From Allobosea sp. (GTDB lineage: Bacteria; Pseudomonadota; Alphaproteobacteria; Rhizobiales; Beijerinckiaceae), in the NCBI RefSeq assembly GCF_017308015.1, contig NZ_JAFKFW010000024.1, positions 1 to 64,000 on the forward strand: a DNA stretch of 64,000 bases, written 5' to 3'. The notes under the pieces were generated by a model, which worked only from the letters and a program-made list of their open reading frames with translations, searched no databases and had not been told where the DNA came from. Shown in pieces: positions 1 to 64,000 of the stretch. The translations under genes were made by a program, and so were the position numbers. Each line of letters opens with the position of its first letter. Position 1 is the stretch's first letter.

Positions 1-405
<405 letters not shown>

Positions 406-712
406 TGAGATTTTGTTCCGGCATCGCACTGCGTATTGACGGAGCCATTACTTGATCACCCAAGCTTTCGCTTAAGCAACCAGGCAAATGGTTCTTGTTA
501 AAACGCAGCACACCGAAGTCTCGTTTGACCTACCCGAAGGCAAGTCCGCAAGAACCCCGCCGTCCACGTTTCTCTTTCTGTCTTCAATTTTCAAACAGCG
601 TCGCTTCACCAAATTCAGACAGGAAACCGTCCGGCGAACCGGCCTCAGCCCCAGCGTCCTTAGGAAGCGCAGAAGAGGCGCCGCTCAGCGGCGGCGCCGT
701 CTCGATGGCCGG
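406..712 (-). promoter_or_regulatory. rRNA operon leader with a boxA-like antitermination site
   Basis: About 300 bases lie between the rRNA promoter and the 16S gene with no credible coding sequence; short open frames here show no homology and sit in the transcribed leader. On the minus strand 583-598 reads GCTGTTTGAAAATTGA, which resembles the boxA element of rRNA antitermination leaders (Nus complex binding). The boxA call rests on resemblance only. Confidence 0.55.
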
Positions 713-742
713 TTTATAGGCGGGCCCCCTTCCTCCTGTCAA
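713..742 (-). promoter_or_regulatory. Main rRNA operon promoter (sigma70 type)
   Basis: On the minus strand a perfect TTGACA (-35, 737-742) is followed after 17 bases by CTATAA (-10, 714-719). Just upstream, about 745-775, the minus strand is rich in A and T tracts, as expected for an UP element. It points at the 16S gene and would start transcription near position 706. The spacing and sequence are close to consensus, as usual for rRNA promoters. Confidence 0.8.
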
Positions 743-924
743 CGCGCTTTTTGAAAGTTTTTCGACAAAGTTTAGTTCTCCAATGAATTCAGAGACTTAA
801 GGCAACGAAATGATTTCGGACCCTCGGATGCGCTACTGCCGAGCCTGTTTCGGAGGCCCTTTAGCTGTCCGACCAGCCCTGCCCCCCGCTCACGGCCGCG
901 GATAATGCCTCGAGAAGTGCGCGT

Positions 925-1791
925 TCAGGGAAGAGGAGCCGCCTCGCTCAAGGCTTCTGCCAGGAAGTCGCTCAGCGCCGCCACAGCAGCCGAAGCCCGA
1001 CCCGGCGCCAGATGCAGCGCGATCTCGGAGGCCGGCAGAGCAGGGAGGCCGTGCCCGGCACCTAGCAATTGAAGGCCGGGTCGCGCCGTACCCGCCTTCA
1101 CTAGGGTGAGCGCCACACCGGAGGCGGCCATCGCCTCGACAGCGCCGATGCTCGATGACGAGAACAGAATGCGCCAGCGCAGACCGGCCTCGTTCAAGGC
1201 ATCGAGCGCCCATTCGCGAAACATGTTGGGCGCCTTCAGCAAGGCGAGCTGCAAAGGCTCCTCCAGAGCGAAGGCGGCGCGGTCCGAACAAGCCCAGACC
1301 GTCTTCTCCTTGCGCAAAACCTCACCACGCCCATCCCCGGCCTTCTGGGTGGCAAGCACGAGATCGAACTCCTCGCCGAGGCTGTTCAGGAGATCGCGGG
1401 TGAAGCCCGTGGTGACCTCAAGCTCGACATCGGGATAGGAACGGGCGAAGCGCGCCAGCGTCTCCGGCAGGACGATGGTGGCGTAATCGTCCATCACAGC
1501 GAGGCGGACCCGGCCGCTGACGCTTTGTGCATTGATCACGTCGAGCGCCTCGTCATGCAGCGCGACGATGCGGCGGGCATAGCCGAGGAATTGCTCGCCC
1601 GCGCGCGTGAGAACGACTTCTTGTGGCGAGCGCTGCAGCAGGGTCTGGCCAGCCAGTTCCTCCAGCCGACGAATCTGGGTGCTGACGGTTGACTGGCTGC
1701 GGAACAACGCGGCAGCGGCGCGCGTGAAGCTCCTGAGCTCCGCGACGGTGACGAAGCTGCGCAGCAGGTCGACGTCGATATTGCGCAGCAT
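925..1791 (-). CDS. LysR-family transcriptional regulator
   Basis: A 288-residue protein of typical LysR length. Residues 1-65 form the winged helix-turn-helix ([17 protein letters not shown] followed by the [12 protein letters not shown] recognition region). Residues from about 90 form the periplasmic-binding-protein-like effector domain ([11 protein letters not shown], then a second lobe near residue 190). It is transcribed away from ilvD, the classic arrangement in which a LysR protein controls itself and its divergent neighbour; a T-N11-A dyad lies between the two genes. The effector is unknown. The ligand domain does not let me assign it to a named regulator such as IlvY. Confidence 0.9.
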
Positions 1792-1853
1792 CGTGCGGCG
1801 TCCTCACTCCCGGGCGATCCGGCATGAGCCGTTATGGCAATTCGGAAACCATC

Positions 1854-1866
1854 TGTCCTCTAGACA
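1854..1866. promoter_or_regulatory. Candidate LysR-type binding site (T-N11-A dyad)
   Basis: The sequence TGTC-CTCTA-GACA is a perfect 4+4 inverted repeat that fits the T-N11-A LysR box exactly. It lies 62 bases upstream of the lysR-type start and about 140 bases upstream of ilvD, in the 215-base divergent region. Such short dyads occur by chance, so the call rests mainly on its position. Confidence 0.45.
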
Positions 1867-2006
1867 AGGCCGGGAGCCGCCATGCGCGGCGCCGATCATG
1901 GAAATCGAAGAATTCAATTTTGCCACCGGGCGCGCGGGCGATAGCGTGTCGCCAACGGGCAAATCCAAGCCCGAACCGCCGAGCCCGAGACCGGAGACGC
2001 TTCGCA

Positions 2007-3848
2007 ATGCCTCGCCTGAGATCAGCCACCTCCACCCATGGCCGCAACATGGCCGGCGCCCGCGGCCTGTGGCGCGCCACCGGCATGAAGGACAGCGATT
2101 TCGGCAAGCCGATCGTCGCGGTGGTGAACTCCTTCACCCAGTTCGTGCCGGGCCATGTCCATCTCCAGGATCTCGGACAGCTCGTGGCGCGCGAGATCGA
2201 GAAGGCTGGCGGCGTCGCCAAGGAGTTCAACACGATCGCGGTCGATGACGGCATCGCCATGGGCCATGACGGCATGCTCTACAGCCTGCCCTCGCGCGAG
2301 CTGATCGCCGACAGCGTCGAGTATATGGTCAACGCGCATTGCGCGGACGCGATGGTCTGCATCTCCAATTGCGACAAGATCACGCCCGGCATGCTGATGG
2401 CTTCGATGCGCCTGAACATCCCGACCGTCTTCGTTTCGGGCGGGCCGATGGAGGCGGGCAAGTTCATCGCCGAGGGCGTGCTGAAGAAGGTCGACCTCGT
2501 CGACGCGATGATCGCGGCAGCCGACGACAAGTACACCGACGCCGAGGTCGACGTGATCGAGCGCTCGGCCTGCCCGACCTGCGGCTCCTGCTCGGGCATG
2601 TTCACGGCCAATTCGATGAACTGCCTGACCGAGGCGCTCGGCCTCGCATTGCCTGGCAATGGCTCCACGCTCGCCACCCATGCCGACCGCAAGCGCCTCT
2701 TCGTCGAGGCCGGCCACCTGATCGTCGACCTCGCCCGCCGCTATTACGAGCAGGATGACGAGAGCGTGCTGCCGCGCAATGTCGGATCGTTCAAGGCGTT
2801 CGAGAACGCGATGACGCTCGACATCGCCATGGGCGGCTCGACCAACACGGTGCTGCACCTGCTGGCGGCGGCGCACGAGGCCGAGATCGACTTCACCATG
2901 GCCGATATCGACCGGCTGTCGCGGCGCGTTCCGGTGTTGTGCAAGGTCGCCCCGGCCGTCGCCGACGTGCATATGGAAGATGTTCACCGCGCCGGCGGCA
3001 TCATGGCGATCCTCGGCGAGCTCGACCGCGCCGGGCTGATCGACACCTCGCTGCCGACCGTCCACAGCCCGACCATGGCCGAGGCCCTGGCGCGCTGGGA
3101 CATCACACAGACGCATAGCGAGGCGGTGCGCTCCTTCTATAGCGCGGCGCCCGGCGGCGTTCCCACCCAGACAGCCTTCAGCCAGGATCGCCGCTTCGCG
3201 GAGCTCGACAGCGACCGCGAGAAGGGTGTGATCCGCAGCGCGGAGCATGCATATTCCAAGGATGGCGGATTGGCCGTGCTGTTCGGCAATATCGCGCTCG
3301 ACGGCTGCATCGTGAAGACGGCGGGCGTCGACGCCTCGATCCTCACCTTCTCCGGCCCGGCCGTGATCTTCGAGAGCCAGGACGCTGCGGTCGACGGCAT
3401 CCTCAACCGCAAGGTCAAGGAAGGCGATATCGTGCTGATCCGCTATGAGGGACCGCGCGGCGGGCCCGGTATGCAGGAGATGCTTTATCCGACGAGCTAT
3501 CTGAAGTCGAAGGGTCTCGGAAAGGCCTGTGCGCTCATCACCGACGGACGGTTCTCGGGCGGCTCATCCGGCCTCTCGATCGGCCATGTCTCGCCGGAAG
3601 CGGCCGAAGGCGGCGCCATCGGTCTGGTCGAAAGCGGCGACATCATCGCGATCGACATCCCGAACCGCAGCATCTCGCTTCAGGTGTCCGACGAGGAGCT
3701 GGCGCGCCGCCGCGCCGCAATGGAAGCCAAGGGCAAGGATGCCTGGAAACCGGCCGCGCCCCGCAAGCGCAAGGTCACGACCGCGCTGAAAGCCTATGCC
3801 GCGACGACGACGAGCGCCGCCAAGGGCGCGGTGCGCATCGTCGATTGA
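2007..3848 (+). CDS. ilvD: Dihydroxy-acid dehydratase
   Basis: It dehydrates 2,3-dihydroxy-isovalerate and its methylvalerate homologue, the penultimate step of valine and isoleucine synthesis. From the ATG at 2007 the protein has 613 residues, nearly the same as the 616-residue E. coli IlvD. Fe-S ligand cysteines are in place: C122 in [10 protein letters not shown] and C195 in [12 protein letters not shown] longer open frame begins at 1824, but the added 61 residues do not belong to the family, so ATG 2007 (protein starting [20 protein letters not shown]) is chosen. The gene stands alone, is followed by a strong hairpin, and is divergent from a LysR regulator that may control it. Confidence 0.97.
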
Positions 3849-3854
3849 TGATTG

Positions 3855-3886
3855 CGGGTCGCCCGGCCTCTCGGCCGGGCGACCCG
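3855..3886 (+). terminator. Hairpin terminator after ilvD
   Basis: A perfect 14-bp stem (CGGGTCGCCCGGCC pairing with its complement) closes a TCTC loop 7 bases after the ilvD stop codon. There is no clear U tract, so efficient intrinsic termination is inferred from the stem alone. Confidence 0.7.
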
Positions 3887-4032
3887 ATAGATCGAAATTC
3901 CACGATTACGTCGCTCGAAAGACGTTTCAGCCTTTTTGCGGGAAAATGGCCGGTTTGACGGCAGAATAACGTTGCTCGGCCGAGCGCGATCCGCCTAGTG
4001 AGACTGCCTTATCCAAGCAGCCGATTGGCCTG

Positions 4033-5133
4033 ATGCGCCCCGTTTCTTCCCCTTCACCCGCGCGCTCGCGCTTTCGGTTCTTCGTGCCGATCCTGGCCGG
4101 CGCGACATGGCGTGACCGGCTGGTCGCCTGCCTCGGTGCCCTCGTCTGCGTCGGCGCGACCGGACTGATCTGCGGCTTGCTGCTCGGCAACGATCCGCAC
4201 CTGCCATTGCTCGTCGCGCCGATGGGCGCTTCGGCGCTGCTGCTCTTCGCGATCCCGTCGAGCCCGCTCGCGCAGCCCTGGCCGATCGTCGGCGGCAACA
4301 CCGTCTCCGCCCTGATCGGTCTCATCGTCAGCCGCCATGTGCCGGAACCGGCGGTCGCTGCCGGGTGCGCGGTGGCGCTCGCGATCGCGACGATGTCGTT
4401 GCTGCGCTGCCTGCACCCGCCAGGTGGAGCAGCCGCACTGACCGCCGCGCTCGGCGGGCCTGCCGTCGCAACCTACGGACTCGGTTTCGCCTTCGTTCCT
4501 GTGGGCCTCAACGCGCTGGTGCTGACCCTGCTCGGCGTCGCGTTCCATCGCGTCTCCAGCCACAGCTATCCGCATCGCGCGCAAGCCCCGGGCAACAGCC
4601 ATGGCACCAAGGACCTGCCCTCCACGCAGCGCGTCGGCTTCAACGAAGTCGATATCGACGCCGCGCTGAGCGATGTCGGCGAGGCCTTCGACATCGACCG
4701 GGACGATCTCGACCGGCTGCTGCGGCGTGTCGAACTGCATGCGCTCGCGCGCAATCGCGACCTGCCGCGCTGCGCCGACATCATGTCCCGCGATCTCGTC
4801 CGGGTCGACCAGCATGACGACATCGAGACCGCCCGGCGCCTGCTGCTCGACCGTGGGGTTCGGACGCTGCCGGTGGTCGACCGCGACAACCACGTGCTCG
4901 GCACGGTGGGTCTTCGCGAACTCACCCATCCGGGCCTGCGCGTCCGCGACGTGATGTCCCCGGCCGTGATCGCGCGCCCGGAGGAGCCTGCCGTCGATCT
5001 GATCGCCGCCCTCACCAATGGCCGCCATCACGCCGTCATCGTGATCGACGACGGGGAGCGGCTGGTCGGGCTGGTCAGCCAGAGCGACCTTCTCGCCATG
5101 CTGCTGCGACCGCTGCGGCGCGAGGCGACCTGA
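4033..5133 (+). CDS. HPP family membrane protein with C-terminal CBS pair
   Basis: A 366-residue protein with two parts. Residues about 30-180 hold several membrane segments and the HPP-family signature, with His-Pro-Pro at 128-130 in LRCLHPPGGAAAL and the PMGASALLLF block near 63-72. Residues about 245-360 are a tandem CBS domain (DIMSRDLVRVD, then DVMSPAVIARP), a module that usually senses adenine nucleotides. HPP proteins are integral membrane proteins, some linked to nitrite transport in photosynthetic organisms, but the bacterial HPP-CBS fusions have no settled function. It appears to be a single gene; the next gene starts 68 bases downstream. Confidence 0.88.
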   Translation: MRPVSSPSPARSRFRFFVPILAGATWRDRLVACLGALVCVGATGLICGLLLGNDPHLPLLVAPMGASALLLFAIPSSPLAQPWPIVGGNTVSALIGLIVSRHVPEPAVAAGCAVALAIATMSLLRCLHPPGGAAALTAALGGPAVATYGLGFAFVPVGLNALVLTLLGVAFHRVSSHSYPHRAQAPGNSHGTKDLPSTQRVGFNEVDIDAALSDVGEAFDIDRDDLDRLLRRVELHALARNRDLPRCADIMSRDLVRVDQHDDIETARRLLLDRGVRTLPVVDRDNHVLGTVGLRELTHPGLRVRDVMSPAVIARPEEPAVDLIAALTNGRHHAVIVIDDGERLVGLVSQSDLLAMLLRPLRREAT

Positions 5134-5201
5134 CGAAAGCGGTTTCCCCCGGAAGCCCTCCTGCATTAACTTCGCAGGCAGATGCCTTCGGAGGAAACTT
5201 G

Positions 5202-6137
5202 ATGCGGGCCGTGATCGTCGCCCTGAGCTGCCTTCTGTCGCTGCCGGCTGCTGCCGCCGGCCCGTTCGGCAAGATCGTCGTCGGCAACTGGTCGGGCGGG
5301 ACCTTCACCAACGACCAGACGGGCGCCTTCTCGCATTGCGCCGTCAGCGCCCGTTACAAGAGCGGCGTCACGATGCTGACCTCGGTTACCTCCCAGTTCT
5401 CCTGGCTGCTCGGCTTCACCAAGCCGGAATGGAGACTCAGGACCGGCGAAACGCTGAAACTCCGACTCGTCTTCGACCGCAAATCGACCATCGACGTGAC
5501 CGCCAATATCAAGTCGCCGACGCTCGTCACCATCGCCATGCCAGCGCAGTCCGCGCTGATCAACGCTTTCCGGCAGGGGCGCTATCTCGAACTGGTCGCC
5601 AATGACGCGCGCTATACTTTCGCGCTGACCTCGACCGGAGAGATGCTGCCGGCGCTGGTCGAATGCGTGAAGCAGAGCGCCAATGTGCGTGGCCCGGTCG
5701 CGCCCGGTGCTCCTGCCCAGGCGCAGACACCGCAGCCGACGGAGCAGGAGCGCGCGGCACGCGCCGAGAAAAAGGCCCTGCTGGAGAAGACGCGCGACCT
5801 CATCCGCAGCAAGATGCTGGCCTGTATCGGCCGCGAGGGCGCACCGATGCTGCTCACCGACGAGAAGGCCGAGGTTGTCGCCAAGGCCGCGATGATCTTC
5901 TGCAAGGGCGATGTCGACGCCTTGACCAATGCCATGATCGAACTGATCGAAACCGAGGACGGCCGGCCGACCAATCGCAACGCCGTGCGCGATGCCGCCG
6001 AGAAGCGCGTCCAGGAGGTGGTCACCGCCCATGTGATCCGCACCCGCGGCGAGATGATCGGCAAGGGCCAGAGGCCGGGCAACCCGGCGCCGAGCCGGCC
6101 GACCGATTCAGGATCACGCCCCTCGCAATCGCTCTGA
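5202..6137 (+). CDS. Exported protein of unknown function
   Basis: ATG 5202 is chosen because it follows a GGAGGAAAC ribosome-binding site; a TTG one codon earlier is less likely. The 311-residue product has a signal peptide (residues 1-18, ending in AAAA). An N-terminal region (about 20-165) is beta-rich and contains GKIVVGNWSGGTF. A proline/alanine-rich linker (about 168-185) leads to a helical C-terminal region with charged repeats and a low-complexity tail. I do not recognise the family. The position downstream of the HPP-CBS gene gives no clear hint. Confidence 0.75.
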   Translation: MRAVIVALSCLLSLPAAAAGPFGKIVVGNWSGGTFTNDQTGAFSHCAVSARYKSGVTMLTSVTSQFSWLLGFTKPEWRLRTGETLKLRLVFDRKSTIDVTANIKSPTLVTIAMPAQSALINAFRQGRYLELVANDARYTFALTSTGEMLPALVECVKQSANVRGPVAPGAPAQAQTPQPTEQERAARAEKKALLEKTRDLIRSKMLACIGREGAPMLLTDEKAEVVAKAAMIFCKGDVDALTNAMIELIETEDGRPTNRNAVRDAAEKRVQEVVTAHVIRTRGEMIGKGQRPGNPAPSRPTDSGSRPSQSL

Positions 6138-6145
6138 AACGCGAA

Positions 6146-6169
6146 ACGCCGCGCCTTGCAGCGCGGCGT
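6146..6169. terminator. Bidirectional hairpin between convergent genes
   Basis: A perfect 9-bp stem (ACGCCGCGC / GCGCGGCGT) with a 6-base loop sits between the ends of the two convergent genes. On the minus strand it is followed by a short T-rich stretch (TTTCGCGTTTC), so it may serve both directions. Confidence 0.6.
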
Positions 6170-6195
6170 CCCGAGAACAGCCCTCAGGCCGAAGA

Positions 6196-6696
6196 TCAGC
6201 TCTTCAGCTTGGTGTTGCACTGGCTCCAGTAGCCGCCGCCCTTTTCGATCCACTTGAGATCGCCATTGGCGTTGGCCGCCTTGTTGGCGTTGTACTGATC
6301 GACGCAGGTCTTGAGGCGGGCCTTGCCGGCGGTCTCGCTCGAATATTTCTGCGAAACGGCCTTCGGGAAGACGGCAGCCTTGGCCTTTCCGGTCGGCATC
6401 GCGGCGGGCTTGGCCGCAGGAGCGGCCGCCGTGGCGGAACCGGCGGGCATGGCGGAAGCGGCAGGCTTCGCCGGCTCAGCCGGCATCGCGGCCGCGGCCT
6501 CGTCGTCATTGGCGTCTTCGTCGCCGCACTGGGCCTTGCGGAAATCGTTCCACTTCTGGCCCTTGAGCGTATTGGCCTTCTTGGCGTCCTGATACTTGAC
6601 GCTGCATTCCTTCATCGTCAGCGCCGAGGCGGGCGCCACGGAGAAGGAGGCGAGCGCGAAGGCCGATGCGGATGCGAGAATAAGAGTCCTGAACAT
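6196..6696 (-). CDS. Small exported protein with two PsiF-like Cys repeats
   Basis: Translation from ATG 6696 (preceded by GGAG at a 7-base distance) gives 166 residues; an upstream in-frame start exists but would bury the signal peptide. Residues 1-25 are a signal peptide ending in PASA. Two related Cys modules follow: one near the N terminus (KECSVKYQDAKKANTL ... WNDFRKAQC) and one at the C terminus (KTCVDQYNANKAANAN ... YWSQC). An acidic patch and an Ala/Pro-rich linker of about 60 residues separate them. The modules resemble the PsiF repeat found in small periplasmic proteins; the function is unknown and the family link is tentative. Confidence 0.8.
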   Translation of the reverse strand: MFRTLILASASAFALASFSVAPASALTMKECSVKYQDAKKANTLKGQKWNDFRKAQCGDEDANDDEAAAAMPAEPAKPAASAMPAGSATAAAPAAKPAAMPTGKAKAAVFPKAVSQKYSSETAGKARLKTCVDQYNANKAANANGDLKWIEKGGGYWSQCNTKLKS

Positions 6697-6930
6697 GGCG
6701 TTCTCCATGGCAAAGCGTGCTGCCGCCGGTCGGCATGCCACTCCGATTTGCGCCCCGAAGCAAGTCCCCTCCGGCGTGCCGACAATGCTTCGGACCGGAA
6801 GATGTTCCTTTTCGGGCGGGTTTTCGTCGCGATCGGGTTGAAACGCATGCGAGCAAGGCCAACTCCAAGCCCTTGCGAGATAGCACCATTTCCCTGCTAT
6901 ATGACGGCCCGCCGAACCGCTGGAGACGAC

Positions 6931-7374
6931 ATGGCACGGCCGTCAGATGCCGCGAAGGACCGCGAGCTCATCCGCATCCTCACCGAGAATGCCCGCCTGC
7001 CGCTGTCCGAGATCGCCAAACAGCTCGGCGTTTCGCGAGCAACGGCGCAGGGACGGCTGAGCCGGCTCGAACGCGACGGCGTGATCGCCGGCTACACCAC
7101 GATCCTCGGCAAGGCGAGCCGGCCGGCGACCACCATCGCCGCACTGATCATGATCGAGCTGGAAATGAAGCAGCAGGGCGGTGTCGTCGCCGCGCTGAAA
7201 AAGCGGCCGGAAATCGTGCAATGCCACACGCTGAGCGGACATTTCGACCTTTGCGTCAAGATCGAGTGCGAGACCTCCAGCGATCTCGACACGATGATCG
7301 ACTGGATCGCCGAGATGGAAGGCGTACGCCGGACAACGTCGTCCGTAATTCTGGCCCGCAAGTTCGAGCGCTGA
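6931..7374 (+). CDS. Lrp/AsnC-family transcriptional regulator
   Basis: ATG 6931 follows GGAGA at a good distance and gives a 147-residue protein, the normal size for the family; the open frame continues upstream to 6748 without family sequence. Residues about 5-60 are the helix-turn-helix (LSEIAKQLGVSRATAQGRLSRLERDGVI). Residues about 70-145 form the RAM ligand-binding domain (VQCHTLSGHFDLCVKIEC). It lies just upstream of, and in the same direction as, the saccharopine-dehydrogenase-like gene, so it is likely to sense an amino acid such as lysine and control that gene; this is inferred from context. Confidence 0.92.
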   Translation: MARPSDAAKDRELIRILTENARLPLSEIAKQLGVSRATAQGRLSRLERDGVIAGYTTILGKASRPATTIAALIMIELEMKQQGGVVAALKKRPEIVQCHTLSGHFDLCVKIECETSSDLDTMIDWIAEMEGVRRTTSSVILARKFER

Positions 7375-7424
7375 CGGGCTTGCTCCGACGAAACTCGCCA
7401 TTTCCCACCTTTTTTAATCGTATC

Positions 7425-7439
7425 ACATCGTATTGATGT
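7425..7439. promoter_or_regulatory. Candidate operator (15-bp dyad) before the saccharopine-dehydrogenase-like gene
   Basis: ACATC-GTATT-GATGT is a perfect 5+5 inverted repeat with an A/T-rich centre. It lies in the 179-base gap between the Lrp-type gene and its downstream neighbour. Lrp/AsnC proteins usually bind 15-bp imperfect palindromes with A/T cores, so the length and place fit, but no binding site for this regulator is known to me. Confidence 0.4.
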
Positions 7440-7553
7440 ATCATAGCGCTCCCCTCCGGCGATCCGCCCGTTAAAGCCCGCACGGCTTGCGGCGATGCTT
7501 CGCATCGAGGGGGAGGCTCCTGGCCGACCCGACACCCACCAGGAGATAGCGAT

Positions 7554-8681
7554 ATGACCATCCAGAAGCGCATTGCCGTGCTCGGCGCCGGCCAGATCGG
7601 CGTCATCATCGCCGGCATGCTGTCCGAACAGGGCCATCAGGTGACGCTGGCCGACGCCTCCGCCACCCAGCTCAAGCACGCCACCGGGGGCCGTTTCGCC
7701 ACCGAGACCGTCGACGCGTCGAATCTCGATGCGCTGCGCGTGTTCCTCAAGGACCGCGACATCGTCGTCAGCGCCTGCCCCTATTTCCTCAACAAGGGCA
7801 TCGCCAAGGTCGCGGCCGAGACGAGGACCCATTATTTCGACCTGACCGAGGACGTTGCCACCACCTCCTACATCAAGGAACTCGGCAAGACCGCCGATGT
7901 CGCGCTCGTCCCGCAATGCGGGCTGGCCCCGGGTTTCATCTGCATCCTCGGCGCCGACATGGCGGCACGCTTCGAGAATATCCGCACCATCAAGATGCGC
8001 GTCGGCGCGCTGCCGCTCTACCCGACCAATGCGCTGCGCTACAACGTGACCTGGTCGGTCGACGGGCTGATCAACGAGTACTGCAACCCCTGCGAGATCG
8101 TCTTCGACGGCCAGCCGACGCTGGTTCCGGCGCTGGAAGGCATCGAGGGCGTGATGATCGACGGCGTCGCCTACGAAGCCTTCAACACCTCGGGCGGGCT
8201 CGGCACCCTGACCGAGACGCTCGCCGGCAAGGTCCGCAACATGAGCTACAAGACGCTGCGCTATCCCGGCCATGCCGAGATCATGAAGCTCCTGCTGCGT
8301 GACCTCGACCTCGCCGACGACCGCGAGACCCTGCGCCGCATCCTGACGCATTCCGCACCCTTCACCCGCAAGGACGTGGTCGTGATCTTCGTGACCGGCG
8401 TCGGCGAGCGCCGTGGCCGCCTCGAGGAAGAGAGCGTCGTGCTGCGCTATGACGGCAATGACGAGCTCGGCGCCATCCAGCTCACCACCGCCGCAGGCTG
8501 CGTCGCGATGGTCGAGCTCTTCCTCGCCGGCAAGCTGCCCGCCAAGGGCTTCGTGCGCCAGGAAGACGCCGTCCTGGCCGATTTCCTCGCGACCAAGGCC
8601 GGCACCCGGCTCGTCGGCGAAGCGCGCGGCGTCGATGCCGCCGGCCTCGCCCCGACCGTCGCAATCAAGAGCGCGGCCTGA
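7554..8681 (+). CDS. Saccharopine dehydrogenase-family oxidoreductase
   Basis: A 375-residue protein. The N-terminal Rossmann fold binds NAD(P) (IAVLGAGQIGVIIAGML at residues 7-23), followed by the family block YFDLTEDVATT and VPQCGLAPGF. The C-terminal region matches the saccharopine dehydrogenase catalytic domain. Enzymes of this length and layout include lysine 6-dehydrogenase and carboxynorspermidine-type dehydrogenases; the sequence does not settle which. The upstream Lrp/AsnC gene in the same direction supports an amino-acid catabolic role, most simply lysine. A good ribosome-binding site (AGGAG) precedes the ATG. Confidence 0.85.
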   Translation: MTIQKRIAVLGAGQIGVIIAGMLSEQGHQVTLADASATQLKHATGGRFATETVDASNLDALRVFLKDRDIVVSACPYFLNKGIAKVAAETRTHYFDLTEDVATTSYIKELGKTADVALVPQCGLAPGFICILGADMAARFENIRTIKMRVGALPLYPTNALRYNVTWSVDGLINEYCNPCEIVFDGQPTLVPALEGIEGVMIDGVAYEAFNTSGGLGTLTETLAGKVRNMSYKTLRYPGHAEIMKLLLRDLDLADDRETLRRILTHSAPFTRKDVVVIFVTGVGERRGRLEEESVVLRYDGNDELGAIQLTTAAGCVAMVELFLAGKLPAKGFVRQEDAVLADFLATKAGTRLVGEARGVDAAGLAPTVAIKSAA

Positions 8682-8699
8682 ACGCCTGCGCCCTGCTCA

Positions 8700-8726
8700 G
8701 TCAGGCTCTGCCCGTCAGAGCCTGAC
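8700..8726. terminator. Hairpin between convergent genes
   Basis: A perfect 11-bp stem (GTCAGGCTCTG / CAGAGCCTGAC) with a 5-base loop lies 19 bases after the dehydrogenase stop. Its right arm overlaps the last codons of the convergent HAD gene. It probably ends the rightward transcript. Confidence 0.6.
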
Positions 8727-9329
8727 GCCCAGGCCGCGCAATTCGGCGCGCAGGTCGATGGGCTCGACGAAATGGACGGCCCGCATGCCGATCGTGCGGG
8801 CCCCCACCACGTTCCTCTCGCTGTCGTCCACGAAGACGCAGTCCCCGGCGTTCAGGCCATAGCGGGCGAGCAGCACCTCGTAGATCGCGGGGTCCGGCTT
8901 CAGCAGCCGCTCATGGGCGGAGACGACGACGCCGTCGAAGCTCTGCAGGAACGGGAAGCGGATCAGGCATTCCGCCCATTTCTCGCGCGAGAAATTGGTG
9001 ATGGCATAGACTTTTTCGCCCTGCTCCTTCAGCTCTTCCAGCACCGCGACGCTGTCGGCGATGGTATGCGGCACGCTGTCGTGCCAGCTTTCGTCGAAGG
9101 CGCGGATCTCGCGCTCCCATTCCGGATGCCGCTCTACCAGCAGCGCGACGCCCTCCTCCCAGCTCCGGCCGCGGTCCTGCTCCAGATTCCAATCCCCCGT
9201 GCAGATATTCTGCATGAACCAGTCGAGCCGCTCGGGCTCGGGGATAAGCGAGCGATAGATCAATCGCGCATCCCAGCGCAGCAGGACGTTGCCGACATCG
9301 AAGACGACGATGGGGGTGCTGGAAGCCAT
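8715..9329 (-). CDS. HAD-superfamily hydrolase (YihX-like)
   Basis: From ATG 9329 the protein has 204 residues; the open frame reaches 9446 but the extra 39 residues are not family sequence. Motif I is VVFDVGNVLLRWD at residues 8-20, with the nucleophile aspartate followed by Gly at the usual second-Asp position, as in the YihX/HAD4 group. Motif II is AITNFS, motif III has the lysine in LLKPDPAIYEVLL, and motif IV is CVFVDDSERNV. Relatives dephosphorylate small sugar phosphates such as glucose 1-phosphate; the substrate here is not known. It is divergent from the MsrQ-like gene. Confidence 0.85.
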   Translation of the reverse strand: MASSTPIVVFDVGNVLLRWDARLIYRSLIPEPERLDWFMQNICTGDWNLEQDRGRSWEEGVALLVERHPEWEREIRAFDESWHDSVPHTIADSVAVLEELKEQGEKVYAITNFSREKWAECLIRFPFLQSFDGVVVSAHERLLKPDPAIYEVLLARYGLNAGDCVFVDDSERNVVGARTIGMRAVHFVEPIDLRAELRGLGVRL

Positions 9330-9427
9330 GACCGAACCCTGATGGAGGGGCCGGCAGGACAGCCCATTCACGCGCTTGTGTCCAGACGTGCAGGACAGGA
9401 GCCGACCCCATCGTTTATGCCGGGGCC

Positions 9428-10336
9428 ATGAATGCCCGCCCCGCAAATACCGGCCTCCGAACCTGGCTGCCCTGGACCGACCGGCAGGGCCGGTTCTCCG
9501 CCTTGCGGGGCGCTACCTTCGCCCTGCTCCTCGTGCCGGCGCTGCTCCTGCTCCATGCCGCCTGGATGCACCAGCTCGGCTCGAAGCCTTGGACGCAGGC
9601 GATCCACCAGACCGGGACCTGGACGGTGCGTATCCTCATCGCCACGCTCGCGGTCTCGCCGTTCCGGCGCCTGTTCGACTGGGGCAAGCTGATCGGCATC
9701 CGCCGCATGCTGGGCCTCGGCGTCATGGCTTATGCACTCGGCCACCTCGGGCTCTACTGCATCGACATGGCCTTCGACTGGGGGCTGATCGTCTCCGAGA
9801 TCGTCAAGCGCTTCTACCTGACCATCGGCTTCGTCGCGCTCGTCGGCCTCGTGGCGCAGGGCGCGACCTCGACCGACGGCATGATCCGCCGGCTCGGCAA
9901 GAACTGGCAGCGCCTGCACAATCTCGTCTATCCGATCACGATGCTGGCGCTGCTGCATTTCGCGCTGCAATCGAAGATCGACGTCACCGAACCCGTGCTG
10001 ATGAGCGGTCTCTTCCTGCTGCTGATGCTCTATCGCGGCCTGTATCGCTGGAAACTGCCGGTCACCGTGCCGATGCTCGCCGGGATGGCGCTCCTCGCGG
10101 GGCTGCTCACCGCCGGCCTGGAAGCCGGCTGGTATGCGGCGACGTCAGGCGTCTCCGCCTGGCTGGTCTTCCAAGCCAATGCCGACATCCTGACCTATCA
10201 GGACTATGCCTCGGTCCGACCGGCGCATGGAGTCGCGCTTGCCGGGCTGCTGGTCGCGCTCGGCCACAGCCTGCGCGCCCGCAAGGCTCGCCCGCCACGG
10301 CAGGCGGGCCAGCCAGCAGCCGCCCGGGCGGCGTGA
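9428..10336 (+). CDS. msrQ: MsrQ-like heme membrane protein (ferric-reductase-like fold)
   Basis: A 302-residue integral membrane protein of the ferric-reductase-like transmembrane family. The core (about residues 20-210) matches MsrQ/YedZ, the b-type heme quinol oxidase that feeds electrons to the periplasmic methionine sulfoxide reductase MsrP: candidate heme-ligand histidines are in ALGHLGLYC, RLHNLVYP and LLHFAL. E. coli MsrQ has 211 residues; about 90 extra residues here form two more hydrophobic segments. The catalytic partner msrP is not beside it or anywhere in this window, so the pairing with MsrP is inferred from the family alone. Confidence 0.8.
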   Translation: MNARPANTGLRTWLPWTDRQGRFSALRGATFALLLVPALLLLHAAWMHQLGSKPWTQAIHQTGTWTVRILIATLAVSPFRRLFDWGKLIGIRRMLGLGVMAYALGHLGLYCIDMAFDWGLIVSEIVKRFYLTIGFVALVGLVAQGATSTDGMIRRLGKNWQRLHNLVYPITMLALLHFALQSKIDVTEPVLMSGLFLLLMLYRGLYRWKLPVTVPMLAGMALLAGLLTAGLEAGWYAATSGVSAWLVFQANADILTYQDYASVRPAHGVALAGLLVALGHSLRARKARPPRQAGQPAAARAA

Positions 10337-10341
10337 GGGAA

Positions 10342-10372
10342 AAACTTTCGAAGTTTCGACATCTTCCAGATG
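10342..10372. promoter_or_regulatory. Two adjacent short dyads before the MFS exporter gene
   Basis: AAACTT-TCG-AAGTTT (10342-10356) and CATCT-TCC-AGATG (10360-10372) are two perfect inverted repeats in the 80-base gap before the MFS gene. They may be operators for a regulator encoded elsewhere, or a weak attenuator hairpin after the msrQ-like gene. No regulator gene is adjacent. Confidence 0.3.
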
Positions 10373-10416
10373 GAAAGGGTTTCCCCCCTGCAGCACTCAT
10401 GCTCTAACCCTATGAC

Positions 10417-12147
10417 ATGCCTGACGACCCGCACGCCCAGCCCACGGCCGATGTCGTAGAAGCCGAGCTCGCCTCAGAGGGCATCAAGCCTACGCAGGCC
10501 CGGGTCTCGCCCTTCGTTCCTCTGCAGCAGCCGATCTTTCGCGCTGTCTGGTTCGCCAGCCTCGTCTCGAATTTCGGCGGCCTCGTCCAGGCGGTCGGCG
10601 CCTCCTGGATGATGGCCTCGATCTCACCCTCGGCCGAGATGGTGGCGCTGGTCCAGGCTTCGACGACGCTGCCGGTGATGCTGTTCTCGCTGGCCGCCGG
10701 CGCCATCGCCGACAATTACGACCGGCGCCGCATCTTGCTGGCCGCCCAGGCCTTCATGCTGCTGGTTTCGATCCTGCTGGCGGTCTTCGCCTGGTTCGGC
10801 CTGATCACGCCCTGGCTGCTCCTGACCTTCACCTTCCTGATCGGCTGCGGCACCGCGCTCAACAACCCGGCCTGGCAATCCTCGGTCGGCGACATGGTCC
10901 CGCGCCGTGACGTGCCGGCGGCCGTGACGCTCAACAGCGTCGCCTTCAACATCGCTCGCAGCGTCGGGCCGGCGATCGGCGGCGCTATCGTCGCGGCGGC
11001 CGGGGCCGTCGCCGCCTTTGCGATCAACGCCGTCAGCTATATCCCCCTGCTCGTCGTGCTGGCGCGCTGGGAGCCACCGAAGGTCGAGCGGCTCCTGCCG
11101 CGCGAGACGCTGTTCATCGCCATGGGCGCAGGCATCCGCTATGTGGCGATGTCCCCGAATATCCGCACCGTGACCCTGCGTGCCTTCGTCTACGGCTTCG
11201 GCGCGATCGTCGGACTCGCGCTGCTGCCGCTGATCGCACGCGATCTCGTCCGCGGCGGCCCGCTCACATACGGCGTGCTGCTCGGCGCCTTCGGGGCCGG
11301 CGCCGTGGCCGGCGCCTTCATGAGCGCACGGTTGCGCCGGGCGATGAGCACCGAGGCGCTTGTCCGTTCCACTTTCATCGCCTATGCCTGCGGCGTCACG
11401 CTCATCGCCATCAGCAAGACGATCTGGCTGGCGATGGCGGGCCTGTGCATCTGCGGCGCCTGCTGGGTGCTGGCGCTCTCGACCTTCAACGCAACGGTGC
11501 AACTCTCGGCGCCGCGCTGGGTCGTCGGCCGGGCCCTGGCGATGTACCAGATGGCGACCTTCGGCGGCATGGCGATGGGGAGCTGGGCCTGGGGCCGCTC
11601 GGCGCTGCATTTCGGCATCGAGAAAGCCCTGCTGATGTCTGCCGTGACGCTGCTCGCGGGTGCGGCGCTGGGATTGCGCTACCGGCTCCCACCGCTCGAA
11701 GAGCTCAATCTCGATCCGCTCAGCCGCTGGCGCGAGCCCAAGGTCGCCGTCGATATCGAGCCGCGCTCCGGCCCGGTCATCGTCACCATCGAATACATCA
11801 TCAAGCCCGAAGACGTCGTCGCCTTCCTGACCGTGATGGCGGAGCGCCGGCGTATTCGACGGCGCGACGGCGCGCGGCACTGGACCCTGCTGCGCGACCT
11901 GACCGACCCGACGCTCTGGGTCGAGCGCTATGACAGTCCGACCTGGGTCGAATACGTCCGGCAGAACCAGCGCGTCACCCAGGCCGATGCCGAGATCGGC
12001 GAGCAGGTCCGCGCCCTGCATAGCGGCCCGAACCCGCCTGTGGTCCATCGCATGATCGAGCGGCAGACCGCTTCGCTGCCGCAATACGCGTCGAGCCGGA
12101 CACCGACGCTGGCCGACTCGCTCAACGACCCGGCACGGCCGGCCTGA
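10417..12147 (+). CDS. MFS transporter with cytoplasmic C-terminal domain (MFS_3/EntS-like)
   Basis: A 576-residue protein. Residues about 35-420 carry the 11 to 12 membrane helices of a major-facilitator protein of the EntS-like MFS_3 group, with the conserved loop AGAIADNYDRRRILL after helix 2. The group exports siderophores or drugs in some species. Residues about 425-576 form a soluble tail that begins RWREPKVAVDIEP; it includes an alpha/beta stretch (VIVTIEYIIKPEDVVAFL ... YDSPTWVEYVRQ) resembling small dimeric alpha/beta-barrel modules. That tail recurs in this MFS subgroup but has no known role. The transported molecule is unknown. Confidence 0.85.
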   Translation: MPDDPHAQPTADVVEAELASEGIKPTQARVSPFVPLQQPIFRAVWFASLVSNFGGLVQAVGASWMMASISPSAEMVALVQASTTLPVMLFSLAAGAIADNYDRRRILLAAQAFMLLVSILLAVFAWFGLITPWLLLTFTFLIGCGTALNNPAWQSSVGDMVPRRDVPAAVTLNSVAFNIARSVGPAIGGAIVAAAGAVAAFAINAVSYIPLLVVLARWEPPKVERLLPRETLFIAMGAGIRYVAMSPNIRTVTLRAFVYGFGAIVGLALLPLIARDLVRGGPLTYGVLLGAFGAGAVAGAFMSARLRRAMSTEALVRSTFIAYACGVTLIAISKTIWLAMAGLCICGACWVLALSTFNATVQLSAPRWVVGRALAMYQMATFGGMAMGSWAWGRSALHFGIEKALLMSAVTLLAGAALGLRYRLPPLEELNLDPLSRWREPKVAVDIEPRSGPVIVTIEYIIKPEDVVAFLTVMAERRRIRRRDGARHWTLLRDLTDPTLWVERYDSPTWVEYVRQNQRVTQADAEIGEQVRALHSGPNPPVVHRMIERQTASLPQYASSRTPTLADSLNDPARPA

Positions 12148-12158
12148 GGCAGCTCGTC

Positions 12159-12181
12159 ATGGTCGGGCCAGTCCCGACCAT
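12159..12181 (+). terminator. Hairpin after the MFS gene
   Basis: ATGGTCGGG pairs with CCCGACCAT around a 5-base loop, 11 bases after the stop codon. No T tract follows. Confidence 0.5.
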
Positions 12182-12292
12182 CCACGCCTTCATCGATGAA
12201 GCGCAGTGTTCAAAGTCGCGGATGCTCTCCGCAACGGCAAGCATGACCGGATCTGAAGCAGCGGTGCGGATTTCCCGCCTGCCCGGCCCGAT

Positions 12293-13090
12293 TCAGCCGA
12301 CGATCCAGACGCCGGCAAGGCCGACCATGCCCACGATGATCCGCCACCAGGCGAAGGGCGCGAAGCCGCGCTTGGAGACGAAATCGAGGAAGCTGCGCAC
12401 CACGATCAGCGCCGAGATGAAAGCCGCGACGAAGCCGACGCCGATCATGACGCCATCGTCGAAGGTCAGGAACTTGTAGCTCTTCAGGAGATCATAGGCG
12501 AAGGCGCCGGCCATGGTCGGCATCGCCAGGAAGAAGGAGAACTCAGCCGCCGCGCGCTTGCTGGCGCCGAGCAGCATGGCGCCGACGATGGTCGAGCCCG
12601 AGCGCGAGACGCCGGGAACCATGGCCAGGCACTGGATCAACCCGATCTTGAAATACATCGGCAGCGGGAAGGCCGTGGCATCGGTGTGCTTCTCCTGCAA
12701 TTCCAGCTCGTCGACGACGAGCAGGATCAGGCCGCCGGCGATCAACGTGCAGCAGACGATGAAGGGGTTGAACAGCACCCCCTTGATGAACCCGTGCAGC
12801 AACGCGCCGATGACCGCCGCCGGCAGGAAGGCGATGAGCACGCCGATCACGAAGCGACGCGCCGCCGGATCGCTGGGGATGCGAAGCGCGATATCGAGCA
12901 GGCGACGGAAATAGACCAGCAGAATCGCCAGGATCGCGCCAAGCTGGACCAGCACCTCGAAGGTCTTGCCGTTCGATTCGAAGCCGAGGAAATGGCCGAT
13001 CAGGAGCAGATGCCCGGTCGAGGAGACCGGCAGGAATTCAGTGAGCCCCTCGACGATGCCGAGGACGAAGGCTTCGATCAGGTTGTGCAT
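12293..13090 (-). CDS. uppP: Undecaprenyl-diphosphatase
   Basis: It dephosphorylates undecaprenyl diphosphate at the inner membrane, recycling the lipid carrier for peptidoglycan and other envelope polymers; extra copies give bacitracin resistance. The 265-residue protein has the expected multi-helix membrane topology. The first signature is [17 protein letters not shown] (residues 14-30) and the second is [14 protein letters not shown]. Length equals the family norm. It is divergent from fzlA. ATG 13090 has AGGAAAG upstream. Confidence 0.96.
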
Positions 13091-13338
13091 GGAAGGCTTT
13101 CCTCGCGCGAATCAGCCGGCCCGGATGTCCGCCCGCGTCAGCCTGCTGCCGGCTTACGCCCAGCTCTTTGCAAATTGGTTACCACTTCGCGAAGCAGCAC
13201 AGGCAAATTGCAGGCTTCGGCATCGCGGCGGGTTGTGGCGGTTTTCCGGCGTGACTATAGCAAGCCGCCGTCGCCTATCGGGTCACCGCAGCCCCGACGG
13301 CCCTGCTTCCGTCGCATTTTGCCTGCTTCACAGTCTTC

Positions 13339-14040
13339 ATGAGTGCCATGGCGACCCTGTATCATCATCCGCTGTGCCCGCATTCGCGTTTCATCCGCCT
13401 CGCCATCAGCGAGTTCGGCATGGAGGCCGAACTGGTCGAGGAACGCGTCTGGGAGCGTCGGCGGGAGTTCATCGAGCTCAACACCGCGGGCACCACGCCC
13501 GTCTTCCAGGAGCAGAACGGCTTGGCCGTCCCCGGCGCGGGGCCGATCGCGGAATATCTCGATGAGACCCGTGGGCTTGCGCTCGGCGATCGCCGCCTGC
13601 TGCCGGATGGGCCGGGCGAGCGCGTCGAGGTGCGCCGGCTGCTCGACTGGTTCCATATCAAGTTCCATGAGGAGATCACCGGCCCGCTCGTGCTGGAGAA
13701 GGTGATGAAGCGCTTCATGAGCCGCGACGAGGGCGGCGGCCCACCGGAGATGAGCGCCATCCGCGCGGCACGCGCCAATGTGCGCTATCATCTGCGCTAT
13801 ATCTCCTGGCTGCTGGCCAAGCGGAACTGGCTCGCGGGCGCGCAGATGAGCTATGCCGATCTCGCGGCGGCGGCGCATCTGTCCTGCGTCGACTATCTCG
13901 GCGACGTGCCCTGGGAAGAGGATGAGGCGGCTCGCGCATGGTATGCGAGGATCAAGTCGAGACCGAGCTTCCGGCCGCTCCTGAGCGACCGCGTGCCGGG
14001 CATGGCTCCGAGCGCCCATTACGACAATCTGGATTTTTGA
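13339..14040 (+). CDS. fzlA: FtsZ-binding protein FzlA (glutathione S-transferase fold)
   Basis: The 233-residue protein has an N-terminal thioredoxin fold (TLYHHPLCPHSRFIRLAISE) and a helical GST C-terminal domain. It shares the FzlA hallmarks VWERRREFIELN, EYLDETRG, LDWFHIKFHEE, NWLAGAQMSYADLAAAA and the C-terminal end HYDNLDF. In Caulobacter FzlA binds FtsZ filaments and is needed for constriction. The neighbourhood (uppP upstream, queG downstream) is the usual one in this order. An alternative start is ATG 13348. Its stop overlaps the queG start by 3 bases. Confidence 0.87.
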   Translation: MSAMATLYHHPLCPHSRFIRLAISEFGMEAELVEERVWERRREFIELNTAGTTPVFQEQNGLAVPGAGPIAEYLDETRGLALGDRRLLPDGPGERVEVRRLLDWFHIKFHEEITGPLVLEKVMKRFMSRDEGGGPPEMSAIRAARANVRYHLRYISWLLAKRNWLAGAQMSYADLAAAAHLSCVDYLGDVPWEEDEAARAWYARIKSRPSFRPLLSDRVPGMAPSAHYDNLDF

Positions 14041-15176
14041 ACGCCGAGAAACTCAAGCGCGCCATCGCCGAGCGCGCGCGCGCCGAAGGCTTCGCGGTGA
14101 TGCGCGTCGCCGGCGCCGATGCGATCCCGCAGGCGCCGGAGCGCCTCGAAGCCTGGATCGCCAATGGCTATCACGGCGAGATGGGCTGGATGCAGGAGCG
14201 GCAGGCGCAGCGCGCCGACCCGCGCCAGCTCTGGAGCGAGGTCCGTTCCGTCGTCATGCTCGGCATGAACTATGCCGGCGAAGGCGACCCGCTCGCCATG
14301 CTCGCTCACCCAGACAAGGCCGCGATCTCGCTCTATGCGAGACGGCGCGATTATCACGACGTCATCAAGGGCAAGCTGAAGAGCGTCGCAGGACTGCTCG
14401 CCGCACGCGGCGGCGCCGACGTGAAGGTCTTCGTCGATACCGCGCCCGTCATGGAAAAGCCGCTGGCGCAGGCGGCCGGGCTCGGCTGGCAGGGCAAGCA
14501 CACCGTGCTGGTCTCGCGCGAGCACGGCTCCTGGCTGTTGCTCGGCGCGATCTACACCACCGCCGAATTGCCCGTCGATGCTCCGGAGCGCGACCATTGC
14601 GGCTCCTGCCGGCGCTGCCTCGAGATCTGCCCGACCGATGCCTTCCCGGCGCCCTACCATCTCGACGCACGCCGCTGCATCGCCTATCTCACCATCGAGC
14701 ATGCGGGCCATATCGACGCCGAACTGCGCTCCGGCATCGGCAACCGCGTCTTCGGCTGTGACGACTGCCTCGCCGTCTGCCCGTGGAACAAGTTCGCCGC
14801 GGCCGCGCAGGAAACGCGGCTCGCGCTCAAGGACGAACTCGACGGGCTCGACCTCGCCGCGCTCGCCCGCCTCGACGATCCCACGTTCCGTACGCTCTTC
14901 GCGGGCACGCCCGTGAAGCGGACCGGGCGCGACCGCTTCCTGCGCAATGTGCTGATCGCGATCGGCAATAGCGGCCGGGCCGCGTTTGTCGACAGCGCGC
15001 TGCCTCATCTTGCCGATCCCTCGCCGCTGGTCCGCGCCGTGGCGGTCTGGGCATTGGGGCGGCTCGATGCAGAACGGGCGCGAGGGCTCGCCATCACAGG
15101 GCTTCAGGACGAAACCGACCCGCAGGTGCGCGCCGAATGGCATGCGCTCACGCCCCAGACGGAAGACGCCGCATGA
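14037..15176 (+). CDS. queG: Epoxyqueuosine reductase
   Basis: It performs the last step of queuosine synthesis, reducing epoxyqueuosine in tRNA with cobalamin and two [4Fe-4S] clusters. TTG 14037 is chosen: it overlaps the fzlA stop as TTGA, and it gives 379 residues, the length of E. coli QueG. The longer open frame from 13938 runs inside fzlA. Cluster motifs are CGSCRRCLEICPTDAF and CDDCLAVCPWNKF. The C terminus is a HEAT-like repeat (LPHLADPSPLVRAVAVWALG). Translation is probably coupled to fzlA. Next comes an SDR gene, again overlapping by 4 bases. Confidence 0.95.
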   Translation: MNAEKLKRAIAERARAEGFAVMRVAGADAIPQAPERLEAWIANGYHGEMGWMQERQAQRADPRQLWSEVRSVVMLGMNYAGEGDPLAMLAHPDKAAISLYARRRDYHDVIKGKLKSVAGLLAARGGADVKVFVDTAPVMEKPLAQAAGLGWQGKHTVLVSREHGSWLLLGAIYTTAELPVDAPERDHCGSCRRCLEICPTDAFPAPYHLDARRCIAYLTIEHAGHIDAELRSGIGNRVFGCDDCLAVCPWNKFAAAAQETRLALKDELDGLDLAALARLDDPTFRTLFAGTPVKRTGRDRFLRNVLIAIGNSGRAAFVDSALPHLADPSPLVRAVAVWALGRLDAERARGLAITGLQDETDPQVRAEWHALTPQTEDAA

Positions 15177-16039
15177 ACATCCTGATCCTCGGTCTCGGCT
15201 ATTCCGCCGGGTTCTTCGCGCGCGCCGCGCTGGCGCAAGGCTGGGAGGTGACCGGCACCGTCCGTTCGACCGAGAAGGCGGCAGAACTCAGCAGCGAGGG
15301 CATCCGAACGCTGGTCTTCGGCGGCTTCGCGGTCTCGTCGACGCTCGCCAAGGCGGTGTCGGAGGCCGACGCAGTTCTGGTCTCGGTGCAGCCGGCCGAG
15401 GATGGCGACCCGGCGCTCGGCCCCTTGCGCGCAGCGCTCATGATGGCGCCAAACCTGCGCTGGATCGGCTATCTCTCGACGATCGGCGTCTATGGCGATC
15501 AGGGCGGCGTCTGGATCGACGAGGCGACCCCGCCGGCCCCGACCAATGCCCGCACGCGCCAGCGCGTCGAGATCGAGGAAGCCTGGCTGCAACTCGGCCG
15601 CGACAGCGGCAAGCCCGTGCAGATCTTCCGCCTGTCAGGCATCTACGGGCCCGGCCGCAACGCCATCACCAAGCTGCGTGCCGGCACGGCGAACCGGCTG
15701 GTCAAGCCAGGACAGGTGTTCAACCGCATTCATGTCGACGATATCGCGGGCGTGCTGATGGCGTCGCTGGCGCAACCGCGGCAGGGCGCCGTCTACAACG
15801 TCACCGATGACGAGCCCGGCCCGCCGCAGGACGTGATCACCTTCGCGGCGGAATTGACCGGTCTTGAGCCGCCGCCGGAAATCCCGTTCGAGCAGGCCAG
15901 GCTCTCGCCGATGGCGGCAAGCTTCTATGGTGAGAGCAAGCGTGTCTCGAATGCGCTGGTGAAGCGGGAATTCGGCTATGCCTTCCGCTATCCGACCTAT
16001 CGCGAAGCCCTGCGCACCCTGGTCGAAGCCGGCGAATAA
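15173..16039 (+). CDS. NAD(P)-dependent epimerase/dehydratase (SDR, YeeZ-like)
   Basis: A 288-residue extended short-chain dehydrogenase whose ATG overlaps the queG stop (ATGA). The dinucleotide-binding motif is LGLGYSAGFFARAALAQGW at residues 5-23, an atypical GxGxxxG for the family. The Ser and Tyr of the usual Ser-Tyr-Lys active site appear in YLSTIGVYGDQGG, but Arg (NARTRQRVEIEEAW) stands where YxxxK expects Lys. FRLSGIYGPGRN is also typical. The third gene of the coupled fzlA-queG set, it resembles E. coli YeeZ, whose reaction is unknown. Confidence 0.85.
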   Translation: MNILILGLGYSAGFFARAALAQGWEVTGTVRSTEKAAELSSEGIRTLVFGGFAVSSTLAKAVSEADAVLVSVQPAEDGDPALGPLRAALMMAPNLRWIGYLSTIGVYGDQGGVWIDEATPPAPTNARTRQRVEIEEAWLQLGRDSGKPVQIFRLSGIYGPGRNAITKLRAGTANRLVKPGQVFNRIHVDDIAGVLMASLAQPRQGAVYNVTDDEPGPPQDVITFAAELTGLEPPPEIPFEQARLSPMAASFYGESKRVSNALVKREFGYAFRYPTYREALRTLVEAGE

Positions 16040-16097
16040 GGCGTAGCAACTCGGCGCTTCACTGGTTCGCGGAATTGCTATGCGTTTTCATTCGACC

Positions 16098-16141
16098 GCA
16101 TTTTCTTCCCGCGAACCGGTGGCCACTTCGCTCGAAAATGC
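16098..16141. repeat. Palindromic intergenic repeat (GCATTTTC ... GAAAATGC)
   Basis: A 44-bp element bounded by the inverted pair GCATTTTC (16098-16105) and GAAAATGC (16134-16141), with the core CGCGAACCGGTGGCCACTTCG. A partial second arm (GGTTCGCGGAATTGC, 16062-16076) precedes it and pairs with the core. From memory, very similar elements are scattered between genes in many Hyphomicrobiales genomes. Here it lies between two convergent genes and may act as a bidirectional terminator. Confidence 0.55.
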
Positions 16142-16147
16142 TTTTTG

Positions 16148-17116
16148 TCAGGCGGCGTGACGCGGCCCTTCGCCGCCATAATAATCGGCATAGCGCTTGT
16201 CGATCGCCGAAACCGGCAGCACGACCAGCACGTCGGTCGTGCCGAACTGCCGGTCGATGACGGCGCCTGTGCCGAAACGGGCCCCGAGCCGCAGATAGCC
16301 CTTGATCAGCGGCGGCATCTGCCTGAGCGCAAGCTTGGCGTCGACCATCGCCGGCGGCAGCCGATTCATGTCGACGAAGTGCCCGGCATGCGCTGCCGCG
16401 GCCCAGTCGCCCTCCGAGCGGGCATGGTGATGCAGAAAACTCAGCGGCAGCGCCAGGGCATCGGGATCGGTGCCGTCGAAGGAGGCGCAGCCGAACATCG
16501 CATCGATGCGGTGATGCTGGAGATAGGCCCAGATGCCGGACCAGAGCAATTCGACCGTCCGCTTCGTACGGTACGGCTTCAGCACGCAGGATCGGCCGAG
16601 TTCGAGAAAGCGATTGCCGGGATGGCGGGCCAGCATCGGGCCGAGATCGAATTCGCTCTGGGTATAGAAACCGCCGAGCCGCTCCGCGGCGCTCCGGCGC
16701 ATCAGGCGGTAGGTGCCGACGACCTTGGGCTTGATTCCGCCGAAGCGTCCGCGCGCGGCATGGTCGATGACGAGGAGGTGATCGCAAGCCTTGTCGAAAC
16801 GATCGGCATCGCGGCGGAACATCCGCGAGATCACATCGGGCTTGGCCGACATTTCCTGATAGAAGACGCGATAGCGCAGGCGCTGCGCCCGCCAGATCTC
16901 GCGCGGCCCCCGCGCCAGCCTTACCTCAAGCGAGCCGATCCGGCCGAGCGTGCCCGACAGCGGCGGCGATTCATCGATCTCGGCGCCCGGCCGGCGCATG
17001 GCTCCACCCTTCATCAGTATCAATGGGGCGAAGCGCGAGAACGGATTTCCGGCTGAAAACCGGCTGGGCAGCGCGTTCTTGGTTCCAGAAACGTGCAATG
17101 CCATCGCTTCTCTCAT
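16148..17116 (-). CDS. olsB: L-ornithine N-alpha-acyltransferase
   Basis: It attaches a 3-hydroxy fatty acid from acyl carrier protein to ornithine, giving the lyso form of the phosphate-free ornithine lipids of alphaproteobacterial membranes. The protein shows the GNAT-like OlsB layout: RAQRLRYRVFYQEMSA, VVGTYRLMRR, FLELGRSCVLKPYRTKRTVE and DAMFGCASFDGTDPD. Other in-frame starts exist at 17104, 17014 and 16999; the last follows GGTGGAG and gives 283 residues, closer to other OlsB proteins. The second gene, olsA, is not adjacent. Confidence 0.88.
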   Translation of the reverse strand: MREAMALHVSGTKNALPSRFSAGNPFSRFAPLILMKGGAMRRPGAEIDESPPLSGTLGRIGSLEVRLARGPREIWRAQRLRYRVFYQEMSAKPDVISRMFRRDADRFDKACDHLLVIDHAARGRFGGIKPKVVGTYRLMRRSAAERLGGFYTQSEFDLGPMLARHPGNRFLELGRSCVLKPYRTKRTVELLWSGIWAYLQHHRIDAMFGCASFDGTDPDALALPLSFLHHHARSEGDWAAAAHAGHFVDMNRLPPAMVDAKLALRQMPPLIKGYLRLGARFGTGAVIDRQFGTTDVLVVLPVSAIDKRYADYYGGEGPRHAA

Positions 17117-17200
17117 CTCCTGCCGCTACCGGCATGAGGTAGGCTTGCTCCGCTGATCTTACAACTTCGCGACGAAACTGCGTCGGAGCGATGACGGTCG

Positions 17201-19294
17201 TCAAGCCGACAGGGTGCCGGCCGCGCCCCGCGACAGACGCTCCAGCCATCGCAGTAGCGCCTCGCGTTCCAGAGGTTTCGCCAGGCAATCATCCATCCCA
17301 GCGGCAAAAGCAGCGGCACGGTCGGCGGCCGACACATTGGCCGTAACCGCCACCAGAGGCAGCGCGGCGGCACGGCCGAATCGTCTTTCCAACGCACGAA
17401 CGGCGCGGGCGCAATCGAGCCCGGTCATCACCGGCATGCGCACGTCGAGCAAGGCCAGCGCCAGCGGGGGCGCCGCACCGGCAAAGCTGGCCTCGACCCG
17501 CTTCAGGGCCTCACGCCCGTCGCGGACCCAGATCGCCGTGCAGCCGAAGCGCTCCAGCGTGCGCGTGGCGAGCAAGGCGTTGATCTCGTTGTCCTCCGCG
17601 ACCAGAACGGTCAGGCCAGCCCCGGGCTGACGCAGCGGCGCCGCGGCCGACGCCGCCGGCTCACCCGCAGCCGACGGTCCATGCCGGAAGCCGTTGCCCA
17701 ATCGCTCATAGAGCGAGCGGGTTCGCACCGGCTTGATCAGGAAGCCGGAGAAGCCGGCCGCCTGCGGCGACCCGAACTGCCGACGGGCATGAGGCGACAG
17801 CATGATGAGGCAATCGCGAATGCCGACCGCCGCAACAGCGGCGGCCAGTTCCTTTGCCGGCGCATCCCCGAGCGCGTGGTCGATCAACACCGCCGTGACC
17901 GGGTTCTCCCCGACAAGTTTCGCCCGCGCGGCCTCGACCGTGCCGGCAATCGAGACCGATGCGCCGGCCGTACGGATCGTTTCGGCGAGAAAGCGAACGG
18001 CGAAGGGCGCCGGCGAGGCGAGCAGGACGTGTTGCCCCAGCCAATCCGGAATTCGAGCGTCCGGCGCGCCAGCGGCCGCCGCAAGCGGCAGCGTGACGCG
18101 AAAGGTCGCCCCTTCGCCGAGCCGGCTTTCAGCCTCCACCTCGCCTCCCATCAGACGCGCGAGGCGGCGCACGATCGCGAGGCCGAGCCCGGTGCCCGCC
18201 TGCCCGGAGGCAACGCCGGGATCAAGCTGTTCGAACTCGCCGAAAATCGTGTCGAGCCGGTCGGCGGGAATGCCCGGTCCGGTATCGGCGACGGTAATCT
18301 CGAGCCGATCGCCGGCCCGGGCGAGACTCAGGCCCACGCCACCTGCCTCGGTGAACTTCACGGCGTTGCCGACAAGGTTCAGCAGGATCTGGCGCAGACG
18401 GTCGCGATCGCCGACGAGCCTTGCCGGCAGGTCGGGTACGATATGGGCCGCGAGTTCGATGCCCTTGGCTTGCGCGCGCGGCGCCATCAGTTCCGCGACT
18501 GTTTCGACGAGTTGGGCCGGATCGAAGGGCTCTTCGACCAGTTCCAGCTTGCCGGCCTCGACCTTGGCGAAGTCGAGGATGTCATCGACCAGCGCCAACA
18601 ACGCCTCGCCGGAGGTGCGCAGGGCCGCGACATAGGTCGCCTGCTCCGCATCGGGACCGGTATCGGTGAGGAGATCGGCCATGCCGAGGATGCCGTTGAG
18701 CGGCGTGCGGAATTCGTGGCTGACGGTCGCCAGGAAACGCGACTTCGCCTCGTTCGCGGCTTCCGCCCGTGCCCGCGCCTCGACCAGCGCATCCTCGCTC
18801 GCGATGCGCGCGGAGATGTCGCGGCCGACGCGCTGGATCAAGCTGCGGCCGCCGGGGCCGGGCACGGCGGTTTCGATCCAGGAAATCCAGCGTTCGCCCT
18901 CATAGGTCGCGAGACATTCGTCGAAGCTGCGCGCGCCGCCCTCCAGCAGCACGATGGGCCGGCTGGCGAGTTGCGGGAGCAGCATTTCGCTACCGACGAG
19001 ATCCTGCTCCCCGGCCCCGAACAGGGCTGCATAGGCCCGGTTGGCGTAGACGATCCGCGTGCCGTCGCGCCGGACGATGAGGTCGCCCTGGGCCTCGATC
19101 AGGCTGCGATAGCGCTCCTCGCTGTCGGCGAGATTCCAAAGCCGGTCGTTGAGCGCCTCGACATCATGGGCAAGCGCGCCAACCTGATCGCGCAGGCCGC
19201 TGCGCTGACGCAATAGCCACAGAACGGCCCCCCCTGCCGGGAGAAGCAGCGCCGCGAAGGCGAGAGCGAGCCATGACCAGATCGAAGAAGCCAT
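17201..19294 (-). CDS. Hybrid sensor histidine kinase / response regulator
   Basis: A 697-residue membrane-anchored kinase. One transmembrane helix (residues about 7-28) and a short coiled coil lead to a PAS domain (about 60-165). The HisKA domain has phospho-acceptor H193 in VSHEFRTPLNGILG. The ATPase domain shows NLVGNAVKFT, DTGPGIP and GTGLGLAIV. A first receiver-like domain (about 430-535) lacks the N-terminal acidic pair. The C-terminal receiver (about 565-690) is complete, with VLVAEDNEIN, D617 in LLDVRMPVMTG and the conserved lysine in CLAKPLE. No cognate regulator is adjacent, so the input signal and output are unknown. Confidence 0.92.
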   Translation of the reverse strand: MASSIWSWLALAFAALLLPAGGAVLWLLRQRSGLRDQVGALAHDVEALNDRLWNLADSEERYRSLIEAQGDLIVRRDGTRIVYANRAYAALFGAGEQDLVGSEMLLPQLASRPIVLLEGGARSFDECLATYEGERWISWIETAVPGPGGRSLIQRVGRDISARIASEDALVEARARAEAANEAKSRFLATVSHEFRTPLNGILGMADLLTDTGPDAEQATYVAALRTSGEALLALVDDILDFAKVEAGKLELVEEPFDPAQLVETVAELMAPRAQAKGIELAAHIVPDLPARLVGDRDRLRQILLNLVGNAVKFTEAGGVGLSLARAGDRLEITVADTGPGIPADRLDTIFGEFEQLDPGVASGQAGTGLGLAIVRRLARLMGGEVEAESRLGEGATFRVTLPLAAAAGAPDARIPDWLGQHVLLASPAPFAVRFLAETIRTAGASVSIAGTVEAARAKLVGENPVTAVLIDHALGDAPAKELAAAVAAVGIRDCLIMLSPHARRQFGSPQAAGFSGFLIKPVRTRSLYERLGNGFRHGPSAAGEPAASAAAPLRQPGAGLTVLVAEDNEINALLATRTLERFGCTAIWVRDGREALKRVEASFAGAAPPLALALLDVRMPVMTGLDCARAVRALERRFGRAAALPLVAVTANVSAADRAAAFAAGMDDCLAKPLEREALLRWLERLSRGAAGTLSA

Positions 19295-19387
19295 GCCCTT
19301 CGATCTACGCAGACCGCCTTGAAAAAGCCGCCTGCAAAAGCCGCGAATTCGACCGTTTCGATGGCAGGGTCGGTTAACCCAGAACCC

Positions 19388-20926
19388 TCACGCCGCCTGG
19401 ACGAGGTCCTCGCCACGCGCCCGATAGGACAGGGCTTCGGCGAGATGGCGCCGGCCGACCTTCGCTTCGCCATCGAGATCGGCAAGGGTGCGGGCGACCT
19501 TCAACACGCGATGATAAGCGCGCGCCGTCAGCCGCAGCGCTTCGGTCGCATCGCGCAGCAGCGCGAGACCAGCGTTGTCCGGCCGCGCGACCTCCTCGAT
19601 CACGGTGACGGGGCAGGCGGCATTGGTCATGACATGTCCGAGGCCGCGATTCTCGAAACGCGCCGCCTGAATCCGGCGGGCCGAAGCGACGCGGACAGCG
19701 ACCGTCGCCGAGCTCTCGCCAATGGCGGGGCGGATGAGGTCCGCAGCCGTCACCGCCGGCACGTCGATCGCGATATCGATCCGGTCGAGCAGCGGGCCGG
19801 AGACGCGCGCCTGATATTGCGCCATGCAGCGGTCATTCGGCTGGCGGCGGCAGGCGTAGCCAGGTTCGGTCGCACGGCCGCAACGGCAGGGGTTCATCGC
19901 CGCGACGAGCTGGAAGCGTGCGGGATAGACGACGCGGTGATTGGCGCGGGAGATCAGGACGTCGCCGGTCTCCATCGGCTGTCGCAAGGCATCGAGCGCC
20001 TGCGGCTGGAATTCCGGCAGTTCGTCGAGGAAGAGCACGCCATGATGCGCGAGCGAGACCTCGCCCGGCCGCGCCTGCAGGCCACCGCCGACGAGCGCTG
20101 CCATCGAGGCCGAATGATGCGGCGCCCGGAACGGCCGCCGGTCGGTCAGGGCGCCCTCAGCGAGCTTGCCGGCGACGGACAAGACCATCGAGACTTCGAG
20201 GAGCTCGCGGGGCGAAAGCGGCGGCAGGATCGAAGGCAGGCGGCTCGCCAGCATCGACTTGCCTGCCCCGGGCGGGCCGTTCATCAGGAGATTGTGGCCA
20301 CCGGCCGCCGCGATCTCCAGAACGCGCCGCGCGCTTTCCTGACCCTTGACGTCGGCCAGGTCGGGCAATGGGCCAGCCTGGCGCGCTACGGCCGGCTCGG
20401 GCCGGGCCATCACCTGCGTGCCCTTGAAATGGTTGGCGAGCTGGATTAGCGAGCGCGGCGCCAGGATGTCGATATCCGCCGCGGCCCAGGCCGCTTCCGG
20501 CCCGGACGCCGCCGGGCAGATCAGCCCCTGCCCTTTCGCATAGGCCGCGATCGCCGCCGGCAGGACGCCCGCCACCGGTGCGATCGAGCCGTCGAGCGCC
20601 AATTCGCCGAGGACCGCATAGCCGGAAAGAGCATCGGCAGGGATCGCCCCGATCGCGGCCATCACCGCGAGCGCGATCGGCAGGTCGTAATGGCTGCCCT
20701 CCTTGGGCAGATCGGCCGGGGCGAGATTGACTGTGACGCGCTTGGCGGGCAGCGCGAGCCCCGAAGCGAGAAGCGCGGCGCGAACACGCTCGCGGCTTTC
20801 GGCCACGGCCTTGTCGGGGAGGCCGACCAGCACGAAGGCGACGCCGCCCGGCGCGACCTGGACCTGAACGTCGACGGCGCGCGCCTCGATGCCCTCGAAC
20901 GCCACCGTCGCGACCCGCGCCACCAT
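19388..20926 (-). CDS. comM: YifB/ComM family AAA+ ATPase (Mg-chelatase-like)
   Basis: The 512-residue length is that of ComM, the hexameric helicase that promotes branch migration during natural transformation in some bacteria. The N-terminal Lon-protease-like fold has SRERVRAALLASG and VTVNLAPADLPKEGSHYDLP. The AAA+ part has Walker A NGPPGAGKSMLASRLP, Walker B GVLFLDELPEF and the Mg-chelatase C-terminal domain with a CRCGRATEPGYAC cluster. The orthologue is widespread in bacteria with no known competence, so its role here may be general recombination. Confidence 0.94.
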   Translation of the reverse strand: MVARVATVAFEGIEARAVDVQVQVAPGGVAFVLVGLPDKAVAESRERVRAALLASGLALPAKRVTVNLAPADLPKEGSHYDLPIALAVMAAIGAIPADALSGYAVLGELALDGSIAPVAGVLPAAIAAYAKGQGLICPAASGPEAAWAAADIDILAPRSLIQLANHFKGTQVMARPEPAVARQAGPLPDLADVKGQESARRVLEIAAAGGHNLLMNGPPGAGKSMLASRLPSILPPLSPRELLEVSMVLSVAGKLAEGALTDRRPFRAPHHSASMAALVGGGLQARPGEVSLAHHGVLFLDELPEFQPQALDALRQPMETGDVLISRANHRVVYPARFQLVAAMNPCRCGRATEPGYACRRQPNDRCMAQYQARVSGPLLDRIDIAIDVPAVTAADLIRPAIGESSATVAVRVASARRIQAARFENRGLGHVMTNAACPVTVIEEVARPDNAGLALLRDATEALRLTARAYHRVLKVARTLADLDGEAKVGRRHLAEALSYRARGEDLVQAA

Positions 20927-21013
20927 CTCGGCCCCGCTCCCCTACCCCATGGGAAGGCTAGCGAAGCTTTGGTAGCAACGCAAGAACATATAGGGAACCC
21001 AGCAGGGCAAAAG

Positions 21014-21036
21014 AAGGGGAGGCTATGCCTCCCCTT
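21014..21036 (-). terminator. Intrinsic terminator of msrA
   Basis: On the minus strand AAGGGGAGGC-ATA-GCCTCCCCTT forms a perfect 10-bp stem followed by CTTTTG, 4 bases after the msrA stop codon. Confidence 0.8.
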
Positions 21037-21040
21037 TGCA

Positions 21041-21697
21041 TCAGGCCTCGACGCCGAGGCCGATCTGGCAGGCGACTCCGGTGCCGCCCAGGCCGCAATA
21101 GCCAGCCGGGTTCTTCGCCAGGTACTGCTGATGGTAATCCTCGGCGAAATAGAGCGTGGGCGCCTCGCGGATCTCGGTCGTGATCGGGCCGTAGCCGCCG
21201 GCGGCCAGCGCCTTGCCGTACTCGGCGCGCGAGCGCTCGGCGGCTTCCTGCTGCCCGGCGTCAAAGGTGTAGATCGCCGAGCGGTATTGCGTGCCGACAT
21301 CGCCGCCCTGCCTCATGCCCTGAGTCGGGTCGTGGTTCTCCCAGAAGATCTTGAGCAGGTCCTCATAGGTGATCCTGGCAGGGTCGAAGACCACGAGGAC
21401 GACTTCGGTATGCCCGGTCAGGCCGCTGCAAACCTCCTCATAGGTCGGGTTGGGCGTCGCGCCGCCGGCATAGCCGACGGCCGTCACCCAGATGCCCTCG
21501 CCGCTCTGCCAGAATTTGCGCTCCGCACCCCAGAAGCAGCCGAGGCCGAAGACGGCTTTGCGAAGCCCCTCCGGATAGGGGCCGGCCAGGGAGCGGCCGT
21601 TGACGAAATGTGTTTCGGCAGTGGGAATCGCCGCGGCACGGCCGGGAAGCGCCTCGGCGGCAGTCGGAATCTCGGTCTTCTTGCGCAGGGAGAACAT
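21041..21697 (-). CDS. msrA: Peptide methionine (S)-S-oxide reductase
   Basis: It reduces the S epimer of methionine sulfoxide in proteins and free methionine with thioredoxin. ATG 21697, preceded by GGAG, gives 218 residues, close to E. coli MsrA (212). The catalytic cysteine is C54 in GLGCFWGAE, with the family blocks [29 protein letters not shown] and FWENHDPTQ. Two C-terminal cysteines ([13 protein letters not shown]) fit the recycling disulfide relay. The much longer open frame that includes this gene is an artefact of missing stops. A strong terminator follows directly. Confidence 0.96.
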
Positions 21698-21780
21698 CGG
21701 TCGCTCCGTTTCGTTCGGGCTCAAAGCCAATGTAGGCGTCGGCGGGCCGTTCGGACAGTGGCTCGAACGCGGGCGTGCCA

Positions 21781-22101
21781 TCACCGACGCGTGACGATGC
21801 CGATGGCCTCGTCCGGGCGCCGCCCCAGCCAGAGCAACATGAAGCCGAGCACAAGCGCAGCCCCGGCCGCCGGGGCACGCAGCACGGTCAGCAGGACCGG
21901 ATCCCAGAGCCAGGGATGGATATTGCGTTCTATCGCCGGCTGGATGAGCTGATAGCGCCCCTGGACGACGGCGATCAGCACCTCGCCGACCGGCGTAAAC
22001 CGCAAGCCGGCATTCGCGATCGACCTGGCACCGTCGATCACCAGCGCGACGAAGCCGGCCGCAACGGACAGATAACCGACAAACCGCAGAAGAAACCGCA
22101 C
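21781..22101 (-). CDS. Small two-helix membrane protein of unknown function
   Basis: Reading from GTG 22101, 7 bases after GGGAG, gives 106 residues. An N-terminal hydrophobic segment ([20 protein letters not shown]) and a C-terminal one ([18 protein letters not shown]) flank a conserved-looking middle part ([20 protein letters not shown] ... [14 protein letters not shown]). I recall similar short proteins in many rhizobia, some labelled after cytochrome b6f subunits without evidence. No function is assigned. It lies 83 bases upstream of msrA, so co-transcription is possible. Confidence 0.7.
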
Positions 22102-22290
22102 CACCCTGCTCCCTGTCGCGCTCCATAGCGGCGGGCACGCCGCGCCCGGCCGACCAGGCGGCCAGGACCTCAAGATGTGACCCTGCCGGCTGCGGATCGC
22201 AACCGATCGCGCGCGATTTATCGAGATTGTGCAAAACCCTGCATCTCGGCCCTTGAAAGATGGCGAACCGGCAGTCATAAGCAGCGCGCC

Positions 22291-22380
22291 GGACAGGTGG
22301 CCGAGTGGTTGAAGGCGCACGCCTGGAAAGTGTGTATACGGGGAACCGTATCGCGGGTTCGAATCCCGCCCTGTCCGCCA
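22291..22380 (+). tRNA. tRNA-Ser (anticodon GGA)
   Basis: A 90-base type II tRNA. Acceptor arms GGACAGG and CCTGTCC pair perfectly, the anticodon loop CTGGAAA holds GGA at 22325-22327, a long variable arm (TACGGGGAACCGTA) follows, the T loop is GGTTCGAATCC, and CCA is encoded. It reads TCC and TCT codons. Its 3' end is a usual integration target for tyrosine integrases, and a decayed integrase fragment lies 274 bases downstream. Confidence 0.97.
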
Positions 22381-22653
22381 TTTTTGCGCTTCGCGCCGCC
22401 GCCGCACCGATCCTGCACGCGTATCTTGATCGACAAAGCAGGATATTCGACCGCGCCGCAGCGCACACGCCAATATTCGTGGTCGGTTCCCCAACATTGC
22501 GGATGACGAGGCCCTTCCGGCCCGCGTCGAGGGGCCAGGCGGCTCTCGTGGCAGGAGCTGCGGCGGTGCGGCAGCCTCACGAATCGTGATGCAGAGGCGA
22601 CCGCGCCATCCGAGAGCGAGAGTTTGACCTCAGTCGGGAGCCCTGACATCGCT
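22381..22653. other. Non-coding region after tRNA-Ser
   Basis: No gene-like sequence is supported in these 273 bases. Open frames on the minus strand run through the tRNA and are artefacts. With the next two features it forms a 598-base gene-free stretch that looks like eroded former coding DNA. Confidence 0.5.
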
Positions 22654-22752
22654 TCGCCGTGCAGGCGGATGCTGGAGGACATGACCATCCACCAGTTCGA
22701 CGCATCCATGCGGCGTGGGTATGAGCGTCAGGTCCGCGAGTTCACGCTGTTC
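22654..22752 (+). pseudogene. Decayed N-terminal fragment of a tyrosine recombinase
   Basis: The plus-strand translation reads [15 protein letters not shown] then [18 protein letters not shown]. This matches the pattern SPLRRRMIEDMTIRxF-xxxTQRxYIRxVxxFTxF at the start of a common group of site-specific integrases (SAM-like core-binding domain). The similarity stops after about 33 residues, and no catalytic domain follows. The comparison is from memory of the family, not from a search. It sits 274 bases after tRNA-Ser, which suggests an old integration. Confidence 0.45.
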
Positions 22753-22927
22753 CCCGCTTGCCCCACGATCGGGCGAAGCCCGAGGATCGGCGATGATCCG
22801 CCATCCCCATCTCCACATCATCGCACGCGGAGGCGGCCTCGGCCCCGACGGCTCACCCTGGATGACGAGACATCGCCTTACCGCTGAAGAGCGATCCTCG
22901 GGAGCACCGCTCAGGACGCTATTCAGG

Positions 22928-22960
22928 CGGAGAGGGCCGCTTCTGGCGCGGCCCTCTCCG
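22928..22960. terminator. Hairpin terminator downstream of the isochorismatase-fold gene
   Basis: A perfect 13-bp stem (CGGAGAGGGCCGC / GCGGCCCTCTCCG) with a 7-base loop lies 18 bases past the stop codon of the leftward catabolic operon. The tail is not U-rich in either direction. Confidence 0.65.
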
Positions 22961-22978
22961 TTCATGCTGTGATCTGGC

Positions 22979-23581
22979 TTACTGCTTCAGGCTGGCGATG
23001 ATCTCGGCGCAGTTCGAGATCGTCACCATCGAACCCAGCGAGGCGATCGTGGACTCATGCGCGCCGACGTCGAAGCCCGCGCAGCCGTCAGAGAGGACGA
23101 TGGTCTTGAAGCCGCGCATATGCGAGTCGGAGGCAGTGAAGGACACGCCGCCATTGGTGACGATGCCGCCGAAGATGCAGGTCTTGATGCCGGCGCGCTG
23201 GAGCACGAACTCGAGGCGGCTCATGTAGAAGGCCGAGTAGGTGACCTTGTCGACCGAGAGGTCGGCCGGCTGGAGCTCGTCGATCATCGCATGCCCGCGG
23301 CTGCCCGGCGCGAAGTCGCCCTGCGAGATGAACGGGCGCAGCTTGCGGATATGATCCAGCATCAGCGGCTGACCATTCTTGCCCGGCACGACCGTGAAAT
23401 GCGTCGAGACGATCCAGCCGCCAGCCGCGCGCATGGCGTCGCAGACCGGAACCAGCTTCGCCGGAAGGGCGGCGATTTCTGGAGACCCCAAGCCGTTGCG
23501 CGGATAGGCTCCATCCTTGTCGTAAAAGTCGTTCTGCATGTCCACAAGGACAAGCGCAGTGGTCTTGGGGTCGAATTCCAT
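22979..23581 (-). CDS. Isochorismatase-fold protein lacking the catalytic cysteine
   Basis: A 200-residue protein with the cysteine-hydrolase fold: D14 in ALVLVDMQNDFY and K112 in VDKVTYSAF occupy two places of the Asp-Lys-Cys triad. The third should be Cys in TNxCV, but the sequence reads IVTNGGVSFTA with Gly at 145 (codon GGC). C135, ten residues earlier, is not in the catalytic position. Family members hydrolyse amides such as maleamate, or isochorismate. This protein is therefore an unusual variant or has a non-hydrolytic role. It is the last gene of the operon with the lyase and hydratase, 44 bases downstream. Confidence 0.88.
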   Translation of the reverse strand: MEFDPKTTALVLVDMQNDFYDKDGAYPRNGLGSPEIAALPAKLVPVCDAMRAAGGWIVSTHFTVVPGKNGQPLMLDHIRKLRPFISQGDFAPGSRGHAMIDELQPADLSVDKVTYSAFYMSRLEFVLQRAGIKTCIFGGIVTNGGVSFTASDSHMRGFKTIVLSDGCAGFDVGAHESTIASLGSMVTISNCAEIIASLKQ

Positions 23582-23625
23582 GGTTAGACTCCTGATGGTA
23601 AAGTCGAAAACATGTCTGTCGCGGC

Positions 23626-24528
23626 TCAGCCGCGACCCGCCGGGTCGTATCCGGCTGCCGCATCGAGAAGCCTTGCGGTCCCGAGGCGCTCGTTGAGCTC
23701 GACGAAATCGAGCATCTGCTCGCGGAAGGGCCCGTTTGTCCCATGTGCGAGCAAGCTGCCGTAATAGCGCTCGGCCGTGTGGCAGAGCGCGCGGATAATT
23801 CCACCGGGAAAGATCACCAGCCTGAAGCCGATGCCCTCGAGGTCGGCCGCGGTCATCATCGGCGTCGAGCCGCCCTCGACCATGTTGGCGAGCAGCGGCA
23901 CCGATCCCTCGAAGGCACGCGCGATCTCGCGCATCTGCACGATCGACTGCGGAGCCTCGATGAAGAGGATATCACAGCCCGCCGCGACATAGCGGCGACC
24001 GCGATCGAGCGCGGCGGCAAAGCCCTCCACCGCGATGGCATCGGTGCGTGCGATGACGAGGGTCGAAGCGTTCAGGCGTGCATCGACGGCCGCCCGCACC
24101 TTGCCGACCATCTCATCCACGGCGACGAGGCTCTTGCCGCGGAGGTGGCCGCAGCGCTTCGGCATCTCCTGGTCTTCGAGCTGGATCGCGGCAGCACCGG
24201 CCTTCTCGAAGGCCCGCACCGTGCGTGCCGCATTGAGCGCGTTGCCGAAGCCCGTGTCAGCGTCAACGATGATCGGCAGATCGACCCGCTCGGCGATCTG
24301 CGAGAGCGTCGCCTCGACTTCGCTCATCGTGACGAGCCCGACATCCGGCCGCCCGAGCCGTCCGTAAGCGATGTTCGCTCCCGAAAGATAGAGGGCCTCG
24401 GCGCCGGCACGCGCCGCGACGAGCGCAGTCAACGCATCCGATATCCCGGGAGCCAGCAGGATCCTCCCTTCCTCCAGACGACGTCCGAGTTCGATCTGCC
24501 GACGCCCCGCGCCGCCTTCGTCAAGCAT
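23626..24528 (-). CDS. Isocitrate lyase/PEP mutase-family lyase (dimethylmalate-lyase-like)
   Basis: ATG 24528 overlaps the end of the small hydratase gene by 8 bases and gives 300 residues. The TIM-barrel family motifs are intact: metal-binding IVDADTGFGN (residues 87-96), IQLEDQEMPKRCGHLRGK with catalytic C126, and VIARTDAIAVEGF. The size and KRCGH motif fit methylisocitrate lyase, oxaloacetate decarboxylase and 2,3-dimethylmalate lyase. No citrate synthase-like gene (prpC) is nearby, which speaks against propionate metabolism. Next to an aconitase-type hydratase it probably splits the hydratase product into pyruvate or another 2-oxo acid and a second acid (inference). Confidence 0.87.
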   Translation of the reverse strand: MLDEGGAGRRQIELGRRLEEGRILLAPGISDALTALVAARAGAEALYLSGANIAYGRLGRPDVGLVTMSEVEATLSQIAERVDLPIIVDADTGFGNALNAARTVRAFEKAGAAAIQLEDQEMPKRCGHLRGKSLVAVDEMVGKVRAAVDARLNASTLVIARTDAIAVEGFAAALDRGRRYVAAGCDILFIEAPQSIVQMREIARAFEGSVPLLANMVEGGSTPMMTAADLEGIGFRLVIFPGGIIRALCHTAERYYGSLLAHGTNGPFREQMLDFVELNERLGTARLLDAAAGYDPAGRG

Positions 24529-25039
24529 TCTGGGACTCCTGGCGGGGCTCGCCGAGCCGCGCCTTGACATAGGGAACCAGCCCGCCTGCGCGGGCGATTT
24601 CGAGCAGGTTCGGCGGCACCGGCGCGCAGACACAGCCGCGGCTCCGCGACAGATTGGTCAGACACCCCGTTCGCGGATCCAGGCTGACGCGGTCGCCGGT
24701 CTCGAACAGCTCGACCGCTTCCGCCGATTGCAGCGCCATCAGCCCGTTGTTGAAGGCGTTGCGGTAGAAGATGCCGCCGAAGCTGCGCGCGACGACAGCG
24801 CGGATGCCGAGATGCAGCAGCGCCTGCGCCGCCTGCTCCCGCGATGAACCGATCCCGAAACCGCGGCCGGCGATCACGACATCCCCCGGTTTCACGCTCG
24901 CCGCGAACTCTTCGTCGAGAGCCTCGAGGCAATGTTTGGCGAGCTCCGCCATCGGCGCCTTCATGTAGAGGCCCGGGGCCAGCATGTCGGTATCGACGGA
25001 GTCGCCGAAGCACCTGGCCGTTCCCTCGATCGTATCCAT
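24521..25039 (-). CDS. Aconitase-family hydratase, small (swivel) subunit
   Basis: A 172-residue LeuD-type swivel-domain protein from ATG 25039. Characteristic pieces are CFGDSVDTDMLAPG, AGRGFGIGSSREQAAQAL and FGGIFYRNAFNNGL. It forms the holoenzyme with the large subunit that ends 2 bases upstream. The genuine isopropylmalate dehydratase genes are normally near other leucine genes, none of which occur here, so a catabolic hydratase (for example of dimethylmaleate, maleate or citraconate type) is more likely. The substrate cannot be read from sequence. Confidence 0.88.
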   Translation of the reverse strand: MDTIEGTARCFGDSVDTDMLAPGLYMKAPMAELAKHCLEALDEEFAASVKPGDVVIAGRGFGIGSSREQAAQALLHLGIRAVVARSFGGIFYRNAFNNGLMALQSAEAVELFETGDRVSLDPRTGCLTNLSRSRGCVCAPVPPNLLEIARAGGLVPYVKARLGEPRQESQNA

Positions 25040-25041
25040 CG

Positions 25042-26316
25042 TCAGCCCTTCAGGAATTCGCGCGGGTCGGCGATCGTCCCGACGATCGCGCTTGCGGCCA
25101 CGGTGTAGGGCGAGCCGAGATAGACGGCCGAGGTCTTGTCGCCCATCCGGCCGCGGAAATTCCGAGCCGTGCTCGACAGGCAGACCTCGCCCTCTGCCAG
25201 CACGCCCGCGCCATAGCCCGCGCACGCTCCGCAGCCGGAGGGAAGCAACGTGGCGCCGGCTGCCGTCAGGATCGCCAATGTGCCGTCGGCGGCGGCCATT
25301 TCGATGGTGCGCTGGCTGGCCGGCGCCACCAGGAGCCTCACGGACGAGGCGACCGAGCGGCCTTTCAGGACGCTGGCGGCCATCTGCAGGTCGACCAGCT
25401 TGGCGCCCGTGCAGGCGCCGATATAGGCGACGTCAAAGGCCACGCCGGCGAAGGTGTCGACAGCCGAGGTGTTCTCGGGGCTGTGCGGCGCGGCGACCTG
25501 AGGTCCTATTTCGCTCGGGCCGAGCCTGACGATCTCGGCAATCTCGGCATCGGCATCGGAGCGGAGGCGGGCCAGGTCGTCCGGACGCGGATGGCCGAAG
25601 CGATCGAGATAGCGCCAGGTCGTCTCGTCGGCCGGAACGATGCCGGACAAACCGCCGAGTTCCGCCGCCATGTTGCACAGCGTCATCCGCTCCTGCATGT
25701 CCATGGCTTCGATCGCCGAGCCGCGATACTCGACGACGCGATAGCCGGCGCCATCCATGCCCAGACGCCGGCAGAGAGTCAGCATGACGTCTTTGGCGCA
25801 GACCCCGAGCGGCAACGCTCCGTCGATCTCGACGACCATCGTTTCCGGCGTTCGCAACCAGGTGTCGCCGGTCGCCAGCGCGCAGGCCATGTCGGTGGCG
25901 CCGACGCCGAACATCAGGCAGCCGAAGGCGCCGCCGGTAGGCGAATGGCTATCCCCGCCGATGGCGAACATGCCGGGGCGCAGATGGCCGTGCTCGGGCA
26001 CCACGACATGGCAGATGCCGCGCATGTCGTAGAAGGCGGCGATGCCGTTGGCCTTGGCCCAGCGACGGCTGCCATGCAGGATCGCTGCGCTCTCAGCGTC
26101 GAAACCCGGCGCGAAATGGTCGTTGACCAGGACCACGCGGGCAGGATCCCAGACACCGGCTCCGAGCCTCTCGAGTATCGGCGCGACGCGGCGCGGCCCG
26201 CCCGAGTCATGAATCATCGCCAGATCGAGACGGCAGGTGACGACGTCACCGGCCCGGACGCCCTCTCTGCCGGAGGCGCGTGCGACGATCTTCTCGGCCA
26301 GGGTGAAACCGGGCAT
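25042..26316 (-). CDS. Aconitase-family hydratase, large (Fe-S) subunit
   Basis: A 424-residue LeuC-type protein with the three [4Fe-4S] ligands: C302 in IGACTGAKLVDL, C362 and C365 in SGCGACAG. Other conserved blocks are VVLVNDHFAPG, HVVVPEHGHLRPGM and GDSHSPTGGAFG. The sequence GACTGAKLVD replaces the GSCTNGRxxD typical of true isopropylmalate dehydratase, which points to another substrate. It is 3 bases from the regulator gene and 2 bases from the small subunit, so all five genes form one operon. Confidence 0.88.
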   Translation of the reverse strand: MPGFTLAEKIVARASGREGVRAGDVVTCRLDLAMIHDSGGPRRVAPILERLGAGVWDPARVVLVNDHFAPGFDAESAAILHGSRRWAKANGIAAFYDMRGICHVVVPEHGHLRPGMFAIGGDSHSPTGGAFGCLMFGVGATDMACALATGDTWLRTPETMVVEIDGALPLGVCAKDVMLTLCRRLGMDGAGYRVVEYRGSAIEAMDMQERMTLCNMAAELGGLSGIVPADETTWRYLDRFGHPRPDDLARLRSDADAEIAEIVRLGPSEIGPQVAAPHSPENTSAVDTFAGVAFDVAYIGACTGAKLVDLQMAASVLKGRSVASSVRLLVAPASQRTIEMAAADGTLAILTAAGATLLPSGCGACAGYGAGVLAEGEVCLSSTARNFRGRMGDKTSAVYLGSPYTVAASAIVGTIADPREFLKG

Positions 26317-26319
26317 CGC

Positions 26320-27132
26320 TCAGCTCCCCGTCATGTCGGACGGAGCATCGTCGACATGCCAGTGGCCGCCCGTGCGGGGCGAATGAACACGGGAAAGGCT
26401 GAAGTGATACTGGAACCGGTCGGGACGATAGAGAGCGACCAGATGCTCGACCGGACGCCCGGTCGAATCGTAGACGACCCTCACGATTCGCATCAGGGGA
26501 TTGCCCGGCTCGACCCCCAGCAGCGGCGCGACGGTAACGTCCGCCAGCGTCGCCGAAATGGTCTGCTCGGCACGGTCAATCTCGATGCCGAGCCCCTCGA
26601 GAAGCCCGATCAGCGGCCCGCTCGCCATCTCCTCCGCCGAGATGCGCTCGCCGAGATCGGCCGGCACATGCGTGGTCAGGTGCGAGAAAACCTCCCCCGA
26701 GATCTCCCGCAGGCGGACTGCCCTTTGCACAGGCGAGCCCGAAGGAATCCTGAGGTCGGCCGCGACGCGCGGAGGGGCCTGGACGAAGTCGCATCTCACC
26801 AGCCGGACCGAAGTCTCGGCTCCCATGCGCCGGATGCGCTCGACCAGTTGCTCGACTGACGAAACGATCGGCTCGGCACGGGCGACACCGACAGGATTCA
26901 CCCTGGTGCCCTTGCCGCGCGCACGGACCACCAGACCGGCCGCGGCGAGCTCGTTCAGCGCACGACTGGCGGTGATGCGCGACACGCCATAGCTCTCGGC
27001 GATCTCGCTCTCCGTAGCCACACGCCCGTCCTCGGGAACATCGCCCGCGAGGATCTTCTCCCGCATCTGCAGATAGATCCGGTGATAGAGCGGGACGCGC
27101 ATCCCGTCGCCGTCGTCGACCCCGTTTGCCAT
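26320..27132 (-). CDS. GntR/HutC-family regulator (UTRA ligand domain)
   Basis: A 270-residue regulator from ATG 27132 (upstream in-frame starts lack family sequence). The N-terminal winged helix has PLYHRIYLQMREKILAG, DGRVATESEIAESYGVSR and ARGKGTRVNPVG. The C-terminal UTRA domain (about 100-250) binds a small ligand in this subfamily. It is the first gene of the leftward hydratase-lyase operon and is divergent from the ABC importer genes, so it most likely represses both and responds to the imported compound. A palindrome in the shared promoter region is its probable site. Confidence 0.9.
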   Translation of the reverse strand: MANGVDDGDGMRVPLYHRIYLQMREKILAGDVPEDGRVATESEIAESYGVSRITASRALNELAAAGLVVRARGKGTRVNPVGVARAEPIVSSVEQLVERIRRMGAETSVRLVRCDFVQAPPRVAADLRIPSGSPVQRAVRLREISGEVFSHLTTHVPADLGERISAEEMASGPLIGLLEGLGIEIDRAEQTISATLADVTVAPLLGVEPGNPLMRIVRVVYDSTGRPVEHLVALYRPDRFQYHFSLSRVHSPRTGGHWHVDDAPSDMTGS

Positions 27133-27179
27133 GGAGTTATCGCCTGCCAGGGGCGGCATCGCCGCTCGCCACAAATGTT

Positions 27180-27211
27180 CTATTGACATAGCAATAGGGT
27201 AATTCAATACT
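27180..27211 (+). promoter_or_regulatory. Candidate ABC-operon promoter with overlapping GntR operator
   Basis: On the plus strand TTGACA (27183-27188) is followed after 17 bases by AATACT (27206-27211), a plausible sigma70 promoter 24 bases before the ABC ATPase start. The perfect 6+6 palindrome CTATTG-ACATAG-CAATAG (27180-27197) covers the -35 box. It lies in the 102-base region between the divergent regulator and importer genes, where a regulator bound to it would block the importer promoter. Binding is inferred. Confidence 0.55.
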
Positions 27212-27234
27212 CCCGGCAAGCTAAAAAGGCGGGA

Positions 27235-28032
27235 ATGGACTGGCCGGTGACGATGCTTCTCTTCGAGCAGGTCGATATGGATTTCAGCGCGAACGGCAGG
27301 GCGGTACCTGCCGTTCGCGGCGTCGATCTCGCCGTGGAGGCGGGCGAGATCGTCACGCTCGTAGGGCCGTCCGGCTGCGGCAAGTCGACCTTGCTCAACA
27401 TCACGGCGGGCCTCTTCGCACCAAGCCGCGGGCGGGCGCTCTACAACGGCGCGCCGATCAGGGGCATCAATACGCGCGTCGGCTACATGACCCAGAACGA
27501 TCACCTGCTGCCCTGGCGGGACGTGCTGGGCAACATCTCGGTGCCGATGGAGATCGCCGGCCTGTCACAGGCGCGCAAGCGCGAGCGTGCGGAAGAACTG
27601 CTGTCCCTCGTCGGGCTGTCGGGCTTCGAAAAGGCCTATCCCGCGCAACTCTCGGGCGGCATGCGCAAGCGCGCGGCGCTGGCGCGGCTGCTGGCGCAGG
27701 ATCCAGAAACCCTGCTGATGGACGAACCCTTCGGCGCGCTCGACGCGCAATTGCGCCTGCTGCTGCAGGCCGAGTTGCGCCGCGTCGCCAAGCGCTTCGG
27801 AAAGACGGTGCTGTTCGTCACGCATGATCTCGACGAGGCGGTCGCCATCGCCGATCGCTGCGTGATCTTCGCCGGAAGGCCGGGTCGCATCGCCGAGGTG
27901 CTGCCTATTACGCTGCCGGTCGACCGGGACCTTTTCAAGCTCCGCTTCGATCCGGCCTACAACGAACTCTGCGCCAGGCTCTGGAGCATCATCGCACCGG
28001 AGCTCGCGTCCGGACTGGCGGCATCGCAATGA
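27235..28032 (+). CDS. ABC transporter ATP-binding protein (nitrate/sulfonate/taurine type)
   Basis: The 265-residue ATPase has Walker A GPSGCGKSTLL, Q loop YMTQNDHLLPW, signature QLSGGMRKRAALARLL, Walker B LLMDEPFGALD and switch histidine in FVTHDLDEA. The QNDHLLPWRDV and DEPFGALDAQ blocks belong to the SsuB/TauB/NrtD group. A second start is ATG 27253; ATG 27235 is preceded by AAGG. It heads the rightward importer operon and overlaps the permease gene by 4 bases. Confidence 0.93.
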   Translation: MDWPVTMLLFEQVDMDFSANGRAVPAVRGVDLAVEAGEIVTLVGPSGCGKSTLLNITAGLFAPSRGRALYNGAPIRGINTRVGYMTQNDHLLPWRDVLGNISVPMEIAGLSQARKRERAEELLSLVGLSGFEKAYPAQLSGGMRKRAALARLLAQDPETLLMDEPFGALDAQLRLLLQAELRRVAKRFGKTVLFVTHDLDEAVAIADRCVIFAGRPGRIAEVLPITLPVDRDLFKLRFDPAYNELCARLWSIIAPELASGLAASQ

Positions 28033-28793
28033 TCATCGCTCTTCGCCTCGGCCTTGTCGCCGCGCTTCTCCTCGCCTGGGAACTCGCCTCCGGGAGGCTG
28101 GTGCCGGAGTTCTTCGTCTCACGGCCGAGCGCCATCGCGGTCGCCCTGGCCAACTACATCCAGGACGGGATGATTTTCTTCCATATGGGCGTGACGGCGA
28201 CGGAGGCCATCGCCGGATTCCTGCTGGGCGGAGGCGCGGGCTTCGCGGCCGGCCTGCTCCTCGGCCGGCAGCCTGTCCTCGCCGATGTGCTGGACCCCTT
28301 CCTGACAGCGTTCTACAGCCTGCCCAAGGTCGCGCTGGCGCCGCTCTACGTGCTCTGGTTCGGTATCGGCATCGAAATGAAGATCGTCCTCGCGGCGACG
28401 ATCGTTTTCTTCCTCGTCTTCCTGAACACATATTCCGGCGTGCGCCAAGTCAGCCGCGAGCAGCTCACCATCCTGCGGCTGATGGGCGCCTCGGAATGGC
28501 AGACGATGCGGATGGTGGTGGTCCCGTCCGCCGTGAGCTGGGTCTTCACCGGCCTCAGGCTGTCTGTCCCTTACGCCCTGATCGGGGCCATCGTGGGCGA
28601 AATGATCGCATCCAACCGCGGGCTGGGCTTCGTCCTGTCCGATGCCGCCGGCCAGTTCAGTACCGCCAACGTCTTCGCCGCGCTGCTGGTGATCACCGTC
28701 CTCGCCATCCTGCTCAACATGGCCGTCCGACTGGCCGAAAAGATGCTCATGCCCTGGCAGCATGCAGGGAACCGCCGCGAATTCAGCGTCTGA
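28029..28793 (+). CDS. ABC transporter permease (SsuC/TauC type)
   Basis: A 254-residue protein with about six membrane helices and the cytoplasmic coupling loop RLMGASEWQTMRMVVVPSA. That loop holds the EAA-type motif of binding-protein-dependent permeases. The blocks FYSLPKVALAPLYVLWFG and VGEMIASNRGLGF are typical for the nitrate/sulfonate/taurine group. It starts inside the stop codon of the ATPase gene, so translation is coupled. One permease gene suggests a homodimer. Confidence 0.93.
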   Translation: MIIALRLGLVAALLLAWELASGRLVPEFFVSRPSAIAVALANYIQDGMIFFHMGVTATEAIAGFLLGGGAGFAAGLLLGRQPVLADVLDPFLTAFYSLPKVALAPLYVLWFGIGIEMKIVLAATIVFFLVFLNTYSGVRQVSREQLTILRLMGASEWQTMRMVVVPSAVSWVFTGLRLSVPYALIGAIVGEMIASNRGLGFVLSDAAGQFSTANVFAALLVITVLAILLNMAVRLAEKMLMPWQHAGNRREFSV

Positions 28794-28821
28794 GACATCA
28801 CAAACAAGGAGGGGACTTCCA

Positions 28822-29871
28822 ATGGGTTCACAGATCACGAAGCGCAGCTTCCTGACAACGATGGCGGGCGCCTCGGCGCTCTCCTTGCCCTCGTTGTTCG
28901 GCGCGACGGGCGCGGCAGCGGCAGATGTCGTCCGCTTCGCGCAGCCGAGTGACGGCTTCCTCTACCTGCCGATCTACATCGCCCGGGCCAAAGGGTTCTT
29001 CGAGCAGGAAGGCATCAACGCCGACGTCGTGGTTTTCAAGGGCGGCGCAGCCGCGCTTTCGGCCGTGATCTCGAACGGCTCCGATGTCTATATCGGGGTA
29101 CCGGCCATCGGCATGAACGCCATTGCCCAAGGGCAGCCCGTCAAGATGTTCGCATCGGTGATGACGGAGTATGCGAGCAATATCGTCATCCGCGGCGACG
29201 TCGCCAAGAAGCTCGGCCTCACCGATAAAAGCCCGGTCGAGCAGCGGCTCGCTGCGCTCAAGGGGCTGACGATCGGTATCACCGGCCCTGGCGCCGCGCC
29301 GGACCTTCTGCTGCGCCACATCGCCAAGACGATGAAGTGGAATCCGGATCGCGACTTCGAGATGACGCCGCTCGGCAGCGGCCCGAACATGCTGGCCGCC
29401 TTCTCGCAGAAGCGTATCGACGGCTATTGCCTGTCCTCGCCGACGAGCACGACCGGCGTCGTCAAGTACGACGGCTACCAGTTGCTCAACCTGTCGGCCG
29501 GCGAGTACGCGCCGCTCAAGGGCTTCCTGTACATCAGCCTGATCGCGAAGGATCCCTGGCTGGCCGCCAACCCGGATCGATCGGCGCGGATCGTCAGGGC
29601 GCTGTGGCGCGGGCAGAAGCTGCTGCGTGAAAATCCGGCTGCGGCGAAGGAAGCAGTCCGAGGCTTCTTCAAGGGAACCGAGCCGGCCATCTTCGACGCG
29701 GCCTGGGACGAGAATTTGCCGGCCTTCCCGGGTGCACCGCAGATCGCCGCGGACGCCATCAAGGCGAACCTCGATTTCATCGCCGAGATGGAAGGCAAAA
29801 AGCTCGCGCTCGATCCGATGCAGACCTTCACCAATGCCTATGCCGACGCTGCGGCGAAGGGACTGTCCTGA
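28822..29871 (+). CDS. ABC transporter substrate-binding protein (NMT1/SsuA-like)
   Basis: ATG 28822 follows a very strong AAGGAGGGG site and gives 349 residues. The leader has twin-arginine-free KRSFLTTMAGASALSL followed by a cleavage region GAAAA. The mature part begins VVRFAQPSDGFLYLPIYIA, the usual start of this family, with GIEV-like variant EGINADVVVFKGG. Ligands of relatives include sulfonates, aromatic acids, pyrimidine precursors and riboflavin precursors. The ligand here is unknown, but the operon arrangement says that it, or a derivative, is the substrate of the divergent hydratase-lyase enzymes. Confidence 0.92.
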   Translation: MGSQITKRSFLTTMAGASALSLPSLFGATGAAAADVVRFAQPSDGFLYLPIYIARAKGFFEQEGINADVVVFKGGAAALSAVISNGSDVYIGVPAIGMNAIAQGQPVKMFASVMTEYASNIVIRGDVAKKLGLTDKSPVEQRLAALKGLTIGITGPGAAPDLLLRHIAKTMKWNPDRDFEMTPLGSGPNMLAAFSQKRIDGYCLSSPTSTTGVVKYDGYQLLNLSAGEYAPLKGFLYISLIAKDPWLAANPDRSARIVRALWRGQKLLRENPAAAKEAVRGFFKGTEPAIFDAAWDENLPAFPGAPQIAADAIKANLDFIAEMEGKKLALDPMQTFTNAYADAAAKGLS

Positions 29872-29959
29872 GCGAGATCGACGTTCTCGCCTGGAGTTAG
29901 GGTAGAACCGCCCCTGGTTTGCCGGCACCGCACTGCGACGCCCGGCAGCAATAGCCTGT

Positions 29960-29999
29960 GCGAGAACCGGATCCGGCCTGCGGCGGGTCCGGTTCTCGC
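29960..29999 (+). terminator. Hairpin terminator after the importer operon
   Basis: A long stem (GCGAGAACCGGA pairing with TCCGGTTCTCGC, plus inner pairs) closes an inner loop, 88 bases after the substrate-binding gene. No T tract follows. Confidence 0.65.
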
Positions 30000-30008
30000 C
30001 TCTGCAGC

Positions 30009-30189
30009 TCATGACCGGGTGCAGGCGAGGCCTATTCGCGAGGCCTTGCCCAGTCCCACTGCCTTCTGCCTGCCGCCCCACCGGGACAGCACGAGCCGGA
30101 GCCGCGCACCGCAGGCGTCCACATGAAGATCGGCTCCCCTGCCATCGTCATGATACCTCCCTCGCAACCGTATCGACCTTCCGAGCAGA
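30009..30189 (-). pseudogene. Frameshifted N-terminal relic of a DUF4102-type tyrosine integrase
   Basis: On the minus strand one frame reads SARKVDTVA up to about 30160, and the next frame continues RGRYHDDGRGADLHVDACGA then RWGGRQKAVGLGKA and ends in a stop at 30009. Joined, these match the start of phage-type integrases with an Arm-DNA-binding DUF4102 domain (LTARKVDTV..PGRYHDGRGLYLHVDxxGA...GLGKA). A frameshift near 30160 and loss of everything after about 60 residues make it non-functional. The match is by family knowledge, but the order and spacing of the motifs are distinctive. Confidence 0.6.
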
Positions 30190-30506
30190 ACGGTCGTCGC
30201 TTGCGCGCCATCCCTGCGCATGCCGTCCATGACCCTGGTTTTCATCCCATCCAGCGCAAGTCGAGGCTGGCCAAAGCGACCGACCGTGATCGATCAGTGC
30301 AGCCGGCAGTTGCGTTCCAGATTGAAATCGGCCTCGTTCGACCCGGGGTGACGCGCGGTTCGGCGGGCGCCTGCGATGCAAGGCACCTGTTCGCCCGCGA
30401 GCGCTTCTCAAGCCGGGAGCTTGCTCCTAGGGTCACCAAGCGGATTGGCACGACGATCGGCGGCCGCCGCAGGATATCGACGCGAACCCGGCTCAGGAAG
30501 GCTTCC
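30190..30506. other. Gene-free spacer before the formamidase-like gene
   Basis: The frame of the formamidase-like gene is open upstream to 30123, but the added residues are not family sequence and nothing else in the 317 bases looks coding. It probably contains the promoter of the next gene, which I could not pin down. Confidence 0.45.
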
Positions 30507-31439
30507 ATGGCGCGCCATCACTTCGTCCCGACCCGTTATTCGAACGTGCTCGCCACCTTGCCGCCAGTGCTGGAAATCGCCAGCGGCGACAGCGTCGTCA
30601 CCACCACGCTCGACGCTGCCGGCTTCGGCGGCGACGGCGAGCAGCACGCCCCGCGCGGCAACCCGATGACCGGCCCGTTCTTCGTCACCGGTGCCGAACC
30701 CGGCGACGCCCTGCTCGTCACCATCGAGCGGATGACGCCGAACCGGAAGACCGGCTGGACCTATTCGCCGCTGGCTCCCGGCGTGCTCGATCCTGCGATG
30801 CTGCACGAGCTGCCGAAGCGCGAGCGCCATGAATGGGCGATCGACGCGCAGGCCGGCACAGTGAAGCTGCTGGAGCCTTCAGCCGGGATCAGGGACTGGA
30901 GTTTCCCGCTCGAGCCAATGCTCGGCTGCTTCGGCGTCGCGCCGGAACGCGCCCAGGCGATCTCGACCGCGACCAGCGGCGCCAATGGTGGCAACATGGA
31001 TTACCGGCTGTTCGGGCCGGGCGCGACCATCGCCTTCCCGGTCTTCGTCGACGGCGCGCTGTTCTTCCTCGGCGACGGCCATGCCTGCCAGGGCGATGGC
31101 GAGATCGCCGGCACCGGCGTCGAGACCTCGTTCGAGGTCGAATTCTCGGTGAAACTCGTCAAGAAGCAGAACCTGCGCTGGCCGCGCTGCGAGACCGAGA
31201 CCGATCTGCTGGTCATCGCCAGCGGACGCCCGCTCGATCAGCCCCTGCAATTCGCCACCACCGAATTGCTGCGCTGGGTCGGCGATGCCCTCGGGGTCGA
31301 CCCGGTCGAGGCGAGCCACCTGCTCGGGCAGGCCGTGCGCTACGACATCGCCAATGTCTTCAACCCCGCCTATTGCGTCGCCGCCCGGCTCGAGAAGACG
31401 GAGCTGACGCGCGCCATGTCCTTCCGCTCGCGCGGCTAA
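30507..31439 (+). CDS. Acetamidase/formamidase family protein
   Basis: A 310-residue protein from ATG 30507 (AGGAAG upstream). It shows the family layout: HFVPTRYSNVLATLPPVL, APRGNPMTGPFFVTGAEPGD, MLGCFGVAP, TSGANGGNMDYRLFGPG and FFLGDGHACQGDGEI. Known members hydrolyse formamide or acetamide to ammonia and the acid, with a zinc site whose ligands I did not assign here. An M20 hydrolase gene follows after 34 bases, so the pair may release ammonia or deacylate an amide. It lies just outside the integrase relic. Confidence 0.88.
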   Translation: MARHHFVPTRYSNVLATLPPVLEIASGDSVVTTTLDAAGFGGDGEQHAPRGNPMTGPFFVTGAEPGDALLVTIERMTPNRKTGWTYSPLAPGVLDPAMLHELPKRERHEWAIDAQAGTVKLLEPSAGIRDWSFPLEPMLGCFGVAPERAQAISTATSGANGGNMDYRLFGPGATIAFPVFVDGALFFLGDGHACQGDGEIAGTGVETSFEVEFSVKLVKKQNLRWPRCETETDLLVIASGRPLDQPLQFATTELLRWVGDALGVDPVEASHLLGQAVRYDIANVFNPAYCVAARLEKTELTRAMSFRSRG

Positions 31440-31473
31440 CCCCCCTTCGAAACGCCGACCAAGAAGACCGATC

Positions 31474-32745
31474 ATGTCCGAGAATACCGCCGCCCTGAAG
31501 GCCGAACTGCTTCAGGCGATCGACACGCGCCGCGACGAGATCATCGCGCTGCTGCAACGCTTCCTGCGCATCAAGAGCGTCAACCCGCCGGGTGACACGC
31601 GCGAGGCCGCGGCCTTCGTGCGCGAACTGCTCGACGCAGCTGGCGTGCCGCATCGCACCGAGGCCTTCGTGCCGGAGATGCCGAACATCATCAGCCGCTG
31701 GCAGGCTGGAAAGCCCGGCCGCCATCTCATGCTCAACGGCCATATGGACATCTTCCCGGTCACCAACGAGAAGCTCTGGGATGCCGAGATCGTCGACGGC
31801 AAGATCATGGGCCGCGGCGCTTCCGACATGAAGACCGGAACGCTCGCCTCGATCCTCGCCTTCTGCCAGCTCTATCCCCACCGCGAGAAGCTCAACGGCG
31901 CGCTGTCGCTGACCGTGGTCTCGGACGAGCAGTCGGGCGGTCGCTACGGCACCAAATATCTGTTCGACGAGTTCGGCGACGAGATGGAGGCCGATTGCTG
32001 CCTCAACGGCGAGCCCAGCGGCCTCGCCAATCTGCGCTTCACCGAGAAGGGTACGCTGCGCTTCTCGCTCTCGGCGAAAAGTATCGGCGGCCATGGCGGC
32101 TATGCCCATCGCGCACGCAACCCGATCGCGGATGTGAGCCGGCTCGTGACCGCGATCTATGACCGCTACCATCTCAAGCTCGCGGAGTTGCCGCCGGAAA
32201 TCGATACCGTCCTGACCTCGCCCGAGACGATCGCGGCGGCCGACCTCAATCTCGGCAAGGGCGCGGGTGACATCGCAAGGCGCATCACCGTCAATGTCGG
32301 CATCCTGCAGGGCGGACAAAAGGCGACGCAGATCCCGACGCATTGCATCGCCCATCTCGACATGCGCATCCCGATCGGCTCCGACCGCGACGCGATCCGC
32401 GCCGATCTCGAAGCCCTCGCGCGCGAAGCCGATTGCGAGATGGTCGTCAACGAGGACCACAGCTATCCCGCGAGCCTGACCGATCCGTTCAGCGAGATGG
32501 CCAATATCCTGCGCGGCAATATCCGCGACCTGCTCGGGCATGACGCACCGCCGGTGTCGAGCCTGGGCGGCACCGATACGCGCTATTGGCGCTGGCGCGG
32601 CGTGCCCGCCCTGATCTGCGGGCCATCGCCGATCAGCATGGGCACCGACGAGGAGCACGTCACCATCGACGAGGCCATCGCGGTGATGAAGCTGCACGTC
32701 GCCTGCGCAGTCGACTATCTCGGCTCGACGGAGGCGTCCAACTAA
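31474..32745 (+). CDS. M20-family metallohydrolase (ArgE/DapE-like)
   Basis: A 423-residue di-zinc peptidase/deacylase. Metal ligands are in LMLNGHMDIFP (His, Asp), GRGASDMKTG (Asp) and the C-terminal DEEHVTIDEA (His). The catalytic pair, normally Glu-Glu in DEExG, reads SDEQSGG, so the second Glu (usually a metal ligand) is Gln. The lid domain contains SIGGHGGYAHRARNP. Relatives include acetylornithine deacetylase, succinyl-diaminopimelate desuccinylase and N-carbamoyl or N-formyl amino acid hydrolases. It is probably co-transcribed with the formamidase-like gene; the joint substrate is unknown. Confidence 0.88.
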   Translation: MSENTAALKAELLQAIDTRRDEIIALLQRFLRIKSVNPPGDTREAAAFVRELLDAAGVPHRTEAFVPEMPNIISRWQAGKPGRHLMLNGHMDIFPVTNEKLWDAEIVDGKIMGRGASDMKTGTLASILAFCQLYPHREKLNGALSLTVVSDEQSGGRYGTKYLFDEFGDEMEADCCLNGEPSGLANLRFTEKGTLRFSLSAKSIGGHGGYAHRARNPIADVSRLVTAIYDRYHLKLAELPPEIDTVLTSPETIAAADLNLGKGAGDIARRITVNVGILQGGQKATQIPTHCIAHLDMRIPIGSDRDAIRADLEALAREADCEMVVNEDHSYPASLTDPFSEMANILRGNIRDLLGHDAPPVSSLGGTDTRYWRWRGVPALICGPSPISMGTDEEHVTIDEAIAVMKLHVACAVDYLGSTEASN

Positions 32746-32751
32746 CCTGCC

Positions 32752-32863
32752 GTCATCCCGGACAAGCCGCGTAGCGGCGCCGATCCGGGATCCATGCCTG
32801 CCCCCCTATCGGCAGCGCTCAGGAATGGATCCCGGATCTCCGCTTCGCTCCGCCCGGGATGAC
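32752..32863. repeat. REP-like palindromic repeat, copy A
   Basis: A 112-bp element that begins GTCATCCCGGACAAGC and ends CGCCCGGGATGAC, with inner complementary pieces GATCCGGGATCCATGCC and GGAATGGATCCCGGATC. It lies between two convergent genes and could fold into a long hairpin. Copies B and C lie at 34044-34139 and 41326-41424. Confidence 0.8.
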
Positions 32864-32898
32864 GGCGCAGGTTGATCGATCAGCCATTCCGGCGGCGT

Positions 32899-33933
32899 TC
32901 AGTGCTCTGGAACCGGCGCCTCTTCGGCGAGCAGCCCCTGCGCCTTGAGATCGGACCAGAGCGCGGCCGGCACCGGCCGCGCAACGAGGTCGAGATTGCG
33001 CGTGACCTCTTGCGGCGTCACCGCGCCAAGCACGATCGTCGCCACAGCGGGATGGGCGGCGCAAAACGCGAGCGCCGCCTGCGGCAGGGCGACGCCATGG
33101 CTGGCGCAAACCGCCTCGATGCGGGCGACGCGGGCCAGCACCTCCGGCGGCGCCGGCTTGTAGTTGTAGAAGGCGCCGGGCTTGGCGCCGGTCGCGAGGA
33201 TGCCGGAATTGAAGACACCGGCCAGCATCACCGCGATCTTCTTCTCCAGCGCCAGCGGCAGGAATTCCGGCAAGGCGCCCTGCTCCAGCAGCGAATAGCG
33301 GCCGGCCAGCATCATCACGTCGAAATCGCCGGAACGGGCGAAGCGCACGCACATCTCGGCCTCGTTGACGCCAACGCCGATCGCCTTGACCGCGCCGGAT
33401 GCACGCAGCTTCTCAAGAGCGCGATAGGCGCCGTCCATCGCCTCGGCGAAGCGCTGTTCCATCGCGTCGCCATGGGTCCAGACATCGACATCATGGATCA
33501 GCAGGATGTCGATATGGTCGGTGCCGAGCCGGAGCAGCGACTGCTCGAAGGAGCGCATCGCGCCATCATAGGAATAGTCGATCACCGCCGGATGCGGCAG
33601 GCCGCCGGCATAGCCCGAGCCATCGCGCTTCGGCTGACCGGCCTGCATCCAGCGGCCGACCTTGGTCGAGACGATGACGCTCTCGCGCGGCACGCTGCGC
33701 AAGGCGGCGCCGATGCGATGCTCGGAGAGGCCGTGGCCGTAGAGCGGCGAGGTGTCGACGAGATTGATGCCGGCCGTCAGCGCGGCGCGTACGGTATCCT
33801 GCGCCGTCGCCTCGTCGAGATGCCCGTAGAGATCGCCGAGCGGCGCGCCGCCGAAGCCGATCAGGCTGGGGGTGAGGCCCGCGAAGGGACGGCCCGGCGG
33901 AACGGGAGAGGACGGAGCGGCCGCGTTCGCCAT
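32899..33933 (-). CDS. Aldo/keto reductase
   Basis: A 344-residue TIM-barrel oxidoreductase from ATG 33933. The catalytic tetrad is visible as Asp and Tyr in LVDTSPLYGHG, Lys in VSTKVGR and His in LLIHDVDVW. The pattern resembles the D-threo-aldose (L-fucose) dehydrogenase group, which oxidises sugars with NAD(P). It follows the substrate-binding gene of the kdu operon in the same direction, but 236 bases and repeat copy B intervene, so operon membership is uncertain. A sugar substrate fits the context. Confidence 0.87.
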   Translation of the reverse strand: MANAAAPSSPVPPGRPFAGLTPSLIGFGGAPLGDLYGHLDEATAQDTVRAALTAGINLVDTSPLYGHGLSEHRIGAALRSVPRESVIVSTKVGRWMQAGQPKRDGSGYAGGLPHPAVIDYSYDGAMRSFEQSLLRLGTDHIDILLIHDVDVWTHGDAMEQRFAEAMDGAYRALEKLRASGAVKAIGVGVNEAEMCVRFARSGDFDVMMLAGRYSLLEQGALPEFLPLALEKKIAVMLAGVFNSGILATGAKPGAFYNYKPAPPEVLARVARIEAVCASHGVALPQAALAFCAAHPAVATIVLGAVTPQEVTRNLDLVARPVPAALWSDLKAQGLLAEEAPVPEH

Positions 33934-34043
33934 GGAAGACCCGGTTCTGACAAGGGCCGGCAGAGTTGCGGATCGGCAGCAGGCACGCAAGTCCGCCGCC
34001 ATCCACCTCTGCGATGACCGGAAGCGATTTGACGGAAGCGCGG

Positions 34044-34139
34044 GTCATCCCGGCCGGAGCGAAGCGAAGAGCCGGGATCCATTCCTGAAGCTTTGCCGGA
34101 AGCGCTCTGGCATGGATCCCGGATCAAGTCCGGGATGAC
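34044..34139. repeat. REP-like palindromic repeat, copy B
   Basis: A 96-bp copy that starts GTCATCCCGG and ends AAGTCCGGGATGAC, with inner GCCGGGATCCATTCC and GGCATGGATCCCGGATC. It sits between the aldo/keto reductase gene and the upstream substrate-binding gene, so it could trim or end transcription between them. Confidence 0.8.
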
Positions 34140-34169
34140 GACGTGATTCCTCCGCGAACTCAGACCCAA

Positions 34170-34973
34170 TCAGCCGCGCTGGGTCAGGTCCGCCGGCAGG
34201 TCGCGGTTGTGGAACTTCTTGAAAACGGCGTTGAGCTCGCCATCGGCGACCTTCTTCTTGATCCAGCCGTCGAGCCAGGACTTCAATTCCGTCTCGCCCT
34301 GCGGCAGGGCGATGCCGAGATTGAGCTCCTGCTGGACGAACTTGGTCGCAAGCTTGGCGCCGCTGCGCTTCTCGTTCATCGCGGCGAGGACGGCGGTCTG
34401 GGTCGAGACGATATCGACCTGGCCGGAGACGACGGCGGTTATCAGGGTCGCATCATCCTCGAAGCGGACGATCTCGGCGCCCTTGGCGTTCTGCGTCACC
34501 ATCTGGTCGTTGACGGTGGCGCGGGTCACCGCGATGCGCTTGCCGGTCAGGTCGTTGTAGTCCTTGATCGCGACGTTGTCGGGACCGGCGACGATGATGT
34601 TCAGCGTCGCATAGGGAACGGAGAAATCGACGGCCTTCTTGCGCTCGGGCGTGATGCCGAGATTGGCGACGAGAATGTCGGCCTTCCGGGTCTGGATCGT
34701 CGGCACGCGCGCGGCATTGGTGATCTCGACCAGCTCGAGCTGGACGCCGAGATCCTTGGCGATAAGCTTGGCGGTCTCGACATCGGAGCCGGTCGGCTTG
34801 AGCTGGCCGTCGACGAAGGCGAAGAGCGGCACGCCCATGGCAACCGCGACGCGGATCTTGCCGGCCTTCTTGATGTCGGCGAGCTGGTCGGCATGGGCTG
34901 CACTGCCCAGCGCGAGGAAGGCGCCGGCGGTCGCGGCGAGGCCAAAGGCGGTGCGGCGGGTGATCGTGGTCAT
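34170..34973 (-). CDS. ABC transporter substrate-binding protein (family 3, polar amino acid type)
   Basis: A 267-residue periplasmic binding protein. The signal peptide (RRTAFGLAATAGAFLALGSAAHA, residues 6-28) precedes the mature part, which starts with the family 3 pattern LADIKKAGKIRVAVAMGVPLF and includes YNDLTGKRIAVTRATVND. Family 3 proteins usually bind amino acids or opines. Here the gene is the last of a set with kduI and kduD, so a uronate-containing or amino-sugar ligand is possible. Confidence 0.9.
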   Translation of the reverse strand: MTTITRRTAFGLAATAGAFLALGSAAHADQLADIKKAGKIRVAVAMGVPLFAFVDGQLKPTGSDVETAKLIAKDLGVQLELVEITNAARVPTIQTRKADILVANLGITPERKKAVDFSVPYATLNIIVAGPDNVAIKDYNDLTGKRIAVTRATVNDQMVTQNAKGAEIVRFEDDATLITAVVSGQVDIVSTQTAVLAAMNEKRSGAKLATKFVQQELNLGIALPQGETELKSWLDGWIKKKVADGELNAVFKKFHNRDLPADLTQRG

Positions 34974-35032
34974 GGTCGTTTCCCTTTTCGTTGTCGTTAT
35001 GATCGTCGAGCAGCCGAATGGCCGCGGGATCG

Positions 35033-35761
35033 TCAGAGCCCGTTGGCGAGGAATTCCCTGAGCTCGGGGGTCTGAGGATGAGCAAGCATCTCGCCGGCGC
35101 CGGTCTCCCAGACCTTGCCGGTGTGCATGAAGATGACGCGGTCGGCGACGCGCCGGGCGAAGGCCATTTCGTGGGTGACGACGAGCATGGTCATGCCGCC
35201 CCTCGCCAGCGCCTCCATGACCTTGAGCACCTCGCCGGTGAGATGCGGATCGAGCGCCGAAGTCACCTCGTCGAAGAGCATGACCTTGGGCTGCATCGCC
35301 AGCGAGCGGGCGATGGCGACGCGCTGCTGCTGGCCGCCGGAGAGCTGCTCGGGATAGGCGTCGATCTTGTCGGAGAGCCCGACGCGGGCGAGCGCCTCAA
35401 CGGCGATATGGCGCGCTTCGGATTGCGGCGTCTTGCGCACGCGCCTCGGGGCGAGCGTGATGTTCTCCGCCACGGTCAGATGCGGGAAGAGGTTGTAGCT
35501 CTGGAAGACCATGCCGACATCGCGGCGCAGCGCCCTGAGATCGAGCGCGGGATCGTCAACGCGGCGGCCATGAACCTCGATCTCGCCGGACTGGATGGTC
35601 TCCAGCCGGTTGACGCAGCGCAGAGCCGTCGACTTGCCCGAGCCGGAGCGGCCGATGACGGCCACGACCTCGCCCGGCGCCACGTCGAAGGAGACGCCCT
35701 TCAGGACCTCCACCTCGCCGAAGCGCTTGTGGACGTCACGCAGGCTGACGGCGGCCGACAT
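35033..35761 (-). CDS. ABC transporter ATP-binding protein (polar amino acid type)
   Basis: A 242-residue GlnQ/HisP-like ATPase with Walker A GRSGSGKSTALRC, Q loop MVFQSYNLFPHLTV, signature EQLSGGQQQRVAIARSL, Walker B VMLFDEVTSALDP and switch histidine in VVTHEMAFAR. Its start overlaps the end of the permease gene by 26 bases. The DEVTSALDP form of Walker B is the usual one in this subfamily. Confidence 0.94.
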   Translation of the reverse strand: MSAAVSLRDVHKRFGEVEVLKGVSFDVAPGEVVAVIGRSGSGKSTALRCVNRLETIQSGEIEVHGRRVDDPALDLRALRRDVGMVFQSYNLFPHLTVAENITLAPRRVRKTPQSEARHIAVEALARVGLSDKIDAYPEQLSGGQQQRVAIARSLAMQPKVMLFDEVTSALDPHLTGEVLKVMEALARGGMTMLVVTHEMAFARRVADRVIFMHTGKVWETGAGEMLAHPQTPELREFLANGL

Positions 35762-36398
35762 TGAGTTTCCTTTCGAGCGCCCGGCTGAGCCGCGACAGCG
35801 GGTAGCAGAGCGCGAAATAGAGGGCGCCCGCGATGCCGAAGACGAGGAAGGGCTGGAACAGCGAGTTGTTGATGACCTGGCTGGCGCGGGTCAGCTCGAC
35901 GAAGCCGACGACCGAGGCGAGCGAGGTGTTCTTGAGCACCTGCACGAGGAAGCCGACCGTCGGCGGCGTCGCGATCCGCATCGCCTGCGGCAGGATGACG
36001 TCGGTGAGCGTCTGCCAGCGCGTCAGGCCGAGGCATTCGGCCGCCTCGCTCTGGGTGCGCGGCACGGACTGGACGCAGCCGCGCCAGATCTCGCCGAGGA
36101 AGGCGCTGCAATAGATCATCAGCGAGATCGCGGCGGCGAGCAGCGCCGGCAGTTCGATCCCGACCACGGCGAGGCCGAAATAGATCAGGAACAGCACGAT
36201 CAGCAGCGGCGTGCCCTGGATGATGTCGACATAGATCATCGACACCGCCCGGATCCAGCGGGTGCGCGCCGTGCGCGCCAGCATCACGACGAAGCCGGCG
36301 AGGCTGCCGAGCCCAAAGGCGAGCACGGTCAGCACGACCGTCCAGAGCGTCGCCTGCAGCAGATAGAGGAAGTGAATGAGGGTGAAGCCGCCCATCAC
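35736..36398 (-). CDS. ABC transporter permease (polar amino acid type)
   Basis: A 220-residue inner-membrane protein with about five helices and the HisMQ-type coupling motif EAAECLGLTRWQTLTDVILPQA. The block DIIQGTPLLIVLFLIYFGL is typical of the family. Together with the next permease gene it forms a heterodimer. Start codons at 36398 and 36395 are both possible. Confidence 0.93.
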   Translation of the reverse strand: MMGGFTLIHFLYLLQATLWTVVLTVLAFGLGSLAGFVVMLARTARTRWIRAVSMIYVDIIQGTPLLIVLFLIYFGLAVVGIELPALLAAAISLMIYCSAFLGEIWRGCVQSVPRTQSEAAECLGLTRWQTLTDVILPQAMRIATPPTVGFLVQVLKNTSLASVVGFVELTRASQVINNSLFQPFLVFGIAGALYFALCYPLSRLSRALERKLNVGRRQPA

Positions 36399-36402
36399 GC
36401 CC

Positions 36403-37086
36403 TCACAGCGCCGTGCCGAGGCGCCGGCGGCGCGGGAAGATGATCTGGCCGAAGCCGTAGAAGGCGAGCTTCAGGATGACGGCGAGCAGGAGATAGAGGA
36501 ACGCCACGACGATGTAGGTCTCGAAGGCGCGGAAGGTGAAGGACTGGATGTTGTTGGCGACCGCCGTGAGCTCCTCGGCCGAGATCTGCGAGGTGATCGA
36601 GGAGGCCAGCATCATCAGGACGAACTGGCTGGTCAGCGCCGGATAGACCCGCTCCAGCGCCGGGCGCAGGATCACGTCCCAATAGATCTGCGGCTGCGAG
36701 AGGCCGAGCGCCTGCGCCGCCTCGATCTGGCCGGGATGGATCGTGTCCATGCCGGCGCGGACGATCTCGGCGGTATAGGCACCGACATTGATGACCAGCG
36801 TCAGCACCGCGGCGACGAAGATCGGGAGTTTGATGCCGATGCTGGAGAGCCCGAAGAAGATGAAGAATATCTGGATCAGATAGGGCGTGTTGCGGATCGT
36901 CTCGACATAGAAGCCGCAGAGCCATTGCAGGAACGGTGAGGCGCTACGCCGGCCGATGGCGCAGAGGATGCCGATCACCAGCCCGAAGACGACCGCGAAG
37001 GCTGTCATCTGCAAGGTGGTCAGCGCGCCGCTGAGGAATTCCGGCCAGTGCTCGACGAGGGCGCCGAAATCGAACTTGTAGCGCAT
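36403..37086 (-). CDS. ABC transporter permease (polar amino acid type), second subunit
   Basis: A 227-residue partner permease with the pattern ETIRNTPYLIQIFFIFFGL and the coupling motif EAAQALGLSQPQIYWDVILRPAL. It begins 18 bases after kduD and is 4 bases from the next permease gene, so kduI, kduD and the importer are one transcription unit. Confidence 0.93.
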   Translation of the reverse strand: MRYKFDFGALVEHWPEFLSGALTTLQMTAFAVVFGLVIGILCAIGRRSASPFLQWLCGFYVETIRNTPYLIQIFFIFFGLSSIGIKLPIFVAAVLTLVINVGAYTAEIVRAGMDTIHPGQIEAAQALGLSQPQIYWDVILRPALERVYPALTSQFVLMMLASSITSQISAEELTAVANNIQSFTFRAFETYIVVAFLYLLLAVILKLAFYGFGQIIFPRRRRLGTAL

Positions 37087-37104
37087 CGTCCGGCCCCCTT
37101 CCCG

Positions 37105-37875
37105 TCAGCGCGCGAGCCAGCCGCCATCGACTGGCAGGACGACGCCGTGGATGTAGGCAGCGGCGTCCGAGGCGAGGAACACGGCGGCACCGCCGAGCTC
37201 CTGCGGCTTGCCCCAGTGGCCTGCCGGGATGCGCGCGAGGATTGCCTCGTTGCGGGCGGGATCGGCACGCAGGGCTTCCGTGTTGTTGGTGACGAAATAG
37301 CCCGGCGCGATGGCGTTGACATTGATGCCCTTCCCCGCCCATTCGCAGGCGAGCAGACGCGTCAGCCCGGCAAGGCCGCTCTTCGAGGCGGTGTAGGAGG
37401 GAATCCGGATACCGCCCTGGAAGGAGAGCAGCGAGGCGATGTTGATCACCTTGCCGCCCTTACCGTCGGCGAGCATGCGCTTCGCGACCCCTTGCGTCAG
37501 AAAGAAGGTCGACTTCAGGTTGACGTCCATCACCGCGTCCCAGTCGGCCTCGGTGAAGTCGATGGCGTCGGCACGGCGGATGATGCCGGCATTGTTGACG
37601 AGGATGTCGAGCCGCGAACCGTCGGCCTTCGCGGCGGCGTCCGCCTCCTCCACGACGCGGGCGATCGGCTCCAGCGTCGCGAGATCGGCTGTGATCTCAT
37701 GGAAGGGCCGGCCAGTTTCCGCGACCAGCGCCTTCGTCTCGGCCATGCTGGAACGGCCGACCGCGACGATGCCTGCGCCGGCCTGCGCGAGCGCAACTGC
37801 GATCGCCTGGCCGAGCCCGGTATTGGCGCCGGTGACGATCGCGGTCCGGCCGGTCAGGTCGAAGGGCGCGGCCAT
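37105..37875 (-). CDS. kduD: 2-dehydro-3-deoxy-D-gluconate 5-dehydrogenase (KduD-like SDR)
   Basis: A 256-residue short-chain dehydrogenase. It has the cofactor motif VTGANTGLGQAIA (residues 14-26), NNAG, the catalytic YTASK and a C-terminal VLPVDGGWLAR. The KduD-specific pattern RADAIDFTEADWDAVMDVNLKSTFFLTQ matches enzymes that reduce 2,5-diketo-3-deoxygluconate with NADH, the step after KduI in degrading unsaturated uronates from pectin or glycosaminoglycans. The start overlaps the kduI stop by a single base, which supports the joint assignment. Confidence 0.9.
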   Translation of the reverse strand: MAAPFDLTGRTAIVTGANTGLGQAIAVALAQAGAGIVAVGRSSMAETKALVAETGRPFHEITADLATLEPIARVVEEADAAAKADGSRLDILVNNAGIIRRADAIDFTEADWDAVMDVNLKSTFFLTQGVAKRMLADGKGGKVINIASLLSFQGGIRIPSYTASKSGLAGLTRLLACEWAGKGINVNAIAPGYFVTNNTEALRADPARNEAILARIPAGHWGKPQELGGAAVFLASDAAAYIHGVVLPVDGGWLAR

Positions 37876-38711
37876 CAGCGCAGGTCCCCGGTCGCGACCA
37901 TGTCCATGTCGGTATAGTCGACATTGTCGCCGCCCATGCCCCAGATGAAGGAATAGGCCCGCGTCGCCACGCCGGAATGGATCGACCAGCCCGGCGAGAG
38001 GATGGCCTGCTCGTTGGCGACGACGAGGTGGCGGGTCTCCTGCGGCTCGCCCATCAGGTGGAAGACGCGGGCGTCAGCGGGCACGTCGAAATAGAGATAG
38101 ATCTCGCAGCGCCGGTCATGCGTGTGCGAGGGCATGGTGTTCCAGATGCTGCCCTCGTCGAGGGTGGTCACGCCCATGACGAGCTGGCAGGTCTCGCAGA
38201 CACCGGGGATGATGTACTGGCGGATCGTGCGCTTGTTGGCAGTCGCCTGTTCGCCGAGATGCAGCGTCTTGGCGTCGGCCTCGCGGATCACCTTGGTCGG
38301 GTGCACGGCATGGGCCGGGGTGGAGAGCAGGTAGAACTTAGCCGGATTCGCAACATCGTCGCTGGCGAAGGAAACCTCGCCGGCTTCCTTGCCGACATAG
38401 AGCGCATCGCGCTTGGCGAGCGCGTAATCCTTGCCGCCGACCGAGACCTTGCCGGGGTCACCGACATTGACGATGCCGAGTTCGCGGCGCTTCAGGATGG
38501 CATCGGTGCCGACGGCCTTCGGCGTCGGCAGCACGACGGGGTTGGCCCCAGGCATGGCGCCACCGACGACGACGCGATCGAGATGGCTGTAAGTCAGCCT
38601 GACCTCGCCGGCGACGAACAGCGTCTCGATCAGGAAGTGGCGGCGCAGCTCCGCGGTGTCGAAGCCCTTCACGGCCTCCGGATGCGAAACCTGGCGGATG
38701 TCGATGGTCAT
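37875..38711 (-). CDS. kduI: 5-dehydro-4-deoxy-D-glucuronate isomerase
   Basis: It isomerises the keto-deoxyuronate formed from unsaturated uronic acids to 2,5-diketo-3-deoxygluconate. The 278-residue length equals E. coli KduI. The cupin metal site is visible as PSHTHDRRCEIYLYF (two His and one Glu) with a later His in GWSIHSGVATR. SFIWGMGGDNVDYTDMD is the usual C-terminal block. The first enzyme of the operon, it begins 4 bases inside the end of the GntR gene. Confidence 0.95.
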   Translation of the reverse strand: MTIDIRQVSHPEAVKGFDTAELRRHFLIETLFVAGEVRLTYSHLDRVVVGGAMPGANPVVLPTPKAVGTDAILKRRELGIVNVGDPGKVSVGGKDYALAKRDALYVGKEAGEVSFASDDVANPAKFYLLSTPAHAVHPTKVIREADAKTLHLGEQATANKRTIRQYIIPGVCETCQLVMGVTTLDEGSIWNTMPSHTHDRRCEIYLYFDVPADARVFHLMGEPQETRHLVVANEQAILSPGWSIHSGVATRAYSFIWGMGGDNVDYTDMDMVATGDLR

Positions 38712-39448
38712 GTCGTCTCCAGTCGCGCGACCGGCGAGGCAGCGCGTCGTGGCCGCTCCGAACCGTCGCCCATGTCGAAATAGGGGCTGTTGAGGGCGGC
38801 GACCGCGTCGAGGTCGTCGAAGAGCTTGCCGAGATGCTCGCCCATGGCATGGGCCGCGGCTTCCGCGTCGCCGCGGCGGATCGCCTCGACCACCGCGCCG
38901 TGCTCGCGCAGCACGCGCTCCATGCGGCCCTGCTGCGGCAGGGTGAGCCGACGGAAGCGATCCATCTGCAGCTTCACCTGCTGGGTGAAGCGCCAGATGC
39001 CGGGATAGCCGGCGAGTTCGGCAACGCCGGCGTGGAAGGCATCGTCGGACTGGTGGAAGAGTTCGCGCTCACCGCGATCTGCGCGCGCAGCCAACTCATC
39101 CATGATGCGGACGAGCCTGTCGGCCCGGCCGGCGCCGTGCTGGGCCGCAAGCCTCGCGCAGGTCTCCTCCAGCGAGCGGCGGATCACCAGCGCCTCGGGC
39201 AGCGCCCGGAACGGGATCAGCGAGGCGAAGGTGCCCGATTGCGGGAAGATCGAGACCAACCCCTCATCAGCAAGCTTGAGCAGGGCCTCGCGCACCGGCG
39301 TGCGGCTGACCGCATGGGCCTCGGCGATATCCTTCTCGACGATCGGGGTGCCGGGCGGAATGGCGAGCGAGACGATCTCGGCCCGCAACGCGTCACGGAT
39401 CACCGCCGCGGCCGTACGCCGTCCCGATGAGCCCGAACCTGCAGCCAT
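38708..39448 (-). CDS. GntR/FCD-family regulator of the kdu operon
   Basis: A 246-residue regulator from ATG 39448; the open frame upstream to 39553 includes the operator region and is not coding. The winged helix has VIRDALRAEIVSLAIPPG, DIAEAHAVSRTPVREALLKL and FPQSGTFASL. The FCD domain (about 90-225) carries the metal/ligand-binding histidines typical of the subgroup. It overlaps kduI by 4 bases and thus belongs to the operon it probably controls. Ligands of similar regulators are sugar acids such as uronates. Confidence 0.92.
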   Translation of the reverse strand: MAAGSGSSGRRTAAAVIRDALRAEIVSLAIPPGTPIVEKDIAEAHAVSRTPVREALLKLADEGLVSIFPQSGTFASLIPFRALPEALVIRRSLEETCARLAAQHGAGRADRLVRIMDELAARADRGERELFHQSDDAFHAGVAELAGYPGIWRFTQQVKLQMDRFRRLTLPQQGRMERVLREHGAVVEAIRRGDAEAAAHAMGEHLGKLFDDLDAVAALNSPYFDMGDGSERPRRAASPVARLETT

Positions 39449-39498
39449 GATGCCGCCAGCCGTCAATGCGCGCCCTCCCGAGGCTTTGTTTCGCGATT

Positions 39499-39526
39499 CA
39501 TATACTAGTATATTAATTGCGATCAA
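39499..39526 (-). promoter_or_regulatory. kdu operon promoter with palindromic operator
   Basis: On the minus strand TTGATC (39521-39526) is followed after 16 bases by TATATG (39499-39504). The perfect 14-bp palindrome ATATACTAGTATAT (39500-39513) overlaps this -10 box and lies 52 bases before the GntR start. GntR/FCD proteins bind A/T-rich palindromes of this size, so autoregulation is likely. Confidence 0.6.
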
Positions 39527-39554
39527 GCCGATTTTCGAGATCGCGAAACGCATC

Positions 39555-39580
39555 AGGGCCGCTGCGGAGGCAGCGGCCCT
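39555..39580 (-). terminator. Hairpin terminator of the PotA-type ABC operon
   Basis: AGGGCCGCTGC and GCAGCGGCCCT form a perfect 11-bp stem around a GGAG loop, 45 bases after the last permease gene of the leftward operon. It also insulates the kdu promoter just downstream. Confidence 0.65.
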
Positions 39581-39624
39581 TATTGGCGATCGGCGAGATG
39601 TCGCGTGATGTCAGGCGGTTGAGC

Positions 39625-40440
39625 TCAGGCGCCGACCTTGGCGAGAACGTCGGCGCGCAGGAAGCGCTCGATGAACAGCATGAACAGCACCGAGGGCACG
39701 AGCAGGATCAGTGCCGTGATCGAGGCGACCTGATAATTGCCGCCCATCGCCGCGTTGTAGAGCAGGAGCGGCAAGGTCGTGACCTGCGGCACGCCGACGA
39801 AGAAGGTGCCGGTGAACTCGTCGAGCGATTCCAGGAAAACGAAGATGCCGCTGGCGATGATGCCAGGCGCCGCCAGAGGCAGCGTCACCGAGAAGAAGGC
39901 CTTCAGCGGCGAGGCGCCGATATTGCGCGCGGCGAGCTCGAGATCCTTGTCGACCGCTGCGAAGGCTGCCGCCGCGATCCAGACGGAATAGACCAGGCCG
40001 TGCGCGGCATGGACGAGCACCACGGCGAAGACCGTGCCGTTGATCCCCAGCGAATAGAACACACGAGCAACGTTGATGTAGATCGCGACCGAAGGGAAAG
40101 CCTGCGGCAGCAGGAAGAGCACCATGAAGGAAGCGCGCGCCGGCAGTTTCAGTCGCGCCAGCGCATAGCCGGCCGGGATCGACAGCGCGAGCGCGACGAG
40201 CACCGTCAGGACCGCGATCCAGACCGAGGTCGCGAGCGAGGCCATGGCGTCGCCGGTCGGGCGGAAGACCTGTTCCCAGTAGCGCGTGCCGTAGACGACC
40301 GGCAGCTTGTAGGGCGTGTACCAGCGCTCGGCGACGGACCAGAGCGCCAGATTGACCAGGGGCCCGATCAGGAAGAAGGCGAAGGCCGCGAGCGCGAAGG
40401 CCGCAAGCACCATGCGCAGGCCGGAGACGGCACGGATCAT
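39625..40440 (-). CDS. ABC transporter permease (PotC-like)
   Basis: A 271-residue protein with about six helices and the coupling motif LAARNIGASPLKAFFSVTLPLA (the EAA loop). It also has LDEFTGTFFVGVPQV, a pattern of the spermidine/putrescine, iron and phosphonate group of permeases. It overlaps its partner gene by 4 bases and is the last gene of the operon. Confidence 0.9.
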   Translation of the reverse strand: MIRAVSGLRMVLAAFALAAFAFFLIGPLVNLALWSVAERWYTPYKLPVVYGTRYWEQVFRPTGDAMASLATSVWIAVLTVLVALALSIPAGYALARLKLPARASFMVLFLLPQAFPSVAIYINVARVFYSLGINGTVFAVVLVHAAHGLVYSVWIAAAAFAAVDKDLELAARNIGASPLKAFFSVTLPLAAPGIIASGIFVFLESLDEFTGTFFVGVPQVTTLPLLLYNAAMGGNYQVASITALILLVPSVLFMLFIERFLRADVLAKVGA

Positions 40441-41273
40441 GGCGTGCCCTCCTTCGCCATGCCGCGCTTGAGGTAGATGATCGCAGCGCCAGCCGAGATC
40501 AGATAAGTGATGACGCCGAGTGCATTGGCGGTGGCGTAGTCGCCATAGGCGTTGATGCGGAAGGCCATGTCGACGGTCAGCATGGTCGGCTGGGACCCAG
40601 CGACCATCATCGGCACCGAGAGCACCGAGAGCATCGTCACGAAGGAGAGGACGAGCGCCACGAGGAGCTGCGGCATCACCTGCGGCAAGGCGAGCTCGAC
40701 GAGGACGCGCATCCGCGAGGCGCCGAGATTGCGGCCGGCCTCAAGCGTCGCACGATCGAGTGCGGCGAGCGCGCCGGCCAAAAGCAGCGCGACGAAGGGC
40801 GTCTGCTTCCAGACGAAGGTCGCGATGATGCCGCGCCAGTCGAGGAAGCTCACCGCCTGCAACGGCTCCATCAAACCCATCGAGACGAAGATGTTGTTCA
40901 TCAAGCCGTTCTTGGCGAGGAAGGTGCGCATGCATTGCGCCGCGACGATGAAGGGGATGAAGAGCGGCCAGCGATAGAGCGCCTTCAGCGTGCCGACGAT
41001 GTAGCGGTTCTCGCCCAGCGTCAGCGTGCCGGCGATGATGATGGCGGCGAGCCCGGTGAAGAAGCAGGAGGCAAGCACGATGACGACGGTGAAGACGACG
41101 TCGCCGGAATAAAGCTCCCAGGCCTTGCCGAAGGCCTGCAGCGAGAAGCCGCCTTCAGGCCCGGTGAAGGCCGAGATCAGCGAGAAGCAGAGCGGATAGA
41201 GAAACAGCGCCGCGACGAGCGCGAGGCCGGGCGCGATCAGCAGCAGAGCGAGATTGCGTTGGGAAAGGCTCAT
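40437..41273 (-). CDS. ABC transporter permease (PotB-like)
   Basis: From ATG 41273 the protein has 278 residues and about six helices, with the coupling motif EAGRNLGASRMRVLVELALPQV. An upstream start at 41330 would add 19 residues encoded partly inside repeat copy C, so the shorter form is preferred. It pairs with the PotC-like subunit. Confidence 0.87.
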   Translation of the reverse strand: MSLSQRNLALLLIAPGLALVAALFLYPLCFSLISAFTGPEGGFSLQAFGKAWELYSGDVVFTVVIVLASCFFTGLAAIIIAGTLTLGENRYIVGTLKALYRWPLFIPFIVAAQCMRTFLAKNGLMNNIFVSMGLMEPLQAVSFLDWRGIIATFVWKQTPFVALLLAGALAALDRATLEAGRNLGASRMRVLVELALPQVMPQLLVALVLSFVTMLSVLSVPMMVAGSQPTMLTVDMAFRINAYGDYATANALGVITYLISAGAAIIYLKRGMAKEGTP

Positions 41274-41325
41274 GGCGAGCGGCGCTCTCCGCGGCGAATG
41301 GGTGGCGGGCATCCGGAACCGCGAG

Positions 41326-41424
41326 GTCATCCGGACAAGCGGCGAAGCCGCGCCGATCCGGGATCCATGCCTGAACCGTTCCGGAATGGATCCCGGGTCT
41401 GCGCTTCGCTACGCCCGGGATGAC
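41326..41424. repeat. REP-like palindromic repeat, copy C
   Basis: A 99-bp copy that starts GTCATCCGGACAAGC and ends ACGCCCGGGATGAC, with inner GATCCGGGATCCATGCC and GGAATGGATCCCGGGTC. It separates the substrate-binding gene from the permease genes of the same operon and may lower downstream expression relative to the binding protein. Confidence 0.8.
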
Positions 41425-41460
41425 GCGGTGTTTCTTCGCATCATCCCGGGCGCGAATGGA

Positions 41461-42591
41461 TCAGTTCGCGACCTTCTTCTCGTAGCCCTCGAGGATGTCG
41501 TTGAAATAGGGGGCGATCGGGAAGGGCTTGCCGTTGGCGGCAAGCTCGGCCGGCGTCACGTCGGTGAAGAGCTTGTCCCAGGCGGCCTTGTCGAGCTTGC
41601 CTTCGAGGTTCTTGGCATCGATGCCCGGATACCAGTTGAACTTCTTGACGATGCCGTCAGCCTGCACCTGCGGCGAGGTCGCGAGCGCGATGAAGGCCTC
41701 GGCCAGCTTCTTCTGGGCCGATTTCTCCGGCACGGCGTAGTACATCGGCTGGCCGGGCATGCCGGGCGAAACGAGCTTCAACTTCATGTTCGGCGGCAGC
41801 TTGCCGTCCGCCTGCCAGGAATAGAACATGTCGACCCAGACCGGGCCGATCGCGATCTCGCCGCGGTTGAGCATGTCGAGCGTGCCGGCATTGCCAGGGG
41901 TGATCACGGCGTTCTTGTTGAACTCCTTCAGGTCGGCAAAGGCCTTGTCCCAGCTCGTCTTGGTGGCCGCGTCATAGGGGCCCTTCATCAGCTTGTCGGC
42001 GTCGCCGCCGAAGGCATAGACCCAGCCGGCGACGAAGGAGACGCCGGACATGCCGCCCTTGATGCCGTTATAGCCGAACTGCTTGGGGTTCTTCCTGGCC
42101 CAGTCGGCGAGTTCGGCGAAGGTCGCCGGCGGCGTCTTGACCATGTCGGCATTGTAGGCGAGCGCGGTCTGCGACTGGAACATCGGGATGACGAAGCCGC
42201 TCACGTCCGTGCCCAGCGAGTTCTTCGCATTGTCGCCGGTGGCGAGCTTCGCCGTCTCGACATTGGCCGTGTACTTGTTCAGCAGGCCTTCCTTGACCAT
42301 CTGGCCGGCAGCCTTCTGGTGGATGACGACGACGTCGAAATCGGTCGTGGCCGCGCCCTTCTGGGCGTCGAGCTTCTCGTAGATCTTCTGCGAGCCGGAA
42401 TCGCCCGGACCGGTGCCGACCGAGACGACCTTCACGCCGGGATTGGCCTTCTCGAACATCGGACCGAGATAGTCCTTGACGTAGTCGACCATGTTCTGGT
42501 CGCCGGCGGAGGCGACGTTGAGGGTCTGCGCGGATAGCGGCGAGGCCACGATCAGCGCGGCGAGCGAGCAGGCAAGCGTGAGGATGCGCAT
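41461..42591 (-). CDS. ABC transporter substrate-binding protein (family 1)
   Basis: A 376-residue protein with a signal peptide (residues 1-21, ending PLSA). The mature part has LNVASAGDQNMVDYVKDYLG, DFDVVVIHQKAAG, GWVYAFGGDADK and PMYYAVPEKSAQKKLAEAF, typical of large extracellular solute-binding proteins for polyamines, sugars, iron or phosphonates. The ligand is not readable. It lies 15 bases after the ATPase gene. Confidence 0.88.
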   Translation of the reverse strand: MRILTLACSLAALIVASPLSAQTLNVASAGDQNMVDYVKDYLGPMFEKANPGVKVVSVGTGPGDSGSQKIYEKLDAQKGAATTDFDVVVIHQKAAGQMVKEGLLNKYTANVETAKLATGDNAKNSLGTDVSGFVIPMFQSQTALAYNADMVKTPPATFAELADWARKNPKQFGYNGIKGGMSGVSFVAGWVYAFGGDADKLMKGPYDAATKTSWDKAFADLKEFNKNAVITPGNAGTLDMLNRGEIAIGPVWVDMFYSWQADGKLPPNMKLKLVSPGMPGQPMYYAVPEKSAQKKLAEAFIALATSPQVQADGIVKKFNWYPGIDAKNLEGKLDKAAWDKLFTDVTPAELAANGKPFPIAPYFNDILEGYEKKVAN

Positions 42592-42606
42592 GTGTCTGAC
42601 TCCCTG

Positions 42607-43722
42607 TCAGGCGGCAATCCCGGCCTCGGTCGCCGGGAAGATGTGAAGGCGCTGCAGCGGAATGCGCAGCCCGACCTTCGTTCCGAGTTCGTGACGGGCG
42701 ACATCGTCGACCGTGATCTGGCGGCCGGCGGCTTCGACCTTGTAGCGGTAGATGCCACCGGGATAGGCGCGCGCGGCGATGGTGCCGGGGACGACGAGGT
42801 CGCCGCCAGCAGCAGTCGCGTCAGAGGCGTCGAGGCTCGCGACATCGTCGCGGAAATAGGCGAGCGCCTCGCCGTTCGGCAGGGCAGCCGCGGCGTTGCC
42901 TGCTAGCGTCGCGCGGGCGACACCGGAGATGACGGAAGCCTGGCCTTCACCATGCTGGACGCTGAGCGGCAGGACGTTTTCGGCGCCCATGAAATTGGCG
43001 ACGAAGGCACTGGCAGGACGGTCATAGACCTCCTCTGGCGTACCGACCTGCGCGATCCGGCCGGCCTGCATGATGACCAGCCGGTCCGCCATGGTCATGG
43101 CCTCCTCGCGATCATGGGTGACATGGACGGCGGTCAGGCCGAGGCGCTGCTGGATGGCGCGGATCTCGTGGCGCATCACCATGCGGATCTTGGCGTCGAG
43201 ATTGGAGAGCGGCTCGTCGAGCAGGAGAATGCCGGGGTCGATGGCGAGCGCCCGGCCGAGCGCGACGCGCTGGCGCTGACCGCCGGAAAGCGCCGTGACC
43301 TTGCGGTCCTCATAGCCGGCGAGTCCGAGGAAATTCAGCATCTCGCCGACCTTGGCGGCGATCTCGGACTTGGACTTGCCGCGCAGCTTCAGGCCGTAGC
43401 CGATGTTCTGGAGCACGGTCATATGCGGCCAGAGCGCATAGGACTGGAAGACCATGGCCATGCCGCGCTTTTCCGGCGGCAGGCCGGCGACATCGCGCCC
43501 GCCGACGACGATCGAGCCGTCCTCGACCGGGACGAAGCCGGAGAGCGAACGCAGCAGCGTGGTCTTGCCGCAGCCAGAAGAGCCAAGGAGGGCCGTGAAG
43601 CTGCCGGGCGTGAAGTCGAGATCGATGCCATGCAGCACGCGCGTACCGCCATAGGCGACCTTGAGGCCACGCACGCCGATGGCTGCGCCACTACCCGCTC
43701 CCGCTTGCGTTTCCGGCTGCAA
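42607..43722 (-). CDS. ABC transporter ATP-binding protein (PotA/UgpC type, TOBE domain)
   Basis: The 371-residue ATPase has Walker A GSSGCGKTTLLRSLSG, Q loop MVFQSYALWPHMTV, signature TALSGGQRQRVALGRAL, Walker B ILLLDEPLSNLDA and switch histidine in HVTHDREEAM. Residues about 240-365 are the TOBE-type regulatory domain seen in PotA, UgpC and FbpC. It is the first gene of the operon, 123 bases from the divergent 2H phosphoesterase gene. Confidence 0.93.
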   Translation of the reverse strand: MQPETQAGAGSGAAIGVRGLKVAYGGTRVLHGIDLDFTPGSFTALLGSSGCGKTTLLRSLSGFVPVEDGSIVVGGRDVAGLPPEKRGMAMVFQSYALWPHMTVLQNIGYGLKLRGKSKSEIAAKVGEMLNFLGLAGYEDRKVTALSGGQRQRVALGRALAIDPGILLLDEPLSNLDAKIRMVMRHEIRAIQQRLGLTAVHVTHDREEAMTMADRLVIMQAGRIAQVGTPEEVYDRPASAFVANFMGAENVLPLSVQHGEGQASVISGVARATLAGNAAAALPNGEALAYFRDDVASLDASDATAAGGDLVVPGTIAARAYPGGIYRYKVEAAGRQITVDDVARHELGTKVGLRIPLQRLHIFPATEAGIAA

Positions 43723-43755
43723 GGCGCCTACTCCCCCGGTTCTGCTCTTATCGCC

Positions 43756-43780
43756 TGATGGTGGAATATTTCTTCCATCA
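43756..43780. promoter_or_regulatory. Candidate operator in the divergent promoter region
   Basis: A 25-bp dyad with outer arms TGATGG and CCATCA and inner arms GAA and TTC lies between the PotA-type operon and the 2H phosphoesterase gene. No regulator gene is adjacent. The size and place suit an operator for one or both transcripts. Confidence 0.4.
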
Positions 43781-43845
43781 TTGGCTCAGTTGAAATAAAC
43801 GTTACGCACGGGGCGCAGTCTATGCAAGAGCTTTGTGAAACTCGG

Positions 43846-44361
43846 ATGACAGTGCGGATTCATTCTCTCTGGCTGATGCCGGCAGCTTCCGACGAAGCAC
43901 TACTGGCCGGTATCGTCGGCGACCTGTCGCGCCGTTTCGGCACCCCGCTCTTCGCCCCACATCTGACATTGCAGGGCGACACCGAGACGACGCCCGATCT
44001 GCTGGAACAGGTGACCACCGCCGTTGCCGCTGCGGTCGAGACCTTCGCGGAGCCGGTCTCGCTCGTCGAAGGGAGCGATGCCTATTTCCGTTCGTTCTAT
44101 GCCCGCTTCGCCGTCTCGCCGGCCTTGGCCAAGCTGAAACAGGCGCTCGATCCGGAGGGCTTCGCGAGCTTCATGCCGCATGTCTCGCTGCTCTACGGAC
44201 CGGTCGAGGCGGAAGCGAAGGCTGCGGCCATCGCCGAGATCAATACCCGTCTCGCCGGCCGCGCGATCCGCTTCGACCGGATCGGCATCGTGACCTCCGG
44301 TCAGGACGTGCCGATCGCCAAATGGCAGGTCGTCACGAGCGTCGCGCTGCGCTCGGCCTGA
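43846..44361 (+). CDS. 2H phosphoesterase / 2'-5' RNA ligase-like protein
   Basis: The protein (171 residues from ATG 43846, or 179 from ATG 43822) carries the two 2H motifs PHLTLQGD and PHVSLLYG, each the His-x-Thr/Ser of this two-histidine phosphoesterase superfamily. Members open cyclic phosphodiesters or 2',3'-cyclic RNA ends; the first motif and the N-terminal SLWLMPA resemble plant-type cyclic phosphodiesterases. The substrate is unknown. It is divergent from the PotA-type operon and converges with the ClC gene with 9 bases between. Confidence 0.85.
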   Translation: MTVRIHSLWLMPAASDEALLAGIVGDLSRRFGTPLFAPHLTLQGDTETTPDLLEQVTTAVAAAVETFAEPVSLVEGSDAYFRSFYARFAVSPALAKLKQALDPEGFASFMPHVSLLYGPVEAEAKAAAIAEINTRLAGRAIRFDRIGIVTSGQDVPIAKWQVVTSVALRSA

Positions 44362-44370
44362 GCCTTCGGG

Positions 44371-46170
44371 CTATTCCCCGGTCAGCTCGCGATTGCGGCG
44401 ACTGACCTCGTCGCTGTAGCGCTTGATCGCATGCGCCTCGCTGAGGATGCCGACGAGGCGGCGGCTGTCGCGATCCGCCACCACAGGCAGCGCTTCGCTC
44501 TCGGCCGCCTCGAACAGCTTCAGCGTGTCGCGCACCGACATCTCGGCGAGCAGCATCCGGTCCGGGTTGCGCAAGAGATGGCGCACGGTGCGCGGCGCGG
44601 GCTCGGCCGCCGCCTCCTCGTCCAGCGCCGGATCCGGCTCGTAAAGTGCGCCCGGCGGCACCATGCCCGCATAGGCGTCGCCGGGCCCGACCGCGACGAG
44701 ATAACTGGTCGAACCCGGCGGGTATTTCAGCCTGGCCTCGGCAATGGTGGCGTCGACCGCGATCTTCGGCACCTCGAGACGCATCATGCTGCCGGCAGTG
44801 AGATCGCGCATCCAGCCGACATCGTGCGCGCCGCGGATGCTCTCGCCGCGCAGGTGGAAGCGCCAGGTCGCGAAAGAGAACCCGAAGAGACGGCGCGTCA
44901 CCAGCGAGGCCGCGCCGGCCGCGCCGACCACGGCCAGGGTCAGCTTGAGATCGCCAGTCATTTCCAGCGCCAACAGCGTCATCGTCATCGGCCCACCGAC
45001 GATCGAAACCGCGAGCGAGCTCATCCCGACCAGCGCGAACAGCGTCTCGTGGCCTGCGAGGTTCGGGAAGGCCAGCGTCAGGAGACCGATGAAGAGGCGC
45101 CCCGTGAGAACACCAAGCAGCAGCGAAGCAAAGAACAGACCGCCGCGGAAGCCGGAGCCGATCGAGACCGAGGAAGCCAGCGCCTTCGCAACGAGCACCA
45201 GCGCGAAGAGCAGCAAGCTGGATTCGATGCCGAGATAAAGATTGATCGCGCCATGGCCCGCCGAAAAAACGGAAGGGTTCCAGACCGCCAGCGCGCCGAC
45301 GACGAGGCCTCCGAAGGCAGGCCGGAGCCAGGTCGGTATCCGCGAGCGCCTGAAACCTGCCTCGACGAAGGCGGCGGCGCGCATCACGACGATGCCGACG
45401 AGCCCGCAGGCCGCGCCGAGCAGAACGACCAGAGGCAGGTTCGCCATGGTGATCGCCCCGATCGGCGGCACCTCGACGGCGAGCAGTGCCGGCGCGAGCA
45501 GGCTATGGGTCACGGTCGCCATGAAGGTCGCGGCCATCACCGGCACGAAGGCTGCGATCGAATAGCTGCCGAGGATCAGCTCGAAGGCATAGAAGGCGCC
45601 GGTCAGGGGCGCATCGAAGGCGGCTCCGATGGCGCCGCCGGCCGCGCAACCGACCATCAGGCGCATATCCGCCCGGCGCAGGCGCAGACGGCGGCCGATA
45701 TGCGAGGCCAGCCCGCTCGCCGCCTGCGTATAGCCGGCTTCGAGCCCGACCGAGGCACCGGCGCCGCTGGAGCCCATGGTCTGGAGCGCGACGAAGACGC
45801 TGTCGCGCAAGGACATGCGCCCGCCATGCAGCGCATTCGCCTCGATCGGGTCGATCGGCTGCTTGCGCCGACGGAAGAACAGCCAGGAAGCACAGCCGAT
45901 GGCGAGACCGCCGAAGACCGGCCCGGCCATCGCTCGCCAAGGTGGGATCGTGGTCGTGATCGAGAGCCTCTGGCCCTGCCCCAGCTCGAAGATCATCTCA
46001 TGCAGGAGTTGGGTGGTGAAGGACATCGCCAGCACGACGAGCCCCGCAAGGACGCCCACCACGCTGGCCAGCATGACGATGCCGATCTCGCTGGAGCGGA
46101 CGAGCGTGCGCCAGCCCTGCGGTGCATTACCTGTCGCGGCCGGCGTTTCGGTGGCTTTCACGGTGATCAC
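44371..46170 (-). CDS. ClC-family chloride channel/transporter with CBS region
   Basis: A 599-residue membrane protein with the ClC fold over residues about 30-440. The selectivity and gating motifs are variants: GSSGAGASVGLEAGYTQ keeps the gating-Glu position, and SIGSGFRGGLFF is the GxFxP-like filter segment. The last 150 residues form two CBS-like modules (SMMRLEVPKIAVDATI; LLAEMSVRDTLKLFEA). Bacterial relatives are either Cl-/H+ exchangers or anion channels, some used in acid response; which one applies is not clear from the motifs. Confidence 0.9.
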   Translation of the reverse strand: MITVKATETPAATGNAPQGWRTLVRSSEIGIVMLASVVGVLAGLVVLAMSFTTQLLHEMIFELGQGQRLSITTTIPPWRAMAGPVFGGLAIGCASWLFFRRRKQPIDPIEANALHGGRMSLRDSVFVALQTMGSSGAGASVGLEAGYTQAASGLASHIGRRLRLRRADMRLMVGCAAGGAIGAAFDAPLTGAFYAFELILGSYSIAAFVPVMAATFMATVTHSLLAPALLAVEVPPIGAITMANLPLVVLLGAACGLVGIVVMRAAAFVEAGFRRSRIPTWLRPAFGGLVVGALAVWNPSVFSAGHGAINLYLGIESSLLLFALVLVAKALASSVSIGSGFRGGLFFASLLLGVLTGRLFIGLLTLAFPNLAGHETLFALVGMSSLAVSIVGGPMTMTLLALEMTGDLKLTLAVVGAAGAASLVTRRLFGFSFATWRFHLRGESIRGAHDVGWMRDLTAGSMMRLEVPKIAVDATIAEARLKYPPGSTSYLVAVGPGDAYAGMVPPGALYEPDPALDEEAAAEPAPRTVRHLLRNPDRMLLAEMSVRDTLKLFEAAESEALPVVADRDSRRLVGILSEAHAIKRYSDEVSRRNRELTGE

Positions 46171-46276
46171 GGCAAGGCCCGTCAGGCTTATTCGTCACGT
46201 CAGCCCGCGGTCGCATATCGAAGCGGCGGGAACAAGACAGGGTTGCAATCGTGGCCCCGCCCCTGTCGCGGGACGG

Positions 46277-46756
46277 CTACCCGATCGGAACCGCAAGGCC
46301 CGTCTTGACCCGATCCATGGCGACGAAGGAACGGAACTTGCGGATGTTCGGATTGGCGAAGAAGAGGCGTCGCGTCAGCGCCTCGTAGGCCGCCATGCTC
46401 GGCACCAGCACCACCAGCATGAAATCGACCTCGCCGGTGACGTAGTAGCATTGCTGCACCTCCGGCGCGGCGAGGAAGGCGCTCTTGGCCGCGTCGATAT
46501 CGGGCGCGGTCTCGCTGACCAGTTCGATCTCGACGAAGAGCGTGATCGGATGGCCGAGCGCGGCGGGATCGACAACCGCGACATTGGCGCGGATGACACC
46601 GGTTGCCTCCATGCGACGGATGCGGCGCTGCACAGCCGGAGCCGACAGGTTGACGCGCTCGCCGATCACCCGCTGCGGCGTGGCATTGTCCTGCTGGAGG
46701 ATCGCGAGGATCGCCCGGTCGAAAGCGTCGAGATCATGAGCGGTCGGCTCGGCCAT
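46277..46756 (-). CDS. Lrp/AsnC-family regulator divergent from dpaL
   Basis: A 159-residue protein with helix-turn-helix LQQDNATPQRVIGERVNLSAPAVQRR and a RAM domain (VQQCYYVTGEVDFMLVVLV). The 104-base region it shares with the diaminopropionate ammonia-lyase gene contains a small dyad (GGAT-GCAAT-ATCC, 46818-46830). In this family a divergent amino-acid catabolic gene is usually the target, so it probably senses 2,3-diaminopropionate or a related amino acid. Confidence 0.92.
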   Translation of the reverse strand: MAEPTAHDLDAFDRAILAILQQDNATPQRVIGERVNLSAPAVQRRIRRMEATGVIRANVAVVDPAALGHPITLFVEIELVSETAPDIDAAKSAFLAAPEVQQCYYVTGEVDFMLVVLVPSMAAYEALTRRLFFANPNIRKFRSFVAMDRVKTGLAVPIG

Positions 46757-46860
46757 GCCTCATCCTGAGAAAGAAACTTGCAAGGGTAGCGGGTAAATCC
46801 AGCGCCTTTTTCACCTGGGATGCAATATCCATTCAGGAAATCCAGCCAGACGAGGCCGCC

Positions 46861-48045
46861 ATGTTCCTGCTCAATCATCACCCGGACTATCGCTCCGCCC
46901 TGCATCCCGAGGATGTCGAGACGCTGGGGCCGGCCGGAGCGGACGCGATCACAGCGCATCTGGCCGAGCGGCCGAACCATGTGCCGACGCCGCTGCACAG
47001 CCTGCCGGGCCTCGCCACAGCGCTCGGTATCGGCGCGCTCTTCATCAAGGACGAGGGTCAGCGCCTCGGGCTCGGCAGTTTCAAGGCGCTCGGCGGCGCC
47101 TATGCAGTCATCCGGCTCGCACTGGAGGCGGCTTCCGAGAAGCTCGGGCGCCGCTTGAGCGATGCCGACATGAACGATCCCGCCGTCCGCGAGGCTGCCG
47201 CCGGCATGACCTTCGCCTGCGCCACCGACGGCAACCATGGCCGCTCGGTGGCGCAAGGCGCGCAATTGCTTGGCGCAAAGGCTGTGATCTTCGTCCACGG
47301 CGGCGTCAGCGACGAGCGCGTCGCGGCCATCGCCCGCTTCGGTGCTGAGATGGTGCGGGTCGATGGCACCTATGACGATTCCGTGGTCGAAGCCGCTCGC
47401 GTCGCGACAGAGCGCGGCTGGACCATCGTCTCCGACACCTCATGGGAAGGTTACGAGCGCATCCCCGGGCTGGTCATGCAAGGTTATACAGCCATCGCCC
47501 GCGAGGTACTGGCGCAGATGCCGCAGCGGCCGAGCCATGTCTTCGTGCAGGCCGGCGTCGGCGGCATCGCGGCTGCGCTCGCAGCGCAGATGCAAACCAG
47601 CTTCGGCGCAGGGCGGCCGTTCTTCACGGTGGTCGAGCCGTCGCGCGCCGCCTGCCTCTTCGAGGCGGCGAAGTGCGGCCAGCCGGGAAAGATCGCGCAT
47701 GGCGCGCCGACCGTGATGGCGATGCTCGAATGCTATGATCCCTCGCCGCTCGCGCTACGCGTGCTCTACCGCGCGGCGGACGCGTTCATGACGGCGGAGG
47801 ATTCCGACGCCGTCGAGGCGATGAACCGCCTCGCCCGGCCGACCGCCGGCGACCCCGCCATCGTCGCCGGGGAAAGCGGTTCGGCCGGGCTCGCCGGCCT
47901 GCTGGCGGCCTTGCGCGATCCACAGGCGCGCGCGGCGCTGAAGCTCGACGGCCATTCCCGCGTCTTTCTCGTCAACACCGAGGGAGCGACGGACCCGGCA
48001 CGGTATACCGAGCTCGTCGGTCTCAAGCCGGAAGAGGTCGCGTGA
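46861..48045 (+). CDS. dpaL: Diaminopropionate ammonia-lyase
   Basis: A PLP enzyme of fold type II that turns 2,3-diaminopropionate into pyruvate and two ammonia. The 394-residue protein has the PLP lysine K75 in LGLGSFKALGGAY, TDGNHGRSVAQGA, the PLP-phosphate loop VQAGVGGIAAALAAQM and the TEGATDPARYTELVG end typical of YgeX/DpaL. The start has GAGG upstream. It is divergent from an Lrp-type regulator. Confidence 0.93.
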   Translation: MFLLNHHPDYRSALHPEDVETLGPAGADAITAHLAERPNHVPTPLHSLPGLATALGIGALFIKDEGQRLGLGSFKALGGAYAVIRLALEAASEKLGRRLSDADMNDPAVREAAAGMTFACATDGNHGRSVAQGAQLLGAKAVIFVHGGVSDERVAAIARFGAEMVRVDGTYDDSVVEAARVATERGWTIVSDTSWEGYERIPGLVMQGYTAIAREVLAQMPQRPSHVFVQAGVGGIAAALAAQMQTSFGAGRPFFTVVEPSRAACLFEAAKCGQPGKIAHGAPTVMAMLECYDPSPLALRVLYRAADAFMTAEDSDAVEAMNRLARPTAGDPAIVAGESGSAGLAGLLAALRDPQARAALKLDGHSRVFLVNTEGATDPARYTELVGLKPEEVA

Positions 48046-48143
48046 TCTCGCGGGTGGTGCTGCGCGCTCAAGCCATTGCCGGATGACCGGCTGACGTCGT
48101 AGCAGGGCATCACGGTCCTTCCGGGCCGCTCCGGAGGCCGTGC

Positions 48144-49340
48144 ATGAAGCTTCGTCCCGATACGCTGGCGATGACCGCCGTCCTCGCCATGCTGACGGCG
48201 CTCGGCCCGCTCTCGACCGATTTCTACCTGCCCTCCCTTCCGGAGATCGCGCGGGTGATGGAAACGGACGTTGCCGGTGCACAAGCGACGCTCTCCTCCT
48301 TCCTGTTCGGTTTCGCTGCCGGGCAGATCCTCTGGGGCCCGCTCTCGGACCGGCTGGGGCGCCGGCCCGTCCTTCTCGCCGGCCTCGGCCTGTTCGGACT
48401 GGCGACGCTGGCCTGTGCGCTTGCGCCCTCGATCGGCGCGCTGACGGCGGCGCGGGCCTTCCAGGCCCTCGGAGCATCCGGGCCGATCGTGCTCGGCCGC
48501 GCCATGGTGCGCGATCTCTATGACGGGCCGCGTGCCGGGCGCGAACTCGCCCGCATGGGCATGATCATGGGGCTGGTGCCGGCAGTGGCGCCGGTGATCG
48601 GCGGCGTGCTGCAGGTCGCCTTCGGCTGGCGCTCGACCTTCCTCGCCTCGCTCGCCTTCGGGCTGGTACTGGCCGTCGTGATCGTCACCGTGATGCCGGA
48701 GACGCTGCGGGCGCGCTCGCCGCAGCCGCTCTCCCTCATCGGCATCTTCAGGGGTTTCGGCACGCTGCTGCACAACCGCGCCTTCCGCGTTTATGTCGCG
48801 CTGACGGCGCTGGCCTATGCCGGGCTCTTCGCCTTCATCTCAGGCTCGTCCTTCGTGCTGATCGGCGTCTACGGTCTGACCCCGATCGAATACGGCTTCT
48901 CCTTCGGTTTCGGCGTGCTCGGCTATATCACCGGCACGATCATCGCACAGCGCCTGGTCGGGCGACGCGGCATGGACGGGGTCATCGCCATCGGCGTCGC
49001 CTGCCTCGCCGGCGGCGGCCTCGCGATGCTGGTGGGGGTGCTGACCGGCTTCGGCGGGGCGGCGGGCGTCGTTGTGCCGATGGCGCTCTATGCCTGCGGC
49101 GTCGGGCTGACCATGCCGCAGGCTCAGGCTTCGGCGATGATGCCCTTCCCAGATCGGGCGGGCGCCGCATCGTCCTTCAACGGGCTCTGCCAGATGCTGC
49201 TCTCGGCCTGCGTCGGGCTGCTGGTCGGCCACCTGCTCCAGAACGCAGCGCTGCCCTTGCCGCTGGTGATGTCGGCGCTGGGCGTGACCGCGCTCGTCCT
49301 GTTCCGCGCAACGCGCGGTATCCGGGCGGCGAAGGCGTAG
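48144..49340 (+). CDS. Bcr/CflA-family drug-efflux MFS transporter
   Basis: A 398-residue, 12-helix transporter. TDFYLPSLPEIAR in helix 1, GPLSDRLGRRPVLLAG after helix 2 and RAFQALGASGPIVLGRAMVRDLYDG in helices 4-5 are the Bcr/CflA group marks. Members export bicyclomycin, chloramphenicol, cysteine and others; no specificity can be read here. It starts 98 bases after dpaL in the same direction, so export of an amino acid is also possible. It ends 2 bases before the convergent PBP gene. Confidence 0.9.
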   Translation: MKLRPDTLAMTAVLAMLTALGPLSTDFYLPSLPEIARVMETDVAGAQATLSSFLFGFAAGQILWGPLSDRLGRRPVLLAGLGLFGLATLACALAPSIGALTAARAFQALGASGPIVLGRAMVRDLYDGPRAGRELARMGMIMGLVPAVAPVIGGVLQVAFGWRSTFLASLAFGLVLAVVIVTVMPETLRARSPQPLSLIGIFRGFGTLLHNRAFRVYVALTALAYAGLFAFISGSSFVLIGVYGLTPIEYGFSFGFGVLGYITGTIIAQRLVGRRGMDGVIAIGVACLAGGGLAMLVGVLTGFGGAAGVVVPMALYACGVGLTMPQAQASAMMPFPDRAGAASSFNGLCQMLLSACVGLLVGHLLQNAALPLPLVMSALGVTALVLFRATRGIRAAKA

Positions 49341-49342
49341 GC

Positions 49343-51505
49343 TCAGCCTCCGAAGAGCCGCTCGAAGAAATTGCGCTCCTGCGGCGCCGGACGGACCCAG
49401 CCGCTGTCGCCCTGAGGCTGGACCGGCGCAGGAACCCGAGCGTCTGCCACCGGCGCACCATCGCCGATCGTCTTCGGCGCGCCCTGCCAGAATCCGCCCG
49501 GCAACGGGATGGGCTGGGCGCCGGCATGGGCCGCCTTCATGTACTTGCCCCAGATCTCGGCCGGCAGGCCGGCCCCGGTGACGCGCTTCATCGTCGTGTT
49601 GTCGTCATTGCCGACCCAAACCGCCGTCACGAGGCGCGCGGTGAAACCGACGAACCAGGCATCGCGGTAGTCCTGGGTCGTGCCCGACTTGCCGCCGACC
49701 TCCCAGCCAGGAAGATTAACCTTGGAGCCGGTGCCGCCGGTCATCACCGCATGGAACATGGTATTCATCATCGCCAGCGTCTGCGGCTGGATCACCGGGC
49801 CGAAATTATTGGCCTTGCGGGCGTAGACGACCTTGCCATTGGTCGAGCGGACCTCACGGATGACATAGGGCAGCACCGACTGGCCACCATTGGCGAAGCT
49901 GGCATAGGCAGCGGTCATCTCGAGCGGCGTCACCTCGGAGGTGCCGAGCGACAGCGACGGATTGGCCTGCAGAGACGAGGTAATGCCGAGGCGCTGTGCC
50001 GTACGCACCACCTCGCGCGGCGTCACCTCCTGGATCAGCCGGGCGACGACCGTGTTCAGCGAATGGGCAAAGGCGGTCTGGAGCGTCACCGGGCCGCGGA
50101 AATTGCGTGAATAGTTCTCCGGCTCCCAACCCTTGATCGAAACAGGCGAGTCGTCGCGGATCGTGTCCGGCGTCATGCCCTTCTCGATCGCGGTGAGATA
50201 GACGAAGGGCTTGAAGGACGAGCCTGGCTGGCGATGCGCGGCGGTCGCGCGGTTGAACTGGCTCTTCGTGTAATCGCGTCCGCCGATCAGGGCGCGGATC
50301 GCCCCGTCCGGCGCGAGCGAAACCACGGCACCCTGCGAGGCGTTGAGCTTGGCGCCTTGCGTCGAGAGAGCCTCGACCAGGGTCGTCTCTGCGGAGCCCT
50401 GGAGCTTGGTGTCGATCGTGGTGAGAACCGTGACGTCGCCCTCGACCGCGCCGATAAAGTCGTCGAGCACGTCCATGACGTAGTCGGCGGCGTAGTTCAC
50501 GGAGCCCGCGCCGACGCGCTCAGGCACCTCGGCGGGTGCCGTGAGCGCGCTCTTGGCCGCGGCCTGCGTGATGAAGCCCTGATCGGCCATCGCGGCAATG
50601 ACGAGCTGGGCACGCTTCTCGGCCGCGTCGGGATTGCGGTTCGGCGCGAGCCGCGACGGGGCCTGGACGAGGCCTGCCAGCATCGCCGCCTCGGCGATCG
50701 TGACCGAACGCGCCGATTTGTTGAAATAGCGCTGCGCGGCCGCCTCGACGCCATAGGCGCCGGAGCCGAAATAGACACGGTTGAGATAGAGTTCGAGGAT
50801 CTGGTCCTTGGTGTATGTGCGCTCCAGCCAGAGCGCCAGGATCGCCTCCTGGATCTTACGAGCCGCCGTGCGCTCCTGCGTCAGGAACAGGTTCTTGGCG
50901 AGCTGCTGGGTCAGCGTCGAGCCGCCCTGCGCCACGCCGCGCCCGCGCAGGTTGGTGACGAGCGCACGGGTGATGCCGATCGGGTCGATGCCGAAATGCT
51001 CGTAGAACCGCCTGTCCTCGATCGCCACGAAGGCGCGCGGCAGATAGGGCGGCACCTCGCCGATCGTGATGGTGCGCCCGCCGGTCTCGCCCCGATTGGC
51101 GAGCAGCGAGCCGTCGGCGGCGAGAATCGCGATATTCGGCGGCCGCTTCGGCACCGTGAGCTGGTCGATCGGCGGCAATTGCGAGGCGTGATAGGCGACG
51201 AGCCCGCCCACGCCGATAGCGCACCAGAGGCCGAGCACCATAGTCCAGTAGAACAGGCCGCCCAGGAACGTGCGCCGGCTGCGACGGCCGCGGCGCTTGC
51301 CGCCGCCTCCCCCACCACCGCCGCGCTTGTCGCGCTTCGGCGGATTGCGGAGCTGCCGGCTGGGCTCGGGCGGCGCCGGGGCGTTGCGGAAGCGGGTCGG
51401 GCGATCGTCGGGAGAAAGGCGCATGTCACCGTCCACATGGCTTTCGCCACGCTCATAACCAAAGGAGGGCTCGCGCCGCTCACCTCGTGCAATCCGGTCG
51501 TTCAT
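49343..51505 (-). CDS. Class A penicillin-binding protein (PBP1A family)
   Basis: A 720-residue bifunctional peptidoglycan synthase. An arginine-rich cytoplasmic tail with eight consecutive glycines (residues 62-69) precedes one membrane helix (about 82-105). The glycosyltransferase domain has catalytic E163 in VAIEDRRFYEHFGID and GGSTLTQQLAKNLFL. The transpeptidase domain has the nucleophile serine in PGSSFKPFVYL, AHSLNTV and GGKSGTT. The C-terminal tail is proline-rich. It converges with the Bcr-type gene. Cell elongation or repair synthesis is its likely role. Confidence 0.94.
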   Translation of the reverse strand: MNDRIARGERREPSFGYERGESHVDGDMRLSPDDRPTRFRNAPAPPEPSRQLRNPPKRDKRGGGGGGGGKRRGRRSRRTFLGGLFYWTMVLGLWCAIGVGGLVAYHASQLPPIDQLTVPKRPPNIAILAADGSLLANRGETGGRTITIGEVPPYLPRAFVAIEDRRFYEHFGIDPIGITRALVTNLRGRGVAQGGSTLTQQLAKNLFLTQERTAARKIQEAILALWLERTYTKDQILELYLNRVYFGSGAYGVEAAAQRYFNKSARSVTIAEAAMLAGLVQAPSRLAPNRNPDAAEKRAQLVIAAMADQGFITQAAAKSALTAPAEVPERVGAGSVNYAADYVMDVLDDFIGAVEGDVTVLTTIDTKLQGSAETTLVEALSTQGAKLNASQGAVVSLAPDGAIRALIGGRDYTKSQFNRATAAHRQPGSSFKPFVYLTAIEKGMTPDTIRDDSPVSIKGWEPENYSRNFRGPVTLQTAFAHSLNTVVARLIQEVTPREVVRTAQRLGITSSLQANPSLSLGTSEVTPLEMTAAYASFANGGQSVLPYVIREVRSTNGKVVYARKANNFGPVIQPQTLAMMNTMFHAVMTGGTGSKVNLPGWEVGGKSGTTQDYRDAWFVGFTARLVTAVWVGNDDNTTMKRVTGAGLPAEIWGKYMKAAHAGAQPIPLPGGFWQGAPKTIGDGAPVADARVPAPVQPQGDSGWVRPAPQERNFFERLFGG

Positions 51506-51758
51506 CCTGCCCCGTTTTCGGCCGCCAAGCCGCCTCGCAATGCGGTCAGGTCACACAGGATTCAAACATGGCGCTTTTAAGGGTTCGTAAAGCGTGCAAT
51601 GCGGCGGGGGACTTCGACCCGTCGCGCAAACGTGATGCGATTTGCAAACACGCAAACGAAATCGTCATCGACCGGGATATTGCGCAAACTCGGACGGCTC
51701 GCCTAGAACCCGCGACGACACCATCAATCCTCACGATATCCGAAGCAAGGACCCCTGC

Positions 51759-52145
51759 ATGCAGTCTCTGTCCCGTTACGCGCCGTATACGCTCGGCCTG
51801 CTGCGCATCTTCACCGCGCTGACGTTCATCTCGCACGGCACGCAGAAGCTGTTCGGCTTTCCGGTTCCGCCGTCCTGGGGCATGCCGGCCGCATTATCGC
51901 TGCCCTGGATCGCCGGCGTGCTTGAGGTCGTCGGCGGCGCCCTGGTCCTCGTCGGCTTCCTGACCCGCCCGGCCGCCTTCGTCCTGTCGGGCCTGATGGC
52001 CGTCGCCTACTGGATGGCCCACGGCTCTAAGGGATTCTACCCGCTGCTTAACGGCGGCGAGGCGGCGATGCTGTTCTGCTTCATCTTCCTCTACATCGCC
52101 ACCGCCGGCCCCGGCGCCTTCGCCGTCGAATCCCGCAAGGGCTGA
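51759..52145 (+). CDS. DoxX-family membrane protein
   Basis: ATG 51759 follows AAGGA and gives 128 residues. Four membrane helices and the conserved pieces LLRIFTALTFISHGTQKLFGFP and LEVVGGALVLVGFLTRPAAF identify DoxX/YphA-type proteins. Their function is poorly defined, though some are linked to oxidative stress or thiol redox. The gene stands alone and is followed by a good terminator shared with trxA. Confidence 0.88.
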   Translation: MQSLSRYAPYTLGLLRIFTALTFISHGTQKLFGFPVPPSWGMPAALSLPWIAGVLEVVGGALVLVGFLTRPAAFVLSGLMAVAYWMAHGSKGFYPLLNGGEAAMLFCFIFLYIATAGPGAFAVESRKG

Positions 52146-52168
52146 GGCTCAGGCCGCACAGAAACGGG

Positions 52169-52203
52169 AAAGGCCCGCCTCCTCACCGGAAGCGGGCCTT
52201 TTT
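52169..52203. terminator. Bidirectional intrinsic terminator (doxX and trxA)
   Basis: AAAGGCCCGC and GCGGGCCTTT form a 10-bp stem with TTTTT on the plus side and, on the minus side, CCCGTTTC after the arm. It lies between the convergent doxX-like and trxA genes. Confidence 0.8.
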
Positions 52204-52222
52204 CATGCCTGAATTCAGCGAA

Positions 52223-52543
52223 TCAGACCGCTGCGGAGATCCAGCGCGAAAGATCGCTCTTGGGAGCGGCGCCGACCTTCTGCGAGGCGAGCTTGCCGTC
52301 CTTGAACAGCATCAGCGTCGGGATCGAGCGGATGCCGAACTGGGCCGGAATCTGCTGATTCTCGTCGACGTTCATCTTGACGATCTTGACCTTGCCGTTG
52401 AGCTCGGTCGCGATCTCCTCGAGCGCCGGGCCGATCATGCGGCAGGGACCGCACCATTCAGCCCAGAAATCCACCACGACGGGCTCGGACGACTTCAGGA
52501 CGTCGGCCTCGAAGCTCGCGTCGGTTACCTTGCTCGTTGCCAT
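52223..52543 (-). CDS. trxA: Thioredoxin
   Basis: ATG 52543 (AAAGG upstream) gives 106 residues, the standard thioredoxin size. The active site [13 protein letters not shown] holds C31 and C34, and the cis-proline is in [10 protein letters not shown]. It supplies electrons to ribonucleotide reductase, MsrA (encoded 30 kb away here) and others. The position downstream of addA is conserved in alphaproteobacteria, although here a DUF1345 gene intervenes. Confidence 0.97.
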
Positions 52544-52658
52544 GACTGGCCGCCTTTCGATTCCATGGGCAGCATCATGCCCTTCGCCAGCGAAGCTATG
52601 AATGCCGGCCCCCGGGGTCAAGGCGCGTGCACCGCAAAGCGGCAGTGAAGCGAGCGCG

Positions 52659-53318
52659 TCACGACCCGCCCGAGACCAGGCTGGCACCGACATTGATCGC
52701 CATCGCCAGGATCGAGGTGTTGAAGATGAAGGTCAGAACCGAGTGTACCAGTACGATCCCGCGCGCCTGCCGCGTGCTCACGCCCACATCGGAGGTCTGC
52801 GAGGTGCAGCCGATCGTGTAGGAGAAATACAGGAAATCGATATAATCGGGCTTACCCTTGCCGGGAAAAACGAGACAGGGCTCGGCTTTGCCGCCGCGAT
52901 AGTAGATGCCGGCATAGTGCAGCGTGAAGAAGGCGTGCAGCAGCGTCCAGGAACACAGGATCGTGACGCCGCCGAGCGCGAGATGGATGCCGCGCTGGCC
53001 CGCGGGAATGGTTCCGATACCGGCGAGCTGGACAGCGATGGCGGCGAGGCTCGCGCTGGCGGCGAGGCAGGAAATGACCAGGATGGCGACGGCACCCTCG
53101 TCCTGCTGCTCCGCCCGCGCCCGAATCTCATCGACCGTCTCGGTGAACATCGTCGTCGCCAGCAGGCCGAGATAGAGGGCCGCGCCGGCATCCCAGGCGA
53201 CCAGCAACCGCGTCGCCCAGCGCCAGTCGTCCGGCAGAAGGAGGGCCAGAAGGCCCCCCGCTGCCAGCGCGATCAGCAGGCGCGGACGCAGGGACAGGGA
53301 GTGCGGTACGAATCTCAT
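52659..53318 (-). CDS. DUF1345 integral membrane protein
   Basis: A 219-residue protein with about five helices. The pattern [25 protein letters not shown] is the DUF1345 hallmark, along with [15 protein letters not shown] at the N terminus. No function is established. Its ATG overlaps the addA stop by 4 bases, so it is translated with the repair genes, although a functional link is not known. Confidence 0.87.
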
Positions 53319-56300
53319 GGTCCGAGCGCTCCCTCGCCAGAGCCGGTGCTGTCACTATTGGCTAGAGCGGCAAGTGCGGCATCGAGCCGGCCGGCATCCA
53401 GTTCGAAACAGGTCAGGCTCGCAGTATAGATCGCCAGGGCTCGCACCTGTCGGCCCGGGTAGATATCCCGCATCAGAGCGACATAGGCGGCGAGCTGCGC
53501 GACGGTCATGACGGGAATGGCATCGACCGTCCGTGGTGGCCGGGCCGCGGTCTTGAAATCAGCGACGACGACGCTGTCCGCCGTCACCGCCAGCCGGTCG
53601 ATCCGCCCGGAGACGGCGCGCGATTCGCCATCCGACAGGCGGATCGAACCCGCCACAGGCACCTCCGCTAGGGCATCCGCGGCAAAGAGCCCGGCCAGGG
53701 CGGGGGCTGCCAGCAATTGCAGGGCGTCAGCCACGATGCTGGCGCGCCTTTCGGGCCTCAGGGCTCCGCCACGTGCTTCGGCCAGCGTCTCTGCCGTGGC
53801 AGGGCGGCGCGCTTCCGGCACACCGGGCAGAACTTGAAGGAGAAGATGCGCCAACCGACCGGCTGCAGCCGCCTCGGCCAGGAAAGGCCCGTCGCCCGGC
53901 CGCTCCTCGCCATCGGCGGCTGCCAGCGCGCTCGATGGCTTCAGCGGCGGCAGGGGCTCTGCCTCCCGCGTGACGCGCCGGCTCAGCCAAAGCGGGACGG
54001 AAACCGAAGCCGCGTCTTCCTTCGCGCGATCGTTACCCTCTTCCGCCGTCGACGGCGCCGAGACCCTGAAGCGCAGGATCGCCTCGTCGCCCTCGCCGAT
54101 CGGGTTCAGACCGGCCTCCGACTGCATCAACCCCTGCTCGATCATCGCATACCAGCTTCCGGGCGGGGCCTCGCCCTTGGCTTGAGCGGCACAGATGATC
54201 AGGCGATCCTCGGCGCGGGTCATCGCGACATAGAGCAGGCGATGATGCTCCTCGATCATCTGCGCGACCACCGCGGCCTTGGCGGCCGTCGTGGCCTGGA
54301 CATCCTCGGCGGAAGCCGGCGGCCAGAGCGGCACGAGATCGCCCGATGGCGCCGGCACGGCCAGAATCGTCGGCAGGCGCCTCGCGCCCGGCTCGACGCC
54401 GAGATCGGCGAGAATGACGATCTTCGCTTCGAGGCCCTTCGAGCCGTGCACGGTCATGACGCGGACCTCGCCGGCACTGGCCGAGAGATCGCGCTTCACG
54501 TCGGCGGCACTGCCGGCGACATGCTGGAGGAAGGCTACGAGCGACGGCCCGTAACGGCGCTCGTGATCGAGCGCCGCATTGAGGAAGGCATCGAGCGCAT
54601 CACCCGCCTCGGCACCGAGCCGGGCCAGCGCGAGATTGCGTCCGCCACCCGGGCCGAGCAGATCGGCGAAAAAGCGGAACGGCCCCTGCCGCCCGGCCTG
54701 CTGCGTCCAACGGACAAGCTTCGCTTCGGCCTCGGCATAGCGCGGCTCGTCGGCCGCAGCCTCCTGCAAAGCGGCGCGCAGCGAGCCCGTGCGGTTCGGC
54801 GCGAGGCGCAGGAGATCGTTGTCGTCGAGATCGATCAGCGGCGTCTTGAGCGCAGTGGCGAGCGTCAGGTCGTCTTCCGGCAATAGTAGGGCGCGGCCGA
54901 GCACGACGAGGTCCTCCACCGCCGGGTGCTCGGCGAGCGTCAGTCGATCCCGGCCGGCGACGGGAACCTCGGCATCCTTCAGCGCCTTGACGATCGCCTC
55001 GAACAGCGCGCCGCGCTGGCGCAGCAGGATCATCACGTCCCCCGCCGCGAAGGGATGGCCGAGATCGTCGCGGCGGTCGCGGTGCCAGCGCTGCAAGGTG
55101 CGGGCGATGCGCTCGGCGAGCTTCACCGTGCCGCTGCGCCGCTCCGGCGCGTCGACCGGCGTCGTCCAGGCGTCGGGCGGCTCGCCTGTGTCATTGGCGG
55201 CGAGCGGCCAGATATCGACGGTGCCCGGCGCATTGCGGCGGACGGTGTCGTGGATTTCCGGCCGCGCAGCGCCGTCGAAGACGAGGCCGCGCGCATGCTC
55301 CGGCAGGGCGAAGACGGCATCGACCGCCTGCATGATGTCCGGCGCCGAGCGAAAGGAGGTGTTGAGGCTGATCGCCTCGAAATCCCGTTCCGCCGCCCGG
55401 ATGCGATTGCCGAGCGCACGGCGCTCCTCGCCAAAGGCGGAGGGCGCCGCTCCCTGAAAGCCATAGATCGACTGCTTCTCGTCGCCGACGACGAAGATGG
55501 TCCGCGGCTTCGCGCGGAGATCGCCACCGCTGGTGAACTCTTCCGCCAGCTTGCGCAGGATCGCCCATTGCGCCTCGCCGGTGTCCTGCGCCTCGTCGAG
55601 CAGGATGTGGTCGATGCCGGCATCGAGCTTGTAGAGCACCCAGGCGGCCTCGACCCGCTCCAGCAGCGAGCGCGTGCGCGCGATCAGGTCGTCATAGTCG
55701 AGCAGCGAGCGCAGGCTTTTCTGGCGCTGGTAGGAAGCGAGCATGCGCGTCACCAGCAAGGCGAGCGCTGCGCTGCGGTCGCGGATGGCCACCGCGTTCA
55801 GTTGCTCGGCCGCACCGAGCAGGCAGGCGGCGAGCTCCTCCAGCGACGCTAGCAGGGCGCCATCGAACTCGGACTTACCCTTGCCGCGGATATTGGCGTT
55901 AATCGTGCCGGCTTCAGTGATGAAACCTCGGCGGCAAAAAGCGACGGGGTCGCCATCATCCTGCCCGGCGAGCAGCGTGCGCAGGTTCGTCGCGAAATTC
56001 TGCCGGGTGGCGCTGCCGGCCTGAAGCGCCTCGATCAGAGCATGAAGGCCCGGCAGCGCTGCCAGATCGGCACGGAAGCGTGTCCTGATCGCATCGGCCG
56101 AGAGGTCGGGCGCGATGCCGAGGAAGGCGGCGATGCCAGCCTTCACAGCGCTGGCGTCACGGGCGCGGCCGTTCTCATCGCTGAACAGCGCGCGCTGGCG
56201 CAATGCCTCCTGGAACATGGTCTCGAACGAGTCCTGCGCCGCAAGCCGGGCAAGTAGATCGAGCGCGCGCGCTTCCGGCCCGTTCGGTTCCGCCGCGACG

Positions 56301-56809
56301 AGGGCCAGCAATTCACGCCGCGCCGCACGCAGCATCTCGGCTTGCGCGAGATCGTCGGCGACCTCGAAGCGGGGCGGCACGTTCGCCTCGAAGGGCGCCG
56401 CCTGCAAAACGCGGGTGCAGAAGGCGTGGATGGTCTCGATCCGCAGGCCGCCCGGCGTCTCAAGTGCCTCGGCGAAAAGGCGGCGGGCCTTGGCACGCTC
56501 GGCCATCGTCGGTGTGCGCCCGGTGAGATTCACCAACTCACGGCTCAGCGCCTCGTCCGAGAGCGTCGCCCAGTTGCCCAGTGCCTTGAAGATGCGGTTG
56601 GCCATGTTGGCAGCCGCCGCCTTGGTATAGGTGATGCAGAGCATCCGGCTCGGCGCGACATCATCGAGCAGCAGCCGGAGCACGCGGTTGACCAGCACAT
56701 GGGTCTTGCCCGAGCCGGCATTGGCCGAGACCCAGGCGGAGAGGCCGGGATCGGCGGCCTGCGCCTGGCGCTGGTTGGTCAGCGGCGGGACGATCCAGCC
56801 AAGCTTCAT
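53315..56809 (-). CDS. addA: AddA helicase-nuclease (double-strand break repair)
   Basis: The 1164-residue UvrD-like subunit of the alphaproteobacterial RecBCD counterpart. Motif I is VSANAGSGKTHVLVNR, motif II ILLDEAQDTGEAQW, motif III VGDEKQSIYGFQGA, and motif V MTVHGSKGLEAKIVIL. The RecB-type nuclease has the catalytic DFKTAARPP near the C terminus. ATG 56809 overlaps the addB stop by 4 bases. Together with AddB it processes DNA ends for RecA loading. Chi regulation in this lineage is not predictable from sequence. Confidence 0.96.
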   Translation of the reverse strand: MKLGWIVPPLTNQRQAQAADPGLSAWVSANAGSGKTHVLVNRVLRLLLDDVAPSRMLCITYTKAAAANMANRIFKALGNWATLSDEALSRELVNLTGRTPTMAERAKARRLFAEALETPGGLRIETIHAFCTRVLQAAPFEANVPPRFEVADDLAQAEMLRAARRELLALVAAEPNGPEARALDLLARLAAQDSFETMFQEALRQRALFSDENGRARDASAVKAGIAAFLGIAPDLSADAIRTRFRADLAALPGLHALIEALQAGSATRQNFATNLRTLLAGQDDGDPVAFCRRGFITEAGTINANIRGKGKSEFDGALLASLEELAACLLGAAEQLNAVAIRDRSAALALLVTRMLASYQRQKSLRSLLDYDDLIARTRSLLERVEAAWVLYKLDAGIDHILLDEAQDTGEAQWAILRKLAEEFTSGGDLRAKPRTIFVVGDEKQSIYGFQGAAPSAFGEERRALGNRIRAAERDFEAISLNTSFRSAPDIMQAVDAVFALPEHARGLVFDGAARPEIHDTVRRNAPGTVDIWPLAANDTGEPPDAWTTPVDAPERRSGTVKLAERIARTLQRWHRDRRDDLGHPFAAGDVMILLRQRGALFEAIVKALKDAEVPVAGRDRLTLAEHPAVEDLVVLGRALLLPEDDLTLATALKTPLIDLDDNDLLRLAPNRTGSLRAALQEAAADEPRYAEAEAKLVRWTQQAGRQGPFRFFADLLGPGGGRNLALARLGAEAGDALDAFLNAALDHERRYGPSLVAFLQHVAGSAADVKRDLSASAGEVRVMTVHGSKGLEAKIVILADLGVEPGARRLPTILAVPAPSGDLVPLWPPASAEDVQATTAAKAAVVAQMIEEHHRLLYVAMTRAEDRLIICAAQAKGEAPPGSWYAMIEQGLMQSEAGLNPIGEGDEAILRFRVSAPSTAEEGNDRAKEDAASVSVPLWLSRRVTREAEPLPPLKPSSALAAADGEERPGDGPFLAEAAAAGRLAHLLLQVLPGVPEARRPATAETLAEARGGALRPERRASIVADALQLLAAPALAGLFAADALAEVPVAGSIRLSDGESRAVSGRIDRLAVTADSVVVADFKTAARPPRTVDAIPVMTVAQLAAYVALMRDIYPGRQVRALAIYTASLTCFELDAGRLDAALAALANSDSTGSGEGALGP

Positions 56810-59800
56810 GCCTCGCCCCCCTCGTCTCCGCCGGGCGCGGCCGACCATTCCTTGACACGAGCCAAGTGATCGTAGGGGCTAGCATAGCGGATATAGTCGG
56901 GCGCGCGGCGCGAGACGAAGGGCTCGCGGCCCGAGCGCAAGGCAGCGAGATATTCGAGCAGGCGTTCGAGATGGCGCGCGGCGACATCGGCCAGCGGCTC
57001 GCCGTCGAATTCGAGCGGCTTGTCCTTGGCCCAGCCTCTCGGGTCGTGGTGCAGCTTCATGTAGAGCACCGCCGAGACCGGCGTCGCCCCCGCCAGCCCT
57101 TCGAATCCCGCGCGCGCGGCAAGCTCCGCCTCCAGCGTCAATTGCGGGGCAAAGCCCTTCTCGACCTGCGCCTTGCTCGGCGGCGCGCCGGTCTTGAAAT
57201 CGACGATCCGCAGCGCCGGTTCGCGCGTCAGCTCGATCCGGTCGGCCCGGCCGCTCAGGCGGAAGCTCGTGCCATCGGCGAGCGGGAAGCTCGCACCGGT
57301 GAAGAGCTCGACGCCGATCCTGGCGACGTCGCCGCGGCGACGCTCCTCCCAGCGGATGAAATGACCGGCCGTCAGCAGGAAGCGCGGCCACCAGAAGGCC
57401 TTGACCTCCGGCACGTCGTCATAGGCGCCGAAAAGCCGGGTGCCGATCCCGACCAATTGCCCCAGCGCATCGGCCGGCAGTCCTTCGGGATAGGTCGTGG
57501 TGAATTCCTCGACGATGCCGTGCAGCAGCTTGCCGCGATCCTGCGCCGTCGGGTCCGCCACGAGCTCGTCGAGCGCGTCGAGCTTCAGGATCTTGCGGGC
57601 ATGGATCTGGTAGGGGTCGCGATAGAGCGTCTCGACCTCGGTGACGCTGAGCGAGAGCGGCTGGAGATCGCGCGGCGGGCGCGGCGCCGGGCGACCGATC
57701 GGCTGCGCGTCTACGGGGGCGCTCAATGCGCCGGCCAAGGCCAGCAGCTTTTCTCCTTCATCAACGGCCTTCGTCCAGACTTCCTGCGGCGTCACCGCCT
57801 GCAGGCGCTGCCAGAAGCGCGAGGCGATGGTCTCGGCCTCTCCCGCCTTGCGCGGGCGCGTCAGCGTCACCTGCGGCGCGAGCGCCGCCATGACGAAATC
57901 ATGCGCAGTCTGGCCGATGCGGCGTTCCGGCGGCGAGAGGCCAAGCTCGGCGCGCATCGGCCGGTTGATGAAGGAATCGGTCGTGGTCTGCGGCGGCCAG
58001 ACGGTTTCGTTCAAGCCGCCGAGCACGACATGGTCGGCTTCCAGCAGGCGTGCTTCAAGCAAGCCCCAGATCGCAACGCGCGGATAGCCGGGCGTGGCGC
58101 GCTTGACCACGGTCTCCGCCAGCAGCGCATCGAGAATCGCAACGAAATCCCGCGCCACCCCGCCCGGCGGCATGACGGCTTCGGCACCTGCAAGCTCGTC
58201 GAAGAGCCCGGAGAGCGCCTCGCCATCCGGGCCGACAAAGGCGAGCGGCGTGCCGGCTTCGCTCAGGCTGAAGGCGGTAACGCTCGTGCGCGCCGCCGTA
58301 ACGACGGCAGCCAATGACGGCGCCTCGACAGCGAACGCCTCGCGCAAGGCTGCGCTGGCCGTCCCCAGCGCTTGCAGCACCTTGGCGGCGGCGGCCTGAT
58401 CCTCCGTCGTCAAGCGCTTGCGTGGACGCGGGACATGCCCGCTCTCGCGGATCGCCTCCCAGTTGCCAAGAGCGGCCTCCAGACCCGGCATCCCGCGGCC
58501 GACAGCCTGGCCGCGCCATGTTCCGATTTCAAGCGCAGTGGCGCCCTGCGCCAGCACATCCCGACCGAGACCCAGGCGGCAAAGCGGATGGGCGAGCAAT
58601 GGCACGAGCGCGCTCGGCGCCATCTCGGCCAGCACCACTTCGAGGATGAGGCGCAGCAACGAGCCAGCCGGCCAGCGCCCGAGCGGCAGGCCGGCGGAAT
58701 CGTCGACCTCGACGCCCCAGCGCTTCAGCTCGACGGCGACACGCTCAGCAAGGCCGCGGTCCGGTGTTACCAGAGCCGCATGGGCGCCGGGCCGCTCCAG
58801 TGTCTCGCGCAGGGCGATGGCGACTATCAGGGCCTCTTCGCGCTCGTCGGAGGCCTCAACCACACACATGCCCGCGAAACCCTTAGCCGCCGTCATGTCC
58901 GGGACACGCGCGCCGACATCGGACCAGAGTTCGGTGACCGAAGCCGGCAGCATCGCCTCACGCAGCAGCGCCGCCCGTGCACTGCGCGCTGCGTCGGGCT
59001 GCGACAGCTCGCGCACGTCGTCGCGGGCGGCTTCGAGCGTGTCCATCAGGTGATGCAGGGCCGCCTGCGGATGGGAGGGGGCAGGCTCGCGGACGATCGC
59101 ATCCCAGGCGCGCTGATCCAGCCCGAGATCGATGCCGGGCAGGACCACGGCTCCGTTCGGCAGGCGGGCAATGGCGGCGAGCAGGCGCGCGGTCGCCGGC
59201 ACCGTACCGGTCGAGCCGGCGGCGATGATCGGCCCCGTCGCGCCGCCGCCGAGCAGCCTCTCGCGTTCGGCCGCGAGCATGCGGTTGCGGAAAGCGGCGG
59301 GGTCGCAGGCGCCGCGCTCGGTCAGGATCTCGGGCCAGGCATCGCCGAGAATGGCGAGGAAGCCGGCATTGAGCTGCCAGACCCGGTCGAAGCGGGCGGC
59401 GTCGAGCGAGGCCAGCCGTTGAACCGAGACGCCTTCGGTCTGCATCTGGTCGAGCAGGGCGGCGAGGTCACCGGCGAGCCCATACGCCTCGGCCAGCGTC
59501 GCCGGCACCAGGGCGGGTTCGCTCGGATCAAGCCGGAGATGGTTGCGATTGGCGGTGCGGCCCCAGGCATCGACCAGCCGTGTCAGCAGCATGCGGCGTT
59601 CGAGCGGTGCGATCGGGGCAAGGCGTTCCTGCGCCCAGGCGCCGGCACCGATCAGCGCCGTCTCGGCCTCGTCAACATCGCCGAGCGGGACAATGCGCGG
59701 GAGCAGCAACGACCTGCCGCCGAGCTTTCCCGCGAGGATCGCGGCGAAGGCGCGGGCGGCACGACGCGTCGGCAGGTAGAGCGTCGTCCGCGCCATCGCG

Positions 59801-59913
59801 GCGGGATCGGCGGGGTCATGGACCGGGCCGAGCCGGCCATCCAGCATCGCCTGCGCCAACACCTCCAGGAAAGGCGCGCCGGCCGGGATGCTGAACAGGT
59901 TGAGCTCAGGCAT
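56806..59913 (-). CDS. addB: AddB nuclease subunit (double-strand break repair)
   Basis: The 1035-residue partner of AddA. The N-terminal LYLPTRRAARAFAAILA replaces a working Walker A, as expected for the alphaproteobacterial type. The C-terminal nuclease domain holds VDFKTGAPPSKAQVEKG and RGKLLHGIVEEF. ATG 59913 overlaps the end of the nucleotidyltransferase gene by 8 bases; the 29 residues before it in the open frame are not family sequence. AddAB forms a dimer that degrades and resects double-strand ends. Confidence 0.95.
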   Translation of the reverse strand: MPELNLFSIPAGAPFLEVLAQAMLDGRLGPVHDPADPAAMARTTLYLPTRRAARAFAAILAGKLGGRSLLLPRIVPLGDVDEAETALIGAGAWAQERLAPIAPLERRMLLTRLVDAWGRTANRNHLRLDPSEPALVPATLAEAYGLAGDLAALLDQMQTEGVSVQRLASLDAARFDRVWQLNAGFLAILGDAWPEILTERGACDPAAFRNRMLAAERERLLGGGATGPIIAAGSTGTVPATARLLAAIARLPNGAVVLPGIDLGLDQRAWDAIVREPAPSHPQAALHHLMDTLEAARDDVRELSQPDAARSARAALLREAMLPASVTELWSDVGARVPDMTAAKGFAGMCVVEASDEREEALIVAIALRETLERPGAHAALVTPDRGLAERVAVELKRWGVEVDDSAGLPLGRWPAGSLLRLILEVVLAEMAPSALVPLLAHPLCRLGLGRDVLAQGATALEIGTWRGQAVGRGMPGLEAALGNWEAIRESGHVPRPRKRLTTEDQAAAAKVLQALGTASAALREAFAVEAPSLAAVVTAARTSVTAFSLSEAGTPLAFVGPDGEALSGLFDELAGAEAVMPPGGVARDFVAILDALLAETVVKRATPGYPRVAIWGLLEARLLEADHVVLGGLNETVWPPQTTTDSFINRPMRAELGLSPPERRIGQTAHDFVMAALAPQVTLTRPRKAGEAETIASRFWQRLQAVTPQEVWTKAVDEGEKLLALAGALSAPVDAQPIGRPAPRPPRDLQPLSLSVTEVETLYRDPYQIHARKILKLDALDELVADPTAQDRGKLLHGIVEEFTTTYPEGLPADALGQLVGIGTRLFGAYDDVPEVKAFWWPRFLLTAGHFIRWEERRRGDVARIGVELFTGASFPLADGTSFRLSGRADRIELTREPALRIVDFKTGAPPSKAQVEKGFAPQLTLEAELAARAGFEGLAGATPVSAVLYMKLHHDPRGWAKDKPLEFDGEPLADVAARHLERLLEYLAALRSGREPFVSRRAPDYIRYASPYDHLARVKEWSAAPGGDEGGEA

Positions 59914-60646
59914 CGATGGGCTGGGCGGCGGCGAAGGCGGCCTCTGCCGGCGCGATCGCCTCCGGCCGGTCGACATGCAGCCAGCGGCCTTCGAGGACAT
60001 GGCCAGAGAGGCGCCCGCGCGCGATGGCTCGGTCGAACAGCAGGTTGAACGAGAACGAGGCCGGCGTATCCACGAAGAACTCCGGCGTCACGATCGCGAT
60101 GCCGGCATAGACGTATGGCGCGCTCGCGGCCGCGCCACGCCGCATCAGACGCCCCTCGCCATCGCGGAAGAAGTCGCCGGGACCGTTGAAGCCGACGCTG
60201 CTCTCGCGGTCTGCCAGCAGCAGCAGCATGTCCATCGTCTCGCCGTTCCAGGCAGCGGCCATCGCGCCGAAATTGGAGACGCCGCGCTCGCTCCAGAGGG
60301 AATCCGAGTTGACGCTGAAGAACGGGCCATCACCGAGCAGCGGCAGAGCCTTCCTGGCGCCGCCGCCGGTTTCGAGCAGTTCGCCGCGCTCATCCGAGAT
60401 GGTGATGCGCGGGCGCGTCCGACCAGCCAGATGCGCCTCGACCTGCCCGGCGAGGTGATGGACGTTGACGACCGCCTCCTCGACGCCGGCCTCCGCCAGC
60501 CGGTCGAGCGCATGGTCGAGCATCGCCTTGCCGCCGATCTTCACCAGCGGCTTCGGCAGCGTGTCGGTAATCGGGCGCATGCGCTGCCCGAGGCCGGCCG
60601 CCAGCACGATCGCCCGGCGGATCGGCGACGAAGCGGTTGTGGTCAC
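59906..60646 (-). CDS. murU: Nucleotidyltransferase, MurNAc-1-phosphate uridylyltransferase-like
   Basis: A 246-residue sugar-phosphate nucleotidyltransferase. The N-terminal signature VLAAGLGQRMRPITDTLPKP precedes FSVNSDSLW, with a metal-binding Asp, and GGGARKALPLLG. The gene is adjacent to the AmgK-type kinase domain. In the AmgK-MurU route, recycled N-acetylmuramate is phosphorylated and then activated with UTP, which bypasses the fosfomycin-sensitive MurA step. The assignment rests on similarity plus this context. Confidence 0.85.
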   Translation of the reverse strand: MTTTASSPIRRAIVLAAGLGQRMRPITDTLPKPLVKIGGKAMLDHALDRLAEAGVEEAVVNVHHLAGQVEAHLAGRTRPRITISDERGELLETGGGARKALPLLGDGPFFSVNSDSLWSERGVSNFGAMAAAWNGETMDMLLLLADRESSVGFNGPGDFFRDGEGRLMRRGAAASAPYVYAGIAIVTPEFFVDTPASFSFNLLFDRAIARGRLSGHVLEGRWLHVDRPEAIAPAEAAFAAAQPIDA

Positions 60647-60674
60647 GCGAATCTCCGTGTCGATCTGCCTGAGC

Positions 60675-62231
60675 TTAATCCGCCGCTTCGGTCTCGAACA
60701 GCTTCGGCATATGCGCCTGATACCAGCTCTTCAGCTCTTCGAGGGCGGGGTGGTCGAGGTTGCGGCGCAGATAGCCCTCGATACGCGGCAGGTGCTTCAG
60801 GTAGTCCGGCTTGCCGTCCCGCTTGTCGAGGCGGGCGAAGATGCCGGCGATCTTGGTGTTGCGCTGGGCGCCGAGGATGGCATAGGCGCGGGCGAAGCCG
60901 GCGAGGTCGAAATCCGGAGTATCGGCCCGGCGGGCGGCGCCATAGGCCGCGAGCAGCCGGAGTTCCAGCGAGGCCGGCACGTCGACGCGCGCATCCTGGC
61001 CGAGCGAGGCGAGGTCATAGGCAGGGTGGCCGAGCACCGCGTCCTGGAAATCGATCAGCCCGAGCTTCGCATGGCCTTCTCGGCCTTCCAGCCAGATCAG
61101 GTTCGGCGAGTGGTAGTCGCGCAGCGTCCAGGTCGACGGCTGGGCGAGGATCTCGTCGAAGAGCCTGCTCCAGATCCGCGCGAACTCGGCCTGCGTTACC
61201 GCCGGCAGCGTCACGCCGGCGATATGCGGGGCATACCATTCCAGGATCAGCTCGGTCTCGATCGCCATGGCCTGGCGGTCATATTCGGGGATGGCGTGGT
61301 CGATCCCCTCGGCCACCGGGAGGATGGCGGGCAAGGTATGGCGATGGAGATCGGCGAGCAGCCTCGCGGCCGCTTCGTAACGTTCGGCGATCGGCCGGCG
61401 CTCCGCGTCGATCACGCCCTCGCTGCCAAGGTTCTCGATGACGAGCAGGCCGGTGGTCAGATCCTCGGCCAGGATTTCGGGTGCGGAGTAGCCGAGCGAG
61501 CGCAGGCCGCGATCCATCGCGACGAAGGCCTCGACATTCTCCGCGAGATGGGCGAGCGCGCTATAGGGCTTGCCAAGGCGGATCGGCGGGCCGTCCGGGC
61601 GTGGCGGCGAGATCATCAGCACCGAGGTCTCGCCATTCGGCCGGGTCAGGCGCTCATAGGCCCGGGTCGAGGCATCGCCGAGCATGAAGTCGCGGCGGGC
61701 ATCGCCCCAGCCGGCCCCGTCGAGGAGGCGGCGCGAGGCGACCGCGATGGCGAGCCGCTGCTTCCAGAGCACGCCGCCGGAGAGATCGGCGATGCGGCCG
61801 GTTTCGGGATTATCGGGATCGACATCGAGCACGATGTCGAGACGGCGTCCGGCCGGCAGCCGCGTGCCGGCCCGGTCCGGCCATTCGACCAGCAGGATGA
61901 GGCGATCGAGATCCTCGACCAGCCCGATATCGTCGAGCTCGTCCGGCGAGCGCAGGCGGTAGAGATCGGCATGCAGGACCGTGCCTTGTCCAGTCTCGTA
62001 GCTCTGGACCAGCGTAAAGGTCGGACTCGGCGCCTCCAGCGCCGGATCATCGGCGAGCTCGCGCAGGATCGCGCGTGCCAGCAGCGACTTACCGGAGCCG
62101 AGATGGCCGGAGAGCGCGACGATATCGCCCGGCTTGAGGATGGCGGCAATATCGGCGGCGAGGCGCAGCGTTGCCGCCTCGTCCGCCAGCAGAAGCCGGT
62201 GCGTGCCGGCCTTGCGGGCTTCTTCCGTCAT
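60675..62231 (-). CDS. Fusion of TsaE (t6A synthesis ATPase) and AmgK-type phosphotransferase
   Basis: A 518-residue two-domain protein. Residues 1-155 are TsaE, with Walker A SGHLGSGKSLLARAIL (41-56) and SPTFTLVQSYETGQG. It is the ATPase of the complex that adds threonylcarbamoyl to A37 of ANN-reading tRNAs. Residues about 180-510 are an aminoglycoside-phosphotransferase-like kinase (FMLGDASTRAYERL; catalytic LRDYHSPNLIW; GLIDFQDAVLGHPAYDL) of the AmgK anomeric sugar kinase type. The linking stretch shows no frameshift or stop. The next gene is murU-like. Confidence 0.92.
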   Translation of the reverse strand: MTEEARKAGTHRLLLADEAATLRLAADIAAILKPGDIVALSGHLGSGKSLLARAILRELADDPALEAPSPTFTLVQSYETGQGTVLHADLYRLRSPDELDDIGLVEDLDRLILLVEWPDRAGTRLPAGRRLDIVLDVDPDNPETGRIADLSGGVLWKQRLAIAVASRRLLDGAGWGDARRDFMLGDASTRAYERLTRPNGETSVLMISPPRPDGPPIRLGKPYSALAHLAENVEAFVAMDRGLRSLGYSAPEILAEDLTTGLLVIENLGSEGVIDAERRPIAERYEAAARLLADLHRHTLPAILPVAEGIDHAIPEYDRQAMAIETELILEWYAPHIAGVTLPAVTQAEFARIWSRLFDEILAQPSTWTLRDYHSPNLIWLEGREGHAKLGLIDFQDAVLGHPAYDLASLGQDARVDVPASLELRLLAAYGAARRADTPDFDLAGFARAYAILGAQRNTKIAGIFARLDKRDGKPDYLKHLPRIEGYLRRNLDHPALEELKSWYQAHMPKLFETEAAD

Positions 62232-64000
62232 TCGGCGGCATCCGAGAGTGGCACACCCTGTGCCGGGAAGACCGCGGTTACCCGCGTGCCGCGGCCAGGC
62301 GCGGAATCGAGTTCGACATGGCCGCCATGGAGCTCGACGATCGAGCGGACGATGGACAGCCCGAGGCCAACGCCACGATGGCTTGACCCGAACGAATGGC
62401 TCTCAAAGCGCTCGAAGACCTTTTCCATGACCTCGGCCGGGATACCCCGGCCCTGATCAGCGACGGTGATCCGGATATCCCCACCCGTGCGTGTCGCGTT
62501 CACCGAGACCGTCTGGCCGGCGGAGGAGAAGCCGATGGCATTGGACAGCAGGTTGAACAGCACCTGACGCAGGCGCTTGCCGTCGGCGCGCAGAGGGCCT
62601 GTGCGCGCATCGATCTCGATCTTGAGATCGACCTTGCTGTCGGTCAGCCGGTCCTGAAGCCCCGAGGTGGCCTGCGCGATGGCGTCGGCCACGTCGACCT
62701 CCTGGATCTCGAGCGTCAGCGCGCCGTTGTCGATGGTGGCAAGGTCGAGGATGTCGTTGATGATGGCAAGCAGCGCACCGGACGAGCGCACGATATGGGA
62801 AGTGTAGTCGCGCTGCTTCTCATTGAGCGCGCCGACCGTCTCGGTGCCCAGCAATTGGGCGAAACCGATGATATTGGTGAGTGGCGAGCGCAATTCGTAA
62901 GAGACATGATGGACGAAGTCCTCGCGCAGGCGCGAGACTTTCTCCAGCGCCTCGTTCTTCTCAGTCAGCGCCCGCTCGACATTCACGCTGGCCGTGACGT
63001 CGGCGAAGGAGATCAGTGTCGCGCCGTCCGGAAGGGGTGCGGCGGCCATGTCGAGCACCGTGCCGTCACGCCGCTCCAGGCGGCTGCTGTAATCCTCGCG
63101 CGCGTCGCGCACGCCGGTGACGACGCTGTGCAATTCGCTCCAGACCTCGTCTTGTGGATAAAGCGGCCGGCACAGGCGGATGACCTCGTCGATATGCGGC
63201 GCGCTGGCGGCGAGATCGCCGCCCTGAATGCGCCAAGCCTGGGCGAAGGCCGGATTGGAGAGCTTGAGTCGTCCGTCCGAGCCGAACACGGCGACGCCCT
63301 CGCGCAGCGAATCCAGCGTCTCGCGCTGGGTGCGGGAGAGCGCGTTGAAGCGCGATTCCAGCGTGAAGCGCTCGGTGACGTCATCATAGAGATAGGTCAC
63401 GCCGCCCTGCGGATTGGGACTGGCGACGACATGGACGGTGCGCCCGTCCGGCAGGTACCACCAATCCTCGCTGGCGCGCGTCGCGGTATAGGCAGCCTGC
63501 GCCGCAGCTTTCCAGCTCCGGTAGTCGCCGAGCTCGGGCAGGCGGCGCTCGGCCCGCAGCCGGTCGAGAATCTCACCATCGGTAGGCTGCCCGTCGAGAA
63601 AGCCCGATTCCAGCGACCACAGCGCATCGAAGCCGGAATTACGATAGACGAGGCGCTGGGTACCGTCGAAGACCGCAACTGCCGTCTTGAGCCGGTCGAG
63701 CGTGCGGACATGGGCATCCATCTGACGCTGGAGATCGGCCCGGGTCGCCTCCAGCTCGCTCATGTCGATCGCGAAGCCGGCATAGCCGGTGGCAGTGGGC
63801 AGTTCCATGATATCGAGCGTACGCCGCTGCCCCGAGACCACGGCGGGCGCTCGCAAGGCAAAGGTCGCCCCCTCGCGCCGCGCCCGCGAGGCGGCGTCGC
63901 GCTCGGTCCGGTCCAGCAGTTCGAGCCCATTCTTGACGACCGCAGCCGTATCGGCGGCCTCGACGGCACGGCCGTAAGCAGCGTTCACCCAGGTCAAGCG
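62228..64000 (-). CDS. divL: DivL-like PAS sensor kinase with Tyr phospho-acceptor (5' end outside window)
   Basis: The frame is open to the right edge; the apparent TTG start near 63997 is internal, so the N terminus is missing. At least 590 residues are seen: several PAS units (for example residues read from TATGYAGFAIDMSELE and DVTERFTLESRF), a HisKA-like domain and an ATPase domain (VLFNLLSNAIGFS, DQGRGIP, GVGLGLSIVRSIV). The phospho-acceptor position reads HHVSYELRSPLTNIIGF, with Tyr (codon at 62897-62899) instead of His, as in Caulobacter DivL, which controls the CckA kinase in the cell cycle. It overlaps the TsaE-AmgK gene by 4 bases. Confidence 0.88.
   Translation of the reverse strand, partial: RLTWVNAAYGRAVEAADTAAVVKNGLELLDRTERDAASRARREGATFALRAPAVVSGQRRTLDIMELPTATGYAGFAIDMSELEATRADLQRQMDAHVRTLDRLKTAVAVFDGTQRLVYRNSGFDALWSLESGFLDGQPTDGEILDRLRAERRLPELGDYRSWKAAAQAAYTATRASEDWWYLPDGRTVHVVASPNPQGGVTYLYDDVTERFTLESRFNALSRTQRETLDSLREGVAVFGSDGRLKLSNPAFAQAWRIQGGDLAASAPHIDEVIRLCRPLYPQDEVWSELHSVVTGVRDAREDYSSRLERRDGTVLDMAAAPLPDGATLISFADVTASVNVERALTEKNEALEKVSRLREDFVHHVSYELRSPLTNIIGFAQLLGTETVGALNEKQRDYTSHIVRSSGALLAIINDILDLATIDNGALTLEIQEVDVADAIAQATSGLQDRLTDSKVDLKIEIDARTGPLRADGKRLRQVLFNLLSNAIGFSSAGQTVSVNATRTGGDIRITVADQGRGIPAEVMEKVFERFESHSFGSSHRGVGLGLSIVRSIVELHGGHVELDSAPGRGTRVTAVFPAQGVPLSDAAE

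Follow-up and report, generated by a model that had tools for sequence, protein, structure and literature searches.

A gene unit with a dedicated hydratase-lyase pair, possibly for the catabolism of an acid derived from a cyclic imide or amide

Gene content and borders of the unit

The window, which is the whole 64-kb stretch of DNA analysed, contains one leftward operon with genes for a GntR-family regulator (GNT), both subunits of a hydratase (LRG and SML), a lyase (LYA) and an isochorismatase-fold protein (ISO), together with a divergent ABC importer. All these genes were found where a sequence-only reading of the same DNA had placed them, and their coordinates were confirmed. The starts of the operon and importer genes were refined from the start codon and the upstream sequence. 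The features are the following:

22291-22380, (+): tRNA-Ser (anticodon GGA), left border of the unit (ARAGORN)
22381-30377, strand not applicable: unit with operon and importer (blastn against the sister species G829)
22979-23581, (-): ISO, isochorismatase-fold protein (Pfam PF00857)
23626-24528, (-): LYA, ICL/PEP-mutase-family lyase, PrpB-like (profile scores; CCAGGAG upstream of the start)
24521-25039, (-): SML, small (swivel) hydratase subunit, LeuD/DmdB subfamily (profile, motifs)
25042-26316, (-): LRG, large [4Fe-4S] hydratase subunit, LeuC/HacA/DmdA subfamily (profile, tree)
26320-27159, (-): GNT, GntR-family regulator with UTRA domain, HutC type (profile)
27180-27197, strand not applicable: inverted repeat CTATTG-ACATAG-CAATAG, candidate operator (repeat scan)
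27235-28032, (+): ABC importer ATPase, nitrate/taurine type (profile; 55% identical copy in locus L236)
28029-28793, (+): ABC importer permease (profile)
28822-29871, (+): NMT1/SsuA-type substrate-binding protein (profile; AAGGAGGGG upstream of the start)

Positions 19001-36000 of the window were compared by blastn with seven stretches from five same-genus genomes. Matches to the sister species G829 break off at 22380 and restart at 30378, and in that genome the tRNA-Ser is followed by a block of FmdA, M20 and aldo-keto reductase genes without the unit between them. The unit thus starts at the 3' end of the tRNA-Ser gene. Of 20 other genomes of the genus, 19 have left-flank DNA matches that stop at 22380-22390. 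The unit was probably acquired in the window genome, or else it was lost in G829. Operon and importer lie inside this single unit, which supports the proposal that the importer belongs with the operon.

Related loci were collected with two independent anchors: LRG gave 67 loci (set A, from which G195, with locus L059 of the same gene order, and G173 were excluded) and ISO gave 26 others. The identity and distance thresholds behind the locus counts were the analyst's choice, and genes in fetched loci were called from homology and simple scoring rather than with a gene finder. GNT, whose UTRA domain scores 117 bits, has matches of at least 36% identity in 23 of the set-A loci and 11 of the ISO-anchored loci. 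The inverted repeat in the divergent intergenic region overlaps a -35-like TTGACA and is, from its sequence, a candidate operator. A scan of the 23 loci with GNT, limited to six repeats or fewer per locus, revealed among the repeats listed TGACAT palindromes 5' of GNT in L067, L099 and L052 and a palindrome with CTATTGACA in L110. The taurine-type importer is rare in these loci (0/67 in set A, 1/26 with the ISO anchor).

Hydratase, lyase and isochorismatase-fold protein

The family matches of LRG, SML, LYA, ISO and GNT far exceed chance. LRG reaches 515 bits against the LeuC/HacA subfamily model NF001614 (cut-off 385) and SML 165 bits against the LeuD/DmdB model TIGR02087 (cut-off 109), but the hydratase passes only these broad subfamily models and not the equivalogs, with LRG at 372 of 611 bits for LEU2, 229 of 560 for leuC and 393 of 550 for HacA_Meth. 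In a quick tree with long branches flagged, in which M. jannaschii LeuC and HacA served as the characterised references, LRG groups with other proteobacterial sequences in a clade of its own (65 rows, SH-aLRT 90) that leaves out both references; the genome's bacterial-type LeuC and its C43 paralogue form very long branches of unsure placement. Trees had been suggested as a check on the placement of the hydratase, and this one separates it from the methanogen LeuC and HacA references. A LeuCD duplicate as the identity of LRG/SML was rejected from the cut-offs and the tree. Fold and subunit plan are shared with homoaconitase and isopropylmalate isomerase (HacAB, LeuCD), whereas the separate clade and the junction to a lyase set LRG/SML apart. 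SML has the GSSREQ motif and the recognition loop YMKA; like the methanogen homoaconitase, with loop YLRT, it is basic at the Arg position of that loop. This position is occupied by Lys or Arg in 49 of 59 SML rows, by Ala, Gly or Ser in eight and by His in two.

LYA is, by its sequence, a lyase of the ICL/PEP mutase superfamily (PF13714, 142 bits; PF00463, 58 bits) that keeps the active-site stretch PKRCGH with the KRCGH motif. Its best profile is prpB (TIGR02317), where its 287.2 bits fall short of the cut-off of 354.4, and it lies in a clade of its own in a tree in which three pairs of rows are identical and the row of own C24 is very long. The genome encodes a canonical PrpB separately (C53:16374, 420.7 bits). 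These three observations rule out canonical PrpB as the identity of LYA and agree with the earlier view of a dedicated lyase. The chemistry is of the type found in the 2-methylcitrate cycle (PrpF, 2-methylisocitrate dehydratase, PrpB), from which LYA differs by that cut-off, that clade and the canonical PrpB kept elsewhere.

In the tail of the nicotinate pathway of Eubacterium barkeri, dimethylmaleate hydratase DmdAB is followed by 2,3-dimethylmalate lyase. The sequence-only reading had pointed to such a route here, in which the hydratase would be DmdAB acting on dimethylmaleate or citraconate and the lyase would be Dml, yielding pyruvate and propionate (or acetate). The family pair is the same, an aconitase-family two-subunit hydratase beside an ICL/PEP-mutase-family lyase, and SML falls within the LeuD/DmdB model. 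The C-terminal LYA fragment has the stretch NMVE-G-TP...GFR-IIFP in common with the 2,3-dimethylmalate lyase 3fa3, although PrpB entries still score highest with this fragment, and the whole protein is nearer PrpB than 3fa3 (205 versus 168 bits). The mostly basic recognition residue, at the third-carboxylate position, speaks against dimethylmaleate.

ISO matches Pfam Isochorismatase (PF00857) with 112 bits. Asp14 and Lys112 are kept and invariant in alignment A1 (15 rows), but the position of the catalytic Cys is Gly145 in this alignment and in PDB alignments, so that the Asp-Lys-Cys triad of RutB, biuret hydrolase and maleamate amidase is incomplete. NGG or NGA occupies the Cys position in 29 set-A orthologues and in the 26 ISO-anchored loci, a Gly that we take to resemble EntB/PhzD (isochorismatase proper). 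The AlphaFold model of ISO has a pLDDT of 84, and the fold neighbours of the protein are Cys-dependent isochorismatase-fold amidases. An amidase role for ISO is doubtful because the Cys nucleophile is replaced.

Two neighbours of the unit were considered as the missing amide hydrolase, an FmdA-like amidase (30501-31439) and an M20 deacylase (31474-32745), and both were discarded as they are not part of the unit and are present in G829. The G829 copies (97% and 95% protein identity) adjoin the same aldo-keto reductase, and in the 40 kb read of that genome neither the hydratase nor a window-type importer lies near them. FmdA relatives were detected in 57 of 297 genomes of the order at E<=1e-30. 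At an identity of at least 50% they define 14 other loci. In the eight of these that were fetched, the hydratase, M20, the NMT1-type binding protein and the permease that goes with it are all absent over a distance of about 9 kb.

Conserved core and ring-opening genes in related loci

Of the set-A loci, 54 have room of more than 1.7 kb, and in 42 of them a LYA (at least 50% identity) starts no more than 1.5 kb downstream of LRG. The core of the five-gene-plus-importer order is thus kept, but the exact whole order occurs in no other locus read, the nearest being L236 (GNT-LYA-HyuB-HyuA-ISO-SBP-ATPase-permease). No close LYA follows LRG in the remaining 12 loci, which counts against a conserved core; among these, L040, L061, L062 and L081 carry a more distant lyase (40-43%) at the LYA position.

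In relatives, caprolactamase/hydantoinase-type HyuB-HyuA genes sit between LYA and ISO. With the ISO anchor, HyuA was found within 400 b and HyuB within 3.5 kb (23/26 loci each), LYA within 6 kb (19/26) and an LRG of the window clade within 9 kb (13/26). A distant LRG/SML pair (35-37%) occurs in four more of these loci, and the one tested (L233) is of LeuCD type; nine loci have no LRG relative within 9 kb, some being cut by contig ends. The closest known systems for HyuAB are caprolactamase CapAB and N-methylhydantoinase HyuAB. In L048 HyuA scores best with CapA (522 bits) and HyuB with CapB (321 bits), but both lie under the caprolactamase cut-off of 1000 and their partner genes differ.

A second kind of ring opener, PuuE-type pairs, is present in 4 of the 15 set-A loci with room but without HyuB. 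An isochorismatase with the Cys (TSGC) accompanies the pair in L072, L093 and L104, and in L041 the PuuE-type pair adjoins a 115-residue HyuB frame. PuuE-type genes also lie downstream of LYA in L167, from the window's own family, and about 7 kb from the core in L090. The scores of the PuuE-type proteins, 118-140 bits, fall short of the cut-off of 425. According to PMC9304392, the PuuE family includes the imidase HxnM, assigned from gene deletion and metabolites, after which an amidase acts. The PuuE-type genes by the core in L041, L072, L093, L104 and L167 recall this cyclic imide breakdown (A. nidulans HxnM/HxnN; P. putida YZ-26 imidase, as cited in PMC9304392), whereas here a hydratase and a lyase follow and most loci use HyuAB and a Cys-less ISO.

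As relatives carry ring-opening-type amidohydrolases between LYA and ISO, an addition to the E. barkeri plan, a cyclic imide or amide is the probable source of the acid substrate; dialkylmaleimides could also yield dialkylmaleates, as the dimethylmaleate route would need. Unlike in many relatives, no ring-opening imidase or HyuAB was found in the window. This would suit two loosely joined modules, HyuAB/ISO (or PuuE/amidase) salvaging nitrogen from glutarimide or another simple imide and LRG/SML/LYA serving an unrelated acid, brought together by a shared regulator or a hot spot. One module also occurs without the other in L242 and in L087, L096, L097 and L108. We consider this arrangement unlikely, given that LYA stays with HyuB-HyuA-ISO across many families and that two kinds of ring opener are exchanged beside the same hydratase-lyase core.

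XdhA-type Mo-hydroxylase genes were seen in the fetched stretch of 8 of the 67 set-A loci, directly 3' of SML in L064 and L069. They could indicate an isonicotinate-like pyridine route, in which Mo-hydroxylases would form 2,6-dihydroxypyridine (a cyclic imide tautomer), HyuAB/ISO would give cis-aconitate, and a private aconitase and isocitrate lyase would release succinate and glyoxylate. The basic SML residue fits, but a private enzyme would duplicate what the genome's other aconitase-family proteins offer, the fetched stretches of the other 59 loci show no XdhA-type gene, and glutaryl-CoA dehydrogenase and PrpF genes are left unexplained. We regard this route as very unlikely.

A PrpF-family gene adjoins LRG/SML in L061, L062 and L068. 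In L061, scored on a contig shared with L035, the neighbours of LRG/SML include a PrpB above the cut-off together with a PrpF-family protein that reaches 303 of 441 bits; the PrpF-family protein and the PrpB above the cut-off in L062 were assigned by homology with L061. In L238 a MmgE/PrpD-family gene occupies the place of LRG/SML. Methylitaconate isomerase belongs to the PrpF family, so the PrpF-family gene can be read towards methylaconitate or towards dimethylmaleate. The canonical PrpB score of the L061 lyase, the PrpD-family replacement in L238 and the glutaryl-CoA dehydrogenase of some loci, the last two requiring no propionate, count against the dimethylmaleate or citraconate route, which we regard as rather unlikely. 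Of the original proposal, the dedicated hydratase and C-C lyase pair stands through its own clade and conserved core, while nothing singles out dimethylmaleate as the substrate. The mostly basic SML residue and the PrpB- and PrpD-type partners, judged from sequence, favour a methylaconitate-like tricarboxylate over dimethylmaleate.

Possible route and its products

The reading that we prefer, with middling confidence, is a catabolic unit whose hydratase and lyase act on a methylaconitate-like acid from a cyclic imide or amide. The importer would take up the acid, half-amide or imide, and GNT would sense the imported compound or a product of it. LRG/SML would hydrate the double bond of a maleate-like acid, most likely a 2-methylaconitate-like one that carries a third carboxylate besides a methyl group. 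LYA would cleave the resulting 2-hydroxy acid as methylisocitrate lyase does, with probably pyruvate as the 2-oxo acid and possibly glutarate as the saturated dicarboxylate. The acid would first have to be freed from the cyclic imide or amide, in most relatives by HyuAB and ISO and in a few by PuuE-type imidases and a Cys-type amidase. As the window unit has no ring opener, this may be encoded elsewhere, or the ring-opened compound may be imported.

Two genes lie downstream of ISO in L233, L237 and L253. One encodes a glutaryl-CoA dehydrogenase, which scores 622 bits with 1sir, and the other a CoA-transferase that is closest to succinate-glutarate CoA-transferase. The L233 dehydrogenase does not receive the name glutaryl-CoA dehydrogenase from NCBIfam (215 of 470 bits), and the CoA-transferases are under the family cut-off (537 and 513 versus 750). 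Relatives of this dehydrogenase adjoin LRG in L090 (70%) and L167 (52%, cut), and the window genome has one, 70% identical. These genes hint at glutarate as a product of the route. The dehydrogenase occurs in just three lineages, and the L233 group, where it is operonic with ISO, also has the CoA-transferase but is without LYA, so that glutarimide would explain this group too, in keeping with two separate modules.

Speculatively, a glutarate product would be in line with hematinic acid, a fragment of tetrapyrroles, as the compound whose ring is opened. With rather low confidence, the genes may form the end of a bacterial pathway that degrades those pyrrole rings of chlorophyll and haem that carry a propionate. 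HyuAB/ISO, or PuuE and an amidase, would open hematinic acid, 3-(2-carboxyethyl)-4-methylmaleimide, to 2-methyl-cis-homoaconitate, with a TcuA-like flavoprotein feeding in the saturated form, which stems from chlorophyll with its hydrogenated ring D. Hydration by LRG/SML would then give 2-methylhomoisocitrate, and LYA, as a homologated methylisocitrate lyase, pyruvate and glutarate, the latter passing through the CoA-transferase and glutaryl-CoA dehydrogenase.

In searches of open-licence full-text literature, neither an account of this gene set nor a paper joining four or more of these enzyme families was found, and no title among the matches listed concerns bacterial catabolism of hematinic acid. 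A vitamin B2 pathway that ends in pyruvate was dropped; isopropylmalate, hydantoinase, isochorismatase and maleimide are absent from the available part of PMC12746152. The dimethylmaleate enzymes have a published literature. PMC10343206 and PMC7318184 matched on fragments of haem and chlorophyll, and the latter puts the chlorophyll made and degraded yearly on a 10^12 kg scale.

The gene set couples a dedicated hydratase and lyase with amidohydrolases of the ring-opening type and so would mark a catabolic route with a testable pattern of products, namely a 2-oxo acid, a dicarboxylate and ammonia. If hematinic acid is the source, the set would make the microbial fate of tetrapyrrole fragments accessible to genetics. 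The ISO marker is present in 26 of 385 sampled genomes of the class (about 7%), the window genome included.

The operon and its borders

The sequence-only reading described a hydratase-lyase operon with a divergent taurine-type importer, and a gene-by-gene recheck has found all of its genes in place, as follows.

27159 down to 22979, minus strand: GntR-UTRA regulator (GNT), large and small hydratase subunits (LRG, SML), ICL/PEP-mutase-family lyase (LYA) and isochorismatase-fold protein (ISO), in that order of reading
27235 to 29871, plus strand: ABC importer of the nitrate/taurine type, with an NMT1-type binding protein

LRG and SML are separated by 2 bases, and LYA and SML overlap by 8 bases. 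These genes form a real, conserved catabolic operon assembled from known families, and no description of it was found in the open-licence full texts searched.

The DNA to the left of a tRNA-Ser gene (GGA, 22291-22380, 3' end at 22380) is conserved across the genus. The 3' end of this tRNA gene is a variable spot, since the match ends at 22380-22390 in 19 of the 20 other same-genus genomes; in the twentieth (G836) it covers only the first 407 query bases, at a contig end. In the nearest sister species (G829) the matches restart at 30378, in two blocks (30378-32729 and 32906-33907) spanning the FmdA, M20 and aldo-keto reductase genes. About 34.5 kb lie there between tRNA-Ser and FmdA, and LRG, SML, LYA, ISO, GNT, the binding protein and the permease were not found in the 40 kb of G829 read. 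The interval 22381-30377 contains the operon and the importer and no further recognised gene, and therefore the importer is tied to the operon more firmly than by divergence alone. Matches to the LRG family (E<=1e-70) were obtained in 8 of 149 genomes of the family, exceeding 42% identity only in the window's genome and G308 (56%), and the sole match in the six other same-genus genomes of that sample was at 40%. Because of this patchy distribution, a gain of the unit in the window's species is more likely than a loss in G829.

The same borders exclude FmdA and M20 as parts of the unit. This FmdA-like amidase and M20 deacylase (30123-32745) are kept in G829 at 97% and 95% protein identity, near LIV-type importer genes, and probably belong to the core genome as an amide pathway of their own. 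Short stretches at 22649-22863 have matches at several places in same-genus genomes and are perhaps a repeat family at the unit edge.

Enzyme families and conserved neighbourhood

In the profile search LRG and SML scored above broad subfamily cut-offs (NF001614, TIGR01343, TIGR02086; TIGR02087) and reached no equivalog cut-off. The LRG tree (108 rows) contains a clade of 65 proteobacterial rows (SH-aLRT 90) separate from the Methanocaldococcus jannaschii LeuC (4kp1) and HacA (4kp2); the genome's own LeuC and its C43 paralogue form very long branches of unsure placement. LYA obtained 287 bits with the prpB model (cut-off 354), a canonical PrpB is encoded elsewhere in the genome (C53:16374, 420.7 bits), and in the tree, with long branches flagged, LYA and its orthologues are separate from Escherichia coli PrpB and carboxyphosphonoenolpyruvate mutase. 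The C-terminal part of LYA has NMVE-G-TP and GFR-IIFP in common with 2,3-dimethylmalate lyase (3fa3), and PrpB entries score slightly higher there too.

Conservation was examined in 67 loci (set A), comprising 16 order-search loci (L039-L054) and the 51 nearest named records (L061-L111) among 80 retained out of 133 relatives. Four duplicates (L035-L038), six other stretches (L055-L060), G173 and 29 rows of 46% or less (L112-L140) were excluded; one excluded stretch, L059 (G195), has the same gene order. SML is present at identities of at least 45% in 60 of the 67 loci, and the core order is conserved: 54 loci have more than 1.7 kb of room, and in 42 of these the start of LYA (at least 50%) is no more than 1.5 kb from LRG. 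Of the 41 loci with more than 8 kb, 26 have the caprolactamase/hydantoinase-type protein HyuB no more than 6 kb away, and 25 have ISO no more than 9 kb away. HyuB and its partner HyuA, whose best matches are caprolactamase CapB/CapA, well under cut-off, are positioned between LYA and ISO. A flavoprotein often follows ISO (14/67 loci), scoring 202 bits with flavocytochrome c (cut-off 285) and 134 with tricarballylate dehydrogenase TcuA (cut-off 369).

A search with ISO at E<=1e-30 gave matches in 26 of 385 class genomes, own included, all of 5.1e-58 or better, and ISO is therefore a distinct orthologous group. In the resulting ISO-anchored set (26 loci in 25 other genomes), HyuA within 400 bases and HyuB within 3.5 kb were each found in 23 loci; 19 carry LYA at up to 6 kb, 13 an LRG of the window clade at up to 9 kb, and 13 the flavoprotein at up to 6.5 kb. 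A distant LRG/SML pair (35-37% identity) occurs in L233, L237, L245 and L253, and that of L233, the only one tested, exceeds the cut-offs for bacterial LeuC and LeuD. L236 has the order GNT-LYA-HyuB-HyuA-ISO, and an NMT1-type importer comes next; its ATPase and that of the window are 55% identical. Both the counts for LYA and clade LRG and the L236 locus indicate that the link to HyuB-HyuA-ISO is somewhat tighter for LYA than for LRG.

Importers differ between loci: LIV type in 13 of the 67 set-A loci, TRAP and DPP types in others, and polar-amino-acid types, judged by eye, in L229 and L238. Tautomerase-SnoaL proteins recur beside the operon; a family present in eight set-A loci includes them (tested in L052, 2894-3553, and L053, 16156-16731), and another adjoins GNT in L229 (17892-18506).

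Ring-opening partners and ISO

Tandem genes of the PuuE (cyclic-imidase-family) type are present in L072, L090, L093 and L104, four of the 15 set-A loci that have room but lack HyuB. An isochorismatase with the Cys motif TSGC accompanies them in L072, L093 and L104, and nitrilase-type amidases in L090, L093 and L104. The pair lies about 7 kb past LYA in L090, where the stretch ends, and in L104 PuuE and amidase genes occupy the roughly 7 kb between SML and LYA. In L041 the PuuE pair and TSGC isochorismatase adjoin a 115-residue HyuB frame, and in L167, from the window's own family, the order is LRG-SML-LYA-PuuE-PuuE; the opposite strand there carries a relative (63%) of the Cys isochorismatase. 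For the PuuE-type proteins tested, allantoinase PuuE is the nearest family, but their 118-140 bits are far from its cut-off of 425. The available text of PMC9304392 reports that deletion and metabolite analysis led to the assignment of their Aspergillus nidulans relative HxnM as a cyclic imidase, with HxnN hydrolysing the amide. The best evidence is that two unrelated ring-opening systems, exchanged between loci, accompany one hydratase-lyase core, and an origin of its acid from a cyclic imide or amide is therefore favoured.

The other 11 loci without HyuB or PuuE pair include two with PrpF (L061, L062) and two with Mo-hydroxylase genes after SML (L064, L069); neither was found in L040, L066, L087, L094, L096, L097 and L108. 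Xanthine dehydrogenase-type Mo-hydroxylase genes occur in 8 of the 67 set-A stretches (L061, L062, L064, L068, L069, L072, L075, L076), as could be expected were the ring compound derived from an N-heterocycle.

ISO carries NGG or NGA at the amidase Cys position in 29 aligned set-A orthologues (window included, three Cys-bearing paralogues set aside) and in all 26 ISO-anchored loci, and Asp14 and Lys112 are invariant (15 rows). The folds nearest to its predicted model (pLDDT 84) are a putative isochorismatase, biuret and triuret hydrolases and RutB. An acid-catalysed step may be at work in ISO, for example on a half-amide hydrolysing with the help of its own carboxylate, or the protein may bind without cutting.

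Substrate of the hydratase-lyase pair

The hydratase-to-lyase logic of the earlier reading stands. Dimethylmaleate, which it guessed as substrate, is a possible one, but preference is given to methylaconitate-like acids derived from an imide or amide. Proteins from three families of the 2-methylcitrate cycle are among the partners: LYA itself (best score prpB), a PrpF-family protein and an MmgE/PrpD-family protein. In L061 a PrpF-family protein (303 bits, cut-off 441) and an above-cut-off PrpB (395.5) adjoin LRG/SML, as tested on the same contig in L035; L062 has the same arrangement by homology, L068 has PrpF and ends before any lyase, and in L238 the MmgE/PrpD-family protein stands where LRG/SML would. 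The PrpF family includes methylitaconate isomerase, and PrpF could instead be that enzyme, which would suit the dimethylmaleate route.

In alignments the SML recognition loop is YMKA, and those of M. jannaschii homoaconitase and isopropylmalate isomerase are YLRT and YLVY; we take the Arg of YLRT to be the residue reading the extra carboxylate. The 59 clade members have K (43), R (6), A (6), H (2), G (1) or S (1) at this position. This small-subunit loop determines substrate preference, according to the available text of PMC7308503. Together, the basic residue and the 2-methylcitrate-cycle families lead us to lean towards a 2-methylaconitate-like acid.

Downstream of ISO, L233 encodes two enzymes. 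One is a glutaryl-CoA dehydrogenase that matches 1sir with 622 bits but reaches only 215 of the 470 bits required by the NCBIfam glutaryl-CoA model; the other is a CoA-transferase whose closest family is succinate-glutarate CoA-transferase (537 bits, cut-off 750). Copies of both at 97% identity or more are found in L237 and L253, of the same genus, and in L245, too, ISO is followed by a CoA-transferase of this kind (513 bits). Genes related to the dehydrogenase run divergently beside LRG in L090 (70%) and L167 (52%, cut by the contig end), and another is present in the own genome (C18, 70%). If the lyase yielded glutarate and pyruvate, its substrate would be 2-methylhomoisocitrate and that of the hydratase 2-methyl-cis-homoaconitate, which by chemical reasoning is ring-opened hematinic acid. 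According to the available text of PMC7318184, hematinic acid is a chlorophyll oxidation product for which there are reports from both leaves and lake sediments, and chlorophylls other than c have a hydrogenated ring D, which would give the TcuA-like flavoprotein a role. This route is considered unlikely, as the dehydrogenase occurs in three lineages only and the L233 group is without LYA, so that glutarimide as the source compound would also explain that group.

Other clusters combine related enzymes. In the own genome, L055 (G000:C43:36000-51000, 5666-9945) encodes a 651-aa aconitase-family protein, a class III CoA-transferase and an HMG-CoA-lyase-like enzyme, a putative second hydratase-lyase set with CoA activation. 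In L252 (12445-16131) HyuB-HyuA-ISO adjoin an HMG-CoA-lyase-like enzyme, CoA-transferases, a relative of the Cys isochorismatase and an arylmalonate decarboxylase/EutA-like protein, which would represent a different downstream branch. A Chloroflexi cluster (L140, 15064-19090) contains distant LRG/SML, a LYA-like lyase and, judged by eye, an isopropylmalate-synthase-like protein and a tripartite tricarboxylate-type transporter.
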